From positions 372,001 to 436,000 of the forward strand of contig NZ_JSWG01000015.1 in the NCBI RefSeq assembly GCF_000797465.1: 64,000 nucleotides of DNA, written 5' to 3'. Shown here one piece after another: positions 1-64,000 of this stretch (its first letter is position 1; every line of letters starts with the position of its first letter). The translations under genes and the position numbers were made by a program. The notes under the pieces are model-generated. The model was not told the DNA's origin. It saw nothing but the letters and a program-made list of their open reading frames with translations, and ran no database searches. Origin of the DNA: Psychroserpens jangbogonensis (GTDB lineage Bacteria; Bacteroidota; Bacteroidia; Flavobacteriales; Flavobacteriaceae).

Positions 1-1299
<1,299 letters not shown>

Positions 1300-1300
1300 A

Positions 1301-1335
1301 AAAAAAAGTCCTGAAGAAATTCAGGACTTTTTTTA
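1301..1335. terminator. Bidirectional intrinsic terminator
   Basis: Arms at 1306-1315 and 1320-1329 form a perfect 10-bp stem closed by a GAAA tetraloop. An A tract lies upstream and a T tract downstream, so it can stop transcription from both the ABC-F gene and the convergent DUF2007 gene. Confidence 0.88.
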
Positions 1336-1569
1336 TATTTTAAGTTCTTCATTTACTTCGTTTAATATCGCGTTAGCTTTTTTTTCTTCTTCGTTGCTAA
1401 CATACAACTCCTGAAATCCTTGTATAGATGCTCCAAAGCCAGCTAAACGACCAGATTCAGATTCATCTTTTACAATAGGAGTAATACCAGCGATTTCAAG
1501 TCGGTCTCTCAACATTTGGACAACGATAAAGTTCCCAGAGAATAATTTTGTATAATTTGTATCAGTCAT
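1333..1569 (-). CDS. DUF2007 family small protein
   Basis: This is a 78-residue soluble protein matching the DUF2007 (putative signal-transducing) family. The pattern seen is an N-terminal strand with KLFSGNF, a helix with VVQMLRDRLEIAGI, a GF-rich middle and an ELYVSNEEEKKANAIL helix near residues 55-68. The family is common next to unrelated genes in Flavobacteria, and its biochemical role is not established. It converges on the ABC-F gene and shares its terminator. No convincing TAnnTTTG promoter was found directly upstream. Confidence 0.85.
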   Translation of the reverse strand: MTDTNYTKLFSGNFIVVQMLRDRLEIAGITPIVKDESESGRLAGFGASIQGFQELYVSNEEEKKANAILNEVNEELKI

Positions 1570-1667
1570 AATTATGTGCTTTTAGTTCAATAGTTAAGTT
1601 ACAAAAAATATGCCATTTTATTTAATTATTGCTCTACATATTAAAATGTTAAATATTTTATAATTAG

Positions 1668-1699
1668 TTGTTATTTTGTTTAATCTTTTTGTATATTTG
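1668..1699 (+). promoter_or_regulatory. Promoter TTG-N21-TATATTTG
   Basis: TTG at 1668-1670 is separated by 21 bases from TATATTTG at 1692-1699. This fits the Bacteroidota -33/-7 pattern TTG-N17..23-TAnnTTTG. Transcription would begin near 1706 and run toward the hairpin at 1759-1790. Confidence 0.6.
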
Positions 1700-1705
1700 T
1701 TAAAC

Positions 1706-1790
1706 ATTAAAGATATTTATCGCTTGATAATATTTTGATTGATTTAGTTAGGTTGTTGAAAAGCCATGTTTTTAAAGCATGGCTTTTTTA
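1706..1790 (+). ncRNA. Candidate small RNA or katG leader attenuator
   Basis: This is a predicted transcript of about 85 bases, bounded by the promoter at 1668-1699 and an intrinsic terminator. I see no sensible reading frame: the only in-phase frame starts with TTG, is 18 codons long and runs through the terminator. The terminator arms are at 1759-1768 and 1778-1787, with further pairing into the loop, followed by a T run. It could be an independent sRNA, or a premature-termination leader for katG, which starts 144 bases further on. Both readings are inferred from sequence alone. Confidence 0.4.
1759..1790 (+). terminator. Intrinsic terminator in the katG upstream region
   Basis: A perfect 10-bp stem (1759-1768 with 1778-1787) has a short loop and a run of T residues at 1784-1789. 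It does not lie behind any gene on the + strand, so it must end either a small RNA or the katG leader. Confidence 0.8.
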
Positions 1791-1894
1791 GTTTACCTGT
1801 ATTACATTCTCCATTTCACTTTTATTAAAAATAACTTTTATCAATTTAATGATAGCATATAAAAATAAGTTAATGCCATGTTTTTGGTTTGTAA

Positions 1895-4135
<2,241 letters not shown>

Positions 4136-4150
4136 TATTTAATTATATAA

Positions 4151-4184
4151 AAAAAAGCCATTCATATCGAGTGGCTTTTTTTTA
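4151..4184. terminator. Bidirectional terminator between katG and ahpC
   Basis: Arms at 4151-4160 and 4172-4181 form a perfect 10-bp stem around a loop of about 11 bases. An A run on the left and a T run on the right let it serve both convergent genes. Confidence 0.85.
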
Positions 4185-4200
4185 TTTATATAAACTAAAA

Positions 4201-4839
4201 CTAGTTCACGTGATTTTCTAAAAAGTCTGCGACACCTTCATGTGTTGCTTGCATTCCAACTTTTCCTTTATTCCAATTTGCAGGACAAACTTCTCCGTTT
4301 TCTTCAACAAATTGTAAAGCATCAACCATACGCAAAGCTTCATCTACATTTCTACCTAATGGTAAATCATTGACAATTTGGTGACGCACAATACCTTCTT
4401 TGTCAATTAAGAATAAACCTCTATAAGCAACTAATTCTCCAGTCGTTTGTAACATGTCATTTTCGTCATAAAAATACTCACCAGCTAAAACGTCGTAGTT
4501 TTTAGAAATAGTCTTATTAGTATCTGCAACTAAAGGATAAGTAACTCCCTTTATGCCACCATGATTTTTTTCTACTTGTAACCAACCAAAGTGTGATTGT
4601 TCTGTATCTGTTGACACTGCAATAACTTCAGTGTTTCTAGCTTTAAATTCTTCTAATTTTTCCTGAAAAGCATGCAATTCAGTTGGACATACAAATGTGA
4701 AATCTTTTGGGTAAAAAAACAACACAACGTGTTTTTCTCCAATGAATTGATCTAATGAAAAACCATCTACAAATTCGCGACCATTTACAACCGCTTGTGC
4801 ATTAAATTGAGGTGCTTTTTTTCCTACTAATACAGCCAT
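4201..4839 (-). CDS. Typical 2-Cys peroxiredoxin (AhpC/Prx1 type)
   Basis: This thiol peroxidase reduces hydrogen peroxide and organic peroxides and works in the cytoplasm as a dimer or decamer. At 212 residues it has the full Prx1/AhpC length. The peroxidatic cysteine is C51 in DFTFVCPTE and the resolving cysteine is C185 in GEVCPANW. The YF-containing C-terminal arm that makes eukaryotic enzymes easily over-oxidised is not evident. A well-formed promoter lies just upstream. No AhpF-like reductase is adjacent, so electrons probably come from thioredoxin or a distant partner. Together with katG it forms a convergent peroxide-defence pair; no OxyR gene is in the window. Confidence 0.95.
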   Translation of the reverse strand: MAVLVGKKAPQFNAQAVVNGREFVDGFSLDQFIGEKHVVLFFYPKDFTFVCPTELHAFQEKLEEFKARNTEVIAVSTDTEQSHFGWLQVEKNHGGIKGVTYPLVADTNKTISKNYDVLAGEYFYDENDMLQTTGELVAYRGLFLIDKEGIVRHQIVNDLPLGRNVDEALRMVDALQFVEENGEVCPANWNKGKVGMQATHEGVADFLENHVN

Positions 4840-4877
4840 TATTATCTATTTTTTGAGTTAAAATTATAATTCGACTG

Positions 4878-4907
4878 CAAAGATATACAATGCTATAAGA
4901 TTTACAA
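4878..4907 (-). promoter_or_regulatory. Promoter of the peroxiredoxin gene
   Basis: On the minus strand, TTG (4905-4907) is followed after 19 bases by TATCTTTG (4878-4885). This matches TTG-N17..23-TAnnTTTG. The box ends 38 bases before the start codon, leaving a short leader. Confidence 0.75.
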
Positions 4908-4942
4908 TGACTAAGTATTTTAAAAACTTATAAAGCTATAGA

Positions 4943-6418
4943 TTAGTTTAATTTACCTTTTATCATTTTAATTTTTATTCTAAAAGCGGCAAATAATAAG
5001 GTTGTAAATGGACTTAGCCAATTAAATATCGCATAAGCAAAATATTCTCCAACTCCAACGCCTAAGACACTTGATTGGTAGGCTCCACAGGTATTCCACG
5101 GAATTAAAACCGAAGTCACTGTTCCGGCATCTTCTAGTGTTCTACTTAAATTTTCAGGTGCTAAGCCTTTATCTTCATAAGCCTGTTTAAACATTTTACC
5201 TGGAATAACCAACGCTAAATATTGATCTGAAGCTATAATGTTTAACCCTAAACAGCTTACAACAGTACTTGCAAATAATCCAAAAATTGTTGATGTGATT
5301 GATAATAGAGCTTGAGTGATTCGAGACAAGGCTCCAATGGCATCCATAATTCCACCAAATACTATTGCACAAATAACGAGATACACAGTCCAAAGCATGC
5401 CTTGCATTCCTTTAGCTGAAAAAAGTTCATTTAGTTTTTTATCATCTGTATCAAGAGTAGTTTCAAAAAATATTGAATTAATTACAGCCTTAAATTCAGA
5501 ATCAGCTAATCCAAAGAGTACATCAGACTGAAAAATTAAAGCAAAAATAGCGGCTAAAATAACACCGATTCCTAGGGCAATTAATGGTTTAGCTTTTACT
5601 AATATTAATGATACTACTCCAAGCGGCACTAAAAACAACCAAGGAGTTATATTAAATGTTGAATCAATTGTGTTCAAAAAATTCGTGACATCAGTACTAC
5701 CAGTAGTTTCTATCGAGAAACTAATTACGCTGAAAAAAATAAGAGTAATAATAATTGTTGGAATTGTAGTAATACTCATGTATCGAATATGAGTAAATAA
5801 GTCTGTTCCTGCCATAGCAGGCGCTAAGTTTGTTGTATCACTTAATGGAGACATTTTATCACCAAAATAAGCACCAGAAATGACTGCTCCTGCAATCATG
5901 CCTGGATTAATACCTAATGCGGTTCCAATCCCTACAAGAGCTATACCTACTGTCGCAGAGGTTGTCCAAGAACTTCCTGTTGCTATAGATATAAGTGCTG
6001 CAATAATTACAGATGCTGGTAAAAATATTTCCGGACTTAAAACTTTCAATCCATAAAACACCATGGCAGGAATAACACCACTCACCAACCAAGTTCCAGC
6101 TAAAGCTCCAACTAATAATAAAATCATTACAGGAATAAAAGCTGTTTTTATATTCTCCCAAACTTCTTTTACCATAAGCATTGGTGGAACTTTGTTTAAA
6201 AAACCTCCAATCATTGCCACAAAAGCACCCATTAATAAAATGAGTTGATTCGTGTAATCTCCTAGCCATAATTGATCTTCAACAAAAAAGATATTGTACG
6301 CTAGTAATCCCATTAAAATAACGACTGGAACCAGAGCTTCAAAAATATTCAGCTCTTTGTTTTTTACTATAGTTTGTTTATCAGCTTTGAATTTGGAAAT
6401 ATTGTCGTCGTCTTGCAT
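4943..6418 (-). CDS. nhaC: Na+/H+ antiporter, NhaC family
   Basis: This inner-membrane secondary transporter exchanges sodium for protons. Its 491 residues hold about 11-12 hydrophobic segments after a short charged N-terminal tail. The family is recognised from the pattern ATGSSWTTSATVGIALVGIG around residue 148, then GAYFGDKMSPLSDTTNLAPA around residue 184, and DAGTVTSVLIPWNTCGAY near the C-terminus; these fit NhaC better than NhaA, NhaB or NhaD. It is probably a single-gene unit, with more than 100 bases to the peroxiredoxin gene and about 400 bases upstream. It would help sodium export in a marine cell that uses sodium-coupled uptake. Confidence 0.92.
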   Translation of the reverse strand: MQDDDNISKFKADKQTIVKNKELNIFEALVPVVILMGLLAYNIFFVEDQLWLGDYTNQLILLMGAFVAMIGGFLNKVPPMLMVKEVWENIKTAFIPVMILLLVGALAGTWLVSGVIPAMVFYGLKVLSPEIFLPASVIIAALISIATGSSWTTSATVGIALVGIGTALGINPGMIAGAVISGAYFGDKMSPLSDTTNLAPAMAGTDLFTHIRYMSITTIPTIIITLIFFSVISFSIETTGSTDVTNFLNTIDSTFNITPWLFLVPLGVVSLILVKAKPLIALGIGVILAAIFALIFQSDVLFGLADSEFKAVINSIFFETTLDTDDKKLNELFSAKGMQGMLWTVYLVICAIVFGGIMDAIGALSRITQALLSITSTIFGLFASTVVSCLGLNIIASDQYLALVIPGKMFKQAYEDKGLAPENLSRTLEDAGTVTSVLIPWNTCGAYQSSVLGVGVGEYFAYAIFNWLSPFTTLLFAAFRIKIKMIKGKLN

Positions 6419-6815
6419 TTAATAGGTGTTTAGTTTTGTAATGTTACGATTTTGTGGTGCGAATTGCAAATGACATTTTACAACTTAAATGGATATTGAA
6501 TTACAATTGGTTTTACTATAACATTGTTCTTTAATTATTTAGGACTAAAAACTAATATTGAATGTTTTTCAGGAATCTGCATTTAAATTTTACTAGTTTT
6601 TATAGACGAATAGTTGAAAACACCTATACATAACCACCCATTTTGTACAATTTGTATTAATAATAAAAATAATTTTTTTCTAAAAGTCAATGAGAACCTA
6701 TGATGTTCATGATTGTGGATTGATTTATCATATTGTATGGTTTTTATGAACGATAGTTTTAAGTGAACGAGATAAACTTAATTAAATTTATTTCATACTC
6801 AAAAATCCTGTTCAA
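6419..6815. other. Intergenic region, about 400 bases
   Basis: This AT-rich spacer lies between divergent nhaC and the fibre-like gene, so it should hold both promoters. I found no perfect TAnnTTTG box; the closest is TACAATTTG near 6657, which has one base too many in the spacer. No reading frame, tRNA or strong hairpin was recognised. Confidence 0.5.
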
Positions 6816-8390
6816 ATGAAATCAGTTTTATATTTTCTATTCGTTTTATTCTTAACGTTTTCATTACACGCGCAAGTAGGAATTGGTACAACTTCTCCTA
6901 ATGGAGCTCTTGAAATAACATCAACAACTGAAGGTTTATTAATTCCCAGAGTTGTTTTAACAGCCACAACAACAATTACAGTAGCAACACCTATTGCATC
7001 AGAACTTGTATACAATACAAATACAGCTGGAGATGTTACTCCAGGGTTTTATTACTTAAGTTCTGTTACAGGACCTTGGGTGAGATTGGCAGCAGGATCA
7101 ACAGGTTGGTTAACCACTGGGAATGCGGACATTGTGGATGGTACAAATTTTTTAGGGACAACTAATAATATTGATGTTGCGTTTAGAAGAAATAGTGCGG
7201 CTGCTGGAAAAATAGGCGATTCAAATACATCTTATGGAGTTGGAGCTGCAAATACAGGAGTCGGTATCCAAAATACGGCCTTTGGTGTAAACACATTACT
7301 ATCAAAGACAAATGGATCTGCTAATACTGCAATTGGTTGGAGTACTTTATCAGGATTAGGTACTTATGATAATGTTACTGCTTTAGGGTTTGAAGCTGGA
7401 AATTCTAATACAGCATCTAATGGTACTTTAATCGGTTTTCAAGCAGGTGCTAATAATCAAGGCGATAGATTTTTAGCTCTCGGTTTTCAAGCAGGTACAA
7501 ATAATAGAGCAGCAAATAATATAGCTATTGGAACAAATGCTTTGGACAATCATTTAAGTAATGCTTCCGGTCAAAATATTGGTATTGGAACTAATGCCAT
7601 GGGTGGAGGTTCTGGAAGTGGTACTACCGTTTCTCAAAACGTAGCCATTGGGTTTGGTGCTGGACAATCAATTCAATCTATTAATAATGTGGCTGTAGGT
7701 AATAACGCGATGCTACAGGTAACATCTGGACAGGCTAATGTAGCCATTGGCTCTGGTGCAATGACGCAAGGGAATACAGGTTTTAATACTGCAATTGGAA
7801 CAGAAGCCTTATTTAATGCCTCAGGAAATAATAATGTTGCAATAGGATATCAGGCTGCTAGGACTAATGCAGCTGGTAGTAATAGTGTAATTATTGGGTA
7901 TCAGGCTAATGCTTCTAACCTCGCGAATACTGTATGTGTTGGATTTCAAGCGACAGCAACAGCCAGCAATCAAATACAATTAGGAAATGCAGCAATTTCT
8001 ACAGCAAGAGTTCAAGTAGGTTGGACTATTACTTCAGATAGACGTTTTAAATCTAACATTGAAACATCAGAGTTGGGTTTAGATTTCATTAAAACACTAC
8101 GTCCTGTATCATATTTTCGTAAAAATGCGGACAATAAAAAAACCGAGTATGGTTTTATTGCACAAGAATTAGAACAGGCTTTAAAAAATGCTGGTGCTTC
8201 TAATAATGGGATTATTTTAAAAGATGCTGCTGGTATGTATGGAGTTAGGTATAATGATTTTATACCAATGACTGTAAAAGCTGTACAAGAGCAACAAGAA
8301 TTAATAGAAGAACTTCAAAAACAAAATGCAGCACTTTTAAAAGCAAACGCTGCAATATTAAAACGCTTAGACGCCTTAGAAAGCAAATAA
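6816..8390 (+). CDS. Secreted fibre-like protein with YadA repeats and S74 chaperone domain
   Basis: The protein has 524 residues. A signal peptide (about residues 1-19, ending HAQ) leads to a mature start VGIGTTSP typical of flavobacterial exported proteins. Residues 140-395 hold YadA-head-like repeats of the kind xxAIGxxA, which form a trimeric left-handed beta-roll. Around residue 405 begins an endosialidase-type intramolecular chaperone (peptidase S74) domain. S407 and K412 in SDRRFK fit the self-cleavage dyad. The C-terminal 40 residues are a coiled coil. In phage tail spikes this domain folds the trimer and then cuts itself off. No phage genes are near, so a trimeric surface fibre of the bacterium itself is inferred. 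The ligand is unknown. Confidence 0.85.
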   Translation: MKSVLYFLFVLFLTFSLHAQVGIGTTSPNGALEITSTTEGLLIPRVVLTATTTITVATPIASELVYNTNTAGDVTPGFYYLSSVTGPWVRLAAGSTGWLTTGNADIVDGTNFLGTTNNIDVAFRRNSAAAGKIGDSNTSYGVGAANTGVGIQNTAFGVNTLLSKTNGSANTAIGWSTLSGLGTYDNVTALGFEAGNSNTASNGTLIGFQAGANNQGDRFLALGFQAGTNNRAANNIAIGTNALDNHLSNASGQNIGIGTNAMGGGSGSGTTVSQNVAIGFGAGQSIQSINNVAVGNNAMLQVTSGQANVAIGSGAMTQGNTGFNTAIGTEALFNASGNNNVAIGYQAARTNAAGSNSVIIGYQANASNLANTVCVGFQATATASNQIQLGNAAISTARVQVGWTITSDRRFKSNIETSELGLDFIKTLRPVSYFRKNADNKKTEYGFIAQELEQALKNAGASNNGIILKDAAGMYGVRYNDFIPMTVKAVQEQQELIEELQKQNAALLKANAAILKRLDALESK

Positions 8391-8404
8391 TCTAGTTCAT
8401 CATT

Positions 8405-8427
8405 CATAGTTTACACACTATGTTTTT
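8405..8427 (+). terminator. Probable terminator after the fibre gene
   Basis: A 6-bp stem (8405-8410 with 8417-8422) has a 6-base loop and is followed by five T residues. The stem is short and AT-rich, so the call is moderate. Confidence 0.45.
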
Positions 8428-8475
8428 AAAATACTTTATGACATTTGAAATGCTTAATGTAAATTCGCATTTCAT

Positions 8476-9498
8476 ATGGATTCATTAACTCAAATTGTTC
8501 TTGGCGCTGCTTGTGGTGAAGCTGTTTTAGGAAAAAAAATCGGAAATAGGGCTTTGCTTTTTGGAGCTCTGGGAGGAACTATACCTGATTTGGATGTCTT
8601 AATTGGTGGTCTTCTGTATAACAATGAAATTGATGCAATGCTCTTCCATAGAGGTTTTATGCATTCTATCTTTTTTGCTTTTCTGGCTTCTCTTTTATTC
8701 GGTTGGTTAGTTCATAAACTTTATAATTCTGGTAAAAGAATTGATACAACGACTCAAAAAGATTGGATTTCTTTATTTTTTTGGTCACTATTTACACATC
8801 CAATTTTAGATTGCTTTACACCTTATGGAACGCAATTGTTCGCACCAATAAGTGATTATCGTGTCGCTTTTAATAATATTGCAGTTGTAGATCCTGTATA
8901 TACTGTGCCATTTTTATTGTGTATGATTATTTTGATGTTTTTTAAGCGACAAAATAATACGCGTAAACTATGGTTGAAACTTGGAGTAGGCATCAGTTCG
9001 GTATATATGATATTTACGCTTATCAATAAATTATATGTTGATAGTGTATTTAAATCGTCTTTGGCTGATAAAGGAATTTCTTATAATCGTTTTAGTGCAC
9101 AACCTTCAATTTTGAATAATATCTTATGGTATGGAATTGCAGAAACTGAAGAGAATTATCATGTGGCGTTTTATTCATTGCTTGATATTTCAAATCAATT
9201 TTCAGAATGGCAAGTTTTACCAAAAACAAGAGATTTAACATCAGAAAATTTTGAAGATATTAAAGATTTAGCTTGGTTTAGTAATGATTATTATAATGTC
9301 ACAAAGTTAGAAGATGGAGACTTTCTTTATAAAGATTTAAGATATCCTCTCGTAAAAACTAAAAAAGGGTATAAAGCTGTTTTCAATTTAAAACTTTACA
9401 AAACTAACAATCGTTTAGATATGAAACCATTTGCTCCAGAAATGGATGATTTTAAATTTACAATGAATGCACTTTGGATTAGAATGAAGGGAATCTAA
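8476..9498 (+). CDS. YdjM/LexA-binding-type inner-membrane metal-dependent hydrolase family protein
   Basis: This is a 340-residue membrane protein of the YdjM (DUF457) family. The N-terminus MDSLTQIVLGAACGEAVLG, the PDLD motif at about residues 37-40 and the HRGFMHSI segment at about 56-63 are hallmarks. The His and Asp residues suggest a metal site. Four or more hydrophobic segments occupy the first 190 residues. The remaining 150 residues are soluble and rich in aromatic residues. It is annotated as a metal-dependent hydrolase by family, but its substrate is unknown. It is convergent with the OsmC gene, with only 13 bases between them. Confidence 0.85.
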   Translation: MDSLTQIVLGAACGEAVLGKKIGNRALLFGALGGTIPDLDVLIGGLLYNNEIDAMLFHRGFMHSIFFAFLASLLFGWLVHKLYNSGKRIDTTTQKDWISLFFWSLFTHPILDCFTPYGTQLFAPISDYRVAFNNIAVVDPVYTVPFLLCMIILMFFKRQNNTRKLWLKLGVGISSVYMIFTLINKLYVDSVFKSSLADKGISYNRFSAQPSILNNILWYGIAETEENYHVAFYSLLDISNQFSEWQVLPKTRDLTSENFEDIKDLAWFSNDYYNVTKLEDGDFLYKDLRYPLVKTKKGYKAVFNLKLYKTNNRLDMKPFAPEMDDFKFTMNALWIRMKGI

Positions 9499-9511
9499 AA
9501 AATACTTAATA

Positions 9512-10048
9512 CTAGGATTTTAATTCTCCAATTAACTTCACTTTATTTTTTATGGTATTATAATTTGGAGAGTGCATAATTACTCGTTCGATTAACCTCT
9601 CATATTGTTCTTGTGTTCCGTTTCCTTGAACATGGAAAATAAATTTTAATTCTGGGAAACCAGGATTAATTTCAGGATTTAAACCAAGGAAGCCTTGTAA
9701 ATCTAATTCACCATCAATCTCAAGTTGCAATTGATTTATTTCTATATTCATTGCAGTTGCTCCAGCCATAAACGTAACAGCCATACATCCTGCCATGCCA
9801 CCAAGCATATATTCAGCTGGATTTGGTGCCGAGTTAACACCAAGTAATTGAGTGGGCTCATCTATAGTAAAATTGAAATCACGAATAAGTTTGTGTTCAC
9901 CAAGAATCATGTTTTTTGTTGATACTGTTGTTTTTGTTCCACTTTCCCAATTAAGATTTATGCCATAAGAAGCCTTTCCTTGAATATTTTGCTCTTTTAC
10001 TTCGTTAGCATATTCGCTTAGACCTGCAATATTTATATTATTAAGCAT
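9512..10048 (-). CDS. OsmC family protein with a single conserved cysteine
   Basis: OsmC/Ohr proteins are cytoplasmic thiol peroxidases or sulfur-handling proteins. I place the start at the ATG at 10046-10048 (178 residues). It overlaps the end of the upstream PLP enzyme gene by 8 bases (ATGCTTAA), the usual sign of translational coupling. A longer frame from 10090 would lie inside that gene. The family motif GGMAGCMAVTF puts the first cysteine at C88. The second catalytic cysteine of the family (normally in a CPV motif) is replaced by serine at S160 in MHSPNYN. The classic two-cysteine peroxidase cycle is therefore unlikely; a sulfane-sulfur or other thiol role is inferred from the neighbouring gene. 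Confidence 0.88.
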   Translation of the reverse strand: MLNNINIAGLSEYANEVKEQNIQGKASYGINLNWESGTKTTVSTKNMILGEHKLIRDFNFTIDEPTQLLGVNSAPNPAEYMLGGMAGCMAVTFMAGATAMNIEINQLQLEIDGELDLQGFLGLNPEINPGFPELKFIFHVQGNGTQEQYERLIERVIMHSPNYNTIKNKVKLIGELKS

Positions 10049-11351
10049 AGTTAGGTTGTTTTTTAAATATAGAATGTATGGCTTGATCAAAATCTGATAT
10101 TAAATCTTCAATGTCCTCAACACCTACAGAAAGACGTATGAGTCCGTCGTTAATACCAATTGCTTTTTGTTGTTCTTTCGTTAGTGATGCTTGAGATGTA
10201 TTATAAGGTAATGAAATGAGGCTTTCTACACCTCCAAGACTTGTAGCTTCTTTAGGTAATTTTAAGAGCTTCAATAGGGTATGAGCATTATTATCTCCAC
10301 CTTCAATTTCAAAACTAACCATACCAGAATTTTTGCCTTTTAATTGACTTTTGGCTAACTCGTGCTGATCATGTGAAGCTAATCCAGGATAGTACACCTT
10401 ATTAATATTTGGATGATTTTCTAAATATGTAGCTAAGGCTAGGGCATTGGTGTTATGTGTTCGCATGCGTAAAGCGAAAGTTTTAAGGCTACGCTCTAAT
10501 AAAAAACATGCATGTGGATCCATCGAACCTCCATTCTTTAGCATTTGTGGCCATAAACGATCTACTAATTTTCTAGAACCTGAAACTGTACCTCCAATTA
10601 AATCTGAATGACCATTCAAATATTTTGTAGCAGAGTTTACAACTAAATCAACACCTAAATCTAAAGGCTTTACATTGTAAGGAGTTAAGAATGTGTTGTC
10701 AATAATTACTCTTACGTTATACTTTTTTCCTAACGCTACAATAGCTTCAATTGGTGTGATCTTTAATAAAGGATTTGTTAATGCTTCAAAGTATAATATT
10801 TTAGTATTGTCTTGGATTGCTGCTTCAATGTCTTCAATATCTGTAGGAGAGGTAAAGGTCACAGACATTCCATATTTATCTAAATCTTCATATAAAAAAT
10901 TATAGGTTCCACCATAAATATCTCGTGATGAAACTACATGACTTCCTTTGTCTAGTAAGCCTAGAATTGCTGTCGAAATTGCTGCCATTCCCGAAGAAAA
11001 CACAATTGAACTTTCGGCATTTTCTAGGGCTGATAATTTTTCTTGAACACTCCATTGCGAAGGATTTCCGTAACGTGTATAAATCATTTCATCTCTTCCA
11101 CGTCCTTCTTCAATCGCTTCATATGAAGATTCATTAAGATAAAACGTTGAACATTGAAAAATTGGTGTTCCAAGGGCACCTGTTACAGGATCATCATATT
11201 GGCCAGCGTGAATAGCTTTAGTAGATTCGTTATAACTTTCGTATCTGTTTGTGCCTAGTGTAGGACCTTGTGACCTTTTACGCTTAAGATCATTAAACCA
11301 AATATCACCTTCCTTTCTTTTTTCTTCAATTCCTTGATAACTTTTTTTCAT
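10041..11351 (-). CDS. Transsulfuration-family PLP enzyme (Cys/Met metabolism)
   Basis: This 436-residue protein belongs to the cystathionine gamma-synthase/gamma-lyase/methionine gamma-lyase family. It shows the PLP phosphate loop SSGMAAIS (about 119-126), the YTRYGNPS motif (91-98) and the PLP lysine K243 in NSATKYLNGHSD. About 40 extra charged residues precede the usual N-terminal STKAIHAG. The cysteine typical of methionine gamma-lyases (in YGCT) is glycine here (YGGT, about 146-149), which argues for synthase, sulfhydrylase or cystathionine-lyase activity. It is the middle gene of a monooxygenase-PLP enzyme-OsmC operon beside an Lrp-type regulator, which fits catabolism of a sulfur amino acid. 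The exact reaction cannot be read from the sequence. Confidence 0.9.
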   Translation of the reverse strand: MKKSYQGIEEKRKEGDIWFNDLKRKRSQGPTLGTNRYESYNESTKAIHAGQYDDPVTGALGTPIFQCSTFYLNESSYEAIEEGRGRDEMIYTRYGNPSQWSVQEKLSALENAESSIVFSSGMAAISTAILGLLDKGSHVVSSRDIYGGTYNFLYEDLDKYGMSVTFTSPTDIEDIEAAIQDNTKILYFEALTNPLLKITPIEAIVALGKKYNVRVIIDNTFLTPYNVKPLDLGVDLVVNSATKYLNGHSDLIGGTVSGSRKLVDRLWPQMLKNGGSMDPHACFLLERSLKTFALRMRTHNTNALALATYLENHPNINKVYYPGLASHDQHELAKSQLKGKNSGMVSFEIEGGDNNAHTLLKLLKLPKEATSLGGVESLISLPYNTSQASLTKEQQKAIGINDGLIRLSVGVEDIEDLISDFDQAIHSIFKKQPNYA

Positions 11352-11367
11352 ATGTTATAGGATTAAA

Positions 11368-12453
11368 TTATGCAAAATGTTTTTTCAATACTATATTAGT
11401 ATAAGCAGGTTTTTCTTCTAATTCCTCAATGTAATCCGTTAGAAATTTAGTATCCTTTTTTACACCGCCTAAAGTGGCAGAGCCTCTTGTGTATAACCAT
11501 GGGAGCCCTAGAAAATAAAGTCCCTTTACATCGCTAATGCCTCTGTAATTTTTTGGGTACTTGTAATCGTTTAAAGTAACACCTTCTATCCATTCAAAAT
11601 TTGGTTTGAAGCCTGTTGCCCAAACAATGTTTTTTATATTTTTGCTATTCCCTTTTTCAAAATACAATTCAGTATCATTTGCGTCTAAAGTTCTTCCAAC
11701 ACAAATAACATTTTCTTTCTTTAAAAGCGATTTCACATCAGTTCCTATAATGGGTTGACCGCCTTTACTTAGTTTTTTTCCGATGTAAGAGAACTTACTA
11801 ACTGATAAAAACCCGATTTTTTTAAACCACCACCATAAAGTTTTTCCTAAAATTTCTTGTGGAATTGAGGTAATATTGGTGTCTCCTGAAAAATACACCT
11901 TCCGATTAGTGTTAGAAATTTCATCAAGAATTTGAACTCCAGAATCACCAGCACCAACAACTAATGTATCTCCATTTTGAAGTTGTTCAGGATTCTTATA
12001 ATGTTCGCTATGTATTTGAATTATGTCTTTTGAAATTTCAGTAGAAAACGGAGGCGTAAAAGGTTTATGAAATGGACCAGTTGCAACCACTACGTTTTTT
12101 GCTTTAAAAATTTCTGATTCGCTTTTTAGAACAAAATAATCACCTTCCTTTTTTAGAGCTGTGATTTTTTGATTGAAGGTAATTGGTATCTGAAATTTTT
12201 CAACGTATGATTTTAAATATGCCGCAACTTCATATTTATCTGGATAGTATCCTTTTTTATTTGGGAAATTCATTCCTGGTAAATGATTAAATTCTGTTGG
12301 AGTAAATAGTTTTAAAGAATCCCAACGTTTTAACCATGGTGCACCCGTTTCACTGTTTGCATCAACAATTATATACTCTTTTTTTAATTGAGTAAGATGG
12401 TAAGCCATTGATAATCCAGCTTGTCCAGCTCCAATAATTATAAAGTCCTTCAT
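11368..12453 (-). CDS. Flavin-containing monooxygenase-like NAD(P)/FAD oxidoreductase
   Basis: This is a 361-residue CzcO/FMO-like flavoprotein. The FAD-binding GAGQAG sits at residues 8-13, a second nucleotide-binding loop GAGDSG lies about residue 170, and an ATG-type motif (VVATGPFHKP) about residue 128. The C-terminal part has the WATGFKP motif typical of FMOs. It is cytoplasmic and probably uses NADPH and oxygen to oxidise a small nucleophile such as a sulfur or nitrogen compound. It is the first gene of the operon, 16 bases before the PLP enzyme, and is divergent from the Lrp-type regulator, which probably controls it. Its substrate is unknown. Confidence 0.87.
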   Translation of the reverse strand: MKDFIIIGAGQAGLSMAYHLTQLKKEYIIVDANSETGAPWLKRWDSLKLFTPTEFNHLPGMNFPNKKGYYPDKYEVAAYLKSYVEKFQIPITFNQKITALKKEGDYFVLKSESEIFKAKNVVVATGPFHKPFTPPFSTEISKDIIQIHSEHYKNPEQLQNGDTLVVGAGDSGVQILDEISNTNRKVYFSGDTNITSIPQEILGKTLWWWFKKIGFLSVSKFSYIGKKLSKGGQPIIGTDVKSLLKKENVICVGRTLDANDTELYFEKGNSKNIKNIVWATGFKPNFEWIEGVTLNDYKYPKNYRGISDVKGLYFLGLPWLYTRGSATLGGVKKDTKFLTDYIEELEEKPAYTNIVLKKHFA

Positions 12454-12592
12454 GCACCAAAAATGAGCTTATTTGGATTATGTATCAATGATTATTGATA
12501 TATTCGGAAAATAAAACTATATATAAGTATATTTGTAGTTTATATTTCTGAATCAAAAGAGATTTGATTTATAAAACTGAAAATTTTTCAAA

Positions 12593-13054
12593 ATGATACA
12601 ACTAGATACTATAGATAAACAATTATTATTTTTTCTTCAAGAAGATAGTAAACAAACCAATAAAGAGCTGTCCAATAAATTGAATCTTTCGGTTACTGCT
12701 GTATATGAGCGCATAAAGAAATTAGAACGTGAAGGGATTATTTCTAAGTATGTTGCGTTAATAGATAAAAAAAGTGCTGATAAAGCTTTTGTAACGTTTT
12801 GCAGTATTAAACTAGTGCAGCATTCTAAGGAATATGTGATGAAATTTGAACGTGAAGTAGCCAAATTAGACGAAGTATTAGAATGTTATCATATTAGTGG
12901 AGATTATGATTACTTACTTAAAGTAATTGTTGCAGATATGGATGAATTTAGAGAATTTATGGTAAAGAAATTAACAACTATAAGTCATATTGGGAGCACA
13001 CACAGTGCATTTATGATTAATGAAGTTAAACATACAACTGCCTTAAAAGTTTAA
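12593..13054 (+). CDS. Lrp/AsnC family transcriptional regulator
   Basis: This 153-residue regulator has an N-terminal winged helix-turn-helix (about residues 4-50, containing SNKLNLSVTAVYERIKKLE) and a C-terminal RAM ligand-binding domain (about 65-150, with ECYHISGDYDYLLKV). Family members bind amino acids and form octamers. It is divergent from the monooxygenase-PLP enzyme-OsmC operon across a 139-base spacer, the classic arrangement for a local regulator; compare the Lrp-type MdeR beside methionine gamma-lyase in Pseudomonas. TATATTTG at 12528-12535 is a possible -7 box, but no TTG sits at the right distance. Confidence 0.93.
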   Translation: MIQLDTIDKQLLFFLQEDSKQTNKELSNKLNLSVTAVYERIKKLEREGIISKYVALIDKKSADKAFVTFCSIKLVQHSKEYVMKFEREVAKLDEVLECYHISGDYDYLLKVIVADMDEFREFMVKKLTTISHIGSTHSAFMINEVKHTTALKV

Positions 13055-13076
13055 GCTATTATTATATCTTTAGAAA

Positions 13077-13703
13077 ATGCAAGCAACGACTTATAAACTC
13101 ACAGAATTCTTCTTTATTTTTATTTTAATTCCTGTCAGCTTTGCAATTCAGTATCCTATATGGATTAAGATGTGTATTGGAGTTTTCGGGTTTTTATATA
13201 TCCTATTTATACTATTGCGAGTTGAAAAAAACAGGTTTAAAATTGCTCCAAATTTGAGTTGGAAATTTTTCTTCAAACGTGTTGTAGCACAGTTAATAGG
13301 AATTGCAATTCTCACAATTGTGTATATGTGGATTGTAGATAAGCCCAGTCTTTTTGTCGTTATCCTCAATAAACCACTAATGTGGCTTGCAATATTGTTC
13401 GTTTACAGTGTGTTTTCAGTTTATCCTCAAGAATTAATTTACAGAACATTCTTCTTTCAACGTTATCGAAGTTTGTTTAAAAGTGAGGTTTTATTTATAG
13501 TTGTCAATGCAGCATTATTTTCATTGGCTCATATTTTCTTCAGAAATGGCTTAGTAATGATCTTAACATTTGTTGGAGGAATTTTATTCGCCTTAACCTT
13601 CAAGAAAACAAAATCAACGCTTTTAGTTTCCATTGAACATGCTATTTATGGATGTTGGTTGTTTACTGTTGGAATGGGAAGTATGCTTGGTTTTCCATCT
13701 TAA
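13077..13703 (+). CDS. CPBP family intramembrane metalloprotease
   Basis: This is a 208-residue multi-pass membrane protein of the CPBP (CAAX protease and bacteriocin-processing, Abi) family. Conserved motifs are E119xxxR123 in QELIYR, FxxxH ending at H152 (FSLAH) and H188 in IEHAIYG. The first Glu of the family's EExxxR pair is Gln (Q118), and the last motif has Gly where Asn is often found. It may cleave membrane proteins or be a weakly active relative. It starts 22 bases after the Lrp-type regulator and may be cotranscribed with it, though a functional link is not evident. Confidence 0.88.
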   Translation: MQATTYKLTEFFFIFILIPVSFAIQYPIWIKMCIGVFGFLYILFILLRVEKNRFKIAPNLSWKFFFKRVVAQLIGIAILTIVYMWIVDKPSLFVVILNKPLMWLAILFVYSVFSVYPQELIYRTFFFQRYRSLFKSEVLFIVVNAALFSLAHIFFRNGLVMILTFVGGILFALTFKKTKSTLLVSIEHAIYGCWLFTVGMGSMLGFPS

Positions 13704-13778
13704 AGATTAACATAAATGCATGTTAAATAATAAATAACATTTCGTGTTTTTACCTAACTTTTTGGAAAACTTAAAACA

Positions 13779-14282
13779 ATGAAACGTAATCAATTTATTA
13801 AGGCTGTTGGATTTGGCGCTTTGGCAGTTCCAGCTTCAACACTGTTATCATTTAGAGCAGAACCAGAAGAGCCTCAGTTAGATAAGGCATTGGTTCAAAA
13901 ATTTGTTGTCGCATCACACGGAAAGTTTGATATAGTAAAAGAATTATTGGAAGAACATCCAACCCTTCTTAATGCAGCTCATGATTGGAGAGGAGGCGAT
14001 TTTGAAACAGGCTTAGGAGCTGCAAGTCATGTAGGTCATAAAGAATTGGTGAATTACTTTTTGGATAAAGGCGCTCAAGCTAATATTTTTACAATGACAT
14101 TATTTGGACAAATTGATATTCTTAAGTCCATATTAAAACATTTTCCTAAACTCATTAATGCAAAAGGACCACATGGTTATACATTATTGCATCATGCAGA
14201 AGTAGGTGGAGAGGCGTCAAAAGAAACTAAGGATTATCTAATTTCTTTAGGTTTAAAAGAGACTATAATACCATTATATTAG
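13779..14282 (+). CDS. Exported ankyrin-repeat protein
   Basis: This 167-residue protein has an N-terminal hydrophobic export segment (about residues 9-25, preceded by KRNQFIK). It is followed by about three ankyrin-like repeats at residues 40-160, recognisable in HGKFDIVKELLEEHP, GHKELVNYFLDKGAQ and HGYTLLHHAEVGG. The N-terminus resembles a Tat-type signal but lacks two consecutive arginines, so the export route is uncertain. It probably binds another protein in the periplasm; its partner is unknown. It stands between the CPBP protease gene and lpdA. Confidence 0.8.
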   Translation: MKRNQFIKAVGFGALAVPASTLLSFRAEPEEPQLDKALVQKFVVASHGKFDIVKELLEEHPTLLNAAHDWRGGDFETGLGAASHVGHKELVNYFLDKGAQANIFTMTLFGQIDILKSILKHFPKLINAKGPHGYTLLHHAEVGGEASKETKDYLISLGLKETIIPLY

Positions 14283-14296
14283 CTTGTGTTTTTTTA

Positions 14297-14326
14297 TTGT
14301 CTTCACGTAAAACATTCGTATTTTTG
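14297..14326 (+). promoter_or_regulatory. Promoter of lpdA
   Basis: TTG at 14297-14299 and TATTTTTG at 14319-14326 are separated by 19 bases, a full match to the Bacteroidota -33/-7 pattern. The start codon follows 34 bases after the box. Confidence 0.72.
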
Positions 14327-14360
14327 TATTCATTTTAGTACAAACTGATAAATATTTTTT

Positions 14361-15761
14361 ATGAAATCATACGATGTAGCAATAATAGGTTCGGGTCCTG
14401 GTGGATATGTAGCAGCAATACGTTGTGCACAATTAGGCATGAAAACAGCAATAATCGAAAAGTATTCTACTCTTGGAGGAACATGCTTAAATGTAGGTTG
14501 TATTCCTAGTAAAGCAATGTTATCTTCTTCTCATCATTTCGAGGAAGCAACAAAACATTTTGAAGATCATGGTATTGAAATCCCTGGAGATATCAAGGTG
14601 AATCTAGAAAAAATGATTGCACGAAAACAGGCTGTTGTTGATCAAACAACTGGAGGAGTTGATTTCTTAATGAAGAAAAATAATATTGATGTTTTCGAAG
14701 GTTTAGGAAGTTTTAAAGATGCAACTCATATTAAAATTGAAGGAAAAGATGCTCAAGAAATTGAAGCAAAAAATATCATTATTGCTACGGGTTCAAAACC
14801 GTCAAACTTACCGTTTATCACTTTAGATAAAGAAAGAGTTATTACGTCTACTGAAGCTTTAAAACTTAAAGAAATCCCGAAGCACATGATTATCATTGGT
14901 GGAGGAGTTATTGGTTTAGAACTCGGACAAGTATACAGACGATTAGGAGCAGAAGTAACGGTTATAGAATATATGGATAGAATCCTTCCAACTATGGATG
15001 CTGGTTTATCTAAAGAATTAAATAAGGTTTTCAAAAAGGCTAAATGTAAAATGATGTTGTCTCATAAAGTTCAGTCTGTTGAACGTAAAGGAGATGAAAT
15101 TACAGTTAAAGCTGAAAACAAAAAAGGAGAAATTGTTGAGTTTAAAGGCGATTACTGCTTGGTATCTGTAGGACGTCGTCCTTATACAGATGGTTTAAAT
15201 GCCGAAGCAGCAGGAGTGAAGCTTACAGATAGAGGACAGGTTGAAGTTAATGAACATCTGCAAACCAATGTGTCTAATATTTATGCAATTGGTGATGTTA
15301 TTAAAGGTGCAATGCTAGCTCATAAAGCTGAAGAAGAAGGTGTTTTTGTTGCTGAAACTTTAGCAGGTCAAAAACCACATATTGATTATAATCTTATTCC
15401 AGGTGTTGTTTATACATGGCCAGAAGTGGCTGCTGTTGGAAAAACAGAAGAAGAATTAAAAGAAGCTGGAGTTGAATACAAGGTTGGTCAATTTCCATTT
15501 AGAGCTTTAGGAAGAGCACGAGCAAGTGGAGATCTTGACGGATTTGTAAAAATATTAGCAGATAAAACTACTGATGAAGTTTTAGGTGTTCATATGATTG
15601 GAGCACGTTGTGCAGATTTAATTGCTGAAGCTGTTGTTGCTATGGAATACAGAGCATCTGCCGAAGATATTTCTCGCATGTCTCATGCACATCCAACATT
15701 TGCAGAAGCAGTAAAAGAAGCAGCTTTGGCTGCAACAGATAACATAGCTTTACATGTGTAA
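14361..15761 (+). CDS. lpdA: Dihydrolipoyl dehydrogenase (E3)
   Basis: This FAD enzyme reoxidises dihydrolipoamide with NAD+ in the 2-oxoacid dehydrogenase complexes and the glycine cleavage system. Its 466 residues are the usual length. FAD-binding GSGPGG is at residues 10-15, the redox disulfide C42/C47 in GGTCLNVGCIPS, NAD-binding GGGVIG about residue 180, and the catalytic His-Glu pair in SHAHPTFAE near residue 444. It has its own promoter and terminator, so it is monocistronic. The E1 and E2 partners are not in the window. Confidence 0.97.
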   Translation: MKSYDVAIIGSGPGGYVAAIRCAQLGMKTAIIEKYSTLGGTCLNVGCIPSKAMLSSSHHFEEATKHFEDHGIEIPGDIKVNLEKMIARKQAVVDQTTGGVDFLMKKNNIDVFEGLGSFKDATHIKIEGKDAQEIEAKNIIIATGSKPSNLPFITLDKERVITSTEALKLKEIPKHMIIIGGGVIGLELGQVYRRLGAEVTVIEYMDRILPTMDAGLSKELNKVFKKAKCKMMLSHKVQSVERKGDEITVKAENKKGEIVEFKGDYCLVSVGRRPYTDGLNAEAAGVKLTDRGQVEVNEHLQTNVSNIYAIGDVIKGAMLAHKAEEEGVFVAETLAGQKPHIDYNLIPGVVYTWPEVAAVGKTEEELKEAGVEYKVGQFPFRALGRARASGDLDGFVKILADKTTDEVLGVHMIGARCADLIAEAVVAMEYRASAEDISRMSHAHPTFAEAVKEAALAATDNIALHV

Positions 15762-15790
15762 TTAAATATCGTCTATTTTAGAATAAATTA

Positions 15791-15817
15791 AAGCGATCCC
15801 AATGGGTTCGCTTTTTT
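15791..15817 (+). terminator. lpdA terminator
   Basis: A 10-bp stem with one mismatch (15791-15800 with 15804-15813) encloses a 3-base loop and is followed by a T run. Confidence 0.8.
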
Positions 15818-15855
15818 GATATTGCTAACTAATAGCTGATATTGGTTGGTAAGTA

Positions 15856-17583
15856 TTATCTCACCTTAGAGCCAACCAATATAACATCAGCAGTTGCCCA
15901 ACTCTTTGTTATGTCATCTTTCATTTTAGAAATATTTTCTGAATCTTCTAATTTTTCATAAGCCAACTTTAGTCCGTGTTGTGCCCAACCATTTCTTGGC
16001 AATCGCTCTAAGTCTTCTTGATATATTACAATTGATTCTTGATATTGCCCATTTTTAATAAGTACATCACCTAAATGATGCCGAATAGAGAAAAACCAGT
16101 CTGGTGGTTCATTATAATTTAAGGCGTCTTCTATAATTACAGCATTTTGTAATAGTGAAATACTAGCTTTATAATCGCCTTGAACGGTTAAGAGTTCAGC
16201 TTCTAAAACCAAATCTGCAATACTAATTAAATTCCCAACAGTATTTATTTCCCAGATGGTAATCTCATTCATACTGTCATCTGCCGAATAGATTTTTAAC
16301 GCTTCTAATTCGGTTTTAGCTTTTTCTAATTCACCTTTAGCTGCATAAGCCATGCCTTTTGCATAGTGTTGCATTGCCAAAGGGTATTTTAAATCACTGG
16401 TTTCTTCTTTAGCAAGAATCTCATCCCACATTCCAAACTTCACCATTGAATAATATGGAATTACATAGTAATGCTGTAGTGTTCCCCAACCTGGTTCGGC
16501 CATAACATCTGGATGTACATGTTTAGATACTTTGTTAGCTCCAATCATCGCCCAATGTTTATTGCCTTCTAATGCAGCAGTTGCCGCCATAAAATGATAG
16601 TTATGAGGATAATAGGATAGAGGATAAACACCTTGAGCATGACACAAGGTAACATATGTACTATCTGCTTTTACAGCATTAATATTAGATACAGTGCCTT
16701 TATGATAATCACCTGTTCGTATATAGATGTGTGAAGGCATGTGTACTAAATGACCAGCACCTGGAATTGTTCCGTCATCAAACACTTTTGCAGAAGCATA
16801 TGCACGTTCTGGAGTACTTGATGCTTCAACTGCATGAATGTAAAAATGATTAGCGCCTGGATGTATTGGATTAGTTTTAATGATATTATCTAAAAGTGAA
16901 ACAATTTCTGGCGTCCATGGTTTTTCTGTACCATCTTTTTCATTTAAATCCCAAGGGTGTAAATTCATAACAGATTCGGCATACAGCGTAGCGACTTCAG
17001 AATCGTTAGGATATGTATTGTGGATGGATTTTAACGCATTAGAATAATTAATATCTAATTGTGAACGATCTTCTGGTGGTGTTGCAGAATAGCGTTCTGC
17101 CATTGCATTAATCAAAACCTTTTCTTTTTCTGTAGAATTAGCTGATAGTTTTTTTGCTTCTTGAATAGCATTGTAAGCACGTTCATAGTGATCGTCTTCC
17201 ATTCCTGCATTGTAATTAGGGCCTAATACATAAGCATAGCCCCAAAATGCCATAGCGCAATTTGGATCTAGTTTTGTGGCATAAAAAAAAGAACGTGCAG
17301 CTTCTGCATGATTAAAAGCATATGCTAAAGTTAATCCTTGATTAAAGTATTTTTGTGCCAGCTCACTAGTTGAAGTAATAGGATAATTAAGGAAGCCTAA
17401 GTCTTCAAATAAAGGAGCTTTATTCTCTTTTTTGTACCAATCGGCATCAGTAATCCTTGGAGCACATGTGTATTTTGCCAAAGGAGGTGTTTTTACGACA
17501 ATTTCAGGTTCCGTGTTTTTATCCGATTTACATGAGGCAATACAAAGGCTGAGGCAAAGCAAAAAAAGAAGTTTACTTTTCAT
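15856..17583 (-). CDS. TPR-containing lipoprotein
   Basis: The protein has 575 residues with a lipoprotein signal; C18 in IASC is the lipidated cysteine, so it is anchored at the outer or inner membrane facing the periplasm. Helical tetratricopeptide-like repeats are visible near residues 83-115 (FNQGLTLAYAFNHAEAARSFF) and again at 385-425 and 475-545 (KASISLLQNA, YQESIVIYQEDLERLPRNGW). The central region contains conserved histidine-rich segments (HLVHMPSHIYIR, about residue 282). The pattern matches a widespread but uncharacterised TPR family. No enzymatic function can be assigned. It is convergent with lpdA. Confidence 0.82.
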   Translation of the reverse strand: MKSKLLFLLCLSLCIASCKSDKNTEPEIVVKTPPLAKYTCAPRITDADWYKKENKAPLFEDLGFLNYPITSTSELAQKYFNQGLTLAYAFNHAEAARSFFYATKLDPNCAMAFWGYAYVLGPNYNAGMEDDHYERAYNAIQEAKKLSANSTEKEKVLINAMAERYSATPPEDRSQLDINYSNALKSIHNTYPNDSEVATLYAESVMNLHPWDLNEKDGTEKPWTPEIVSLLDNIIKTNPIHPGANHFYIHAVEASSTPERAYASAKVFDDGTIPGAGHLVHMPSHIYIRTGDYHKGTVSNINAVKADSTYVTLCHAQGVYPLSYYPHNYHFMAATAALEGNKHWAMIGANKVSKHVHPDVMAEPGWGTLQHYYVIPYYSMVKFGMWDEILAKEETSDLKYPLAMQHYAKGMAYAAKGELEKAKTELEALKIYSADDSMNEITIWEINTVGNLISIADLVLEAELLTVQGDYKASISLLQNAVIIEDALNYNEPPDWFFSIRHHLGDVLIKNGQYQESIVIYQEDLERLPRNGWAQHGLKLAYEKLEDSENISKMKDDITKSWATADVILVGSKVR

Positions 17584-17754
17584 ATTTGTAGTTTAAAAAA
17601 TTAGCTGATTCTCCTAAAGATATTGAAAATAGCTAATAGGTCTTTGTTTAAAAACAGGATTTGTGTCTTTGGTATGAAATGAGTTATGGTTGGACACTAA
17701 ATTACAGGTATGAGGCTTCTTTTTATTATATTTAGAAAATAGAATTATAGAACT

Positions 17755-18165
17755 ATGTCGAACGAACTTACTCTTACAACACCAGCGCTTTTATTTTCAG
17801 CCATATCATTAATAATGTTGGCTTACACCAATCGCTTTTTAGCCTATGCAGCTGTGATTAGAAACTTACATGATAAGTATTTAGAGAAAAAGGATGATTC
17901 ACTCATCGAGCAAATAAAGAATCTAAAGTTGAGACTCAATTTAACACGTTGGATGCAAATTTTCGGAATTACAAGCTTGTTGCTTTGCGTACTAACAATG
18001 TTTCTAATTTACATAGATTATTATGTTTTTGGAGTTTGGGTTTTCGGACTAGCGTTAATATTGCTTATTGTGTCATTAGCGTTATTGATAAAAGAAATTC
18101 AAATTTCTGCTAAGGCTTTAAGTTTGCATTTAAGTGATATTGAAAGCCATTTGAAAAAGAAGTAA
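17755..18165 (+). CDS. DUF2721 family membrane protein
   Basis: This 136-residue protein has three transmembrane segments at roughly residues 7-30, 68-90 and 92-112, and a helical charged segment between the first two. TPALLFSAISLIMLAYTNRF at the N-terminus and RWMQIFGITSLLLCVLTMF are typical of DUF2721. Its function is unknown; it lies in the inner membrane. It stands alone, with opposite-strand genes on both sides. Confidence 0.83.
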   Translation: MSNELTLTTPALLFSAISLIMLAYTNRFLAYAAVIRNLHDKYLEKKDDSLIEQIKNLKLRLNLTRWMQIFGITSLLLCVLTMFLIYIDYYVFGVWVFGLALILLIVSLALLIKEIQISAKALSLHLSDIESHLKKK

Positions 18166-18168
18166 AAA

Positions 18169-18759
18169 TTAAAGCTCTTTTATCAAATCATTAATTCTTA
18201 AACGCTTACTATAATCCTCTTCATTTATATCTCTAACAAAACAAAAGACACTTATTTGTTCGTTTTTTACTTTCTCAGAGAGTTCTTCAACAGAAAACGG
18301 TCCAAATTCTCTAGACCTTTGTATATAGTAAAACTCATGTCCGTAAATTAAATCAGACACCTTTTGCTTATACTTTTCTTTTAAAAATGATTGTACGTCC
18401 TCAATACTATTTAAGCCTTCAGAGTAATTTGTGGTATTAATAAAAAGTGCAAATTCTTTCTTATTTTGATGATTCAAAACCAAAACATCATCATCCTTAA
18501 AGTACGCTCTTACTACTATCAGACCATCTTCTGTCTCAATAGAAAAGATATTATTGATGCTTAATGTCCATGAGGTCTTTATTACTGAAGCTTTTCTTGA
18601 TATTTCAAGAATATGATCTTCCTTAAAGGTGTAAATTGATTTCTTCTTAGAAATCCCATTCACTAAAACCCATTCCTGATTTATAAAATGCGAATCGTGA
18701 TGACGATCGTAATCAAATGGTTTTAAGTTAGGAATAGTGTTGCGTAAGTAATCTTCCAT
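18169..18759 (-). CDS. GYF_2-domain protein of unknown function
   Basis: The protein has 196 residues and no signal peptide or membrane segment. The C-terminal 55 residues (about 139-196) resemble the GYF_2 domain: a YYIQ strand, then GPFSVEELSEKV. This small domain usually sits on bacterial membrane or signalling proteins and is thought to bind proteins. The N-terminal 120 residues are beta-rich and may be PH-like, but I do not recognise them. TATTTTTG on the minus strand at 18775-18782 is a possible -7 box. Confidence 0.65.
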   Translation of the reverse strand: MEDYLRNTIPNLKPFDYDRHHDSHFINQEWVLVNGISKKKSIYTFKEDHILEISRKASVIKTSWTLSINNIFSIETEDGLIVVRAYFKDDDVLVLNHQNKKEFALFINTTNYSEGLNSIEDVQSFLKEKYKQKVSDLIYGHEFYYIQRSREFGPFSVEELSEKVKNEQISVFCFVRDINEEDYSKRLRINDLIKEL

Positions 18760-18826
18760 TAAGTAGGTTTTCTACAAAAATAATAATTATTAGTCCAACG
18801 TAATTTTTGAGGATTTATTGAATGGT

Positions 18827-19543
18827 TTAAAACTTTTCCAAAAAATGTAAGACTTCTTTTTTGTAAGTTCTACTGATCGGTATCGTATTATCTTGAATGG
18901 TAATATGTTCATTTGTGAAAGACTTAATAGCAGATATAGCAATAATATATGATCTGTGAATCCTTATAAATAAGGGCTTGGGTAATTTAGCTTCAATAGA
19001 AGTAATGGTTTCTCTGGTGATTATGGTTGTGTTTTTTAAATGTATTTTTAGATAATCGCTATAACTTTCAATATAGATAATATCTTCAAAATCTATTTTA
19101 ATCATTTTACGATCAGAGCGGACAAAAATGAAATCGGAGTTGTCATTTAATGGATTTAGAGGTTGTTCTTTTTCGCCATAAATTTCAAAATAAGTGTGAA
19201 TAGCTTTTTGAAGTCTTTCGAACGAAATAGGCTTTAGTAAATAATCAACTGCTTTAAGTTCAAAACCTTCAACAGCATAGTCTCTGTATGCTGTAGTGAA
19301 AATAACTTTGATATTGCTGTTGATAGACTTCGCGAATGAAATGCCAGATATTTGTGGCATATTAATATCTAAAAACACCAAGTCAATATTTTGATTGCTG
19401 ACATGATTAAACGCTTCAATGGCATTACTACAACTCGCTACAATGTGTATGTTATTAATTTTAGATAAATGGGTTGCAATGATTTCTCTTGCAATAGCTT
19501 CGTCGTCTACTATTAAACAGGAAATTGTATGATTTTTAGTCAT
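18827..19543 (-). CDS. LytTR-type response regulator
   Basis: This 238-residue response regulator has an N-terminal receiver domain (about 7-125; acidic pair at 13-14, phospho-acceptor D59 in LVFLDINMP, K near residue 103 in LLKPIS) and a C-terminal LytTR DNA-binding domain (about 140-238, with FVRSDRKMIKI and IESYSDYLKI). Its start overlaps the end of the upstream histidine kinase gene by 8 bases, so the two are translationally coupled. LytTR regulators bind direct repeats; the target genes are unknown. The ExbB-like gene divergent from the operon is one candidate. Confidence 0.94.
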   Translation of the reverse strand: MTKNHTISCLIVDDEAIAREIIATHLSKINNIHIVASCSNAIEAFNHVSNQNIDLVFLDINMPQISGISFAKSINSNIKVIFTTAYRDYAVEGFELKAVDYLLKPISFERLQKAIHTYFEIYGEKEQPLNPLNDNSDFIFVRSDRKMIKIDFEDIIYIESYSDYLKIHLKNTTIITRETITSIEAKLPKPLFIRIHRSYIIAISAIKSFTNEHITIQDNTIPISRTYKKEVLHFLEKF

Positions 19544-20597
19544 GATTAACTGTTTTTAAGTGCAACTGAACAGAAAAAATAGCGCCTTGATTTGTAATGT
19601 CTAGATCATACTGATTTACATATAGTAATTCCAATCGCTTTTTTATGTTGTCTAATCCTATGCCTTGTTGCAAATTGTTGTTTTCAGAATTTGAATTCTG
19701 TATGCTGAAATCAATCGAATTTGAATTTGCAGTAAGTTGAATATCGATTTTAAGTTCACCGTCAATAATAGTTCCATGTTTAAAGCTGTTTTCGACAAAT
19801 GGAAGTAACAGCATTGGAGCAATAGTAATCGATTCATCAATAGCATCAATATTGAATTCCACATGTAATGTATCATTAAATCGCATTTTTTCTAAAGCGA
19901 TATAATCCTTGATATGAGCAATTTCTTCAGAAAGTAAAACAAAAGGTTTTTCAGATTGATACAAGAGGTAGTCTAACAAATTTGACAATTTAAGAATCAT
20001 ATCTGGTGTTTGGTCTGCTTTCTTTAATGCAAAACCATACATGGTATTCAATGTGTTAAATAAGAAATGCGGATGAATTTGCATCTTTAAATAATTGAGT
20101 TCCTGTTCTTTTAGTTTAAGCTGTGTGTCTAATATTTTAGTTTCTAATTTATTGGTTATAGTGGCTTGTTTTAAATTTAGTTTTAAGAGTTTAAAAGCGC
20201 TCATGATAATCACAATAAGATATACAGCTGTCATTATGAAAATAACATTCTTTGTAAGTGGATTCATAACTGCATATTCAAAATGCGAGATATAAATCAG
20301 ACTAAAAAAGATAGATACGAACAGTAAATACAACGAAATGATTAAGGTATAACCACTATAAAGTGCAAAACGCCAATATTGTTTCGTAACTAAATAATCT
20401 GGTATTAATTTGTACGTGGCTACGTAAGTTGTTGCAATTGTAATTGGCATTAAAAAAAGAGAGAATGTAAGCGTATCTTCGTATGTCGCTTTTTCTACTT
20501 CGAAAAAATTAGTATAAAAAAATAAGACACCAACCCAAAAAAGGAGATGTAAAAGGACTTGTCCAATTTTCTTTAATATCAATTGCCGTGTAAACAT
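19536..20597 (-). CDS. LytS-type sensor histidine kinase (His_kinase family)
   Basis: The protein has 353 residues. Four transmembrane segments lie in the first 140 residues (near 12-30, 45-65, 80-103 and 118-138) with no large extracellular domain. A short coiled coil follows. The His_kinase domain has the phospho-accepting H177 in IHPHFLFNTLNTM, and a GHKL ATPase domain starts about residue 250 (N-box LLPFVENSFKHG; G-box GIGLDNIKKRLELL). It pairs with the LytTR regulator downstream. The signal is probably sensed within the membrane and is unknown. Confidence 0.93.
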   Translation of the reverse strand: MFTRQLILKKIGQVLLHLLFWVGVLFFYTNFFEVEKATYEDTLTFSLFLMPITIATTYVATYKLIPDYLVTKQYWRFALYSGYTLIISLYLLFVSIFFSLIYISHFEYAVMNPLTKNVIFIMTAVYLIVIIMSAFKLLKLNLKQATITNKLETKILDTQLKLKEQELNYLKMQIHPHFLFNTLNTMYGFALKKADQTPDMILKLSNLLDYLLYQSEKPFVLLSEEIAHIKDYIALEKMRFNDTLHVEFNIDAIDESITIAPMLLLPFVENSFKHGTIIDGELKIDIQLTANSNSIDFSIQNSNSENNNLQQGIGLDNIKKRLELLYVNQYDLDITNQGAIFSVQLHLKTVNHD

Positions 20598-20653
20598 ATA
20601 TGCAATACAATAATACTATATTTTTTTACTGAAAAAGATGAATTAGAGACGAA

Positions 20654-20716
20654 CGACCAATTTAGTAAGGTTTTTAACCTTGATGCTATATCCAGTTTTA
20701 AAATGGTTGTTGGTCG
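20654..20716 (+). ncRNA. Candidate structured leader before the ExbB-like gene
   Basis: An outer 7-bp stem (20654-20660 with 20710-20716) encloses a perfect 6-bp hairpin with a TTT loop (20667-20672 with 20676-20681). A second, weaker inverted repeat lies near 20692-20706. This would give a three-way junction in the leader of the gene starting at 20781. A 60-codon reading frame also crosses the region but shows no recognisable protein. The evidence is pairing seen by eye only. Confidence 0.3.
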
Positions 20717-20780
20717 CATTAATAAAAAAGGGGATGATCTTATTTTTAAGTTTGGGTATGTTTAACTAAATTTAAAAACT

Positions 20781-21203
20781 ATGATTACACTTACACTTGC
20801 TTTAAAAAGCGTATTTAGCCTTTCAATATTTATGAATATTTTTATGGATGGTGGTCCATTATTTATGTCATTAATATTAATCTGTTTACTTGTATCAATT
20901 GCATTTCTTGTCGTTGGATTTTCTTCGGCCAAAATATCTCAAGAGAAAGCAAAGAAGATGCTTAAGCTTGCTGCAGACTCTAGCTTGTTAGGAATAGTGA
21001 TGGGGTTTCTAGGGTCAGTTCTTGGATTAATTACTGCTTTTGATTCTATAGAAGCAATGGGTAATCCTGATCCAGCTATTTTTGCTGGAGGATTAAAAGT
21101 GTCTTTATTAACAGCAACTTTCGGGCTTTTTACATTTGTAGTTTCTCGGATTGGAATCTTAGTTTTGAGATCTGTTTTAAAACCCGAATCAAAAATCGAA
21201 TAG
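20781..21203 (+). CDS. MotA/TolQ/ExbB-like membrane protein, no ExbD partner
   Basis: This 140-residue protein has three transmembrane segments (about 28-50, 68-90 and 106-128). The last two, with the glycine-rich LLGIVMGFLGSVLGLITAF and GLKVSLLTATFGLFTFVVS, resemble the proton-channel helices of the MotA/TolQ/ExbB family. Family members energise outer-membrane processes together with a MotB/TolR/ExbD partner. No partner gene is adjacent, which is unusual. A strong terminator follows. It is divergent from the LytS/LytTR operon, which may control it. Confidence 0.75.
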   Translation: MITLTLALKSVFSLSIFMNIFMDGGPLFMSLILICLLVSIAFLVVGFSSAKISQEKAKKMLKLAADSSLLGIVMGFLGSVLGLITAFDSIEAMGNPDPAIFAGGLKVSLLTATFGLFTFVVSRIGILVLRSVLKPESKIE

Positions 21204-21226
21204 TTTAAAAATCAATAAATCTTTTT

Positions 21227-21259
21227 AAAGCGAGACTATTAAAATAGTCTCGCTTTTTT
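21227..21259 (+). terminator. Strong intrinsic terminator
   Basis: A perfect stem of about 12-14 bp (arms around 21227-21240 and 21243-21256, tiny loop) is followed by T residues. It ends the ExbB-like transcript. Confidence 0.92.
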
Positions 21260-21381
21260 GCATTAGTAATTCATTAACCTATGTTAATTTTTTATAAATT
21301 TATAATTATTTAGCATTTAGATGTGACTTAATATAAAAGCGTGTGTCTTAATGGTAACCTTTTATAATCAATCCAATATTT

Positions 21382-21954
21382 TTGGAACCCTTAGAAAAAA
21401 TTAATAAGCAAACTGACGAAGAGCTAGTAAGTAACATTGTAAAAAACAATGACACTTTACTTTTCGAGGTTTTGTATGATCGTTTTGCACATTTAGTGTA
21501 CAATAAATGCTACGGTTTTGCTAAGGATGAAGACGAAGCTAAAGATTTAACCCAAGATGTATTTTTGAAACTATTTGTTAAGCTGGGAAGTTTCAAAGGG
21601 AAGTCTAAATTTTCAACATGGTTGTATGCATTTACATATAATCATTGTGTGAATTATGTTACACGAAATACAGCTAAAAAATTTGAAAAGCAATCTGTAG
21701 ATTATGCAGATATTGAAAATATTTCAGAAGAGCCAAGCGATGAAAGTTTTAATGACATGAGAATAGATAAACTCAAACAAGCATTAGAACTAGTTTCACC
21801 TGATGAAAAAATGATACTGTTGCTAAAATACCAAGACAATCTCTCGATAAAAGAGATTGAAAGTGTTTTAGATATTGGAGAAAGCGCTGTTAAGATGAGA
21901 ATCAAACGTGCTAAGGATAAATTGTTAACTGTATATGATAATAACCTAATGTAA
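21382..21954 (+). CDS. ECF-type RNA polymerase sigma factor
   Basis: This 190-residue sigma-70 family factor has region 2 at about residues 20-95 (YDRFAHLVYNKCYGFAKDEDEAKDLTQDVF split over helices, then FSTWLYAFTYN) and region 4 at about 128-180 (KMILLLKYQDNLSIKEIESVLDIGESAVKMRIKRAK). The start is a TTG; no in-frame ATG lies upstream or near the N-terminus. Its stop codon overlaps the ATG of a 57-residue gene by one base. No transmembrane anti-sigma factor is adjacent, so control may come from that small protein or from elsewhere. An MscS channel follows, hinting at envelope or osmotic stress. Confidence 0.92.
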   Translation: MEPLEKINKQTDEELVSNIVKNNDTLLFEVLYDRFAHLVYNKCYGFAKDEDEAKDLTQDVFLKLFVKLGSFKGKSKFSTWLYAFTYNHCVNYVTRNTAKKFEKQSVDYADIENISEEPSDESFNDMRIDKLKQALELVSPDEKMILLLKYQDNLSIKEIESVLDIGESAVKMRIKRAKDKLLTVYDNNLM

Positions 21955-22127
21955 TGGAAAATCCTTTCAGAGACATAGATAAGCCACTAAGATCAGTTCC
22001 GCCAGAGCTGAAGTCTAAGGTTATGAATGATATTGCTATAGCAAAATTGTTGATGGAGTTAGCAGAATTGTTCTCTTACAATCTTGGTGATGTTATAGAA
22101 ACAGTAATGAGTAAAAGACATAAATAA
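21954..22127 (+). CDS. 57-residue protein coupled to the ECF sigma factor
   Basis: A short gene begins with the ATG that overlaps the sigma factor stop (TAATG at 21952-21956) and ends with TAA at 22125-22127. The product starts MENPFRDIDKPLRSVPPELK and ends KRHK. It is predicted to be helical (about residues 17-52) with an amphipathic middle (IAKLLMELAELFS) and a basic tail, and no membrane segment or signal peptide. The one-base overlap implies translational coupling and a partner role for the sigma factor, perhaps as a small cytoplasmic modulator. I do not recognise a named family. Normal codon use and the clean overlap support it as a real gene. Confidence 0.72.
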   Translation: MENPFRDIDKPLRSVPPELKSKVMNDIAIAKLLMELAELFSYNLGDVIETVMSKRHK

Positions 22128-22156
22128 TAATAGCTATTAATAAATAATCATACAAA

Positions 22157-22984
22157 ATGGATAAAGTAACAGAATACAAAGACATAGCCATGGAATCGCT
22201 CTCTACGATGTGGCTAGAAATAACAAAGATTTTTCCAAGCATTGTTGGAGCCTTAGTTGTTTTAATTATTGGTTGGCTTGTAGCAAAAATTGTTGTTAGG
22301 TTAATTAAAAAAGCATTGAAACTTGCTAAAGCAAATAAACTAGATGATAAGTTAAATGAGATAGAAATAATTGAAGGTAAGAAACTCAATTTCGATACGA
22401 TTAAAATAGTATCAACTTTTGTAAAATGGTTAATCTATATCATGTTACTTATTGTAGTTTCTGATATTTTAAACCTAAAAATTATATCTGAACAAATAAG
22501 TAACTTTTTAGGATTCATTCCTCAGTTATTTGTAGCACTTATAATTTTTACTTTAGGCTTGTTGTTTGCAAACTTTGTAAAAAATGCATTAAAATCCTTA
22601 TTTGAGTCTATGGACTTATCAGGAGGAAAAATGATTAGTCAAGTCGTGTTTTTCTTGTTAATCATATTCATTTCTATAACCGCTTTAAATCAAGCAGGAG
22701 TAAATACAGATATAATAACGAGCAACCTTACTATGATTCTGGCAGCTTTCTTATTGTCTTTTGCTTTAGCATTTGGACTTGGAGCAAGAGAAGTTGTAGC
22801 CGATTTATTAAGAACGTTTTATACGAGAAAGACTTATGAGGTTGGTGCGAAAATAGAGTTTGAAAATAAAATTTATGAAGTAGATTCAATAAGTAATATT
22901 TCAGTAGTACTGAAAAATTCAGATGGTAAACTTATTGTACCTATTAAAGAAATAGTGGAGAATCAGATAAAAGTTATAGACTAA
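22157..22984 (+). CDS. MscS-family mechanosensitive ion channel
   Basis: This 275-residue inner-membrane protein has four or five hydrophobic segments (near 22-48, 85-107, 118-140, 155-175 and 185-205) followed by a beta-rich domain (about 215-275). The pore-like helix ILAAFLLSFALAFGLGAREVVADLL and the downstream YEVGAKIEF strand are typical of MscS relatives with a short C-terminus. Such channels release solutes on hypo-osmotic shock. It lies 29 bases after the small sigma-coupled gene and is probably in the same operon. Confidence 0.88.
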   Translation: MDKVTEYKDIAMESLSTMWLEITKIFPSIVGALVVLIIGWLVAKIVVRLIKKALKLAKANKLDDKLNEIEIIEGKKLNFDTIKIVSTFVKWLIYIMLLIVVSDILNLKIISEQISNFLGFIPQLFVALIIFTLGLLFANFVKNALKSLFESMDLSGGKMISQVVFFLLIIFISITALNQAGVNTDIITSNLTMILAAFLLSFALAFGLGAREVVADLLRTFYTRKTYEVGAKIEFENKIYEVDSISNISVVLKNSDGKLIVPIKEIVENQIKVID

Positions 22985-23048
22985 ATAATTTAGGGTTAAA
23001 AGGTTAGTATATAATTATAAGGCTGTAGCGATTTGAAGATGCTTCGCT

Positions 23049-23079
23049 TCCCTTCTCATTAATTTGGGAAGGGATTTTT
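23049..23079 (+). terminator. Terminator after the MscS gene
   Basis: A 7-bp GC-containing stem (23049-23055 with 23068-23074) has a 12-base loop and is followed by five T residues. It lies at the junction with the convergent helicase gene. Confidence 0.75.
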
Positions 23080-24445
23080 ATTTACGCTTACTTCGCTTGT
23101 TGTAATTTTTATCACCTCTAGTTTTAGGTTTACTATATTTTGCTGCAATTTTAAATTTATACGAACCTCCTAAATTTTCCTTTTTGTTTTTGTCTTTCTT
23201 TTCGTGGAATGCTGGTCCTGGTACATCATCGTCTGTATGCTTTGTAGGATTGTTTCGTTCTCTAATTTGCGGACGCTCTTCTTCAATTAACACCTTAGAA
23301 ACTTCAACGTTTTCTGGGAATTCCAATAATGGAACTTCCATTTCCATATACTCTTGAATCGTTTCAATCGCTTCCTGTTCTTTAGGAGTAGAGAAGGTGA
23401 GTGCACGTCCTTGTTGTTCAGCACGTCCAGTTCTACCAATACGATGCATATAGTTCTCTGGAAATTTAGGTGTATCAAAGTTGATAACATGACTTATGTT
23501 TTCAATATCTAATCCACGAGCCATAACGTCTGTAGCAATTAAAACTCTATTGTCTCCAGCTCTAAACTGCTCAATACTTCGAAGTCTATAGTTTTGTGTC
23601 TTATTAGAATGAATTACGCAAGATTGACCAGGGAAACGTTCTTCTATCTCATCGTATAATAAATCTGCAAGCCTTTTAAATGCTACAAAAACGAGCACTT
23701 TATTATAGGTTTCAGAATCTTGTAATAGATGCTCTAACAGGTTTGTCTTTGTATGGAAATTTGCGACATCATAACGTTCTTGATCTATATTATGTAAAGG
23801 CGTTCCAGAAACTGCTATTGTTACGCGTTCAGGTTTTGTGAAGAAATCTGTAATCAATTCATCGACATCTTCAGTCATTGTTGCCGAAAACATAATGTTT
23901 TGTCTTCGATCTGGTAATATGTCAAAAATATTTAACAACTGATGTCTAAATCCTAGATCTAACATCACATCAACTTCATCAATCACTAATTTTTGTATGC
24001 TTTTTAAATGCAATACATGGCTTACAGCGAGATCAAATAAACGTCCAGGAGTTGCCACAATAATGTCTTGTCCTTGAGCGACAGCCTGTTTTTGAGTATT
24101 TATGTTTGTGCCTCCATAAACACCTAAAACTCTAACATTGGTATATGCAGCTAATTTTTCAATTTCGTCAACAACTTGAACTACAAGCTCTCTTGTAGGT
24201 ACTAAAACTAATACTCTTGGATTTTCTTGAGTAGAATATTTTAAATGGCGCAAAATAGGTAACATGTAAGCAAATGTTTTACCAGTACCAGTTTGCGCAA
24301 TACCAACGACATCATTACCTGAAGCTACAAAATTAAAAGCTTCTGCTTGTATTGGAGTCGGCTTTATAAAGCCTAAGTCGTTTAGAGCATTGTATAAAGG
24401 TGTATTTAAATTTAAATCTTCAAATGAGATGGCATCGTTTTCCAT
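23078..24445 (-). CDS. DEAD-box ATP-dependent RNA helicase
   Basis: This 455-residue helicase has the Q motif (FIKPTPIQ, about 26-33), Walker A AQTGTGKT (50-57), PTREL (83-87), motif II as DEVD rather than DEAD (156-159), SAT (187-189) and motif VI HRIGRTGRAEQQG. The C-terminal 60 residues are highly basic and low complexity, probably for RNA binding. It should unwind RNA in ribosome assembly or cold adaptation; the exact member (RhlE- or CsdA-like) is uncertain. A TACTTTTG box on the minus strand at 24450-24457 lies only 4 bases from the ATG, implying a very short leader if it is used. Confidence 0.95.
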   Translation of the reverse strand: MENDAISFEDLNLNTPLYNALNDLGFIKPTPIQAEAFNFVASGNDVVGIAQTGTGKTFAYMLPILRHLKYSTQENPRVLVLVPTRELVVQVVDEIEKLAAYTNVRVLGVYGGTNINTQKQAVAQGQDIIVATPGRLFDLAVSHVLHLKSIQKLVIDEVDVMLDLGFRHQLLNIFDILPDRRQNIMFSATMTEDVDELITDFFTKPERVTIAVSGTPLHNIDQERYDVANFHTKTNLLEHLLQDSETYNKVLVFVAFKRLADLLYDEIEERFPGQSCVIHSNKTQNYRLRSIEQFRAGDNRVLIATDVMARGLDIENISHVINFDTPKFPENYMHRIGRTGRAEQQGRALTFSTPKEQEAIETIQEYMEMEVPLLEFPENVEVSKVLIEEERPQIRERNNPTKHTDDDVPGPAFHEKKDKNKKENLGGSYKFKIAAKYSKPKTRGDKNYNKRSKRK

Positions 24446-24480
24446 GATGCAAAAGTAAGTTTATTTACAAGAATATGGTA

Positions 24481-27204
24481 CTAATAGCCATACTCAATTA
24501 AATCTGGAATCATATTTTGTGCCTGAGATTTCCAATTGGTTTCGGGTGATTCCCATTGGGTGTATGAAGTGTAACGTTTAATTTCGATGTCCTGACTTAT
24601 AGTTTCTGTAGCATCAACTAATGCAAAGTAAGATGAGCCATCAGATTCTTTATAACTAAATGAAAAGGCATAATATGTTTTATTATTTTTTTTAATCTTT
24701 CCTAAGGTTTTGATCTCATCAGGAAGCCCATCGTCTTCTCCTATGTAATTATATAAACTAAGTTTAGCAAAGTTTTCAGGATTGATGTATTTTTTAGGAA
24801 CTTTATTTAGTTGATTTTTTTTATGGAAGGCTTCTATAATCTCAAACCTTGAATATAAACTATCTAAACTGCGTTCAATGTAGTACTTTTCTAAAGGTTG
24901 ATCATTTGCAATACGTGATGTGGTAGCTAACAATTGAAGCCAGTTGTTGCTGTCGTCATCTATAAATGCTTTTGTAAATACATCACTAATTTTACTCGAG
25001 TGTTTTACTTTATTGATAAAATTCAAATAGGAAAACATTAAACTATTATATTCATAATTATAGTCTTCCGGGTTAGAATTGGCTTTAGCATCTTGATACA
25101 ATTTTAAATCTGAAAGCGCATACTCCAAAATCGTATCATAATTACGTATTACTAATTGTGAATGATTTGGTTGTTCAGAAATTAAAGATGTTGAAATGCC
25201 AATAACATCATCTCTGAAATGTTCCTTGTCTCTTAGCTCTAAAATTTTTTGATAATTCACTACAGCAAAATCTAAAGAATCTCTAAAAGGTTTTAGTATC
25301 GACCAATTATAATCTTCATCGCTTTTTGGAGGAGAATTAAAAATTAGTTCTTTGTATATTTCAAGTCTGTTGGTGTTTTTTAAATGTGGTATTGTAGTAA
25401 TTATAGATGACTTTAAGCTATTGTTAGTGGTTTTTTGATGATACAGTTTTATAAGTGCACTTATGGTTGTGCTATCATTTATGTTCGCCAATTCATCTAC
25501 AATTCTCTTTTTAACAATTTGTGTTTTAAGAGTATCTAAATAAGTGTCAAATAGTGCGTTTTGTAGCTTTGAAACGTCAACTTCATCAAACTCATAATAG
25601 TCAAATGCTCCAATAGCGTTTTTATATATTAACGTGTCTGAAGCTTTTAAGTCTTTTAAAATAAGGTCAGTTTTTGATGCATAATAATCAAAAGGCTCTA
25701 CTTGTTTTGTTGTTTTGTAGGAGCTAAAGATGGAATCTGATAAAGAACTATTCATTTCGTTCTTGCTTAAGTAAGCAGACATACTAAAAACCTTTTTCAT
25801 ATCTAACCATATTTGATGGCGAACAGAAACTTTAGTAGTTTCATTTTTTATATAGAACTCAATACCGTCATTTCCATTTACTTTAATGTTCTTTTGACCT
25901 ATGATGGTGTCTTTCCATGTCTTTAATGCATCTATGTAAGTGTCGAAAAACTCATCTCTATTAGCTATTTTAAAATAATCCTGTAAATCGGAGAAACTTA
26001 ATTGATAAACACCTCCAGTGCTTGAATTTCTTCCGTAATAATCTGTAGAGTTTTTTATATAAGTATTACTATAATCTGTTGTGTCAATTTCAAGGCGATA
26101 ATCTTTAAAATAAGCAACTTCAAAATCGGTATCTTCCGGTTTTAAAGTTATAGTCTCATTAGCTTCATAAGGTTCAAATGCAAAATCTGTAAAAAAAGGA
26201 TGATCTCTTGAAACCTTTTCAGATGTATTCAGTTTTTGTTTCAGTAGTAAATGGGTACGATTTCCTCTGAAGTAAACTCTACAAATAGAATGATATGTAC
26301 TATCGAGAAGTAATTCATATTCTCTACCCTCATAACCATCCAAATGAATGATTTTTGCTTCAGATACCAATTCAGATCTTGCAGTTAGTACGGTTTCCAT
26401 TTCCTCAAAACTATCTGGTAGGTCTTGAACATAATAGCCTAATGGCTGATCGTTATATCTAAACAAAAAAACATCTTCATTGTCAATATCTGTAACCGAA
26501 TACATGTTTAGTTTATAAGGGTCACCATCCTCATCTAATGGGTTTGCAACTTCTCTAGAAATATCTTTTGGTTCTCCCGGTATTTTGAGTGAAAATGCAC
26601 CTTTTGTATTCGTATAGGAAATAAGGGGTTTAGCCTCCTTTATTATGGTTTTAGGTTTGGTGATTTTTAAAGAGTTAAAAAATGTATCGATTGTTTTATT
26701 TTTAATTTGAGTTTTAGTGTCTTCAACCGATAAATAATACATGATACCATTTTGAAGCGTTATAAAAGAGCGCATTTGTCTTTGGTCATTAACGCTTACT
26801 AAAACTTCATATCGCAAACCTTGTTTGTATTTTTTCTTTTTTTTGTTTAGTAATTTTCCATTTATGTTGCTAATTGTATTGTTGATGAATTCATCCATAA
26901 TGGTTTGATCATCATTCTTGCCATTCACCTTCCTTAAATCAATTGCAAAAAAGGAAAAAAATGTTTTTGCATCTGTATTATAGCTATAAATTGTAAACGA
27001 GGGGTATTCATCTTCGTAATTAGGTTTTTGAGGTAATTGCAATGTAAAGCCTAAATCAGTATCTACATGAGTATACCAATCTGAATTAGATGCTTCATTG
27101 TCTTTAGTATTTGAAGCTGCTGTAATATTAAGGCTACTTAGAAAAAGTATAATTACTAATACGTAAGTTTTTTTGAGACTATTGTTTAATGAAATATAAC
27201 GCAT
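24481..27204 (-). CDS. Large exported protein of unknown function
   Basis: The protein has 907 residues with an N-terminal export signal (hydrophobic about residues 13-29, ending near NITAAS). I do not recognise a family. Two related segments begin about residues 43 (YTHVDTDLGFTLQLPQKP) and 197 (SYTNTKGAFSLKIPGEP). A third, weaker one near 360 suggests a repeated beta-rich domain resembling the soluble domain of periplasmic stress proteins. Residues 560-800 look all-helical, like HEAT/TPR-type repeats, and the last 60 residues are again beta-rich. It lies downstream of nothing on its strand and is divergent from pabB by 24 bases. It is probably periplasmic. Confidence 0.7.
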   Translation of the reverse strand: MRYISLNNSLKKTYVLVIILFLSSLNITAASNTKDNEASNSDWYTHVDTDLGFTLQLPQKPNYEDEYPSFTIYSYNTDAKTFFSFFAIDLRKVNGKNDDQTIMDEFINNTISNINGKLLNKKKKKYKQGLRYEVLVSVNDQRQMRSFITLQNGIMYYLSVEDTKTQIKNKTIDTFFNSLKITKPKTIIKEAKPLISYTNTKGAFSLKIPGEPKDISREVANPLDEDGDPYKLNMYSVTDIDNEDVFLFRYNDQPLGYYVQDLPDSFEEMETVLTARSELVSEAKIIHLDGYEGREYELLLDSTYHSICRVYFRGNRTHLLLKQKLNTSEKVSRDHPFFTDFAFEPYEANETITLKPEDTDFEVAYFKDYRLEIDTTDYSNTYIKNSTDYYGRNSSTGGVYQLSFSDLQDYFKIANRDEFFDTYIDALKTWKDTIIGQKNIKVNGNDGIEFYIKNETTKVSVRHQIWLDMKKVFSMSAYLSKNEMNSSLSDSIFSSYKTTKQVEPFDYYASKTDLILKDLKASDTLIYKNAIGAFDYYEFDEVDVSKLQNALFDTYLDTLKTQIVKKRIVDELANINDSTTISALIKLYHQKTTNNSLKSSIITTIPHLKNTNRLEIYKELIFNSPPKSDEDYNWSILKPFRDSLDFAVVNYQKILELRDKEHFRDDVIGISTSLISEQPNHSQLVIRNYDTILEYALSDLKLYQDAKANSNPEDYNYEYNSLMFSYLNFINKVKHSSKISDVFTKAFIDDDSNNWLQLLATTSRIANDQPLEKYYIERSLDSLYSRFEIIEAFHKKNQLNKVPKKYINPENFAKLSLYNYIGEDDGLPDEIKTLGKIKKNNKTYYAFSFSYKESDGSSYFALVDATETISQDIEIKRYTSYTQWESPETNWKSQAQNMIPDLIEYGY

Positions 27205-27228
27205 AAAATATATGATAAATAATTTAGT

Positions 27229-28605
27229 TTGAGTAATACAAATTTTATTCTGCTATGTGATAGTTTCTTAATAAATTTGAACGATAAAGAACATCATCTA
27301 ATTTTGAGGAGAATACAAAAGCACCACATTGATAACGTTGACCAATATAAACAAAAAATATTGTTTTGGAGTCAGCAATATGATGAAGTCATTTGGTTAG
27401 ATTCAAACAATTATAAACAGAAATATTCTAGTTATGATGCCGTATTGGCGGTTGAAGCCTTTACAAGTATTCAAACAGATTATAACGATGCTTTTGGGCA
27501 AGTCAAAGAGTATCAGTCTATTACTAAAGATTGGCTTTTTGGTTATCTATCTTACGATTTAAAAAATGACGTTGAAGAACTGTCTTCTAATAATTTTGAC
27601 GGATTACATTTTCCTGAATTATGTTTCTTTCAGCCTAAAAAACTATTCTTTTTAAAAGGAAATACTTTAGAAACACACTACTTGAATTTTGTTTCTGATG
27701 AAGTAGATGATGATTTAAAGTCAATACTACAAACAGTTGCTATTGAAGACGTTGAAAGCAAACAAAACGGCAATGATATAAAAATAAAACTCAGGACTCA
27801 TAAAGATGAGTATTTCAATAAAGTCAATGCTGTATTGAATCATATCCATAGAGGTGATATTTATGAAGCGAACTTTTGTCAAGAATTTTATGCTGAACAG
27901 ACAACGATTAATCCAATAGAAATTTATAATAACCTTAACCGTATTTCTAAACCGCCTTTTGCTAGTTTTATAAAGCTTTATGATAAGTATTTGCTCTCAG
28001 CTTCACCAGAACGTTATATAAAGAAAGATGGAAATAAAATCACATCGCAACCTATAAAAGGAACTGCAAAGAGATCTTTAAACAAATTAGAAGACGATAA
28101 GCTTAAAAAAGAACTTTCAGAAGACATCAAAGAGCGCAGTGAAAATGTAATGATTGTAGATTTAGTTCGTAACGACTTGTCTAAAACAGCAGCTAAAGGC
28201 AGTGTCAAGGTCGAGGAACTTTGTAAAGTGTATTCTTTTGATCAAGTGCATCAAATGATTTCTACTGTAACATCTCAAATTGATGATGCGACACATCCTG
28301 TTGATGTAATTAAATCAACATTTCCAATGGGAAGTATGACTGGTGCTCCTAAAATTTCGGCAATGAAAATTATTGAGCAACTAGAAGTGTCAAAACGTGG
28401 ATTGTACTCTGGAGCTGTCGGTTATTTTACACCAGATAATAATTTTGATTTCAATGTGGTCATTAGAAGTATTTTGTATAATGAGTCAGAAAAGTATGTC
28501 TCATATTCAGTTGGAGGTGCAATTACAGCTAAGAGTGATCCACTCAAGGAATACGAAGAATGTTTGCTAAAGGCGAAAGCTATGCGTGAAGTTCTTGAAA
28601 GTTAA
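27229..28605 (+). CDS. pabB: Aminodeoxychorismate synthase component I
   Basis: This 458-residue chorismate-utilising enzyme is the first step from chorismate to p-aminobenzoate for folate. It has the PIKGT motif with the catalytic lysine typical of PabB (anthranilate synthases have PIAGT), then ERSENVMIVDLVRNDL and the chorismate-binding MGSMTGAPK near residue 368. The start is TTG at 27229: an in-frame stop lies 9 bases upstream and no ATG occurs for many codons. No pabA or pabC gene is adjacent. It begins a + strand run with tilS and ade. Confidence 0.9.
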   Translation: MSNTNFILLCDSFLINLNDKEHHLILRRIQKHHIDNVDQYKQKILFWSQQYDEVIWLDSNNYKQKYSSYDAVLAVEAFTSIQTDYNDAFGQVKEYQSITKDWLFGYLSYDLKNDVEELSSNNFDGLHFPELCFFQPKKLFFLKGNTLETHYLNFVSDEVDDDLKSILQTVAIEDVESKQNGNDIKIKLRTHKDEYFNKVNAVLNHIHRGDIYEANFCQEFYAEQTTINPIEIYNNLNRISKPPFASFIKLYDKYLLSASPERYIKKDGNKITSQPIKGTAKRSLNKLEDDKLKKELSEDIKERSENVMIVDLVRNDLSKTAAKGSVKVEELCKVYSFDQVHQMISTVTSQIDDATHPVDVIKSTFPMGSMTGAPKISAMKIIEQLEVSKRGLYSGAVGYFTPDNNFDFNVVIRSILYNESEKYVSYSVGGAITAKSDPLKEYEECLLKAKAMREVLES

Positions 28606-28642
28606 GTCGAAAAGTTAATAGTTAAACATATACCTTTGGTTA

Positions 28643-29959
28643 GTGTTAAAACAATTTCAAAAACATATAATTGAAAACCTCCCTTTCTTAAAGGGAAGCA
28701 AGATTCTTATTGCTATTTCTGGTGGTTTGGATAGTGTTGTGTTATCACAATTATGTCATGGATTAAAGCTGGATATATCTTTAGCCCATTGTAATTTTAG
28801 ATTACGTGGAAAGGAAAGCGATGAAGATGAACGTTTTGTGTTAGAGTTAGGAGATCAATTAGGTTTAGAAGCGTTTGTTGAATGTTTTGATACAGAATCT
28901 TATGCTGAAACTGAAAAGTTGTCTATTCAAATGGCAGCTCGTGAATTACGATACAATTGGTTTTTTGATTTAGCTGAAAATTTAAACTTTGATTACATTT
29001 TAACTGGTCATCATGCCGATGATAATTTAGAAACCTTTCTAATCAATTTAACAAGAGGTACAGGACTTAACGGATTGACAGGTATTCCTGAAATTAATGA
29101 AAATATAGTTAGACCATTATTGACATTCTCTAGAGAGCAGTTAGAAATTTATGCTAATGAAAATGATATAAAATGGCGAAAAGATAGTAGTAATGCTTCA
29201 GATAAATACCTTCGGAATAAATTGAGACATCAAGTGATTCCTCATCTTAAGGAAGCTAATCCAGATTTATTACAGAATTTTAAAAACACACTTGAACATT
29301 TAAATGATACAGCAGATATTGTTGACGAAAGCTTGAATGCAGTTACAAAGCGTGCTATTGAATCTATTGATGAACATCAAATTATCTTTAAAATTTCAGA
29401 ATTTAAAAAGGTCAATAATCCAAAAGCGTATCTGTTTGAAATGCTAAAAGATTATGGGTTTACCGAATGGAATGATGTCCTTGGTTTGTTAGATGCACAA
29501 TCTGGAAGACAGGTGTTGTCTAGCTCACACCGCTTGATAAAAGATAGAGAGCACTTAATTCTCACAGATTTATATCATTCGGAACAAGACCAAGAATCAT
29601 TGCTGATAAAAGAAACCGATAAGAAGTTTAGAACACCTTCAGGAATTTTATTATTCGATGAAGCTGATGCCATTTCAAAACCTTCAAAAACTACAATATT
29701 TGTTGACAAAGTCAAACTAGTCTTTCCTCTAGAGCTTCGACGTTGGAAAGATGGAGATTTCTTTCATCCTTCTGGTATGATAGGGAAGAAGAAACTTAGT
29801 AAATACTTTAAAGACGAGAAATTGTCTATAGTAGATAAAGAAAATGTGTGGTTAATTACTTCAGATGATAAGATAGTTTGGGTAATAGGAAGGCGAGCTG
29901 ATAACCATTTTAAAGTTAGCGAAAACACAAAACATATATTAAAAATTACATTTCAATAA
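28643..29959 (+). CDS. tilS: tRNA(Ile)-lysidine synthase
   Basis: TilS joins lysine to cytidine 34 of tRNA-Ile(CAU) with ATP, switching the codon read to AUA. The protein has 438 residues with the PP-loop SGGLDS at 26-31, followed by [11 protein letters not shown] (about 49-59) and [10 protein letters not shown] (about 131). The full-length bacterial form has the C-terminal substrate-binding domains. The start is GTG at 28643. It begins 37 bases after pabB and ends 8 bases before ade, so cotranscription is likely. Confidence 0.94.
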
Positions 29960-29967
29960 AGATTCAA

Positions 29968-31590
29968 ATGCAAAAATTACAAGGACAAATAGTTGATATC
30001 AAAAACAGACGCATATTCAAAGGTGAAATCACTATTGTAGATGGTAAAATTAAATCAATCGAGGAAAAAGATCATAATGTAAATCATTATATACTTCCTG
30101 GCTTTGTTGATGCACACATTCATATTGAGAGCTCAATGCTGGTGCCAAGCGAGTTTGCTAGAATAGCTGTAAATCACGGAACGGTTTCTACCGTTTCAGA
30201 TCCTCATGAAATTGCAAATGTACTTGGAGTTGATGGTGTGCATTTTATGATTGAAAACGGAAAACATACACCTTTTAAGTTCAATTTTGGAGCGCCTTCT
30301 TGCGTGCCTGCGACAAGTTTTGAGTCGGCAGGAGCTATTATAGATTCTGAAGATATTAAAACTTTAATGTCAAATCCTGATATCAAATATATGGCTGAGA
30401 TGATGAATTATCCTGGTGTTCTATTTGATGATGAAGAAGTACTTAAAAAAATTGCTTGGGCTAAACATTATGGTAAGCCTATTGATGGTCATGCACCTGG
30501 AGTTGTTGGAGATGATATTACCAAATATATAAATGCTGGAATTTCAACAGATCATGAGTGTTTTACTTATGCGGAAGGTTTAGAGAAATTGCAAAAAGGG
30601 ATGAAAATCTTAATAAGGGAAGGAAGTGCTGCTAAGAATTTTGAAGCATTAATTGACTTATTACCTGAGCATTATGAAAACATGATGTTTTGTAGCGACG
30701 ATAAGCATCCAGATGATTTATTACTAGGACATATTAATCAGCTTTGTGCTAGAGCAGTGGCAAAGGAAATAGATGTGTTTAAAGTGCTTCAGGCAGCTTG
30801 TGTCAATCCTGTGAAACATTATAATTTAGATGTAGGTTTATTAAATGTTGGTGATGATGCAGATTGTATTGTTGTTGAAGATTTGAAAAATTTTATAACG
30901 CTTCAAACTTATATTAATGGTGAATTGGTGTACGATAATGGAGAATCAAAAATTAAATATGTCGAATTTGAAAACTTGAATAATTTCAACACAGATAAAA
31001 AGCAAGTTTCCGATTTTAGATTTGATTCTAATGCAAAACAAATTAGAGTCATTGAGTGTTTAGATGGTGAGTTAGTAACTAATGAAGTTATTGAAAGCGC
31101 AACAATTCAAAATGGAAATTTGGTGTCTAACACAGAAACAGATGTCTTAAAAATGGTAGTTGTCAATCGGTATCAAAATGATACGCCAGCCATTGCATTT
31201 ATAAAAAACTTCGGATTAAAAGAAGGAGCCATTGCGAGCTCTGTTGGTCATGACTCACATAATATTATAGCAGTTGGAGTTTCAGATGAAGCCATTTGTA
31301 AAGCTGTGAATCTCTTAATTGAAAATGAAGGTGGTATCTGCGCTATAAGTAACAATGAAGAAAAAGTAGTCGCGCTTCCTATTGCTGGAATAATGAGTGA
31401 TCAGAATGCAGAAACCATTGGCAAGCAGTATTCAGAATTGGATAAGATGGCAAAAGCTTTAGGGAGCAAACTTCATGCACCATATATGAGTTTATCGTTT
31501 ATGGCTTTACTTGTTATTCCTTCATTAAAATTGAGTGATAAAGGATTGTTTAATGGGACTGATTTTAAATTTACTTCGTTAGAGATTTAA
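29968..31590 (+). CDS. ade: Adenine deaminase
   Basis: This amidohydrolase of 540 residues converts adenine to hypoxanthine and ammonia. It shows the metal-binding [11 protein letters not shown] (about 47-57), [17 protein letters not shown] and a late [10 protein letters not shown] motif, all typical of the bacterial Ade family. It follows tilS by 8 bases. The pyrimidine operon begins 185 bases downstream with its own candidate promoter, so a nucleobase theme is suggestive, but a shared transcript is not proven. Confidence 0.94.
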
Positions 31591-31671
31591 TTATTAAAAA
31601 AGAATCATTCAATATAATTTATTAATTGTTATTGACTTCTCAATAATAGCTTCATATTAATATATATTTCA

Positions 31672-31723
31672 TATATTTGATTAGAGTGTGGTTAAAAATC
31701 GTCAGTTGTATGACAAGGTTTTT
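31672..31723 (+). promoter_or_regulatory. Candidate promoter box and leader hairpin of the pyrimidine operon
   Basis: TATATTTG at 31672-31679 fits the -7 box, though no TTG lies at the right spacing. About 15 bases on, arms at 31694-31704 and 31711-31723 can pair (11 bp with a 2-base bulge, 6-base loop), ending in a run of T residues. The hairpin would sit in the leader, 52 bases before the mmsA start, and looks like a weak attenuator. Inferred from sequence only. Confidence 0.35.
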
Positions 31724-31775
31724 ACAGCATTCTTATTTTTTGTTCAAATATTAATAAAATTAATCTATTAAGCTG

Positions 31776-33245
31776 ATGATGAATGTTAGTGATACACTTT
31801 CCGAAGTAAAAAATTATATAGACGGTAAATTTGAAAGAAATGGCCAAAATTCAATGGATGTATTGAGTCCTATTGATGGTTCAAAAATTTCTTCAATACC
31901 TATGTCTACAACACAAGATGTTGATGATGCTGTGCAAGCCGCAAATAGAGCATTTCCACAATGGTCAGGAATGACCTTTAAAGAACGAGTTCAAATATTT
32001 TTTAGATATAGAAATCTATTAGAACAAAACATAGATGAGCTCACAAAATTAGTGCAGCTTGAAAATGGTAAAACTTATGGTGAAGCAAAAGCAGAAGTTG
32101 AAAAAAGTATGGAACTCTGCGAGTTTGCTGTGTCTATGCCGCAAATAGTGGTAAATGAAGTACAGGAAGTTAGTAAAGGTGTCGAATGTCGAATTGAGCG
32201 CAAGCCTCTTGGAGTTGTAGCTTCGATTACGCCATTTAATTTTCCGAATATGGTACCACATTGGACATTACCAAATGCTTTAGTATTAGGAAATACAATG
32301 GTAATGAAGCCTTCTGAGTTAGTGCCATTAAGCACAGTTCGTATGGCAGAGTTGTTAAAGGAAGCGGGTCTTCCTGATGGCGTATTTAATATTGTTAATG
32401 GAGGTAAAGAGGTAGTTGAAGCCATTTGTGATCATCCAAAAATTGAAGCCGTATCATTTGTAGGTTCGACTAAAGTTGCAAAGATTGTTTATAAAAGAGC
32501 AACATCTACTTTAAAACGATGTGTAGCACTTGGAGGTGCAAAGAATCACTTATTAGTGTTGCCTGATGCAAATCCTGAAATGACAGCTTCTAATGTGATA
32601 GCGTCTATGTCTGGTTGTGCTGGTCAGCGTTGTATGGCAGCTTCTGTTATGGTTGGAGTTGATAATGTTCAGCATATTATTGATCGTATGGTTGAAGATG
32701 CAAAAACAATTGTTCCTGGAGATAATTTAGGTTCTGTAATTACTGCGGAAGCTAAAGAACGTATAGAAGCTTATATAGCTGAAGCTGAAAAAAATGGCGC
32801 AAAAATTTTATTAGATGGTCGTAATACAACTGTCTCTGGAAAAGAAGGCGGTTATTATGTAGGACCAACAATTATAGATCATGTAACTACAGATATGTCT
32901 GTGGCAAGAGAAGAGATATTCGGACCAGTGATTTCGATAATAAGAGCTAAAGATTTAGATGAAGCTATCGAAATAGAAAATGGTTCTAACTATGGAAATG
33001 CTGCTGCAGTATTTACACAAAGTGGAGGTTTAGCCAAACAAGTTATGGAGCGTGCTAGCGCAGGAATGATTGGTGTTAATATTGGAGTTCCAGTTCCTCG
33101 GGAGCCTTTTTCTTTTGGCGGATGGAACGAATCAAAATTTGGTGTAGGTGATATTACTGGACGCAGTTCTATTGAGTTCTGGACACAGAATAAAAAAACC
33201 ACAACAAAGTGGAATCCTGAAGCACAAACAAACTGGATGAGTTAA
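31776..33245 (+). CDS. mmsA: CoA-acylating malonate/methylmalonate-semialdehyde dehydrogenase
   Basis: This aldehyde-dehydrogenase-family enzyme converts malonate or methylmalonate semialdehyde with CoA and NAD+ to acetyl-CoA or propionyl-CoA and CO2. Its 489 residues are the usual MmsA length. It shows the oxyanion N155 in TPFNFPN, the NAD site FVGSTKVAK, the family hallmark LGGAKNH (about 262-268) and nucleophile C286 in GQRCMA. In this operon it serves as the last step of beta-alanine or beta-aminoisobutyrate breakdown. It is the first gene of the pyrimidine operon; 55 bases separate it from the aminotransferase. Confidence 0.95.
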   Translation: MMNVSDTLSEVKNYIDGKFERNGQNSMDVLSPIDGSKISSIPMSTTQDVDDAVQAANRAFPQWSGMTFKERVQIFFRYRNLLEQNIDELTKLVQLENGKTYGEAKAEVEKSMELCEFAVSMPQIVVNEVQEVSKGVECRIERKPLGVVASITPFNFPNMVPHWTLPNALVLGNTMVMKPSELVPLSTVRMAELLKEAGLPDGVFNIVNGGKEVVEAICDHPKIEAVSFVGSTKVAKIVYKRATSTLKRCVALGGAKNHLLVLPDANPEMTASNVIASMSGCAGQRCMAASVMVGVDNVQHIIDRMVEDAKTIVPGDNLGSVITAEAKERIEAYIAEAEKNGAKILLDGRNTTVSGKEGGYYVGPTIIDHVTTDMSVAREEIFGPVISIIRAKDLDEAIEIENGSNYGNAAAVFTQSGGLAKQVMERASAGMIGVNIGVPVPREPFSFGGWNESKFGVGDITGRSSIEFWTQNKKTTTKWNPEAQTNWMS

Positions 33246-33300
33246 TCTATTTGTTCATGTAAAAACAATTAAATAATTATTAATCAACTATTTAGAGTTA

Positions 33301-34638
33301 ATGAGTGATAAGCAAATTATAAAAGATAATTTAGACTATACTTTATTTTCTTGGTCAAAACAAGGTGGCCTAAATCCTATAAATGCATCGCATGCAAAAG
33401 GACGCTATTTCTACGACAGAGACGGAAAAAAATATCTAGATTTTTCTTCGCAATTAATGAATGTGAATATTGGTCATGGTAATCAACGTATTACTGAAGC
33501 TGTTACAAAACAAATGCAACAATATAGTTATTTGTACCCTGGAACAGCTTCAAAAGTACGAGGCGAACTCGGTAAAAAATTAGCAGAAATAACACCAGGA
33601 AATTTAACAAAGTCATTGTTTACACTTGGCGGAGCAGAAGCAATTGAAAATGCAATTAAGCTGGCTAGAATTTATACTGGTCGACATAAAATTATAACAC
33701 ACTATAGAGCATATCATGGTGCAACTAATGGCGCAATAACTGCAAGTGGTGGAGATCCAAGGCGATTTCCTGTAGATAGTAATGCGATGCCAAATATAGT
33801 GCATGTAGAAAACCCTTATGCATACCGTTGTCCTTGGAATTCTAATTCAATTGAACAATGTGGAGAACTAGCTTTTGCACATTTAGAACGTGTGGTTAAG
33901 TTTCAAAATCCAGATAGCGTGGCCGCTATTTTATTTGAAGGCGAATCTGGCTCTTCAGGTTGTATTAAATATCCTCCAATGTATTTAAAGCGTGTTCGAG
34001 AATTATGTGACAAATATGGAATTTTGATGATTGACGATGAGGTAATGAGCGGTTTTGGACGAACAGGAAAAATGTTTGGGATTGATCATCACGATGTGAC
34101 TCCAGATATTATGTGTTTAGCAAAAGGATTGACTTCAGGTTATTTGCCATTAGGAGCAATGATGGTTACAGATGCGATTGCTAACCATTTTAATGATATT
34201 CCTATGACTTTAGGTTTAACATATTCAGCACATGCAACTTGTTGTGCTGCAGCATTAGAAAATATTAAAATTATTGAAGAAGAAAATCTAGTAGAACGAG
34301 CAGCAGAAATGGGATTGTATATTGAAGCTGAAGTTGAAAAATTAAAAGCAAAGCATCCTTCTATTGGAGATTTTAGAAATACAGGATTGCTTGGTTGTAT
34401 AGAGTTAGTTAAGAATAGGGAAACAAAAGAACCTACAGTGCCATGGAATGCAAAACCGTCTGAAATGGAAGCTACAACAAGAATGGCAGCCAAAATTAGA
34501 GAATTAGGTATGTTCACTTTTGTGCGATGGAATTGGATTTTTATTGCACCTCCTTTAAACGTTACTAAAGAAGAAGTAGACGAAGGTTTAAGAATCGTCT
34601 CACAAGCTATTTCTATTGCTGACGAATACTGTAATTAA
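33301..34638 (+). CDS. Class III aminotransferase, probably beta-alanine/beta-aminoisobutyrate:pyruvate type
   Basis: This is a 445-residue PLP-dependent class III transaminase. PLP-binding LFTLGGAEAIENAIKLAR (about 102-119), the DDEVMSGFGRTGKM segment (about 242-255) and the PLP lysine K275 in CLAKGLTSG are present. In this setting it should move the amino group of beta-alanine (from uracil) or beta-aminoisobutyrate (from thymine) to a 2-oxoacid, giving the substrate of the downstream MmsA step. The exact amino acceptor is not readable from the sequence. Confidence 0.9.
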   Translation: MSDKQIIKDNLDYTLFSWSKQGGLNPINASHAKGRYFYDRDGKKYLDFSSQLMNVNIGHGNQRITEAVTKQMQQYSYLYPGTASKVRGELGKKLAEITPGNLTKSLFTLGGAEAIENAIKLARIYTGRHKIITHYRAYHGATNGAITASGGDPRRFPVDSNAMPNIVHVENPYAYRCPWNSNSIEQCGELAFAHLERVVKFQNPDSVAAILFEGESGSSGCIKYPPMYLKRVRELCDKYGILMIDDEVMSGFGRTGKMFGIDHHDVTPDIMCLAKGLTSGYLPLGAMMVTDAIANHFNDIPMTLGLTYSAHATCCAAALENIKIIEEENLVERAAEMGLYIEAEVEKLKAKHPSIGDFRNTGLLGCIELVKNRETKEPTVPWNAKPSEMEATTRMAAKIRELGMFTFVRWNWIFIAPPLNVTKEEVDEGLRIVSQAISIADEYCN

Positions 34639-34641
34639 TAT

Positions 34642-36318
34642 ATGAACAAAGACATTGTAGAATTACAAGAAGATGTTTCCGCCTCATCACTTTATAGTGA
34701 TGATTTAGCACCTGTGCCTTCAAGTCAACGGACTTGGAGTAAATGGCATTTAGCTGCTATTTGGGTAGGAATGGCAGTTTGTATTCCTACCTATCTTTTG
34801 GCTTCTTATATGATTAAGTCTGGCTTAAATTGGTATGAAGCGCTTATTATAATTGGTGTTGCTAATTTAATAATCACCATTCCTATGGTGCTTAATGGTC
34901 ATGCTGGAGTTAAGTACGGTGTCCCATTTCCTGTTATTGGACGATCTTCATTTGGGATTAAAGGTGTCCAAATTCCTTCTGTAATCAGAGGATTAGTTGC
35001 CTGTGGCTGGTTTGGTGTTAATACGTGGCTAGGAGGAATGGCAATTTATTCAATTTTTATTGCTATTTCTGGAAATGATCCATCAGTTGGTCTTTCGATT
35101 GGACAATTTATCTGTTTTGGCATTTTCTGGTTCATAAATATGTTTTTTATTTGGAAAGGAACAGAAAGTATTAAATGGCTTGAAGAATATTCTGCACCAA
35201 TATTGATTCTCATGGGATTGATTTTAATTGGTTGGGGATATACTAATGCTGGAGGATTTGGAATTGTATTAGAACAAGGAAAACAATTAGAAATTCCCGT
35301 TGCTGAAGTTTACCATGAAAATTATAATAATAATTTTATTCATATCAATCCTATCAAGGATAAACAAGGGGTTTCTAAAGCTAGTGAATATCAACTAATA
35401 TTAAATGGAAGTGAATTAGGGTGGAATACCTTGTCTGAAAAAGATGTTTCCATCGGCGAAATAAATGAGAATGATGCTTATCAGATTCAATTAAGGAATG
35501 CCAAATCAACATCTTCAATCGCAGACGTTACTGCTAGAGCAGGAAAAAGTTCATTTGGCGATAAAATTTGGAAGTATTTAATCTGGCTAACTGCTATGCT
35601 TGGGTTTTGGGCTACAATGTCATTAAGCATTGCTGATATAACGCGATACTCATCATCTCAAAAAGCACAAGTACAAGGTCAATTTATTGGATTGCCAGGT
35701 ACTATGATGCTCTATTCTTTTGTTGGCATATTTGTAACCTGCGCAGCAATTATAAATTTTGACGATATACTTATTGCTAATGATGCGCCTTGGGATCCAA
35801 TAGCATTAATAGCAAAATTTGATAGTGTTTGGGTAGTGGTTATTGCTCAAATCTTTATGATAATAGCGACTTTAAGTACAAACATTGCTGCTAACGTTAT
35901 TGCTCCAGCAAATGCGTTTTCAAATTTATCTCCTAAAAGGATAAGTTTTAGAGGAGGTGGAATCATTACAGGAATTATAGGTATTCTTATATTTCCTTGG
36001 CTATTGTTAGATGAAATACAAGGTTTGCTTATAGATGTTAGTGCGGTTTTAGGGCCAGTATTAGCAATTTTAGTTTGTGACTATTATCTAATTAGAAAGA
36101 AACAGATTCAAATCGCGGATCTGTATAAGGAAAATGGAATTTATTCTTTTGGAGGAAGCGGTGTAAATAAAGCTGCCATTATTGCATTGTTGATAGGTGC
36201 TTTTATCGCTATTGGAGGAAAATGGATTCCGGCTATGAGTTGGCTTTATGCGATTTCATGGTTTTCAGGATTCATTATTTCGTTTGTATTGTATTATTTA
36301 CTAATGAAAAAAAACTAA
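34642..36318 (+). CDS. NCS1 nucleobase transporter with an inserted soluble domain
   Basis: This is a 558-residue sodium- or proton-coupled symporter of the NCS1 family (uracil, thymine, allantoin and hydantoin importers). NCS1 features are GVPFPVIGRSSFG (about 93-105), RGLVACGWFGVNTW (116-129), and GFWATMSLSIADITRYSSSQ (321-340), with about 12 membrane helices in all. Between helices, residues about 215-303 form a polar, beta-prone insertion of roughly 85 residues that usual NCS1 proteins (about 480-500 residues) lack. It begins 3 bases after the aminotransferase stop and is followed at once by a second transporter gene. It probably imports uracil or thymine. Confidence 0.92.
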   Translation: MNKDIVELQEDVSASSLYSDDLAPVPSSQRTWSKWHLAAIWVGMAVCIPTYLLASYMIKSGLNWYEALIIIGVANLIITIPMVLNGHAGVKYGVPFPVIGRSSFGIKGVQIPSVIRGLVACGWFGVNTWLGGMAIYSIFIAISGNDPSVGLSIGQFICFGIFWFINMFFIWKGTESIKWLEEYSAPILILMGLILIGWGYTNAGGFGIVLEQGKQLEIPVAEVYHENYNNNFIHINPIKDKQGVSKASEYQLILNGSELGWNTLSEKDVSIGEINENDAYQIQLRNAKSTSSIADVTARAGKSSFGDKIWKYLIWLTAMLGFWATMSLSIADITRYSSSQKAQVQGQFIGLPGTMMLYSFVGIFVTCAAIINFDDILIANDAPWDPIALIAKFDSVWVVVIAQIFMIIATLSTNIAANVIAPANAFSNLSPKRISFRGGGIITGIIGILIFPWLLLDEIQGLLIDVSAVLGPVLAILVCDYYLIRKKQIQIADLYKENGIYSFGGSGVNKAAIIALLIGAFIAIGGKWIPAMSWLYAISWFSGFIISFVLYYLLMKKN

Positions 36319-36323
36319 CTGAC

Positions 36324-37838
36324 ATGAATACAAAATACATTATACTATTTGTTTATTTTTCAATCCTTTTTTTAATTGGATACTTCGCCTCTAAAAAAAT
36401 TAAGAGTACGAAAGATTATTATGTAGGAGGAAAACAACTAAATTTTTGGGTTGTTGCCTTTTCCGCAAGAGCCACAGGAGAATCTGCTTGGCTGCTGCTT
36501 GGACTTACTGGTTTAGGAGCCATGGTAGGTGTTTCGGCATTTTGGGTGGTTTTAGGTGAAGTTATTGGAGTTACAGTCGCGTGGTTTTTTATGGCTGAAA
36601 AATTTAAAAAGCTTACAGATAAATACAATTCAATAACCATCCCAGACTATCTAGTAAGTAGATTTAAATCTAAAACGAATACATTACGAATAGTCGCAGC
36701 AACTGCTTTGTCACTGTTTGTAGTGATATATGTTAGCGCACAAATTGATGCTACAGGTTCTGCTTTTGAATCGTTTCTTGGATGGAATTATTTTACAGGA
36801 GCCATTGTTGGTTTTTTTATAGTCTTAACTTATATTTTTTCTGGAGGATTTGTAGCTGTTGCTTGGTCAGATTTATTTCAAGGTTTAATTATGCTTATAG
36901 GCTTAGTTGCATTACCAATTGTAGCTTATTATGCCATTTCTCCTGAAGTATCTATATCCCAAGAACTCGTAAAACTAGACCCTTCATTTTTAAATATTTG
37001 GGGAGAAGGAGGTTTTAATACATTAAACGTATTTACAATTTTAGGGTTTATGTGTATCGGATTAGGCTTTATGGGATCGCCTCAATTATTTGTAAGGTTC
37101 ATGTCTATTAAAAGTACAAATGAAATAAAAAAAGGACGCTGGGTAGCTATTGTGTTTACAATACTTACAGATGTATGTGCTGTTCTTGTCGGAATTTTTG
37201 GAAGATATCTTTTGACATCCATTGATGCAAACCCTGAAACGATATTAGGAAATGGAGCGCAAAACGTTTTGCCTCTTTTGGTTGAAGAAATTATGCCACT
37301 GACTTTAATAGGAATATATATAGCAGCTGTCTTATCGGCAATCATGTCAACAATAGATTCGCTTTTAGTTGTGGCTTCTAGTGCGATATCTAGAGACTTT
37401 TATCAACAAATTTATAAGCCTAATAAATCTGAAAAAGAGCTCGCTAAAATCTCTAAAATAATTACGCTTTCATTGGCGATTTTTGCATTGCTAGTTGCTA
37501 TGATCGTTGCAGTTACGTCGCCAAATCGAACAATCTTTTGGTTTGTTATTTTTGGTTGGTCTGGAATAGCAGCGACATTTTGTCCAACAATTATTCTGTC
37601 ACTATTTTGGGGTAAATTCAACGAAAAAGGAGCGATTGCTTCTATGATTACAGGGTTTTTGTCTGTTCCTCTTTTTAAGTTCGGATTTGCTTCTTTGGAT
37701 TCTATCGGAATCTATTTTGAGAAACTTGGAGAATTAGGACCATCATTTGTTTTGGCTATAATAGTTGGAGTGATAGTGAGTAAACTTTCATCTAAGAGTT
37801 TGACGATAAGTGAGCTAAACATTGAGGATGCTGATTAA
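36324..37838 (+). CDS. Sodium:solute symporter (SSS family)
   Basis: This 504-residue, 13-helix sodium symporter of the PutP-like SSS family shows the motifs KDYYVGGKQLNFWVVAFSARATGESAW split over the first helices, WSDLFQGLIMLIGLVALP (about 195-212) and the late AVLSAIMSTIDSLLVVASSAISRD. I choose ATG 36324, 6 bases after the NCS1 gene stop; a longer in-frame extension from 36222 lies inside the NCS1 gene. PutP-type transporters carry proline, but in this operon a pyrimidine-derived compound such as dihydrouracil, ureidopropionate or beta-alanine is plausible. Confidence 0.9.
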   Translation: MNTKYIILFVYFSILFLIGYFASKKIKSTKDYYVGGKQLNFWVVAFSARATGESAWLLLGLTGLGAMVGVSAFWVVLGEVIGVTVAWFFMAEKFKKLTDKYNSITIPDYLVSRFKSKTNTLRIVAATALSLFVVIYVSAQIDATGSAFESFLGWNYFTGAIVGFFIVLTYIFSGGFVAVAWSDLFQGLIMLIGLVALPIVAYYAISPEVSISQELVKLDPSFLNIWGEGGFNTLNVFTILGFMCIGLGFMGSPQLFVRFMSIKSTNEIKKGRWVAIVFTILTDVCAVLVGIFGRYLLTSIDANPETILGNGAQNVLPLLVEEIMPLTLIGIYIAAVLSAIMSTIDSLLVVASSAISRDFYQQIYKPNKSEKELAKISKIITLSLAIFALLVAMIVAVTSPNRTIFWFVIFGWSGIAATFCPTIILSLFWGKFNEKGAIASMITGFLSVPLFKFGFASLDSIGIYFEKLGELGPSFVLAIIVGVIVSKLSSKSLTISELNIEDAD

Positions 37839-37886
37839 AAACATGTAAATTTAAAAAATCGATTAATTAATAATTCAATACTAAAA

Positions 37887-39269
37887 ATGTCAATTTTAAT
37901 AAAAAACGGTCAAGTTGTTACTGCGTCAGAAACTTATATAGCTGATGTATATACTGAAGGCGAGAAAATAGTTGCTATTGGAAAAGACTTGAATTACCAA
38001 GCAGATAAAGTAATTGATGCTACTGGGAAATTAGTATTTCCAGGTGGAATAGATCCTCACGTGCATTTAGATATGCCTTTTATGGGTACGTATTCTAGTG
38101 ATGACTATGAAACGGGTACTCGAGCAGCTTTACATGGAGGTACAACAATGGTGATTGACTTTATATTACAAACTCAAGGAGACACATTACATAGCGCATT
38201 AAAAACATGGCAAGACAAATCACAAAAGGCGATTGGTGATTATTCATATCATATGGCTGTAACCGATTTTAATGATAATGTGGCAAAAGAAGTCGTTCAG
38301 ATGATTGAAGAGGAAGGGATTTCATCTTTTAAAACATTTATGGCTTATAAAGGTGCTTTAATGATTGATGATGGACAAATGGTTCAACTCATGAAAGTAG
38401 TTAAGAAAGCTGGTGGCTTAGTTACTGTTCATGCAACTAATGGAGATGTAATTGATTCACTAATTGCAAAAAACAGAGCATTAGGAAACACATCACCTTT
38501 ATATCATTATTTATCACAACCGGAAGTTACTGAATCTGAAGCTTCAGCTCGTTTTGCAGATATGCTGCATTATACAGATTGTCCTGGCTATATTGTTCAT
38601 ATGACTTGCGAAGGTGCTTTAAATGCAGTACGAAAAGCAACACAGCGCAATCAGAAAATCTTTGTAGAAACCTGCACACAATATTTAGTGTTGGATGCAT
38701 CACTTTATGAGAATGATTTTGAAGGCGCAAAATGGGTAATGAGTCCACCATTAAGAGAAAAGAAAGATCAAGTAGCACTTTGGTCTGGAATTAATCAAGG
38801 GCTTGTTCAAGTCGTTGGTACCGATCATTGTCCGTTTATGTGGGAACAAAAGAAAATGGGAAAAGATGATTTTTCTAAAATCCCAAATGGTCATCCAGCA
38901 GTCGAACATCGTATGGAGTTGTTATTTTCAGAAGGTGTCAATAAAGGAAAGATTTCATTAACTAAATATGTTGAAGTAAGTTCTACTAATGCTGCAAAAA
39001 TCTTCGGAATGTATCCTAGAAAAGGAACAATCGCAATAGGAAGCGATGCAGATATCGTGATATTCGATCCTAAAAAAGAACATACCATTTCTGTAGAAAC
39101 ACATCATATGAATTGTGATTACTCAGGATATGAAGGTCATCAACTTACAGGGAAAACAGAAACTGTAATTTTAAGAGGGAAAGTCGCCATAGAAAATGAA
39201 GACTGTCTTTTAAAAGCAGGACATGGAGAATTTATTAAAAGAGGAAAAACCTCTAAAACAGTTATATAA
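37887..39269 (+). CDS. hydA: Dihydropyrimidinase
   Basis: This amidohydrolase of 460 residues opens dihydrouracil or dihydrothymine to the N-carbamoyl-beta-amino acid. The metal ligands H58 and H60 are in DPHVHLD, the carbamylated lysine is K149 in SSFKTFMAYK, and later metal-site motifs VTVHATNG and VGTDHCPF are present. The length and LREKKDQVALW segment fit the D-hydantoinase/dihydropyrimidinase group. It follows the SSS symporter by 48 bases and precedes the ureidopropionase, giving steps two and three in order. Confidence 0.96.
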   Translation: MSILIKNGQVVTASETYIADVYTEGEKIVAIGKDLNYQADKVIDATGKLVFPGGIDPHVHLDMPFMGTYSSDDYETGTRAALHGGTTMVIDFILQTQGDTLHSALKTWQDKSQKAIGDYSYHMAVTDFNDNVAKEVVQMIEEEGISSFKTFMAYKGALMIDDGQMVQLMKVVKKAGGLVTVHATNGDVIDSLIAKNRALGNTSPLYHYLSQPEVTESEASARFADMLHYTDCPGYIVHMTCEGALNAVRKATQRNQKIFVETCTQYLVLDASLYENDFEGAKWVMSPPLREKKDQVALWSGINQGLVQVVGTDHCPFMWEQKKMGKDDFSKIPNGHPAVEHRMELLFSEGVNKGKISLTKYVEVSSTNAAKIFGMYPRKGTIAIGSDADIVIFDPKKEHTISVETHHMNCDYSGYEGHQLTGKTETVILRGKVAIENEDCLLKAGHGEFIKRGKTSKTVI

Positions 39270-39303
39270 ACGATTACATATCAATAAATAAACAGATAAG
39301 ATC

Positions 39304-40170
39304 ATGGCAAGAAAAGTAAAATCAGGATTGATACAAATGAGTCTTCCAATGACAGAAGGAGAAGGGACGATTCAAGAAATTATGGATGCTATGTACGATA
39401 AACATATTCCGTATATAGAAGAAGCAGGACGACAAGGAGTTCAGATATTGTGTTTGCAAGAAATATTCAATACACCATATTTCTGTCCAGGACAAGATAA
39501 AAAATGGTACGAGTCTGCCGAATCTGTGCCAGGTCCAACTACTGAAAAAATGCAAGTACTTGCTAAGAAACATAATATGGTGATCATTGTTCCAATTTAT
39601 GAAAAGGAGTCACCTGGAGTATTGTACAATACAGCTGCAGTAATTGATGCAGATGGTACCTATTTAGGGAAGTATAGAAAAAATCATATTCCACATACAA
39701 CTGGATTCTGGGAGAAATTCTTCTTTAAACCAGGAAACATGGGTTATCCAGTGTTTCAAACAAAATATGCCAAAGTAGGCGTTTACATTTGTTATGATAG
39801 ACATTTTCCAGATGGAGCACGAGCTTTAGGTTTAAATGGAGCTGAAATTGTTTATAATCCTTCAGCTACAGTTGCTGGATTGAGTGAATACTTATGGAAA
39901 TTAGAGCAGCCTGCTCACGCAGCAGCTAATGGGTATTTTATGGGTTGTATTAATCGTGTTGGTGAAGAGAAGCCATGGAACTTAGGTAAGTTCTACGGAC
40001 AATCTTATTTTGTTGATCCACGTGGACAAATTTTTTCTGAAGCGTCTCGAGATGATGATGAATTATTAGTAGCTGAATTTGATTTAGATTTAATTGAAGA
40101 AGTACGTTCTACTTGGCAGTTTTATAGAGATAGAAGACCAGAAACTTACGGAAGATTAACAGATCTGTAA
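39304..40170 (+). CDS. Beta-ureidopropionase (nitrilase superfamily)
   Basis: This 288-residue C-N hydrolase releases beta-alanine or beta-aminoisobutyrate, CO2 and ammonia from the N-carbamoyl form. The catalytic triad is visible: E53 in LQEIFN, K126 in KYRKNHIP and C163 in YICYDRHFPDGAR. The HTTGFWEKFFFKPGN segment and RRPETYGRL tail match ureidopropionases and N-carbamoylputrescine amidases; the operon decides for the former. It lies 34 bases after hydA and 47 bases before preT. Confidence 0.93.
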   Translation: MARKVKSGLIQMSLPMTEGEGTIQEIMDAMYDKHIPYIEEAGRQGVQILCLQEIFNTPYFCPGQDKKWYESAESVPGPTTEKMQVLAKKHNMVIIVPIYEKESPGVLYNTAAVIDADGTYLGKYRKNHIPHTTGFWEKFFFKPGNMGYPVFQTKYAKVGVYICYDRHFPDGARALGLNGAEIVYNPSATVAGLSEYLWKLEQPAHAAANGYFMGCINRVGEEKPWNLGKFYGQSYFVDPRGQIFSEASRDDDELLVAEFDLDLIEEVRSTWQFYRDRRPETYGRLTDL

Positions 40171-40217
40171 ATACTTGATTAAATAAAATTATTACTCTGA
40201 ATTCATAATTATTACAC

Positions 40218-41540
40218 ATGGCAGAATATAAAAGACCTAAAACGAAAGCTGAATTCGATAAGAATTTCAAGCAGAAAAAACCATTAATGAATGATACTGA
40301 GGCTTTTTACGAAGCTTCACGATGTTTGTTTTGTTATGATGCACCCTGTATTCAAGCATGTCCAACGAGTATTGATATCCCCTTGTTTATTAAGCAGATT
40401 CATACTGATAATATAACAGGAGCATCCAAAACAATTTTTGATTCTAACTGGCTCGGAAATGCCTGTGGTGTTGTTTGTCCAACTGGTGTGTTGTGTGAAG
40501 GTGCTTGTGTGTATAATCATCAAGATGTGCCTCCAATTCAAATTGGTAGACTTCAAAACTATGCAACTAATAAAACGATTGAAGCTGAAAAAGTAATTTT
40601 TAAAGTTGGTAAGCCTAACGGAAAAAAGATTGCAATTATTGGAGCAGGTCCAGCAGGAATTGCTTGTGCTTGTGAAGCACGAACTCTGGGTTATGATGTG
40701 GATATATATGAAGCAAAAGATAAGCCGTCAGGATTAACGGTTTACGGTATTGCACCATATAAAATTACAAACGAAGAGGTGTTGAAAGAAGTTGAATACC
40801 TTCAAAAGCAACTTAGTTTCAATATTAAATATAACAATGCTATTAATTCAAAAAAGGAATTAGCTATTCTAGAAAAGGATTACGATGCCATATTTGTAGG
40901 AGTTGGTCTTGGAGCAACTAGACATTTAGGAATGGATGGTGAAGATAAAGAAGGTGTTGTTGGTGCTGTTGAATTTATAGAAGAACTTCGCATGAAGCAA
41001 CACGAAATTAAAATTCCAGCTAAAGTTGTCGTTCTCGGTGGAGGAAATACTGCCATGGATGCAGCTTCCGAAGCAGCAAGAATGGGAGCCCGAAAAACAG
41101 TTTTAGCTTATAGAAACTCTAAACAGAAAATGGGAGCTTATGGATTTGAATATGATTTGGCTATCAGTGCTGGAGTCGATAGTTTATTCAATGTAACTCC
41201 AATAGCTATTACAGGAAATGGTAAAGTAGAAGGTGTGAAATTTGCTAAAACCGAAATGGTAGATGGTAAATTAAAAACTAATATGAATAATACATTTGTA
41301 GTGAGATGTGATATGGTGATAAAAGCAACAGGTCAAGCTAAGCAAGGTCATTTGTATGACATGATTGATGACTTAGATATAGATAATAAAACAAGAATTA
41401 AAATTAATGACGAATTTCAAACATCCAATCCAAAGTATTTTGCTGGAGGTGATGCTGTAAATGGAGGAGCAGAAGTTGTAAATGCAGCTTACGATGGCAA
41501 AATGGCAGCACAAGGAATTCATAATTGGTTAACTAAATAA
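40218..41540 (+). CDS. preT: NAD-dependent dihydropyrimidine dehydrogenase subunit PreT
   Basis: This 440-residue flavin and iron-sulfur subunit passes electrons from NAD(P)H to PreA for reduction of uracil or thymine. The N-terminus has two cysteine clusters, C36/C39/C44/C48 (CLFCYDAPCIQAC) and C83/C87/C93/C97 (CGVVCPTGVLCEGAC). FAD-binding GAGPAG is at 142-147, and the NAD(P) site VVLGGGNTAMDAA lies about residue 272. The layout matches the N-terminal half of mammalian dihydropyrimidine dehydrogenase. PreA follows after 10 bases. Confidence 0.95.
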   Translation: MAEYKRPKTKAEFDKNFKQKKPLMNDTEAFYEASRCLFCYDAPCIQACPTSIDIPLFIKQIHTDNITGASKTIFDSNWLGNACGVVCPTGVLCEGACVYNHQDVPPIQIGRLQNYATNKTIEAEKVIFKVGKPNGKKIAIIGAGPAGIACACEARTLGYDVDIYEAKDKPSGLTVYGIAPYKITNEEVLKEVEYLQKQLSFNIKYNNAINSKKELAILEKDYDAIFVGVGLGATRHLGMDGEDKEGVVGAVEFIEELRMKQHEIKIPAKVVVLGGGNTAMDAASEAARMGARKTVLAYRNSKQKMGAYGFEYDLAISAGVDSLFNVTPIAITGNGKVEGVKFAKTEMVDGKLKTNMNNTFVVRCDMVIKATGQAKQGHLYDMIDDLDIDNKTRIKINDEFQTSNPKYFAGGDAVNGGAEVVNAAYDGKMAAQGIHNWLTK

Positions 41541-41550
41541 GAATAGAAGC

Positions 41551-42885
41551 ATGATAGATTTATCAATAAATTTCGGAGGAATAAAAGCGCCAAACCCTTT
41601 TTGGTTGGCATCAGCACCACCAACAAATTCAGGCTATCAAATAATGAAGGCTTTTGAAGCTGGATGGGGAGGAGCAGTTTGGAAAACGCTTGGAGTTCCT
41701 GTTGTTAATGTGTCGAGTCGTTATGGTTCAGTAGATTATAGAAATACCAAAATGATGGGTTTCAATAACATTGAGCTAATTACAGACAGACCTTTGGCTG
41801 ATAACCTTCGTGAAATTGAAGAAGTGAAAAAATATTTTCCTGATCATGCTGTTATTGCTTCACTTATGGTGGAAAGCAGATCAGAATGGGAGCAGATTAT
41901 AAAAGATGTTCAAAATGCAGGAGCCGATGGTATAGAACTTAATTTCGGTTGTCCACACGGCATGTGTGAACGTGGAATGGGTTCCGCAGTAGGACAAGAG
42001 CCAGAAGTTTTAAAAACGATTGTAGAATGGGTTAAGGAAGCTGCGAATATTCCGGTAATTACTAAGTTATCACCTAATATCTCACATATTACCGACCCTG
42101 GATTAGCAGCTGTTCAAGGTGGAACAGATTCTATTTCCTTGATTAATACAATTAAAAGTATCGTTGGAATTGATTTAGAGTCTTATGCGCCTTATCCAAT
42201 TGTAGATGGTAAAGGAAGTAATGGTGGTTATTGTGGGCCAGCAGTTAAGCCTATTGCTATGCACATGCTTAAAGATTTAGCTCAGCATCCAGAGATTGGA
42301 AAAGTGCCTTTATCAGGTATTGGTGGTATTGAAACTTGGCGTGATGTTGTTGAGTTTATATTACTAGGTGCTACTTCTGTTCAAGTGTGTACAGCAGTAA
42401 TGCATTATGGCTTTGGAATAGTGCGTGAAATGGAAGCTGGTTTACGTCAGTTTATGGAAGAGAAGAATTATAACACTATTTATGATTTTGCAGGTAAAGC
42501 TTTGCCAAACGTAACTGATTGGAAACACTTAAATTTAAAACATAAAGTAGTAGCCGAAATAAATCCAGATAAGTGCATAGGGTGTGACCTTTGTTACATT
42601 TCTTGTGATGATGGTGCGCATCAAGCTATTGCTTTACCAATTGATACTACAAATAGAATTCCGAGTATAATCGAAGAAAACTGTGTTGGTTGTAATTTAT
42701 GCTCATTAGTTTGTCCTGTTGAAGACTGTATTACAATGGTTAAGAGAGATGACGGAACCGAAAGTTTAACATGGCATGAACGCACATTAAACGATGATAT
42801 CCCGGTGACTTTTGATGATGACAGAGCAGGAGGTAAAGGACATTTTGTTCCAACACCAGCTGATGCATTGAAGCATAAGAAGTAA
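41551..42885 (+). CDS. preA: Dihydropyrimidine dehydrogenase catalytic subunit PreA
   Basis: PreA carries the FMN site where uracil or thymine is reduced to the dihydro form. The protein has 444 residues: a TIM-barrel FMN domain (about 1-310), with C134 in NFGCPHGM in the position of the active-site cysteine of mammalian DPD. A C-terminal ferredoxin domain with two 4Fe-4S motifs follows (CIGCDLCYISC about 343-353 and CVGCNLCSLVC about 380-390). It is equivalent to the C-terminal half of mammalian DPD. Its stop overlaps the start of the hydrolase gene by one base. Confidence 0.95.
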   Translation: MIDLSINFGGIKAPNPFWLASAPPTNSGYQIMKAFEAGWGGAVWKTLGVPVVNVSSRYGSVDYRNTKMMGFNNIELITDRPLADNLREIEEVKKYFPDHAVIASLMVESRSEWEQIIKDVQNAGADGIELNFGCPHGMCERGMGSAVGQEPEVLKTIVEWVKEAANIPVITKLSPNISHITDPGLAAVQGGTDSISLINTIKSIVGIDLESYAPYPIVDGKGSNGGYCGPAVKPIAMHMLKDLAQHPEIGKVPLSGIGGIETWRDVVEFILLGATSVQVCTAVMHYGFGIVREMEAGLRQFMEEKNYNTIYDFAGKALPNVTDWKHLNLKHKVVAEINPDKCIGCDLCYISCDDGAHQAIALPIDTTNRIPSIIEENCVGCNLCSLVCPVEDCITMVKRDDGTESLTWHERTLNDDIPVTFDDDRAGGKGHFVPTPADALKHKK

Positions 42886-43844
42886 TGCCAATTATTAAAT
42901 CAACCTACAAGCCATTATTTCAATTTAAAAATGGCTTTATAGCTACTGTGTATTCAGGGTTAGTCCGTAAAGTGGAAGGATTAGAGCAACAACGAGAACG
43001 TATAGAAACTCGTGATTCTGATTTTTTAGATTTAGATTGGAGTTATGCTCAAAAGAAATCTGACGCAGTAATCATATTACTTCACGGATTAGAAGGCAAT
43101 GCACAACGACCTTATGTCACAGGAACAGCAAGACTATTCAACCAGAATGGAATTGATGCTGTAGGTGTGAATTTTAGAGGTTGTAGCGGAGAAGATAATC
43201 GGTTATATAATAGTTATCATTCAGGTGCAACAGATGATTTAGATGATGTTGTAAACCACTGTATTAAGGAGAAATGCTATTCAAATATATATATCAAAGG
43301 AATTAGTTTAGGCGGAAATATTACACTAAAATATTTAGGTGAAAAACGAGAAATCCCAGATCAAGTAAAGTCAGCAATTGCGATTTCTGTGCCAGTGCAT
43401 CTCAATGGTTCTGCTATAGAATTACATAAACCAAATAATAAAGCATTTGCTATTCGATTTAAAAAACATTTGGTTGATAAACTTAAGTTAAAAATTTTGC
43501 AATTCCCTGACAGAATTAGTGTTAAAGAGATTAATTCAATAAAAACTTTAAGAGATTTTGATGAGGCGTATACATCAGTAGCGCACGGTTTTAAGGACGC
43601 CTTAGATTATTATGAAAAGTCAAGTAGCTTACAATTCTTAAAAAACATAACAGTGCCAACCTTATTAATAAACGCATTAAATGATTCGTTTTTATCTCCA
43701 GAATGTTTTCCTATAAAAGAAGCAAAGTATAATGATCAATTGTATTTAGAAATGCCAAATTATGGAGGGCATGTTGGGTTCATTCAAAAAGGTAAAGTTT
43801 ATTATAATGAAAAGCGTGCATTGGAGTTTGTAAATGATCATTAA
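42885..43844 (+). CDS. YheT-like alpha/beta hydrolase
   Basis: This 319-residue serine hydrolase is of the YheT/ABHD1-3 group. It has the HG oxyanion motif in LLHGLEGNAQRPY (about 66-78), NFRGCSGEDN, nucleophile elbow GISLGGN (about 140-146) and a late HVGF histidine near residue 300. There is no signal peptide. It begins at the overlapping TAATG of preA, so it is cotranslated with the pyrimidine operon. YheT relatives are esterases of unknown physiological substrate; why one is coupled to preA is not clear. Confidence 0.9.
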   Translation: MPIIKSTYKPLFQFKNGFIATVYSGLVRKVEGLEQQRERIETRDSDFLDLDWSYAQKKSDAVIILLHGLEGNAQRPYVTGTARLFNQNGIDAVGVNFRGCSGEDNRLYNSYHSGATDDLDDVVNHCIKEKCYSNIYIKGISLGGNITLKYLGEKREIPDQVKSAIAISVPVHLNGSAIELHKPNNKAFAIRFKKHLVDKLKLKILQFPDRISVKEINSIKTLRDFDEAYTSVAHGFKDALDYYEKSSSLQFLKNITVPTLLINALNDSFLSPECFPIKEAKYNDQLYLEMPNYGGHVGFIQKGKVYYNEKRALEFVNDH

Positions 43845-43878
43845 TGTAATAGTTTTGAAGTCTTCAAAAAAAGGAAAA

Positions 43879-45342
43879 ATGAAACAAAATATATTATCAA
43901 TAACATGCTTATTGTTTGCGATTTTCGTGCAATCACAAGTTCAAATAGGAAATGATATTGAAGGCGAGGCTACTTTTGATATGATGGGTTGGGACACTGC
44001 TATTTCAGGAGATGGACAAACCGTTGTTGTTGGAGCGCCAGGAAGTTCGGTTGGAGCTTATGGAGCTGGTCAAGTGAAGGTATTACAATATAATGGCACT
44101 GATTGGATACAATTAGGAAATGATCTTCTAGGAATTCTAGATGAGGATAATTTTGGAAGAGCAGTAGATATCACAAACGATGGAAATACAATTATAGTAG
44201 GAGCGCAGTATAGTAATGCTAATGGCTTTAATTCTGGAAGCGCACAAATATTTGAATTTAATGGGACAGATTGGATTCAAAAAGGAAGTACTCTTGCTGG
44301 AGTAAATAATGATGATGAGTTTGGAACAACTGTGTCTATTGCAAATGATGCTAATAGAATAGCAGTTGGAGCGCCTTACACAAATACTAGTAATTTTGAT
44401 AATGGTGTATTGAGAATATATGATTACGATGGAAGCCAATGGAATCTAGTTTTTGAGCATTTTGGAGATAATGAGAGCGACGTATTCGGGATGTCTTTAG
44501 ATATGTCTGGAGATGGAAATCATGTAATTTGTGGAGCTTGGATAAACGTTGACGGAACTACACAAGAGGGTTATGCAAAAGTGTTTCATTTTGATGCCTC
44601 AATGTGGTCTCAAGTTGGATCTACAATTTACGGAGAAACACCTAGTATATTCACTGGAGCATCATCTTCAGTTTCTGATGATGGTAGTATCGTTGCTGTC
44701 GGAAGTTGGGGAAATGATGAAAACGGAACTAATTCGGGTGAAGTTGAAGTATTTGAACTAATAAGTAATAATTGGCAGCAATTAGGAGACGACATTCAGG
44801 GTGAGTCTGGTTTTGAACGCTTTGGTTGGGCAATTGATTTATCTGATTCTGGAGATATATTGGCAGTTGGAGCGCCTCAGGAAAATAATACACGATTTTA
44901 CAGGTATGAAAGTGGTAGTTGGAATATGTTTGGAAATGCTATTTCTGGAGCAGAAGTTAATGACGACTTTGGTTACAGTGTAGATTTGTCTTCAGACGGA
45001 ACTAAAGTTGCTATTGGAGACCCAAACAATAATATTAATGGAAGTGATTCAGGATTTGTCCAAGTGTATGATATTACTGATGTGCTTTCAGTAGAAGATT
45101 TTGAAAGTCAATTGTTTTCAGTATTCCCTAATCCTACAACTTCTAAATTAACCATTCAATGTAAAGTTGAAATTAACAAAATAAGCATTGTCGATATCAA
45201 CGGAAGACTCTTAAATACGATTGACGTTAGTATTGAAGGTCAAGATATTTCTATAGACGTCGAAAACTTATCTAACGGAATTTATTTTCTGAAAATACAA
45301 GCAGACAATAAAGAGGAGACCATCAGATTTCTAAAAAACTAA
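43879..45342 (+). CDS. T9SS-exported seven-repeat beta-propeller-like protein
   Basis: The protein has 487 residues from the ATG at 43879; an upstream in-frame ATG at 43834 overlaps the previous gene and would spoil the signal peptide. The signal peptide (about 1-19, ending QSQ) is followed by seven repeats of about 50-55 residues. Each repeat shows a G-containing turn, FG-x-x-V/A-D/S-I/L-S and a GDG-x-x-V-A/I-VGA strand. Seven repeats suit a seven-bladed propeller. The last 75 residues form a type A T9SS sorting domain (VFPNPTTSKLTI, LSNGIYFLKI). It is probably attached to or released from the cell surface; its ligand is unknown. Confidence 0.85.
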   Translation: MKQNILSITCLLFAIFVQSQVQIGNDIEGEATFDMMGWDTAISGDGQTVVVGAPGSSVGAYGAGQVKVLQYNGTDWIQLGNDLLGILDEDNFGRAVDITNDGNTIIVGAQYSNANGFNSGSAQIFEFNGTDWIQKGSTLAGVNNDDEFGTTVSIANDANRIAVGAPYTNTSNFDNGVLRIYDYDGSQWNLVFEHFGDNESDVFGMSLDMSGDGNHVICGAWINVDGTTQEGYAKVFHFDASMWSQVGSTIYGETPSIFTGASSSVSDDGSIVAVGSWGNDENGTNSGEVEVFELISNNWQQLGDDIQGESGFERFGWAIDLSDSGDILAVGAPQENNTRFYRYESGSWNMFGNAISGAEVNDDFGYSVDLSSDGTKVAIGDPNNNINGSDSGFVQVYDITDVLSVEDFESQLFSVFPNPTTSKLTIQCKVEINKISIVDINGRLLNTIDVSIEGQDISIDVENLSNGIYFLKIQADNKEETIRFLKN

Positions 45343-46817
45343 GAACTAGAAGTTATCAAATCGGAAGGAAACCCTTCAACTACAATATCCCAAACTTCGG
45401 GTAATACAAAGTAGACAAATAGTGTCACGATGATAATCGAGATGACATTCATTACAATCCCTTTGCTTACCATATCTGGTATTCGTAAATAACCAGATCC
45501 AAATACAACTGCATTAGGAGGTGTTGCTACAGGAAGCATAAATGCACATGATGCTGAAACTGCTGCTCCAACCATTAATATAAATGGATGAATATCTACT
45601 GTTAATGCCATTGGAGCTAAAACGGGTAACAGCATGGCTGTCGTAGCTAGGTTAGATGTTATTTCAGTTAGAAAGTTAACGGCAGCCACAAGTAATAGAA
45701 TTAAAAGAATTGTAGAAACACCTTGGAGTGTCGTCATTTGATTTCCTATCCAAGCTGCTAATCCGCTAGTTTCAAAACCTTTTGCTAAAGCCATTCCGCC
45801 ACCAAATAACAAAATAATTCCCCAAGGTAATTTAACAGCTTCTTCCCAATTAATAAGTCTTTCCTTTTTGTTTTTAGCAGGAATTAAAAACAAGAGTATC
45901 GCAAAAAACACAGCAATTATAGTGTCGTCAAGAGCTGGAAAAACACCTTGTAATAGGAAGGAGCGTGTAATCCAGCAAAACGCTGTAACGGCAAAAATAA
46001 TAGCAACGAGTTTTTCTTCGTAACTAATGGTTCCTAAGGTTTTTAAAAGTCGTTTAATCTCTTGTTTGCCTCCTGGAAATTCGGTTTGTTTAAATGTAAA
46101 TGCATAGCGTGTGAGGTAGTTCCAGCAAATAAAAAGTAAAAGTATTGAAATAGGAAAACCAAACATAAACCATTGTGAAAATGTAATTTCATAACCGTAG
46201 GTATCAGATACTACGCCAGCAAGCACTAGATTTGGAGGTGTTCCGATTAAAGTTCCAATGCCACCAATTGACGCACTATACGCAATAGCAAGCATTAATG
46301 CTTTTCCGAAAACCTGGTTTTCATTTTCTATAGTATCAGGATTGTCTTTAAGTTGTTTGATAATAGCTATTCCTATAGGCAGCATCATAACAGAAGTTGC
46401 AGTGTTCGAGATCCACATCGATAAAAATGCAGTGGCAATCATGAATCCTAAAATGATTTTTCGAACGTCACTTCCTATTATATTAATAATATTAAGTGCA
46501 ATACGTTTATGTAGATTCCATTTTTCAATCGCTATAGCAATAATGAATCCTCCTAAATATAAAAACACGTATTTATGTCCGAAAGAGCTCGTCGTCGCAG
46601 CCAAATTCAATCCACCAGATAAAGGGAATAAAATAATTGGTAATAATGCAGTTACAGCAATTGGTATCGCTTCAGTAATCCACCAAACTGCAATCCATGC
46701 TGTTGATGCTAGTACTGCGGTTCCTTCAGGAGATAATCCTTCAGGCTTGAGAAATAGAATTATAATTACAAAGAGAAGTGGTCCTAGGACCAAACCAATG
46801 CGCTTTGTGAGATTCAT
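45339..46817 (-). CDS. DASS/SLC13-family sodium:anion symporter
   Basis: This 492-residue inner-membrane transporter is of the divalent anion:sodium symporter family (dicarboxylates, sulfate or similar). It has two sodium/substrate motifs: SNTATSVMMLPI (about 160) and TSNLATTAMLLPVLAP (about 390). About 11-12 helices are present, with the N-terminal GLVLGPLLF and EAIPIAVTALLPIILFP segments typical of the family. It is convergent with the preceding T9SS gene, their ends overlapping by 4 bases. Substrate specificity cannot be set from the sequence. Confidence 0.92.
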   Translation of the reverse strand: MNLTKRIGLVLGPLLFVIIILFLKPEGLSPEGTAVLASTAWIAVWWITEAIPIAVTALLPIILFPLSGGLNLAATTSSFGHKYVFLYLGGFIIAIAIEKWNLHKRIALNIINIIGSDVRKIILGFMIATAFLSMWISNTATSVMMLPIGIAIIKQLKDNPDTIENENQVFGKALMLAIAYSASIGGIGTLIGTPPNLVLAGVVSDTYGYEITFSQWFMFGFPISILLLFICWNYLTRYAFTFKQTEFPGGKQEIKRLLKTLGTISYEEKLVAIIFAVTAFCWITRSFLLQGVFPALDDTIIAVFFAILLFLIPAKNKKERLINWEEAVKLPWGIILLFGGGMALAKGFETSGLAAWIGNQMTTLQGVSTILLILLLVAAVNFLTEITSNLATTAMLLPVLAPMALTVDIHPFILMVGAAVSASCAFMLPVATPPNAVVFGSGYLRIPDMVSKGIVMNVISIIIVTLFVYFVLPEVWDIVVEGFPSDLITSSS

Positions 46818-47002
46818 AAATGATGAATTAATGGTTCTAAGATAGGAATTTATAAAAGCCTGTTGATAAAAATTTTAGTCTTTAGATTCTGCAACAAGTT
46901 ATTACTCATTTTATTTTTGTAATTTAGAGCTATAATCCTCCCTTATAGATAATTAAAATTAATTCTTGTTGACGCAAAGAGTACTAATTTTAAATTGTTT
47001 TT

Positions 47003-49594
47003 ATGTTTTTTAAATATTTTGGGAAATTAATTCTGCACCTTCTTAAGTTCGTTAATAACCTTATTATCTCATTTGGTAAATTTGTTAAGTCTTCATACTT
47101 AAGTCTTTTGTTTTTGGGTATTATCTTGCTACTGGTTCAGGCTTTGGAACAAGCGAATACACTGCTGGTAGACATGATAGAAAATGACAAAACGTCTTTG
47201 CTGTTGTGCTTTGTAGTCATTTCTGTTTTTGCGTCTGTGTTGTCTCATTACCCAAGATATATCTACTATGCAGAAGATATTAATGACAGTCGCGATGATC
47301 ATAAATGGTACGCGTATAAATGGCTTGGCTATGCCATCTTTGTTTTTTCTAAAATTGATCAAAAATATAAACAAGATTTTAAAGCAAAATTCTTCAGACA
47401 ATGTTTAGGCTTAGTGATATTTATTATTTGGCATTATTACATTTACCAAACGTTTTATCCAAAACTATACTTTAGCGGACTTGACGTATCAATGATTCAG
47501 TTTGGTACACTTGTGTTTTCTATAATTCCTCCTGCAATTCTTATACTATTGTTGGATAGTTTTGATAAGTATCAAGACAAATTATTAGCTATAAATAGTG
47601 ATCAAGCCTTAGCAGACATTAAAGCTCAAAAACTCAAGTTTGTCACAAAAGGCGTAAATGCACTTCTCGTTTGTATTGCCCTGGTTATAATATTTGGATG
47701 GGTGATTGCAGGTACTTTAGAATTTAGTTTATATGGCTATTGGTTGCTCCAAGGATTTACGTTTTTATTAGCGCTCTTGTATGTATTGTTTAGAGTATTT
47801 AGGGTATATGCTAAGACAGTGAATTTTGATCGTTACTATTTTCTAAGTAGTAGTGTAGGTTATCTCAGGTATTATTTTGTGTTTTTTGTAGTGGTTATTC
47901 TGTTTTTGATTTACAGTAATCTTGCTGTGTTCTACAATTGGAAATTATCTAATGCGATGCTCATATTGCTTAGTTTCTTCTTTATTTCTTATTATTCAAT
48001 TGCATGTTTAGTAAAGTACTTTTTCATGTTAGTGATTTTTAAGACTCAAAAAGAAGATTTAGATAAGAACCCTTATGTCACCGAAAAAAATTATTTGTAC
48101 AGTTCTGGTGTGCTTCCTGAAAATCGAAAGAACTTTGTGTCCTTAGATAATCAAAAAGCATTTGCAATAAGACGACGTCTAATAGCTTCAATTACGACGC
48201 TTATTATAGTTGTAATCTGTATCGTGAGTTATTCTTCGGAAACTCAAATACACGAACTAGAGGCATTTAAAACGGTAGAGAATGAAGCTGTTCTAAATAT
48301 GGAAGATTTCAAAGACAGCTTAAGATACCGAACCGATAAACCCTTGTTTTTTGTTGCCGCTCATGGTGGAGGTTTAAAAGCGAATATATGGACCATGAAG
48401 GTCTTAAATGAAATTCAAAAGCAAACTGAAGGAGGTTTTTTAGATCAAACCATTTCATTTTCTGGTGCTTCAGGAGGTATGATGGGTTTATCATTATATT
48501 CGGTTTTAGGTGGTGAATACAATGATGATTTTAATGCAATCGGATTGAAGATTGATACTGTTGCCAAAGAGAATTTCGCTTCTAAAGATTTAGCATTGAC
48601 TTTTGGATATGATTTTGTTCGAAAAATGTATCCTTTTAGTGAAATAGGGAAGTTTAGAGATCGATCGTATTTTTCGATGGTAACTTATCGGAATATTTTA
48701 GAAGGAGAAACATCTATGACCTTAGATCCGTTATCCTTTAATTCCTATTGGAAAACAAATATCTTCGATAATAAAAGGGGTTATTTTCCATCGCTAATTG
48801 TTAATACAGCAAAAACCAATGGCAGACGCGGTGTGTTCTATTCTGTGAAATATCCAAAGGATTCAACAGTGTTTTATAATTCAGATAACTTATCGCAATT
48901 GGGCAACGGTCGTTCCATTGCTTACTATGAGGCTGTGTCTTCTACAAATCGTTTTCCAGCACTTAGTCCAGCGGCTAAGATAAAAGGATATGGACATTAC
49001 ATTGATGCAGGAGCTCTAGATAATAGCGGACTCCTGAGCTCATTAGATTTACATAATTATTTACTGAAGGATTCGACCTTAAATAAAACTAAAAAAGTAT
49101 TTGTTGAAATTATTAACGGTCGGAATAATTATATCTGGTATCTGGTCCAAAAATTTAAATCTGAAAATAAAATCACACATTTCAATATAGATGAGGTTGA
49201 GCAAGATAATATTGTAGCCGATTTAAAAACAGGCTTTAATCTAGACAAAATCCCAAACTACTTGGGAGACCTTTTGAGAGATTGGAGCAAAGATCCTTTA
49301 ATAGATTACGTTCCTATCTACTTGCCATTTCAAATTGAGTATGATGAGGTTCTAACCTTCTTAGGTGGGAATCTTATTGATAAAAGTCAAAAAGATGCAC
49401 TTAAAGCTTTTCTGATACGAGAGAATGCTGAAGTGAAAAAGTATTTAAATGATAATGATTTTGAATGGAAAACTTATGAGCCAACACTGGCAAGGCATTT
49501 AAGTGAAAGTACCATTACATATTATAATCGTGTTATTGAAAGCCAGTTAATGATAGATCAAATTGAACCCATTCGAACTTTATTAAAACGATAA
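47003..49594 (+). CDS. Membrane-bound patatin-like lipase
   Basis: This 863-residue protein has eight or more transmembrane segments in its first 410 residues and a cytoplasmic or periplasmic patatin-like domain after them. The oxyanion loop HGGGLK is at 454-459, the nucleophile S490 is in SGASGG, and the catalytic Asp is D668 in DAGALDN. Patatins are phospholipases or acyl hydrolases. Fusion to a large membrane domain is unusual for bacterial patatins. It leads a four-gene operon with spacers of 12, 12 and 9 bases. TATTTTTG at 46912-46919 may be its -7 box (no -33 TTG was found). Confidence 0.82.
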   Translation: MFFKYFGKLILHLLKFVNNLIISFGKFVKSSYLSLLFLGIILLLVQALEQANTLLVDMIENDKTSLLLCFVVISVFASVLSHYPRYIYYAEDINDSRDDHKWYAYKWLGYAIFVFSKIDQKYKQDFKAKFFRQCLGLVIFIIWHYYIYQTFYPKLYFSGLDVSMIQFGTLVFSIIPPAILILLLDSFDKYQDKLLAINSDQALADIKAQKLKFVTKGVNALLVCIALVIIFGWVIAGTLEFSLYGYWLLQGFTFLLALLYVLFRVFRVYAKTVNFDRYYFLSSSVGYLRYYFVFFVVVILFLIYSNLAVFYNWKLSNAMLILLSFFFISYYSIACLVKYFFMLVIFKTQKEDLDKNPYVTEKNYLYSSGVLPENRKNFVSLDNQKAFAIRRRLIASITTLIIVVICIVSYSSETQIHELEAFKTVENEAVLNMEDFKDSLRYRTDKPLFFVAAHGGGLKANIWTMKVLNEIQKQTEGGFLDQTISFSGASGGMMGLSLYSVLGGEYNDDFNAIGLKIDTVAKENFASKDLALTFGYDFVRKMYPFSEIGKFRDRSYFSMVTYRNILEGETSMTLDPLSFNSYWKTNIFDNKRGYFPSLIVNTAKTNGRRGVFYSVKYPKDSTVFYNSDNLSQLGNGRSIAYYEAVSSTNRFPALSPAAKIKGYGHYIDAGALDNSGLLSSLDLHNYLLKDSTLNKTKKVFVEIINGRNNYIWYLVQKFKSENKITHFNIDEVEQDNIVADLKTGFNLDKIPNYLGDLLRDWSKDPLIDYVPIYLPFQIEYDEVLTFLGGNLIDKSQKDALKAFLIRENAEVKKYLNDNDFEWKTYEPTLARHLSESTITYYNRVIESQLMIDQIEPIRTLLKR

Positions 49595-49606
49595 AATCAA
49601 ACCAAG

Positions 49607-50440
49607 ATGAAACAAATAAATTCAATTAACGGAATCCCATTACATTACGCTAGACTTACTAGTCATCCATACGGAACAAGAGGGAAACAACGTAATTTCT
49701 CAGTTGACACTAATTTTTTAAAGGTATTAAAAGCTGCTTTTGATGAAGTGTTTATGCATTGTCCTTTGGGTCAGCCTGAAGTTATAACAACAGCAGGAAT
49801 CTTTGTCGATAAAGCTGGTCAGCATGGAAGCGGTCGAGCATTCGATTTAGATGCAATGTTTTGGAATGATATGTCTTTGGTGACTTTAAATTTTGTTCAC
49901 CAAAAGGAGTTATATCTTGGTATAGAATCATTTCTTAGAAAACATTTCGGAATAGTCTTAAATCACTTTTACCCTAATCATGAAGACCATTGGCATATTG
50001 ACACCAGTGTCAATGTAGACTATAACGAATCTTCTAAATCTGAAACCCTTTATGTTCAAATGGTTCTTAAATATATTTATGGAAAGGAGATTATCGTAGA
50101 TGGTCTTTGGGGAGGACAAACTAGAGGCATGGTTAAAGCTATTTTTGAACGTTTAAATATTGCTACACCAATAACCACAAAAGTTAATTACTTAAAGTTT
50201 TTAGATGTCACGGGAAAAATTGCTTTTAAATTAAGTGAAGCTAAAAACTCTCCACTTCAGTTATTTGATAATTTAACAGATGTTGTTGAAACATTACCAA
50301 TACGACATAAAACTGAAGTGATGCAAGCACTTAATAGTTTTTCAGATCATTCAACTACCTCACAATGGTTAACAGCTTTTGAAATTAAGCATCATGATTT
50401 AGATGCTGTAATTACTGAAATCTTAAATACTAACCCTTAA
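49607..50440 (+). CDS. M15-like peptidase with a peptidoglycan-binding-like tail
   Basis: The protein has 277 residues. Residues 60-135 carry the M15/LAS zinc-site pattern: HxxGxAxD at 73-80 (HGSGRAFD) and H130 in EDHWHID, as in D-Ala-D-Ala peptidases and extensin-like proteins. Residues about 145-185 (LQ-like VQMVLKYIYG, VDGLWGGQTRGMVKAIF) resemble a peptidoglycan-binding type 1 domain. No signal peptide is seen, which is odd for a cell-wall enzyme: it may be released with help from its operon partners. The last 85 residues are unassigned and helical. It is 12 bases after the patatin-like gene. Confidence 0.75.
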   Translation: MKQINSINGIPLHYARLTSHPYGTRGKQRNFSVDTNFLKVLKAAFDEVFMHCPLGQPEVITTAGIFVDKAGQHGSGRAFDLDAMFWNDMSLVTLNFVHQKELYLGIESFLRKHFGIVLNHFYPNHEDHWHIDTSVNVDYNESSKSETLYVQMVLKYIYGKEIIVDGLWGGQTRGMVKAIFERLNIATPITTKVNYLKFLDVTGKIAFKLSEAKNSPLQLFDNLTDVVETLPIRHKTEVMQALNSFSDHSTTSQWLTAFEIKHHDLDAVITEILNTNP

Positions 50441-50452
50441 AACCAAAAAAGA

Positions 50453-50854
50453 ATGGATTCATATCAAGTTGGTACTAACAAACCTATTAAGTTAAAAGTC
50501 GGATTAGAAACAGAGGCAATTACAATGACCTATGCGTTTCTGTATCATTCTGAAAATGATGATACACCTTATTCAATGATTCCTCCTTTTGATCCAGCTC
50601 TAAAGTCTGGATGGAAAAGTCTTGACAAAGGAAATACAGTAAACGGTAAGTTCTTTAGAGTGATGAGTTTTTTGAGGTTTTTTAATTCATTTCCAGATGA
50701 ACAAACCTTCAATCTCGCTATTAAACAAGTTAAAGATACTTATGAAGCAAGCGTAAAAGGAGGTGATATTAGTCCGCATGTTATGACTTTCGAATTAAAA
50801 TCCTTCTTTAAAGATAAAACCTGTGTCATTGAAAGTGAATTGCTATTAACTTAA
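50453..50854 (+). CDS. Hypothetical protein of the patatin/M15 operon
   Basis: This 133-residue soluble protein has no signal peptide or membrane segment and no recognised family. It is 12 bases after the peptidase gene and 9 bases before the next gene, so it is clearly part of the operon. Residues about 40-50 are acidic and proline-rich; residues 67-100 are helical. It could be an immunity protein, adaptor or structural partner, but that is speculation. Confidence 0.7.
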   Translation: MDSYQVGTNKPIKLKVGLETEAITMTYAFLYHSENDDTPYSMIPPFDPALKSGWKSLDKGNTVNGKFFRVMSFLRFFNSFPDEQTFNLAIKQVKDTYEASVKGGDISPHVMTFELKSFFKDKTCVIESELLLT

Positions 50855-50863
50855 ATCGAAATC

Positions 50864-52012
50864 ATGAAAAATATAGTATTATTAAGTATGTTGTGGTCAT
50901 CAATTTTGTTTGCTCAAGGACCTGTGCCAACTGCAGCACTACAAAATATGGCACCTCCAAATTCGCCAGCCTTCATGTTGATGGATATTACGCCATCAAA
51001 TATCATTGTGCCAGAAAATGTACAAGCTTTTGCTTTACAAACCATAAGTGCCTTCGGTAGTGATAGCTCTAATGGATTATCTAATAATAATTATGCTGTC
51101 GAATTTCAGCCGTATTGGTATGTGAAAAGAGAAGATATGAATTTCTTTAAATACAATAATTTAACTACGGATAAATCTGATGATTCTGAAGTAACTGCAG
51201 ATGATTATACAAGATATAACGTTTTTGGTGATGTCTGGAAAAGAGCATCTGTATCACTGGCCTTAATGAACGGAACATTTGATGTGCTTCCGCAAGCGCA
51301 ATCCTATGTTTCAATTGGAGCGCGAACACGATTGTTATCGTTTAAAACGAAAAATCAAATTAACGATATTAAATCTCAATACACAGCATACACACAATTC
51401 ATGTCGAGTCCAGAAGTGATTGCGATTTTTGCAAACCCTAATTTGAAACCTGCTGAAATTAATACAAAGATTACGAGTTTAGAAGGCTACAAAAAAGTTA
51501 CAGATAATTTTGAAAAAACCGTAAACCGTAAACCTTTATTTGCTTTAGATGTGGCAGCAGCTTACAGTCATTTTATGGGAGATGAAAGTCAGGATATTGA
51601 TGATGCCTTTGGGAGATTTGGTGTTTGGGCTTCAGGAGACTTAGCTTTTTATACACCAACAATTGGAGACAATAGTCATATACATGTTTATGCCGTTTTT
51701 AGATACCTAAGAGATGGCTTAAATCTGGATGATAATGATGAGTTGTTCATTGAAACCAATACAGATTATGGTGTTAAAATGGAATTAGAATTAGATAGTC
51801 TGTCCTTTGCCTATGAATACATTACTAGAGATTCTGATAATAATAATGAAGAACGCTCAATGGGCTCAATTCGATATAAAATTAATAAATCCTTTACATT
51901 AAATGGAGGCTTTGGTAAAAATTTTAAGAGTGATGGCGATCAAGTAGCGCTCTTTGGAATACAATGGGGATTTGATTATGAGCCTAGTGTGGTTTTGAAT
52001 CCCAATCAATAA
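50864..52012 (+). CDS. Exported, possibly outer-membrane, hypothetical protein
   Basis: The protein has 382 residues with a clear signal peptide (about 1-18, ending LFAQ). Alternating aromatic strands later on (FALDVAAAYSHFMG, HVYAVFRYLRDGL, SFAYEYITRDS, SIRYKINKSFTLNGGFG, LFGIQWGFDYEP) suggest a beta-barrel or other outer-membrane protein. No family is recognised. It is the last gene of the patatin/M15 operon, so the operon spans inner membrane to outer membrane. Confidence 0.7.
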   Translation: MKNIVLLSMLWSSILFAQGPVPTAALQNMAPPNSPAFMLMDITPSNIIVPENVQAFALQTISAFGSDSSNGLSNNNYAVEFQPYWYVKREDMNFFKYNNLTTDKSDDSEVTADDYTRYNVFGDVWKRASVSLALMNGTFDVLPQAQSYVSIGARTRLLSFKTKNQINDIKSQYTAYTQFMSSPEVIAIFANPNLKPAEINTKITSLEGYKKVTDNFEKTVNRKPLFALDVAAAYSHFMGDESQDIDDAFGRFGVWASGDLAFYTPTIGDNSHIHVYAVFRYLRDGLNLDDNDELFIETNTDYGVKMELELDSLSFAYEYITRDSDNNNEERSMGSIRYKINKSFTLNGGFGKNFKSDGDQVALFGIQWGFDYEPSVVLNPNQ

Positions 52013-52074
52013 TTGAGTTTACATTCTTTGAATATCTTTAATTTTACATTACATTTATAGAAAATATTCTATAA

Positions 52075-53613
52075 ATGCTTAAAAAAGTTTTTGGAAGTTC
52101 CGTATTTGGCGTGGAAGCCACAACTATTACTGTTGAGGTTAATGTCGATTCTGGTATTGGTTATCATCTTGTCGGCCTTCCAGATAACGCCATCAAGGAA
52201 AGTAATTTCCGTATTGCTGCAGCACTTCAAAATAACGGTTATAAAATTCCTGGTAAGAAAATCATTATCAACATGTCTCCTGCAGATTTACGTAAGGAAG
52301 GTTCTGCTTACGATTTAACTTTAGCAGTTGGGATATTAGTCGCGACAAAACAAATAAAAGCAGAGCATCTTGAGCAATATCTTATAATGGGAGAATTGTC
52401 TTTAGATGGAAACCTACAACCTATAAAAGGCGCATTACCTATTGCTGTAAAAGCGAAAGAAGAAGGGTTTAAAGGTTTTATTCTTCCGAAACAAAATGCT
52501 AAAGAAGCTGCTATTGTTGATGGGTTGGAAGTGTTTGGTGTTGAAAATATTAAAGAAGTAATTGATCATTTTGATAAGGACATTTCTATTGCTCAAACTA
52601 TTATCAATACTAAAGAAGAATTTTATAAAAATTTAGAATTTCCTGAGTTTGATTTTTCTGATGTCAAAGGCCAGGAAAGCATCAAGCGTTGCATGGAAAT
52701 CGCGGCAGCTGGTGGTCATAATATTATTCTTATTGGACCTCCTGGAGCAGGAAAAACAATGCTTGCAAAACGATTACCGAGCATTCTGCCTCCAATGACG
52801 TTATCTGAAGCTCTTGAAACTACAAAGATTCATTCGGTTGTTGGTCGTGTTAAAGAGCACGCAGGAATCATGGCGCAACGACCGTTTAGAAGTCCGCATC
52901 ATACAATCTCAAATGTTGCATTAGTTGGAGGTGGAAGTTATCCGCAACCTGGAGAAATTTCATTATCACATAACGGAGTGTTGTTTTTAGATGAGTTGCC
53001 AGAATTCAAGCGTGAAGTTTTAGAAGTCATGCGACAGCCGCTTGAGGATCGAGAGGTTACGATTTCTAGAGCAAAGTTTACTGTAACGTATCCTTCGTCT
53101 TTTATGTTGGTCGCTAGTATGAATCCAAGTCCTAGTGGCTATTTTAATGATCCCAATGCGCCTGTAACATCTTCTCCTGCCGAAATGCAACGGTATTTAA
53201 GTAAGGTTTCAGGCCCTTTATTAGATAGAATTGATATTCATATCGAAGTCACTCCGGTTCCCTTTGAGAAATTGTCAGATGAGCGAAAAGGAGAGTCTTC
53301 AGTAGAGATAAGAAAACGTGTTACAGCAGCTCGTGAATTGCAAACCATACGCTTTGAAGAGTCTAATAGTGTGCATTACAATGCACAAATGAATACCAAA
53401 CAAATTCGAAAACATTGTAAATTAGACGAGGCTTCCATGCAATTACTAAAAACTGCGATGGAGCGTTTAAATTTATCAGCTAGAGCTTATGATCGTATTT
53501 TAAAAGTTTCCAGAACAATTTCAGATTTAGAAAATTCTGAATCTATAAATGGTTCTCACATCAGTGAGGCCATTCAATATAGAAGTATGGATCGTGAAGG
53601 TTGGTTGGGCTAA
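52075..53613 (+). CDS. comM: ComM/YifB family magnesium-chelatase-like AAA+ ATPase
   Basis: This 512-residue protein has an N-terminal ChlI-like domain ([21 protein letters not shown] region split over strands, about 1-120), a AAA+ core with Walker A GPPGAGKT at 221-228 and Walker [11 protein letters not shown] about 302-311, and a C-terminal helical domain ([18 protein letters not shown]). ComM is a branch-migration helicase active in natural transformation and recombination in other bacteria. It is 62 bases after the preceding gene and is probably transcribed separately. Confidence 0.93.
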
Positions 53614-53655
53614 AAATCTTAAAAATGTTATAGATTAAAACCTTAAATTTATAAC

Positions 53656-54774
53656 ATGAAAAACTATTTCTTACTCTGTTTTGCGCTTTCAGTGTTGAGT
53701 TGCAACACCTCCGAAAACAAGACAACCACAATTTCTAAACAAAAAATAGAGGTCAAACAAGCTATTATGCCAATTCTTAATTTGGAAGAAGCCAACCGAT
53801 TAGCAAAATTACCAATAGATTGTATTCAAACGGAATATCCTAACAAACTCAATCAGGTGATTGGAAGTGACGAAGATTTGCAGTCGCCTCAAGATTTGCA
53901 TCCAGCATTTTATGGTTGCTTTGATTGGCATTCTGCTGTTCATGGTCACTGGAGTTTGGTCAGTTTATTAAAACAATTTCCTGGCTTAAACAATCGAGAA
54001 AAAAGTATGGCCATGTTGCTCGAGAATATGTCTGAAGAGAACATGAAAATTGAAGTGTCTTATTTTTTTGGAAAACACAACGCATCATGGGAACGGACTT
54101 ACGGTTGGGCTTGGTTATTAAAATTAGCTGAAGAATTACATTCTTGGGATGATCCAGTAGCAAGAACATTAGAAGCTAATTTGCAACCGTTGACAGATTT
54201 GATTGTTGGTAAATATTTGGAATTTTTACCGAAACTAAATTATCCAATTCGAGTTGGAGAACATCCAAATACGGCTTTCGGACTCTCATTTGCTTATGAT
54301 TATGCAAAAACGGTTGGGAATAAGGAGTTGAAGTCGCTTATAGAGCTGAGGGCAAACGATTTCTATAATAATGACGCTGGTTGCCCTTTGTCGTGGGAGC
54401 CTAGCGGATTTGATTTCCTGTCGCCTTGTTTGGAAGAAGCTGCCTTAATGAAGCGTGTATTATCGACAGAAAATTATAAAACATGGATTAATGATTTTCT
54501 TCCGCAATTAAAAAGGAAAAACTTTTCCATTGAAACAGGAAAAGTTAGTGATAGAACTGATGGAAAATTGGTGCATCTTGATGGTGTTAACTTTTCTAGA
54601 GCATGGAGTTTAAATGAAATTGCGAAAGACATACCAGAATACAACCACTTAAAAAACATAGCGAATCAACATATTAATTATTCATTACCAAGTATTGTTG
54701 GTGATAGTTATGAAGGTGGACATTGGCTAGGTAGTTTTGCTATTTATGCCTTAAATTCTGTAGAACGTGATTAG
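53656..54774 (+). CDS. DUF2891 family lipoprotein
   Basis: This 372-residue protein has a lipoprotein signal; C16 in VLSC is the predicted lipidation site. The DUF2891 hallmark HPAFYGCFDWHSAVHGHWSL (about 82-101) is present, followed by alternating helices resembling an (alpha/alpha) barrel, with WERTYGWAWLLKLAEEL and HPNTAFGLSFAYDYA. The family has no agreed function. Its last 8 bases overlap the start of the NRAMP-like transporter gene, so it is translationally tied to the 5-oxoproline operon, which suggests a periplasmic role in supplying or cleaving the substrate. Confidence 0.88.
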   Translation: MKNYFLLCFALSVLSCNTSENKTTTISKQKIEVKQAIMPILNLEEANRLAKLPIDCIQTEYPNKLNQVIGSDEDLQSPQDLHPAFYGCFDWHSAVHGHWSLVSLLKQFPGLNNREKSMAMLLENMSEENMKIEVSYFFGKHNASWERTYGWAWLLKLAEELHSWDDPVARTLEANLQPLTDLIVGKYLEFLPKLNYPIRVGEHPNTAFGLSFAYDYAKTVGNKELKSLIELRANDFYNNDAGCPLSWEPSGFDFLSPCLEEAALMKRVLSTENYKTWINDFLPQLKRKNFSIETGKVSDRTDGKLVHLDGVNFSRAWSLNEIAKDIPEYNHLKNIANQHINYSLPSIVGDSYEGGHWLGSFAIYALNSVERD

Positions 54775-55993
54775 AAACTGGTTTAAAAATATTGGTCCAG
54801 GACCTCTCGTAGCAGCTGCATTTATTGGGCCAGGAACAGTTACGGTCTGCACACTTGCAGGAATTAATTTTGGATTTGCATTGCTATGGGCAATGGTTTT
54901 ATCTATTGTGGCTACTGTTGTTCTGCAAGAAATGGCAGCTCGTTTAGGCATAATTTCTCAAAAGGGGTTGTCAGAAGTGATTCGTTCTCAAATCTCTAAT
55001 CCTTTATTAAGAACTCTTGCTATCATTTTGATTCTTGCGGCAATTGTTATTGGTAACGCTGCATACGAAGCTGGTAATATAAGCGGAAGTATTCTAGGTT
55101 TAGAGAACTTATTTGGTAGTCAAACCATTGCTATTGGTGATATGAATCTTAATTTGTTTAGCATTTTAATTGGTGCGATTGCTTTTGTATTACTCTATAT
55201 TGGTAATTATAAAATTTTAGAAAAAACATTGATTTCTTTAGTGATATTAATGAGTTTGGCCTTTTTAATTACCGCTATTATGACAAAGCCAGATTGGTCA
55301 GAAGTGTTAAAAGGACTTTTTGTTCCAAAGTTTTCGAGTGACAATATATTGACAGTTATAGCTTTAGTTGGAACAACTGTAGTGCCGTATAATTTGTTTT
55401 TGCATGCGTCTTTAGTAAAGGAAAAATGGAAAAATGAATCAGATCTCAAATTTGCTAGAAAGGACACCATTATTGCAGTGGTTCTTGGTGGAATTGTCTC
55501 GATGTGTATTATGATTTCTGCTGCTGCGATTAAGTCTTTTGAAGTTAATAATGCTGCAGATTTGGCAAAAGGACTTGAGCCACTTTTTGGAAGCTATGCA
55601 TCTGTATTTTTATCTGTTGGATTATTTGCCGCAGGAATAACGAGTGCTATTACTGCGCCTCTTGCTGCTGCTTATGTTGCTTCTGGATGCTTAGGTTGGA
55701 GTTCCAATATGAAATCTAAGCGATTTAGATTTGTTTGGATATTTATTCTGACATTAGGAGTCTTGTTCTCGTCTATAGGTTTTAAATCTATCGAAATCAT
55801 CAAATTCGCTCAAGTTGCTAATGGATTACTGTTACCTGTTATTGCTGGTTTCTTATTATGGATTATGAATAAAACGTCTATTCTAGGAAAATATAAAAAC
55901 TCGTTGCTACAAAATATTTTTGGCTTTGCAATACTAGCAATAGCAGTGTTTTTAGGTGTAAAAAGTATTTTGAAAGTATTTAACTTTATTTAA
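54767..55993 (+). CDS. NRAMP-fold transporter lacking the metal-binding motifs
   Basis: This 408-residue membrane protein has 11 predicted helices of the NRAMP family. It starts at GTG 54767, overlapping the DUF2891 gene by 8 bases. The helix-1 metal motif DPGN is GPGT here (residues 21-24), and the helix-6 motif MPH is VPY (206-208), so the aspartate, asparagine, methionine and histidine that hold the metal in true NRAMPs are all absent. It sits directly before pxpABC (1 base to pxpA). By established NRAMP knowledge it should not carry metals. I infer an organic substrate, most simply 5-oxoproline, coupled to sodium or protons. Confidence 0.9.
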   Translation: MIRNWFKNIGPGPLVAAAFIGPGTVTVCTLAGINFGFALLWAMVLSIVATVVLQEMAARLGIISQKGLSEVIRSQISNPLLRTLAIILILAAIVIGNAAYEAGNISGSILGLENLFGSQTIAIGDMNLNLFSILIGAIAFVLLYIGNYKILEKTLISLVILMSLAFLITAIMTKPDWSEVLKGLFVPKFSSDNILTVIALVGTTVVPYNLFLHASLVKEKWKNESDLKFARKDTIIAVVLGGIVSMCIMISAAAIKSFEVNNAADLAKGLEPLFGSYASVFLSVGLFAAGITSAITAPLAAAYVASGCLGWSSNMKSKRFRFVWIFILTLGVLFSSIGFKSIEIIKFAQVANGLLLPVIAGFLLWIMNKTSILGKYKNSLLQNIFGFAILAIAVFLGVKSILKVFNFI

Positions 55994-55994
55994 A

Positions 55995-56729
55995 ATGAAG
56001 CAAATAGATATCAATTGTGATTTAGGTGAAGGCTTAGGTAATGAAGCCTTTTTAATGCCTTATTTGTCTTCATGCAATATTGCTTGTGGTGGACATGCTG
56101 GTGATTTTGAAACAATGAAACATGTTGTGAGACTAGCAAAAATGCATCATGTTAAAATTGGTGCTCATCCATCATTTCCTGATAAAGAAAATTTTGGACG
56201 AAAAATAATGCAAATGTCGCCTTCAGAATTATATAATACACTTGAAGATCAGATTAATGCTCTAATGGAAGTTTTGAATTCTATGGATTTAAAGTTGCAT
56301 CACGTTAAACCTCATGGCGCATTATACAATTTAGCATCTATTGATGAGGCAACAGCCCAAATTATAGTCAATGTTATTAAAGGGATCGATAAGAATCTAA
56401 TACTTTATGCGCCTTATCAATCTGTGATTTCTAAAATAGCTATTGCCGAAGGAATGAAAGTTTTATATGAAGGTTTTGCTGATAGAAATTACAATGCCGA
56501 TCTAACTTTGGTTTCAAGACAAAATAATGATGCCATAATTCATGACTCAGAGTTGATTTTCGAGCATGTTTTTGGGATGATTTCTAAAGAAAAAGTTAAG
56601 ACAATAAGTGGAGTGGAAGTAGAACTGAAAGTTGATACATTTTGCGTTCATGGAGATCATAAATATGTGATTAAAAATTTAGAATTTTTAACTCGTAAAC
56701 TAGAACAGAATTCTATAAATATTTTGTAA
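55995..56729 (+). CDS. pxpA: 5-oxoprolinase subunit PxpA
   Basis: This is a 244-residue LamB/YcsF family protein with the N-terminal DINCDLGEGLGNE motif and conserved SCNIACGGHAGD (about 26-37) and VKPHGALYN segments. PxpA is the catalytic core of the prokaryotic ATP-dependent 5-oxoprolinase, which opens 5-oxoproline to glutamate with PxpB and PxpC. It is one base after the transporter gene and 3 bases before pxpB, forming a tight operon. Confidence 0.95.
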   Translation: MKQIDINCDLGEGLGNEAFLMPYLSSCNIACGGHAGDFETMKHVVRLAKMHHVKIGAHPSFPDKENFGRKIMQMSPSELYNTLEDQINALMEVLNSMDLKLHHVKPHGALYNLASIDEATAQIIVNVIKGIDKNLILYAPYQSVISKIAIAEGMKVLYEGFADRNYNADLTLVSRQNNDAIIHDSELIFEHVFGMISKEKVKTISGVEVELKVDTFCVHGDHKYVIKNLEFLTRKLEQNSINIL

Positions 56730-56732
56730 ATT

Positions 56733-57467
56733 TTGAAAGATTTCAAACTCACATACCATCGCTTTTCTGAACGTTCAATTTTAGTTCAATGGCCTCAAGA
56801 AATTGATGAAAATATACTGAAAGATGTGCTAATCTTCAAAAATCACCTTACAAATTTAAATATTGAATCTATACTTCATGTAAACACTGCATATAACTCG
56901 ATATTAATAACTTATATATTAACTATTGATAATGCCTATAGTGAGTTTTCGGCCTTAAAAGAGGCGTATTTTACTAGAATTAGTAATAAAAAGTCGGTCT
57001 TGAAGCACTGGAATATTCCTGTGTGTTATGATGATGAATTTAGTATTGATCTAAATGAAATTTCTAAAGAAACACAATTTTCAAAATCAGAAATTATTAG
57101 GATACATTCCGAGGTAATTTATACTGTTTTTTTTATCGGTTTCTTACCTGGTTTTTTATACTTAGGCGGACTTGATAAACGATTGTTTTTTCCACGTAAA
57201 AACATTCCTAGATTGGAGGTTAAAAAAGGAGCAGTTGCAATTGGAAATCAGCAAACAGGAATTTACCCAAATAAGAGTCCAGCAGGTTGGAATATTATCG
57301 GGAATTCACCACTAGAATTTTTTAATAGTAAAGAAATTAGTCCATGTTTTGCAAAAGCAGGAGATACAATTCAATTTGTTCCTATTACAATTGAAGAGCA
57401 TAATCGTGTTTTGAAAGCAGTTGAAAATGGAACGTATAACTTAGAAAGCGAGATAATAGATGGTTGA
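56733..57467 (+). CDS. pxpB: 5-oxoprolinase subunit PxpB
   Basis: This is a 244-residue KipI-like (CT_C_D) protein. The family segments VYTVFFIGFLPGFLYLGGLD (split about 126-145) and AVAIGNQQTGIYPNKSPAGW (about 167-186) are present. The start is TTG at 56733, with the pxpA stop 4 bases upstream. PxpB works as part of the PxpABC complex, probably in ATP use and substrate activation. Its end overlaps pxpC by 8 bases. Confidence 0.93.
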   Translation: MKDFKLTYHRFSERSILVQWPQEIDENILKDVLIFKNHLTNLNIESILHVNTAYNSILITYILTIDNAYSEFSALKEAYFTRISNKKSVLKHWNIPVCYDDEFSIDLNEISKETQFSKSEIIRIHSEVIYTVFFIGFLPGFLYLGGLDKRLFFPRKNIPRLEVKKGAVAIGNQQTGIYPNKSPAGWNIIGNSPLEFFNSKEISPCFAKAGDTIQFVPITIEEHNRVLKAVENGTYNLESEIIDG

Positions 57468-58308
57468 AGTACTCAAAACTGGTTTTTATGATACAGTTCA
57501 GGACATAGGTCGCTTTGGTGTTCAAGAATATGGTGTTCCATGTTCTGGCGCAATGGATTTGTATTCTGCTAAAGTTGCTAATACTGCTTTGGGAAACTCT
57601 ATAACTGAAGCGGTTTTAGAAATAATGATTATAGGACCTAAACTAAAATTTCAGTGTACTACTGAAATTGTGCTATCTGGAGCAGATTTAAGCCCAAAAC
57701 TAAATTCCAAACCTATAAAGATGAATACGCGTATTCGTGTTCTTAAAAATGACGAACTGTCTTTTGGCCTTAGAAACTACGGCTGTAGAGCTTATTTGGC
57801 TGTTAAAGGAGGTTTTCAAACAGAATTTGTAATGAATAGTTATAGTATGTATAAGACGATAACTAAAAATTCGAAACTAAAAAAGGGCGATCAACTATCA
57901 ATCTTTGAGAATAATGATTCAATTGGTAATGCATTTGCTTCTCTTAGAATTGATAATAAGCATTTCAATGTCAATGTATTGGATGTTTTTAAAGGCATCG
58001 AGTTTGGAAGATTATCTTGTTTAGAACAACAAGTCCTTTTTTCTACTGAATTTACGATTTCAAAGGATAGTAATAGAATGGCATATCAGGTTAACGAAAC
58101 CGTAGATAATAAAATTGAACCTATTATTACATCACTAGTGTTGCCCGGAACAGTACAATTGACGCCTTCTGGAAAACTATTGATTTTAATGCGTGACTGC
58201 CAAACTACAGGAGGTTATCCAAGAATTTTGCAGGTTTCAGAAGAATCGATTAATCGGTTGTCTCAGAGTGTTTTTGGTGAAAAATTTAGGTTTAAATGCA
58301 TTGATTAG
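57460..58308 (+). CDS. pxpC: 5-oxoprolinase subunit PxpC
   Basis: This is a 282-residue KipA-like (CT_A_B) protein with GFYDTVQDIGRFGVQEYGVP at residues 7-26 and GAMDLYSAKVAN after it, hallmarks of the biotin-dependent carboxylase/5-oxoprolinase PxpC group. It completes the PxpABC enzyme. The start overlaps the pxpB end by 8 bases. It ends the operon; no obvious strong terminator was seen. Confidence 0.93.
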   Translation: MVEVLKTGFYDTVQDIGRFGVQEYGVPCSGAMDLYSAKVANTALGNSITEAVLEIMIIGPKLKFQCTTEIVLSGADLSPKLNSKPIKMNTRIRVLKNDELSFGLRNYGCRAYLAVKGGFQTEFVMNSYSMYKTITKNSKLKKGDQLSIFENNDSIGNAFASLRIDNKHFNVNVLDVFKGIEFGRLSCLEQQVLFSTEFTISKDSNRMAYQVNETVDNKIEPIITSLVLPGTVQLTPSGKLLILMRDCQTTGGYPRILQVSEESINRLSQSVFGEKFRFKCID

Positions 58309-58399
58309 TAAGAAAAAACCTAGAATTTAGAATATTTTTTGGTTTTATGTTAAGATTTTCAATACATTAGACTAACAATTAATTTAAACTAACTAAATT

Positions 58400-58912
58400 A
58401 TGAAAAAATTAATATTACTTATTTTAGGATTTGTTTTAGGTGCTTTAGCAATGTATTTTTATTTTCATAATGATAAAAACCAAAATGACATGGATGAAAC
58501 ACCAATTCCAAAAGGTATTATTAGCCCTTCTGAAATCACAAAATTAACTGAAGCTTACGATCCAAGGTATCAAGCAATTAATGATTCAGTGTTTAAGGGA
58601 GTTGAGGGAGGAGATAACAGATCTTCTTGGTACTCTTTAGAAGACATACAAAACTTTATTACACTAGCTGAGAAACAAGCTGGAGAATTGGGATACACAA
58701 TGGATGGAATTAGGATTTATCCTGGAGCACATGAGGCAGTAGATGGCACACCTGGTTATTCTACTTTTTTACTGGTGCCAACAGGTTCTTTAAATTCATC
58801 TGAAGGAAATATGTTGTCGTTGCAAAAAGGTGGTGGTGATGATATTTCTGGAGGAAATGGTTTAGATAAAGGTGAAAGTGGTGATCCTCCAGGAGCAAAT
58901 TATCCTCAATAA
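58400..58912 (+). CDS. Membrane-anchored hypothetical protein
   Basis: This 170-residue protein has one N-terminal transmembrane anchor (about 3-22). A conserved-looking alpha/beta stretch follows (about 75-125, with WYSLEDIQNFITLAEKQAGE and GIRIYPGAH). The tail is glycine-rich and low complexity (about 140-170). No named family is recognised. It precedes a seven-helix protein and a histidine kinase by 11 bases and may be a periplasmic sensor partner. Confidence 0.7.
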   Translation: MKKLILLILGFVLGALAMYFYFHNDKNQNDMDETPIPKGIISPSEITKLTEAYDPRYQAINDSVFKGVEGGDNRSSWYSLEDIQNFITLAEKQAGELGYTMDGIRIYPGAHEAVDGTPGYSTFLLVPTGSLNSSEGNMLSLQKGGGDDISGGNGLDKGESGDPPGANYPQ

Positions 58913-58923
58913 TTTTATACACT

Positions 58924-59634
58924 GTGAGTGAATTTCTTTATGAAAACAGATCATACATAGGAAAATTTTTTGAAATCTCTGCTGCGATTTTAGGAACTAT
59001 TTATTTAAAACAAACAAACAACCAAAAGCTAAAAGTTTTTGTAGTCTTTTTGTGGATTACTGTAATTGTTGAAATATTAGGAATGTATAAGTCCTTTCTA
59101 CAAAACAATTATGATTATAGTTGGTTCATTGTTTGGAAGAATAGTATTTTTTGTCAGAACATTTGGTTGTATAATATTTATAATTTCTTGACCATTGGTT
59201 TTTTGGGAGTTTTTTATACTGAATTAATCAGTAATAAATCATCCAAATTATTCATTCGATCTATAGTTGTTCTATACAGTGTTTTTTCTATTTTTTATTA
59301 CACATTTACTGATGCTTTTTTCAATCTGGGTTTACCTTATGATGCGATTTTAGCATCAGTAATAGTTTCTATTTATGTTATTTTATATTTTAAAGAATTG
59401 ATGAGTAGTGATTATATACTTCAGTATTATAAATTACCTTCGTTTTATATAAGTGTTGCTTTGTTGTTATGGAATTTATGTGCAACACCATTATTTATTT
59501 ACAGTGGTTATTTTCTTCCCTTTAACACGGAATTTGTAAATTTCAGAACATTACTTTTGTTATACATTAATATTTTTACTTATTCATGCATAGGTTTCGG
59601 TTTTTGGTATTCGCTCAAAATGAGCAAACAATAA
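58924..59634 (+). CDS. Seven-helix membrane protein upstream of a histidine kinase
   Basis: This 236-residue protein starts at GTG. About seven transmembrane helices alternate with short loops, and no catalytic or channel motif is visible. Its 3' end overlaps the histidine kinase gene by 49 bases, so the pair may form a two-piece receptor with sensing helices here and kinase output there. No known family was recognised. Confidence 0.68.
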   Translation: MSEFLYENRSYIGKFFEISAAILGTIYLKQTNNQKLKVFVVFLWITVIVEILGMYKSFLQNNYDYSWFIVWKNSIFCQNIWLYNIYNFLTIGFLGVFYTELISNKSSKLFIRSIVVLYSVFSIFYYTFTDAFFNLGLPYDAILASVIVSIYVILYFKELMSSDYILQYYKLPSFYISVALLLWNLCATPLFIYSGYFLPFNTEFVNFRTLLLLYINIFTYSCIGFGFWYSLKMSKQ

Positions 59635-60401
59635 ACAAAGAGGAGGTTGCTTTAATTGGCTACGTAATTTTTGCATTATTGTTAGTATTGGTAATGATTA
59701 TACTTTTTTTTGTGACCTTTCAGAAAAGAAAGAACAAACTTTTGTTAGATCAGATAGAAAAGCAAAAGGCTTTTGACGAAGAAATTTCTAGAACACAATC
59801 AGAAATACAAGAACAAACCTTAAAACATATTGGTTGGGAGTTACACGACAATGTTGGTCAATTATTAGCTTATGCAAGCATGCAACTTAATATGCTCATA
59901 TCAAAAGCTCCAGATGACTTGAAAGTTAAGGTGAGTGAAACTTCAGATATTGTAAAGGAAAGTCTTAAAGAAGTTCGTTCATTATCCAAATCGTTGAATA
60001 ATGATGTCATTTTAAATATGGGTTTTGAAGACTCTATATCTAATGAGTTGGACCGTTTAAAACGAATGAAATTCTCTTCTACAGAATTAGTTATAGTAGG
60101 TTTTCAAAAGCCTATTGAAGATAAAAAGCACGAAATTGTTTTGTTCAGAATTCTTCAAGAGTTTTTCTCAAATTCTGTAAAATATTCTGAAGCAGAAAGC
60201 CTTAAGGTTACTTTAGATTATCAAGACACTCAGTTAATAATAACAGCTGCTGACAACGGAAAAGGTTTTGATATTGATTCTGCTAAGAAAGGATCTGGAT
60301 TGATTAATATGAAGAGTAGAGCAGAACTAATACATGCCACTTTTAGTTTAGAGTCTCAACCAAACGAGGGTGTAATTTTAACAATCAATTATCAATTTTA
60401 A
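59586..60401 (+). CDS. NarL-type sensor histidine kinase, no adjacent regulator
   Basis: This 271-residue kinase has one transmembrane helix (about 22-44), a coiled coil, a HisKA_3 domain with the phospho-accepting H87 in WELHDNVGQLL, and a HATPase domain (about 170-271, N-box ILQEFFSNSVKYS and G-box DNGKGFD). The ATG at 59586 gives a 49-base overlap with the upstream gene. A start nearer 59646 (TTG) would remove the overlap, so the N-terminus is uncertain. No response regulator lies on either side. Confidence 0.88.
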   Translation: MHRFRFLVFAQNEQTINKEEVALIGYVIFALLLVLVMIILFFVTFQKRKNKLLLDQIEKQKAFDEEISRTQSEIQEQTLKHIGWELHDNVGQLLAYASMQLNMLISKAPDDLKVKVSETSDIVKESLKEVRSLSKSLNNDVILNMGFEDSISNELDRLKRMKFSSTELVIVGFQKPIEDKKHEIVLFRILQEFFSNSVKYSEAESLKVTLDYQDTQLIITAADNGKGFDIDSAKKGSGLINMKSRAELIHATFSLESQPNEGVILTINYQF

Positions 60402-61102
60402 TTTTCGCAAGCATTCCAAATAGGATCATTTGGTAAAGGAGCCGAAACATCAATAGGTTCTTTAGAAACTGGATGTGTAAATTGCAAACGCCTTGCATGT
60501 AAGCTGATACTTGCATCTTTATTACTACGATCAAACCCGTATTTTAAATCACCTTTTATTGGAGATCCAATACTTGCCAACTGAGTTCTAATTTGGTGAT
60601 GCCTTCCTGTTTCTAATTCTATTTCGAGCAATATATAATTATCTAAAACCTTTAGTGTCTTGTAATGTAAAATTGCTTTTTTGCTATCCTTAATTTCCTT
60701 ACTGTAAGCTGTAGATTTATTGTTTTTCGGGTTTTTCTTAAGCCAATTAATTAAGGTGTCCTGAGGAGACTCTGGAACCTGTTTCACTATTGCCCAGTAT
60801 GTTTTATAAGCTTTCTTTTCAGCAAAAAGTTTATTGAGTCTTGGTAAGGCTTTACTCGTTTTAGAAAACATCACAATGCCAGTAGTTGGTCTGTCTAAGC
60901 GATGTACAACACCTAAGTATACATTTCCAGGCTTATTGTGCTTTATTTTAATATAGTCCTTAACAACATCGCTTAAAGGCTTATCACCAGTTTTGTCACC
61001 TTGAACAATATCACCAGCACGTTTATTAACGATGATGATGTGATTGTCTTCGTAAATAACTTGAAGATTATGCTTATTGGATAGAATTTTATCTTTGGCC
61101 AA
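60398..61102 (-). CDS. RluA family RNA pseudouridine synthase
   Basis: This 234-residue pseudouridine synthase acts on rRNA or tRNA. The catalytic aspartate is D70 in the HRLDRPTTG motif, and the LETGRHHQIRTQLA signature lies about 162-175. No S4 domain is present. It follows panB by 15 bases on the same strand, and its end overlaps the convergent kinase gene by 4 bases. The RNA target cannot be told from sequence. Confidence 0.92.
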   Translation of the reverse strand: MAKDKILSNKHNLQVIYEDNHIIIVNKRAGDIVQGDKTGDKPLSDVVKDYIKIKHNKPGNVYLGVVHRLDRPTTGIVMFSKTSKALPRLNKLFAEKKAYKTYWAIVKQVPESPQDTLINWLKKNPKNNKSTAYSKEIKDSKKAILHYKTLKVLDNYILLEIELETGRHHQIRTQLASIGSPIKGDLKYGFDRSNKDASISLHARRLQFTHPVSKEPIDVSAPLPNDPIWNACEN

Positions 61103-61117
61103 ATCTAGAGATCTATA

Positions 61118-61936
61118 TTAATATTGCTCTTTATCATTTGGAAAATCTTCAGCCTTGACATCTGCTACATATTGTCCGATTGCAACTGTCATTTCTTCAT
61201 ACAAATTCATATAACGTCGCAGAAAACGAGGATTGAACTCATGTGTCATACCTAGCATATCATGTAATACTAATACTTGACCGTCAACCCTAGCACCAGC
61301 ACCAATGCCGATTACAGGAATAGAAACACTTTCGGCAACTTCTTGTGCTAATTTTGCTGGGATTTTCTCTAATACAATTCCGAAGCAACCTGCTTTTTCA
61401 AGCATTAAAGCATCTTCTTTTAATTGTTGAGCTTCTTGTTCTTCTTTAGCACGAACAGTGTAAGTACCAAATTTATATATTGACTGAGGTGTTAAACCTA
61501 AATGTCCCATAACAGGGATTCCTGCATTAAGAATACGCTTTATTGATTCTTTAACTTCTTTACCACCTTCCATTTTAACGGCATGACCACCAGATTCTTT
61601 CATGATTCTTATAGCAGATCGTAATGCTTCTTTAGGGTCGCTTTGGTAGCTTCCGAAAGGTAAATCAACAACGATTAAAGCTCTGTCAATAGCTCTCACT
61701 ACAGAAGATGCATGATAAATCATTTGATCTAAAGTTATAGGAAGTGTCGTTTCATGTCCTGCCATAACGTTACTTGCTGAGTCACCTACTAAAATAACAT
61801 CAATTCCTGCTTCATCCACTATTTTCGCCATAGTATAATCATAAGCAGTTAACATTGATATTTTTTCGCCTTTTGACTTCATGTCTACTAAGGTCTTTAC
61901 GGTAATTCGTTTGTATTCTTTTTTTGCGGTTGACAT
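61118..61936 (-). CDS. panB: 3-methyl-2-oxobutanoate hydroxymethyltransferase
   Basis: PanB makes ketopantoate from 2-oxoisovalerate and 5,10-methylene-tetrahydrofolate, the first committed step of pantothenate and CoA synthesis. The protein has 272 residues with the Mg-binding [19 protein letters not shown] region (about 46-64), [12 protein letters not shown] and GHLGLTPQS. It is the first gene of a panB-rluA unit. Other pan genes are not in the window. Confidence 0.96.
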
Positions 61937-62012
61937 ATCTGCTGTGGATTTATATTTGTAAAAATAAAGATATTAAATGAAAATGGTTTGATTTGTGTTT
62001 TAAATTGAAAGG

Positions 62013-63434
62013 CTAGCAGTCACTAACATTAACTCCAACGGCTAAGCCGCCTTCTGAGGTTTCTTTGTATTTGTTGTTCATGTCTTTAGCTGTTTCCCAC
62101 ATAGTATTCACGACTGTATCTAATGGTACTTTCACATTATTTGGATCTGTATCTAAGGCTAATTCACATGCATTGATAGCTTTAATTGCTCCCATGGCAT
62201 TGCGCTCTATACACGGAATTTGTACCAAACCACCTATTGGGTCGCAAGTCAGTCCTAAATGATGCTCCATTGCAATTTCTGCTGCAACCAAAACTTGTTC
62301 TGGACTACCACCAGAGAGTTCACATAAGGCTCCAGCTGCCATTGCTGAAGAGACACCAATTTCAGCTTGGCATCCTCCCATTGCCGCACTAATAGTAGCT
62401 CCTTTTTTGAAAATACTTCCGATTTCTCCAGCTACCAATAAAAAGCGTTTTATATCTTCAAAATTACCATCGTGATTTTCAATTACTAAATAATACATCA
62501 ATACAGATGGAATAACTCCAGCGCTTCCATTTGTTGGAGCAGTAACAACACGTCCTAAAGATGCATTAACTTCATTTACAGCAAGAGCAAAACAACTAAC
62601 CCACTTTAGAATTTGACGAAACTTAACTTCAGTATTTCTTATAGAATTTAGCCATCCAACATGAGTTGTATATGGTGTATCACCTTTCAAGCTTTGATGC
62701 ATGTCATAAGCGCGACGTCTGACGTTTAAACCTCCAGGAAGAGTCCCTTCAGAATGACATCCAATATACATGCATTCTAACATGGTATCCCAAATACGTT
62801 GTAATTCTGAATCTATAACAGCTTCATTGCGAATGGATTTTTCATTCTCTAAAATAACTCCCGAAATTGGTAATTTCAAGTCACTACAGAACTTTAGCAA
62901 TTCATTTCCCTTATCTATAGGATACGGAAACGAACACTTTATTTCAAAGTTTTTCTTGTGATTTGTGCGTTCCTCTTTAACAACAAATCCTCCTCCAATA
63001 GAATAGAAGGTTGATTTTTTATTCCTACCATCAATATTAGCAGTAAAGATTATTCCATTAGAATGATATGGTAAAAATTTCTTATTAAATACAATAGCAG
63101 TCTCTGGATTAAAATTTACTAGTTTCTCGCTATTGAAGTTTAGTGTTTTAGTAGTTTTAATGTCATTAATGTAGTTTGTAATGTTTTCTGTCGGAATAGT
63201 TTCTGGATCACATCCTAATAAACCTAACATCACAGCATAATCTGTTGCATGCCCTTTTCCTGTGAGAGATAAGGAGCCATAAAGATCAACTGTTATTTTT
63301 TCAACCTTTTCAAATTTGTTGGCATCTTTTAATTCTTTAATCCAACGTTCTGCAGCTCTCCAAGGTCCCAATGTATGGGAACTCGAAGGACCAACTCCAA
63401 TTTTGAGCATGTCAAAAACAGAAATACACTCCAT
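62013..63434 (-). CDS. sdaA: L-serine ammonia-lyase, iron-sulfur type
   Basis: This single-chain L-serine dehydratase of 473 residues converts serine to pyruvate and ammonia using a 4Fe-4S cluster. The N-terminal beta domain begins [20 protein letters not shown] (about 5-24); the catalytic alpha domain includes [30 protein letters not shown] and [12 protein letters not shown], which supply cluster cysteines. It has its own promoter and is a single gene, read toward panB with 76 bases between them. Confidence 0.95.
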
Positions 63435-63459
63435 TCACTAAATCGTATTAATTGCTGAG

Positions 63460-63491
63460 CAAATATACGTTTTGTTGCATAGGTGTGACAA
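63460..63491 (-). promoter_or_regulatory. Promoter of sdaA
   Basis: On the minus strand, TTG (63489-63491) is followed by TATATTTG (63460-63467) after 21 bases, a full match to the Bacteroidota pattern. The start codon lies 25 bases downstream of the box. Confidence 0.72.
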
Positions 63492-63511
63492 GACGTGCAA
63501 AAGTTTTTATA

Positions 63512-64000
63512 TTATCTGACATTAAAGTTATCAATGCTAGTTGCTTGCATGACGACATTGAGATTAGACACATCAAGTCCATCAATATTATCTGCAGGTA
63601 CAACAACAACTCTGAACACTTGATTCTGAGTCCATTCAGACCCAAGGGTATCTAGGTCAGTCGTGCCTTCTAAAAAGAAACTCACGTCAGCTTGGGTAAA
63701 ATCGTAATTATAGACTAAAGTTCCATTTTCAAATTCTACAGTTTGTGGTAATAAACGCCAAATATCTTGTCCGTTTACAGTATCCCATAAAATGTAAACC
63801 AAGGTAACATCAGAAGGAAACACATCAAATCCGTAATCTTCAATAAAAGAGTAATCATTTTCAGTATTAAAATCGATTTCAATTTCAAAAGCTGACGAGA
63901 CTAATAAGCCTCCATCTGCGCCAGTAGGACCTTGTGGTCCAGGATCTCCATCGCAAGACATCATAAAAAAAGAAGCAAAAGCTAAAATAAGGTAAGATAT
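63512..64000 (-). CDS. Lipoprotein with collagen-like segment, N-terminus cut by the window
   Basis: The frame continues past the ATG at 63964 to the window edge, adding ISYLILAFASFF before MMSC. This forms a lipoprotein signal whose lipidated cysteine follows MMS. The start codon lies just outside the window. After the cysteine comes a short Gly-x-y segment (GDPGPQGPTG). About 125 residues of a beta-rich domain of unknown function follow, as in many flavobacterial surface lipoproteins. It is on the same strand as sdaA and upstream of it. Confidence 0.75.
   Translation of the reverse strand: MSYLILAFASFFMMSCDGDPGPQGPTGADGGLLVSSAFEIEIDFNTENDYSFIEDYGFDVFPSDVTLVYILWDTVNGQDIWRLLPQTVEFENGTLVYNYDFTQADVSFFLEGTTDLDTLGSEWTQNQVFRVVVVPADNIDGLDVSNLNVVMQATSIDNFNVR

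Follow-up and report, generated by a model that had tools for sequence, protein, structure and literature searches.

Gene order at the locus

The window analysed here is a stretch of 64,000 nucleotides from Psychroserpens jangbogonensis (contig NZ_JSWG01000015.1, positions 372,001 to 436,000), in which five genes follow each other on the forward strand. The first (53656..54774) encodes a DUF2891 protein of 372 amino acids (PF11199, 452 bits). The second (54767..55993) is an intact open reading frame with a GTG start and encodes an NRAMP-fold transporter of 408 amino acids (PF01566, 309 bits), a member of what we call the GPGT clade and a proposed importer of 5-oxoproline. Three 5-oxoprolinase subunits are encoded side by side after it: pxpA (55995..56729; LamB/YcsF family, PF03746 with 281 bits, NF003814 above its cut-off), pxpB (56733..57467; PF02682, TIGR00370 with 153 bits at a cut-off of 146) and pxpC (57460..58308; PF02626 above its cut-off, TIGR00724 and NF045499 below theirs). 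The first-pass annotation of this DNA had noted that the transporter gene overlaps the DUF2891 gene and almost touches pxpABC. The coordinates agree: the overlap measures 8 bases, provided that the GTG start is right, and one base lies between the transporter's stop and the start of pxpA at 55995. The genes are probably transcribed together. A Pfam profile search of the seven genes from 52075 to 58912 found no hydantoinase family.

The DUF2891 protein begins with a lipoprotein-like signal (VLSC with Cys16, identified by eye) and is a probable extracytoplasmic lipoprotein. Its model is all-helical (pLDDT 85.0), and the closest solved structure is CJ0554 of Campylobacter jejuni (8ieu_A, TMq 0.82, 36% identity). 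The CJ0554 gene lies in the cj0552-4 operon, and an operon mutant is reported to have lost 5-oxoproline use (PMC12795558). As at our locus, the DUF969/DUF979 proteins encoded by cj0552-3, which are proposed to take up 5-oxoproline, have a DUF2891 partner, but they belong to other Pfam families (DUF979 is PF06166) and not to NRAMP. DUF2891 is indicated as one more component in the use of 5-oxoproline. It is found within 6 kb of 8 of 60 GPGT loci; PxpABC is present at six of these, a fused HyuAB gene at one, and neither enzyme at the remaining one. In L203/L204 a DUF2891 gene is broken by stops.

Motifs and fold of the transporter

Alignments place GPGT (residues 21-24; 54827..54838) at the position of the metal-binding DPGN motif in TM1 and VPY (residues 206-208; 55382..55390) at that of MPH in TM6, as the first-pass annotation had read them. 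We searched 198 genomes of the phylum and found 30 homologues with at least 47% identity, the window's own included; all carry GPGT together with V-P-Y. Across the 36 GPGT-clade rows of alignment A3, G21, P22, G23 and T24 are invariant, and so are V206 and Y208; position 207 varies, with T or G instead of P in some relatives. All four ligand side chains of TM1 and TM6 are substituted, and invariantly so (G21, T24, V206 and Y208). In TM3 the window protein has AAYEAGNISG (residues 98-107; 55058..55087) in place of the TDLAEFLG-like segment of canonical Nramps, although the MAFFT register is uncertain here, and the TM3 positions named in PMC10606218 suggest a different one. Many members of the clade keep a TM3 glutamate in the alignment.

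The predicted structure (pLDDT 89.2, pTM 0.89) matches best the Nramp-related magnesium transporter EleNRMT (7qji/7qia; TMq 0.85, 26% identity). EleNRMT and its like also lack DPGN and MPH, but their motifs are of the NDAGG type in TM1 and of the APWMQ type in TM6, unlike those of the GPGT clade, and the window protein falls outside the NRMT clade as well. Canonical MntH/Nramp proteins (DraNramp, BfraNramp) share the PF01566 family and the fold (TMq about 0.8), but the window protein has neither DPGN nor MPH and does not group with DPGN proteins in the tree. What it does have is G and T in TM1, V and Y in TM6, and Y and N in TM3. These are the residues introduced by mutation to imitate the Slc11 "orphan" outgroup described by Cellier, with D to G and N to T in h1, "VY" in h6 and "YN" in h3 (PMC10606218). 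The GPGT clade appears to be this outgroup, the nearest one to the metal-transporting Nramps, by a match of motif residues rather than of jointly aligned sequences.

The first-pass annotation expected an automatic MntH label. This turned out otherwise: the NCBIfam MntH model NF001923 fails (167 bits at a cut-off of 430), and NF037982 passes (98 bits at a cut-off of 50). Hence the misleading label would be "Nramp family divalent metal transporter".

Phylogeny of the GPGT clade

Our alignment set comprised 203 NRAMP open reading frames, reduced to 148 by removing near-copies. For the tree, we removed 13 of the 64 GPGT rows manually because they were near-copies, sampled 14 of the 39 DPGN rows and 12 of the 19 NRMT rows at random, and omitted L064 and L224, which are very divergent. 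DPGN rows form their own group with support of 100, and the same is true for NRMT rows. Judged from these sequences, the GPGT/VPY motif is the mark of a clade apart from canonical metal Nramps and Mg-type NRMTs. A truncated GPGT-like protein (L062) clusters with the GPGT rows. Over 34 rows of the tree, the partner switches at least three times between pxp and hyu.

PxpT of Corynebacterium glutamicum, YcsG of Bacillus subtilis and PxpG of Clostridioides difficile are likewise NRAMP-family proteins encoded in a pxpABC gene run. Their counterpart in our tree is probably the GPGF lineage, which was identified as the YcsG lineage by gene order (L211; Bacillus badius plasmid, L246) and not by YcsG or PxpT sequences. 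GPGF proteins resemble the window protein in lacking DPGN and MPH, but have GPGF(L/V)TQT-like and GGTVGGY-like motifs in TM1 and TM6, and they form a separate group with support of 100. A topology test does not reject a tree that unites GPGT with GPGF (p-AU 0.574). We discarded the idea that the window protein is a YcsG/PxpT orthologue on the basis of its tree group, its 21% identity to the YcsG chain of 9a52 (from the window model) and its 23-27% identity to GPGF proteins; PxpT and YcsG are reported to share 50% (PMC13274462). A sequence search of our PDB copy for the YcsG chain gave no match, and in the genome contigs the only hits of 19 bases from a published pxpT primer were two unrelated loci.

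Enzyme partners

Adjacency was counted for GPGT loci in stretches of at least 8 kb. A candidate ring-opening enzyme lies within 6 kb of the transporter at 43 of 60 such loci (PxpABC at 29, the HyuA/HyuB type at 14), and neither lies that close at the other 17. At comparison NRAMP loci (DPGN, NRMT and other, L062 among them) the count is 0 of 26, and none of the 10 wide-flank NRMT loci has an enzyme partner. GPGF loci were chosen for their nearness to PxpA (L206-L223 and L225; L224 is from the same batch) and were therefore excluded from this comparison. Some assignments deserve mention. L048 was scored as Hyu type with HyuB about 5 kb away; in L065 HyuB is 1.4 kb away. L149, which has GTGT with VPY and 40% identity, was scored as "other"; it has no adjacent enzyme, but PxpA and HyuB are encoded elsewhere in its genome. 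L066 was left uncounted; it is a GPGT-like fragment of G128 with a stop, lying beside pxpABC where a contig ends. The first-pass annotation had set a lack of association between GPGT/VPY homologues and pxpABC as a refutation. This applies in part, given the 17 loci with neither enzyme, and the motif is not a marker unique to pxpABC operons since the clade also occurs with HyuAB or alone.

The partnership extends beyond adjacency. Among close homologues in the phylum sample, pxpABC adjoins 26 of 30, and all 30 genomes encode PxpA. PxpA is present in 30/30 genomes with clade A and in 17/168 others (Fisher 9e-24 over 198 genomes, which are related and not independent samples). The contrast holds by genus (14/14 against 15/89), inside the window's family (8/8 against 1/11) and in a second phylum sample (6/6 against 57/193). 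GPGT genomes of the first phylum sample in which no enzyme is adjacent encode one elsewhere: PxpA or HyuB occurs in 48/48 genomes with an identified GPGT protein and in 28/150 of the others. In turn, pxpABC is independent of the transporter, as 17 of the 47 PxpA genomes of the phylum have no clade-A gene. For these counts we examined every NRAMP match from about 182 bits upward, 47 in all, together with a sample of 15 weaker ones (L062 and 14 of other types); below about 165 bits GPGT typing is by sample only, and the NRAMP matches listed are a minimum at this weak end. At GPGT loci of the second phylum we also found the D-glutamate cyclase family PF07286 (L143, L145 and L147) and a pyroglutamyl peptidase, PF01470 (L148).

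The Hyu-type partners raise the question of substrate range. We read the annotation of 12 haloarchaeal places, on plasmids, from 23 listed rows of this kind, and read the motif itself in five of them. In 10 of the 12, HyuA either follows the stop codon of the transporter directly or shares one base with it. Of 10 haloarchaeal HyuAB loci, 7 also contain a gene of a racemase or isomerase family (Asp/Glu-racemase family in six, isomerase in one). The Asp/Glu-racemase superfamily includes hydantoin racemase. HyuA/HyuB relatives include an N-methylhydantoinase, which among solved structures is closest to the enzyme at L150, and caprolactamase, whose models matched below cut-off. Hence the Hyu-type enzymes may be hydantoinases, and one could argue that the transporter carries a broader or different cyclic amide, such as hydantoin, N-methylhydantoin or another lactam, with 5-oxoproline at most one of its substrates. 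For the window's transporter this seems to us unlikely, if worth keeping in mind: the partner is PxpABC, a reported 5-oxoprolinase, accompanied by DUF2891, and none of the seven genes searched from 52075 to 58912 matched a hydantoinase family. For the haloarchaeal relatives, a hydantoin-like substrate is a more serious alternative than a pyroglutamyl peptide. This possibility partly overlaps the reading we prefer, so that the probabilities we attach to them do not sum to one.

Substrate and direction of transport

We consider it likely that the window transporter imports 5-oxoproline or a closely similar five-membered cyclic amide. Pyroglutamate import is likely because relatives of the protein recur beside two unrelated putative ring-opening enzymes, in bacteria and in archaea. 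A LeuT-fold secondary importer would take up 5-oxo-L-proline (pyroglutamate), and the ATP-dependent 5-oxoprolinase PxpABC from the same gene run would turn the imported lactam into glutamate. The probable lipoprotein DUF2891 may free the substrate or present it. The binding site would lie in the middle of TM1 and TM6, where both helices are unwound. Replacement of the ligand residues of canonical Nramps (D, N, M and H) by G, T, V and Y could make space there for a small organic acid, and contacts from T24, V206, Y208 and the E101/N104 region of TM3 are predicted. The role in 5-oxoproline uptake that the first-pass annotation proposed is supported by the gene partnerships, although the general idea was already in print for YcsG and PxpT, and its alternative of a peptide ending in 5-oxoproline is unnecessary.

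5-Oxoproline transporters of the NRAMP family have been reported, and by its sequence the window protein is of another lineage. PxpT is required for growth on 5-oxoproline, and YcsG/PxpT mutants fail to use it when it is supplied externally, according to a report whose authors leave metal transport possible (PMC13274462). The effect of YcsG has elsewhere been called possibly polar (PMC10448178). This dispute bears on our protein, which could instead import a divalent metal (Mn or Mg), either to supply the enzyme or merely as a co-regulated function, as has been claimed for YcsG (MntG) and MumT. In one report, cells overexpressing YcsG contained more Mn, and MntR bound to the promoter of pxpA (PMC10448178); deletion of mumT in Acinetobacter lowered cellular Mn (PMC5050338). 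Furthermore, Nramp-related proteins without DPGN and MPH are described as carrying Mg (PMC12873925) or, in Acidobacterium, mainly Mn (PMC4072509). Hence the loss of the ligands does not by itself prove the non-metal cargo that the first-pass annotation had inferred. The TM3 glutamate in many clade members is in keeping with a metal. A genome search with motif reading found no canonical Nramp elsewhere in the window's own genome, so that a role in Mn uptake cannot be dismissed as redundant. Nevertheless, we regard a metal cargo as improbable: the four TM1/TM6 ligands are replaced without exception in 36 rows, and the partnership tracks two unrelated lactam-opening enzymes that no comparison NRAMP locus has nearby.

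We know of no experiment that fixes the direction of transport for the GPGT clade. 5-Oxoproline arises spontaneously in all cells (PMC13274462), and the protein could serve to expel it, or glutamate. Such an exporter is very improbable. Uptake is what one would expect from a gene run that includes a catabolic enzyme and a DUF2891 protein probably located outside the cytoplasm, and it agrees with the failure of YcsG/PxpT-lineage mutants to use external 5-oxoproline (PMC13274462).

Whether the whole GPGT clade imports small cyclic amides, keeping its cargo constant while two unrelated kinds of cytoplasmic ring-opening enzyme take each other's place, in bacteria and archaea alike, seems to us an even bet. 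If it does, then many annotations as "Nramp family divalent metal transporter" are wrong, and an organic acid is the cargo of close relatives, perhaps even ancestors, of the metal Nramps. Our results bear on the question of how a fold that elsewhere serves amino acids came to transport metals, and on the dispute over Mn versus 5-oxoproline as the cargo of NRAMP-family proteins encoded in pxp operons. For a broad orphan branch of PF01566 whose members are currently annotated as metal transporters, they provide a substrate that can be tested; the part of PMC10606218 available to us names none for the orphan outgroup, whereas the GPGT clade is tied to 5-oxoprolinases. Finally, a search of a phage collection returned 10 records, with identities of 23.6-26.9% among the five of the 10 matches listed.

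Gene order and motifs

In the window, a gene for an NRAMP-fold transporter (54767-55993, +; 408 residues, PF01566 Nramp) overlaps a DUF2891 gene (53656-54774, +) by 8 bases. It is followed by pxpA (55995-56729, +), which starts one base past it, pxpB (56733-57467, +) and pxpC (57460-58308, +; assigned by Pfam and position, its NCBIfam models matching below their cut-offs). Alignment places AAFIGPGTVTVCTLAG of TM1 where canonical Nramps have DPGN and GTTVVPYNLFLHAS of TM6 where they have MPH. The motifs GPGT and VPY, the DUF2891 overlap and the one-base distance to pxpABC had all been described in the first-pass annotation, and the open reading frame, family matches and alignments confirm them. 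Its expectation that automatic annotation would call the gene MntH was wrong: the MntH model gives 167 bits against a cut-off of 430, and the NCBIfam name is "Nramp family divalent metal transporter" (98 bits, cut-off 50). Directly upstream of the gene run lies a comM-like gene (Mg_chelatase/ChlI, 52075-53613). Genes judged by eye to be comM-like also occur near pxp genes in three other loci (L033, L236, L242), probably as shared synteny.

A model of the transporter from 36 aligned rows has a pLDDT of 89.2; among solved structures it matches EleNRMT (TMq 0.85) and DraNramp best. The protein thus has the NRAMP fold and lacks the metal-ligand set. We consider it quite likely that its role is to import 5-oxoproline or a close analogue. 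That it imports a metal seems unlikely to us; we keep this reading because Nramp-related proteins without DPGN and MPH carry Mg or Mn, and because the window's genome encodes one ZIP protein and no canonical Nramp, both of its PF01566 genes lacking DPGN. The sole other PF01566 protein found in this genome (L002:1420-2631, contig C4; 63.8 bits) is Nramp-related, has neither DPGN nor MPH, and reads IGVSHLVQST in the TM1 region.

The GPGT clade

The search for homologues covered 198 genomes from the phylum of the window, which we take to be Bacteroidota given that the window encodes a type IX sorting domain. All thirty homologues with 47% identity or more, the window protein among them, carry GPGT and V-P-Y (clade A), and 17 further homologues (34-41% identity) combine GPGT with VPY (13) or VTY (4); L062, a truncated protein in this sample, has VPY. 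The five haloarchaeal plasmid relatives that were read have GPGT and VGY, save one with GPGT then L, and haloarchaeal relatives are 43.6-48.4% identical to the window protein among the matches listed. G, P, G, T, V and Y are invariant in the aligned GPGT rows, and the middle residue of VPY varies. In a quickly built 101-row tree, some branches of which are long, the GPGT proteins and L062 make up one side of a branch with SH-aLRT 94; canonical DPGN proteins, NRMT-type proteins and a fourth lineage, named GPGF here, form separate groups with support of 100 each. Judged by their sequences, the GPGT proteins are a clade and not a one-off oddity.

Within this clade, the VTY proteins of L038, L040, L042 and L043 form a subclade with no oxoprolinase within about 6 kb; HyuB is found elsewhere in three of their genomes and PxpA elsewhere in one. 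At L047:6173-8644 (-), an 823-codon open reading frame holds a GPGT NRAMP domain, which is either a fusion or has a misplaced start.

Partnership with candidate ring-opening enzymes

HyuA/HyuB and the fused HyuAB, which we take to be a second type of ring-opening enzyme, are unrelated to PxpABC. For distinct NRAMP loci in stretches of at least 8 kb, a gene for PxpA (29) or Hyu (14) lies within 6 kb in 43 of 60 GPGT loci, as against 0/7 DPGN, 0/10 NRMT and 0/9 other NRAMP loci (the nine including truncated L062). Sixteen GPGF loci were excluded from this comparison, having been fetched for their nearness to PxpA. An association of GPGT/VPY transporters with pxpABC, which the first-pass annotation proposed to check, is seen for close homologues, 26 of 30 of which adjoin pxpA in the phylum sample (one at one gene's distance); 17 of the 60 GPGT loci have neither PxpA nor Hyu within 6 kb. 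The four genomes without pxpA beside the close homologue (G194, G053, G076, G111) have PxpA elsewhere.

PxpA occurs in 30/30 clade-A genomes of the phylum sample compared with 17 of the 168 others. Since related genomes are not independent, Fisher values for such co-occurrence overstate significance, and splits by genus (14/14 with clade A, 15/89 without) and within the window's family (8/8 clade-A genomes, 1/11 others) give a fairer view. Wherever a GPGT protein was identified (48 genomes), PxpA or HyuB is present as well; of the 150 other genomes, 28 have one of the two. The converse fails: 17 of 47 PxpA genomes have no clade-A gene. Among 199 genomes around a Gemmiger genome, PxpA is found in 6/6 clade-A genomes and 57/193 others. 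A sample of 249 genomes around a proteobacterial genome holds only four clade-A proteins. One lies in a DUF2891-transporter-pxpABC run as in the window (L151), one overlaps a fused HyuAB gene of 1216 codons by 4 bases (L150), and two have neither enzyme adjacent and PxpA elsewhere in the genome.

GPGT transporters stand by HyuAB in eight fetched phylum loci (L041, L045-L047, L049, L067 and L068 adjacent; L065 at 1.4 kb), as well as in L150 and on haloarchaeal plasmids. Annotation of 12 haloarchaeal places, from 23 rows of this kind among the matches listed, puts HyuA directly after the transporter stop, or overlapping by one base, in ten; it is absent at the Natrononativus locus, and the Halobellus record ends too early to show its presence or absence. 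On the tree (34 rows), partners changed between pxp and hyu at least three times. Exchange of unrelated enzymes beside a constant transporter points to a common substrate. The HyuA/HyuB superfamily also includes hydantoinases and caprolactamase. Among solved structures, the L150 enzyme is closest to an N-methylhydantoinase, and a gene of the Asp/Glu-racemase or maleate-isomerase family occurs in 7/10 haloarchaeal HyuAB loci, so at these loci the substrate could be a hydantoin.

At 11/12 haloarchaeal places (L075, L079, L080, L081, L247-L253), including the one without HyuAB, the gene before the transporter encodes a CopG/ribbon-helix-helix regulator, possibly a substrate-responsive one; none is annotated at the twelfth.

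Relation to known transporters

NRAMP-family transport of 5-oxoproline is already known. According to the available sections of PMC13274462, PxpT of C. glutamicum is needed for growth on 5-oxoproline, pxpT alone complements the deletion, metal transport is left possible, and YcsG of B. subtilis is a homologue. Import of Mn has been reported for YcsG too, with its 5-oxoproline effect described as possibly polar (PMC10448178, in part), and for MumT of Acinetobacter (PMC5050338, in part).

The window protein does not belong to the YcsG lineage, with 21% identity in a fold alignment to the 9a52 chain, taken as YcsG, and 23-27% to GPGF proteins. It is the GPGF proteins that we assign to that lineage by gene order, namely pxpA-NRAMP-PF07286-pxpB-pxpC-IclR at L211 and pxpA-NRAMP-hydro-lyase on a Bacillus badius plasmid, matched to the order of the B. 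subtilis ycsG region, part of which is given in PMC10448178 and PMC13274462. In the window's phylum, a GPGF protein sits beside pxpA, in the transporter's place, in six PxpA genomes (L226, L227, L228, L229, L231, L233), all of them outside the 48 with GPGT; both lineages thus seem to fill the same slot. Joining GPGT and GPGF on the tree is not rejected (p-AU 0.574), so the two may share one ligand-less ancestor.

The residues of GPGT proteins also agree with those of the Slc11 "orphan" outgroup (D to G, N to T, h6 VY, h3 YN; PMC10606218, in part), treated further in parts of PMC9606685 and PMC4072509. The available sections of these three papers assign the outgroup no substrate. Neither do titles and abstracts on NRAMP with oxoprolinase or hydantoinase, or on the Slc11 outgroup, among the matches listed, a set covering few subscription journals.

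Proposed mechanism and a possible role of DUF2891

An alternating-access carrier of the LeuT fold would bring 5-oxoproline into the cell, where PxpABC would open its ring to give glutamate. For phyla that follow the Bacteroidetes Q-rule, under which pyroglutamate starts most exported proteins (parts of PMC5837995 and PMC10653852), free 5-oxoproline outside the inner membrane is plausible. We conjecture that the probable DUF2891 lipoprotein could help to free it.

DUF2891 lies within 6 kb of 8/60 GPGT loci: PxpABC is present at six of these, a fused HyuAB at L041 and neither enzyme at L035. Among solved structures, the window's DUF2891 protein is closest to Campylobacter jejuni CJ0554 (36% identity). 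A cj0552-4 mutant (DUF969, DUF979, DUF2891) lost growth on 5-oxoproline in a preliminary experiment of a 2026 paper (PMC12795558, in part), and gene clusters of HyuB, DUF969, DUF979 and DUF2891 are listed for Pontixanthobacter (PMC10040529, in part). More than one line of evidence thus connects DUF2891 with the use of 5-oxoproline. In the phylum sample 19/198 genomes have DUF2891, and as some of these are outside the 48 with GPGT, the family is not specific to such a run.

The D-glutamate cyclase family PF07286 occurs at three GPGT loci (L143, L145, L147). A dense candidate 5-oxoproline locus, L148:873-11783, holds pxpABC, an SSF symporter, a GPGT transporter, pyroglutamyl peptidase and DUF979, with an apparent sensor protein and response regulator (by eye).

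Elsewhere in the window, the genes at 31776-42885 resemble a set for reductive pyrimidine degradation: aldehyde dehydrogenase, class III aminotransferase, cytosine/purine-type permease, SSF symporter, amidohydrolase, carbon-nitrogen hydrolase and two dihydropyrimidine-dehydrogenase-like subunits.
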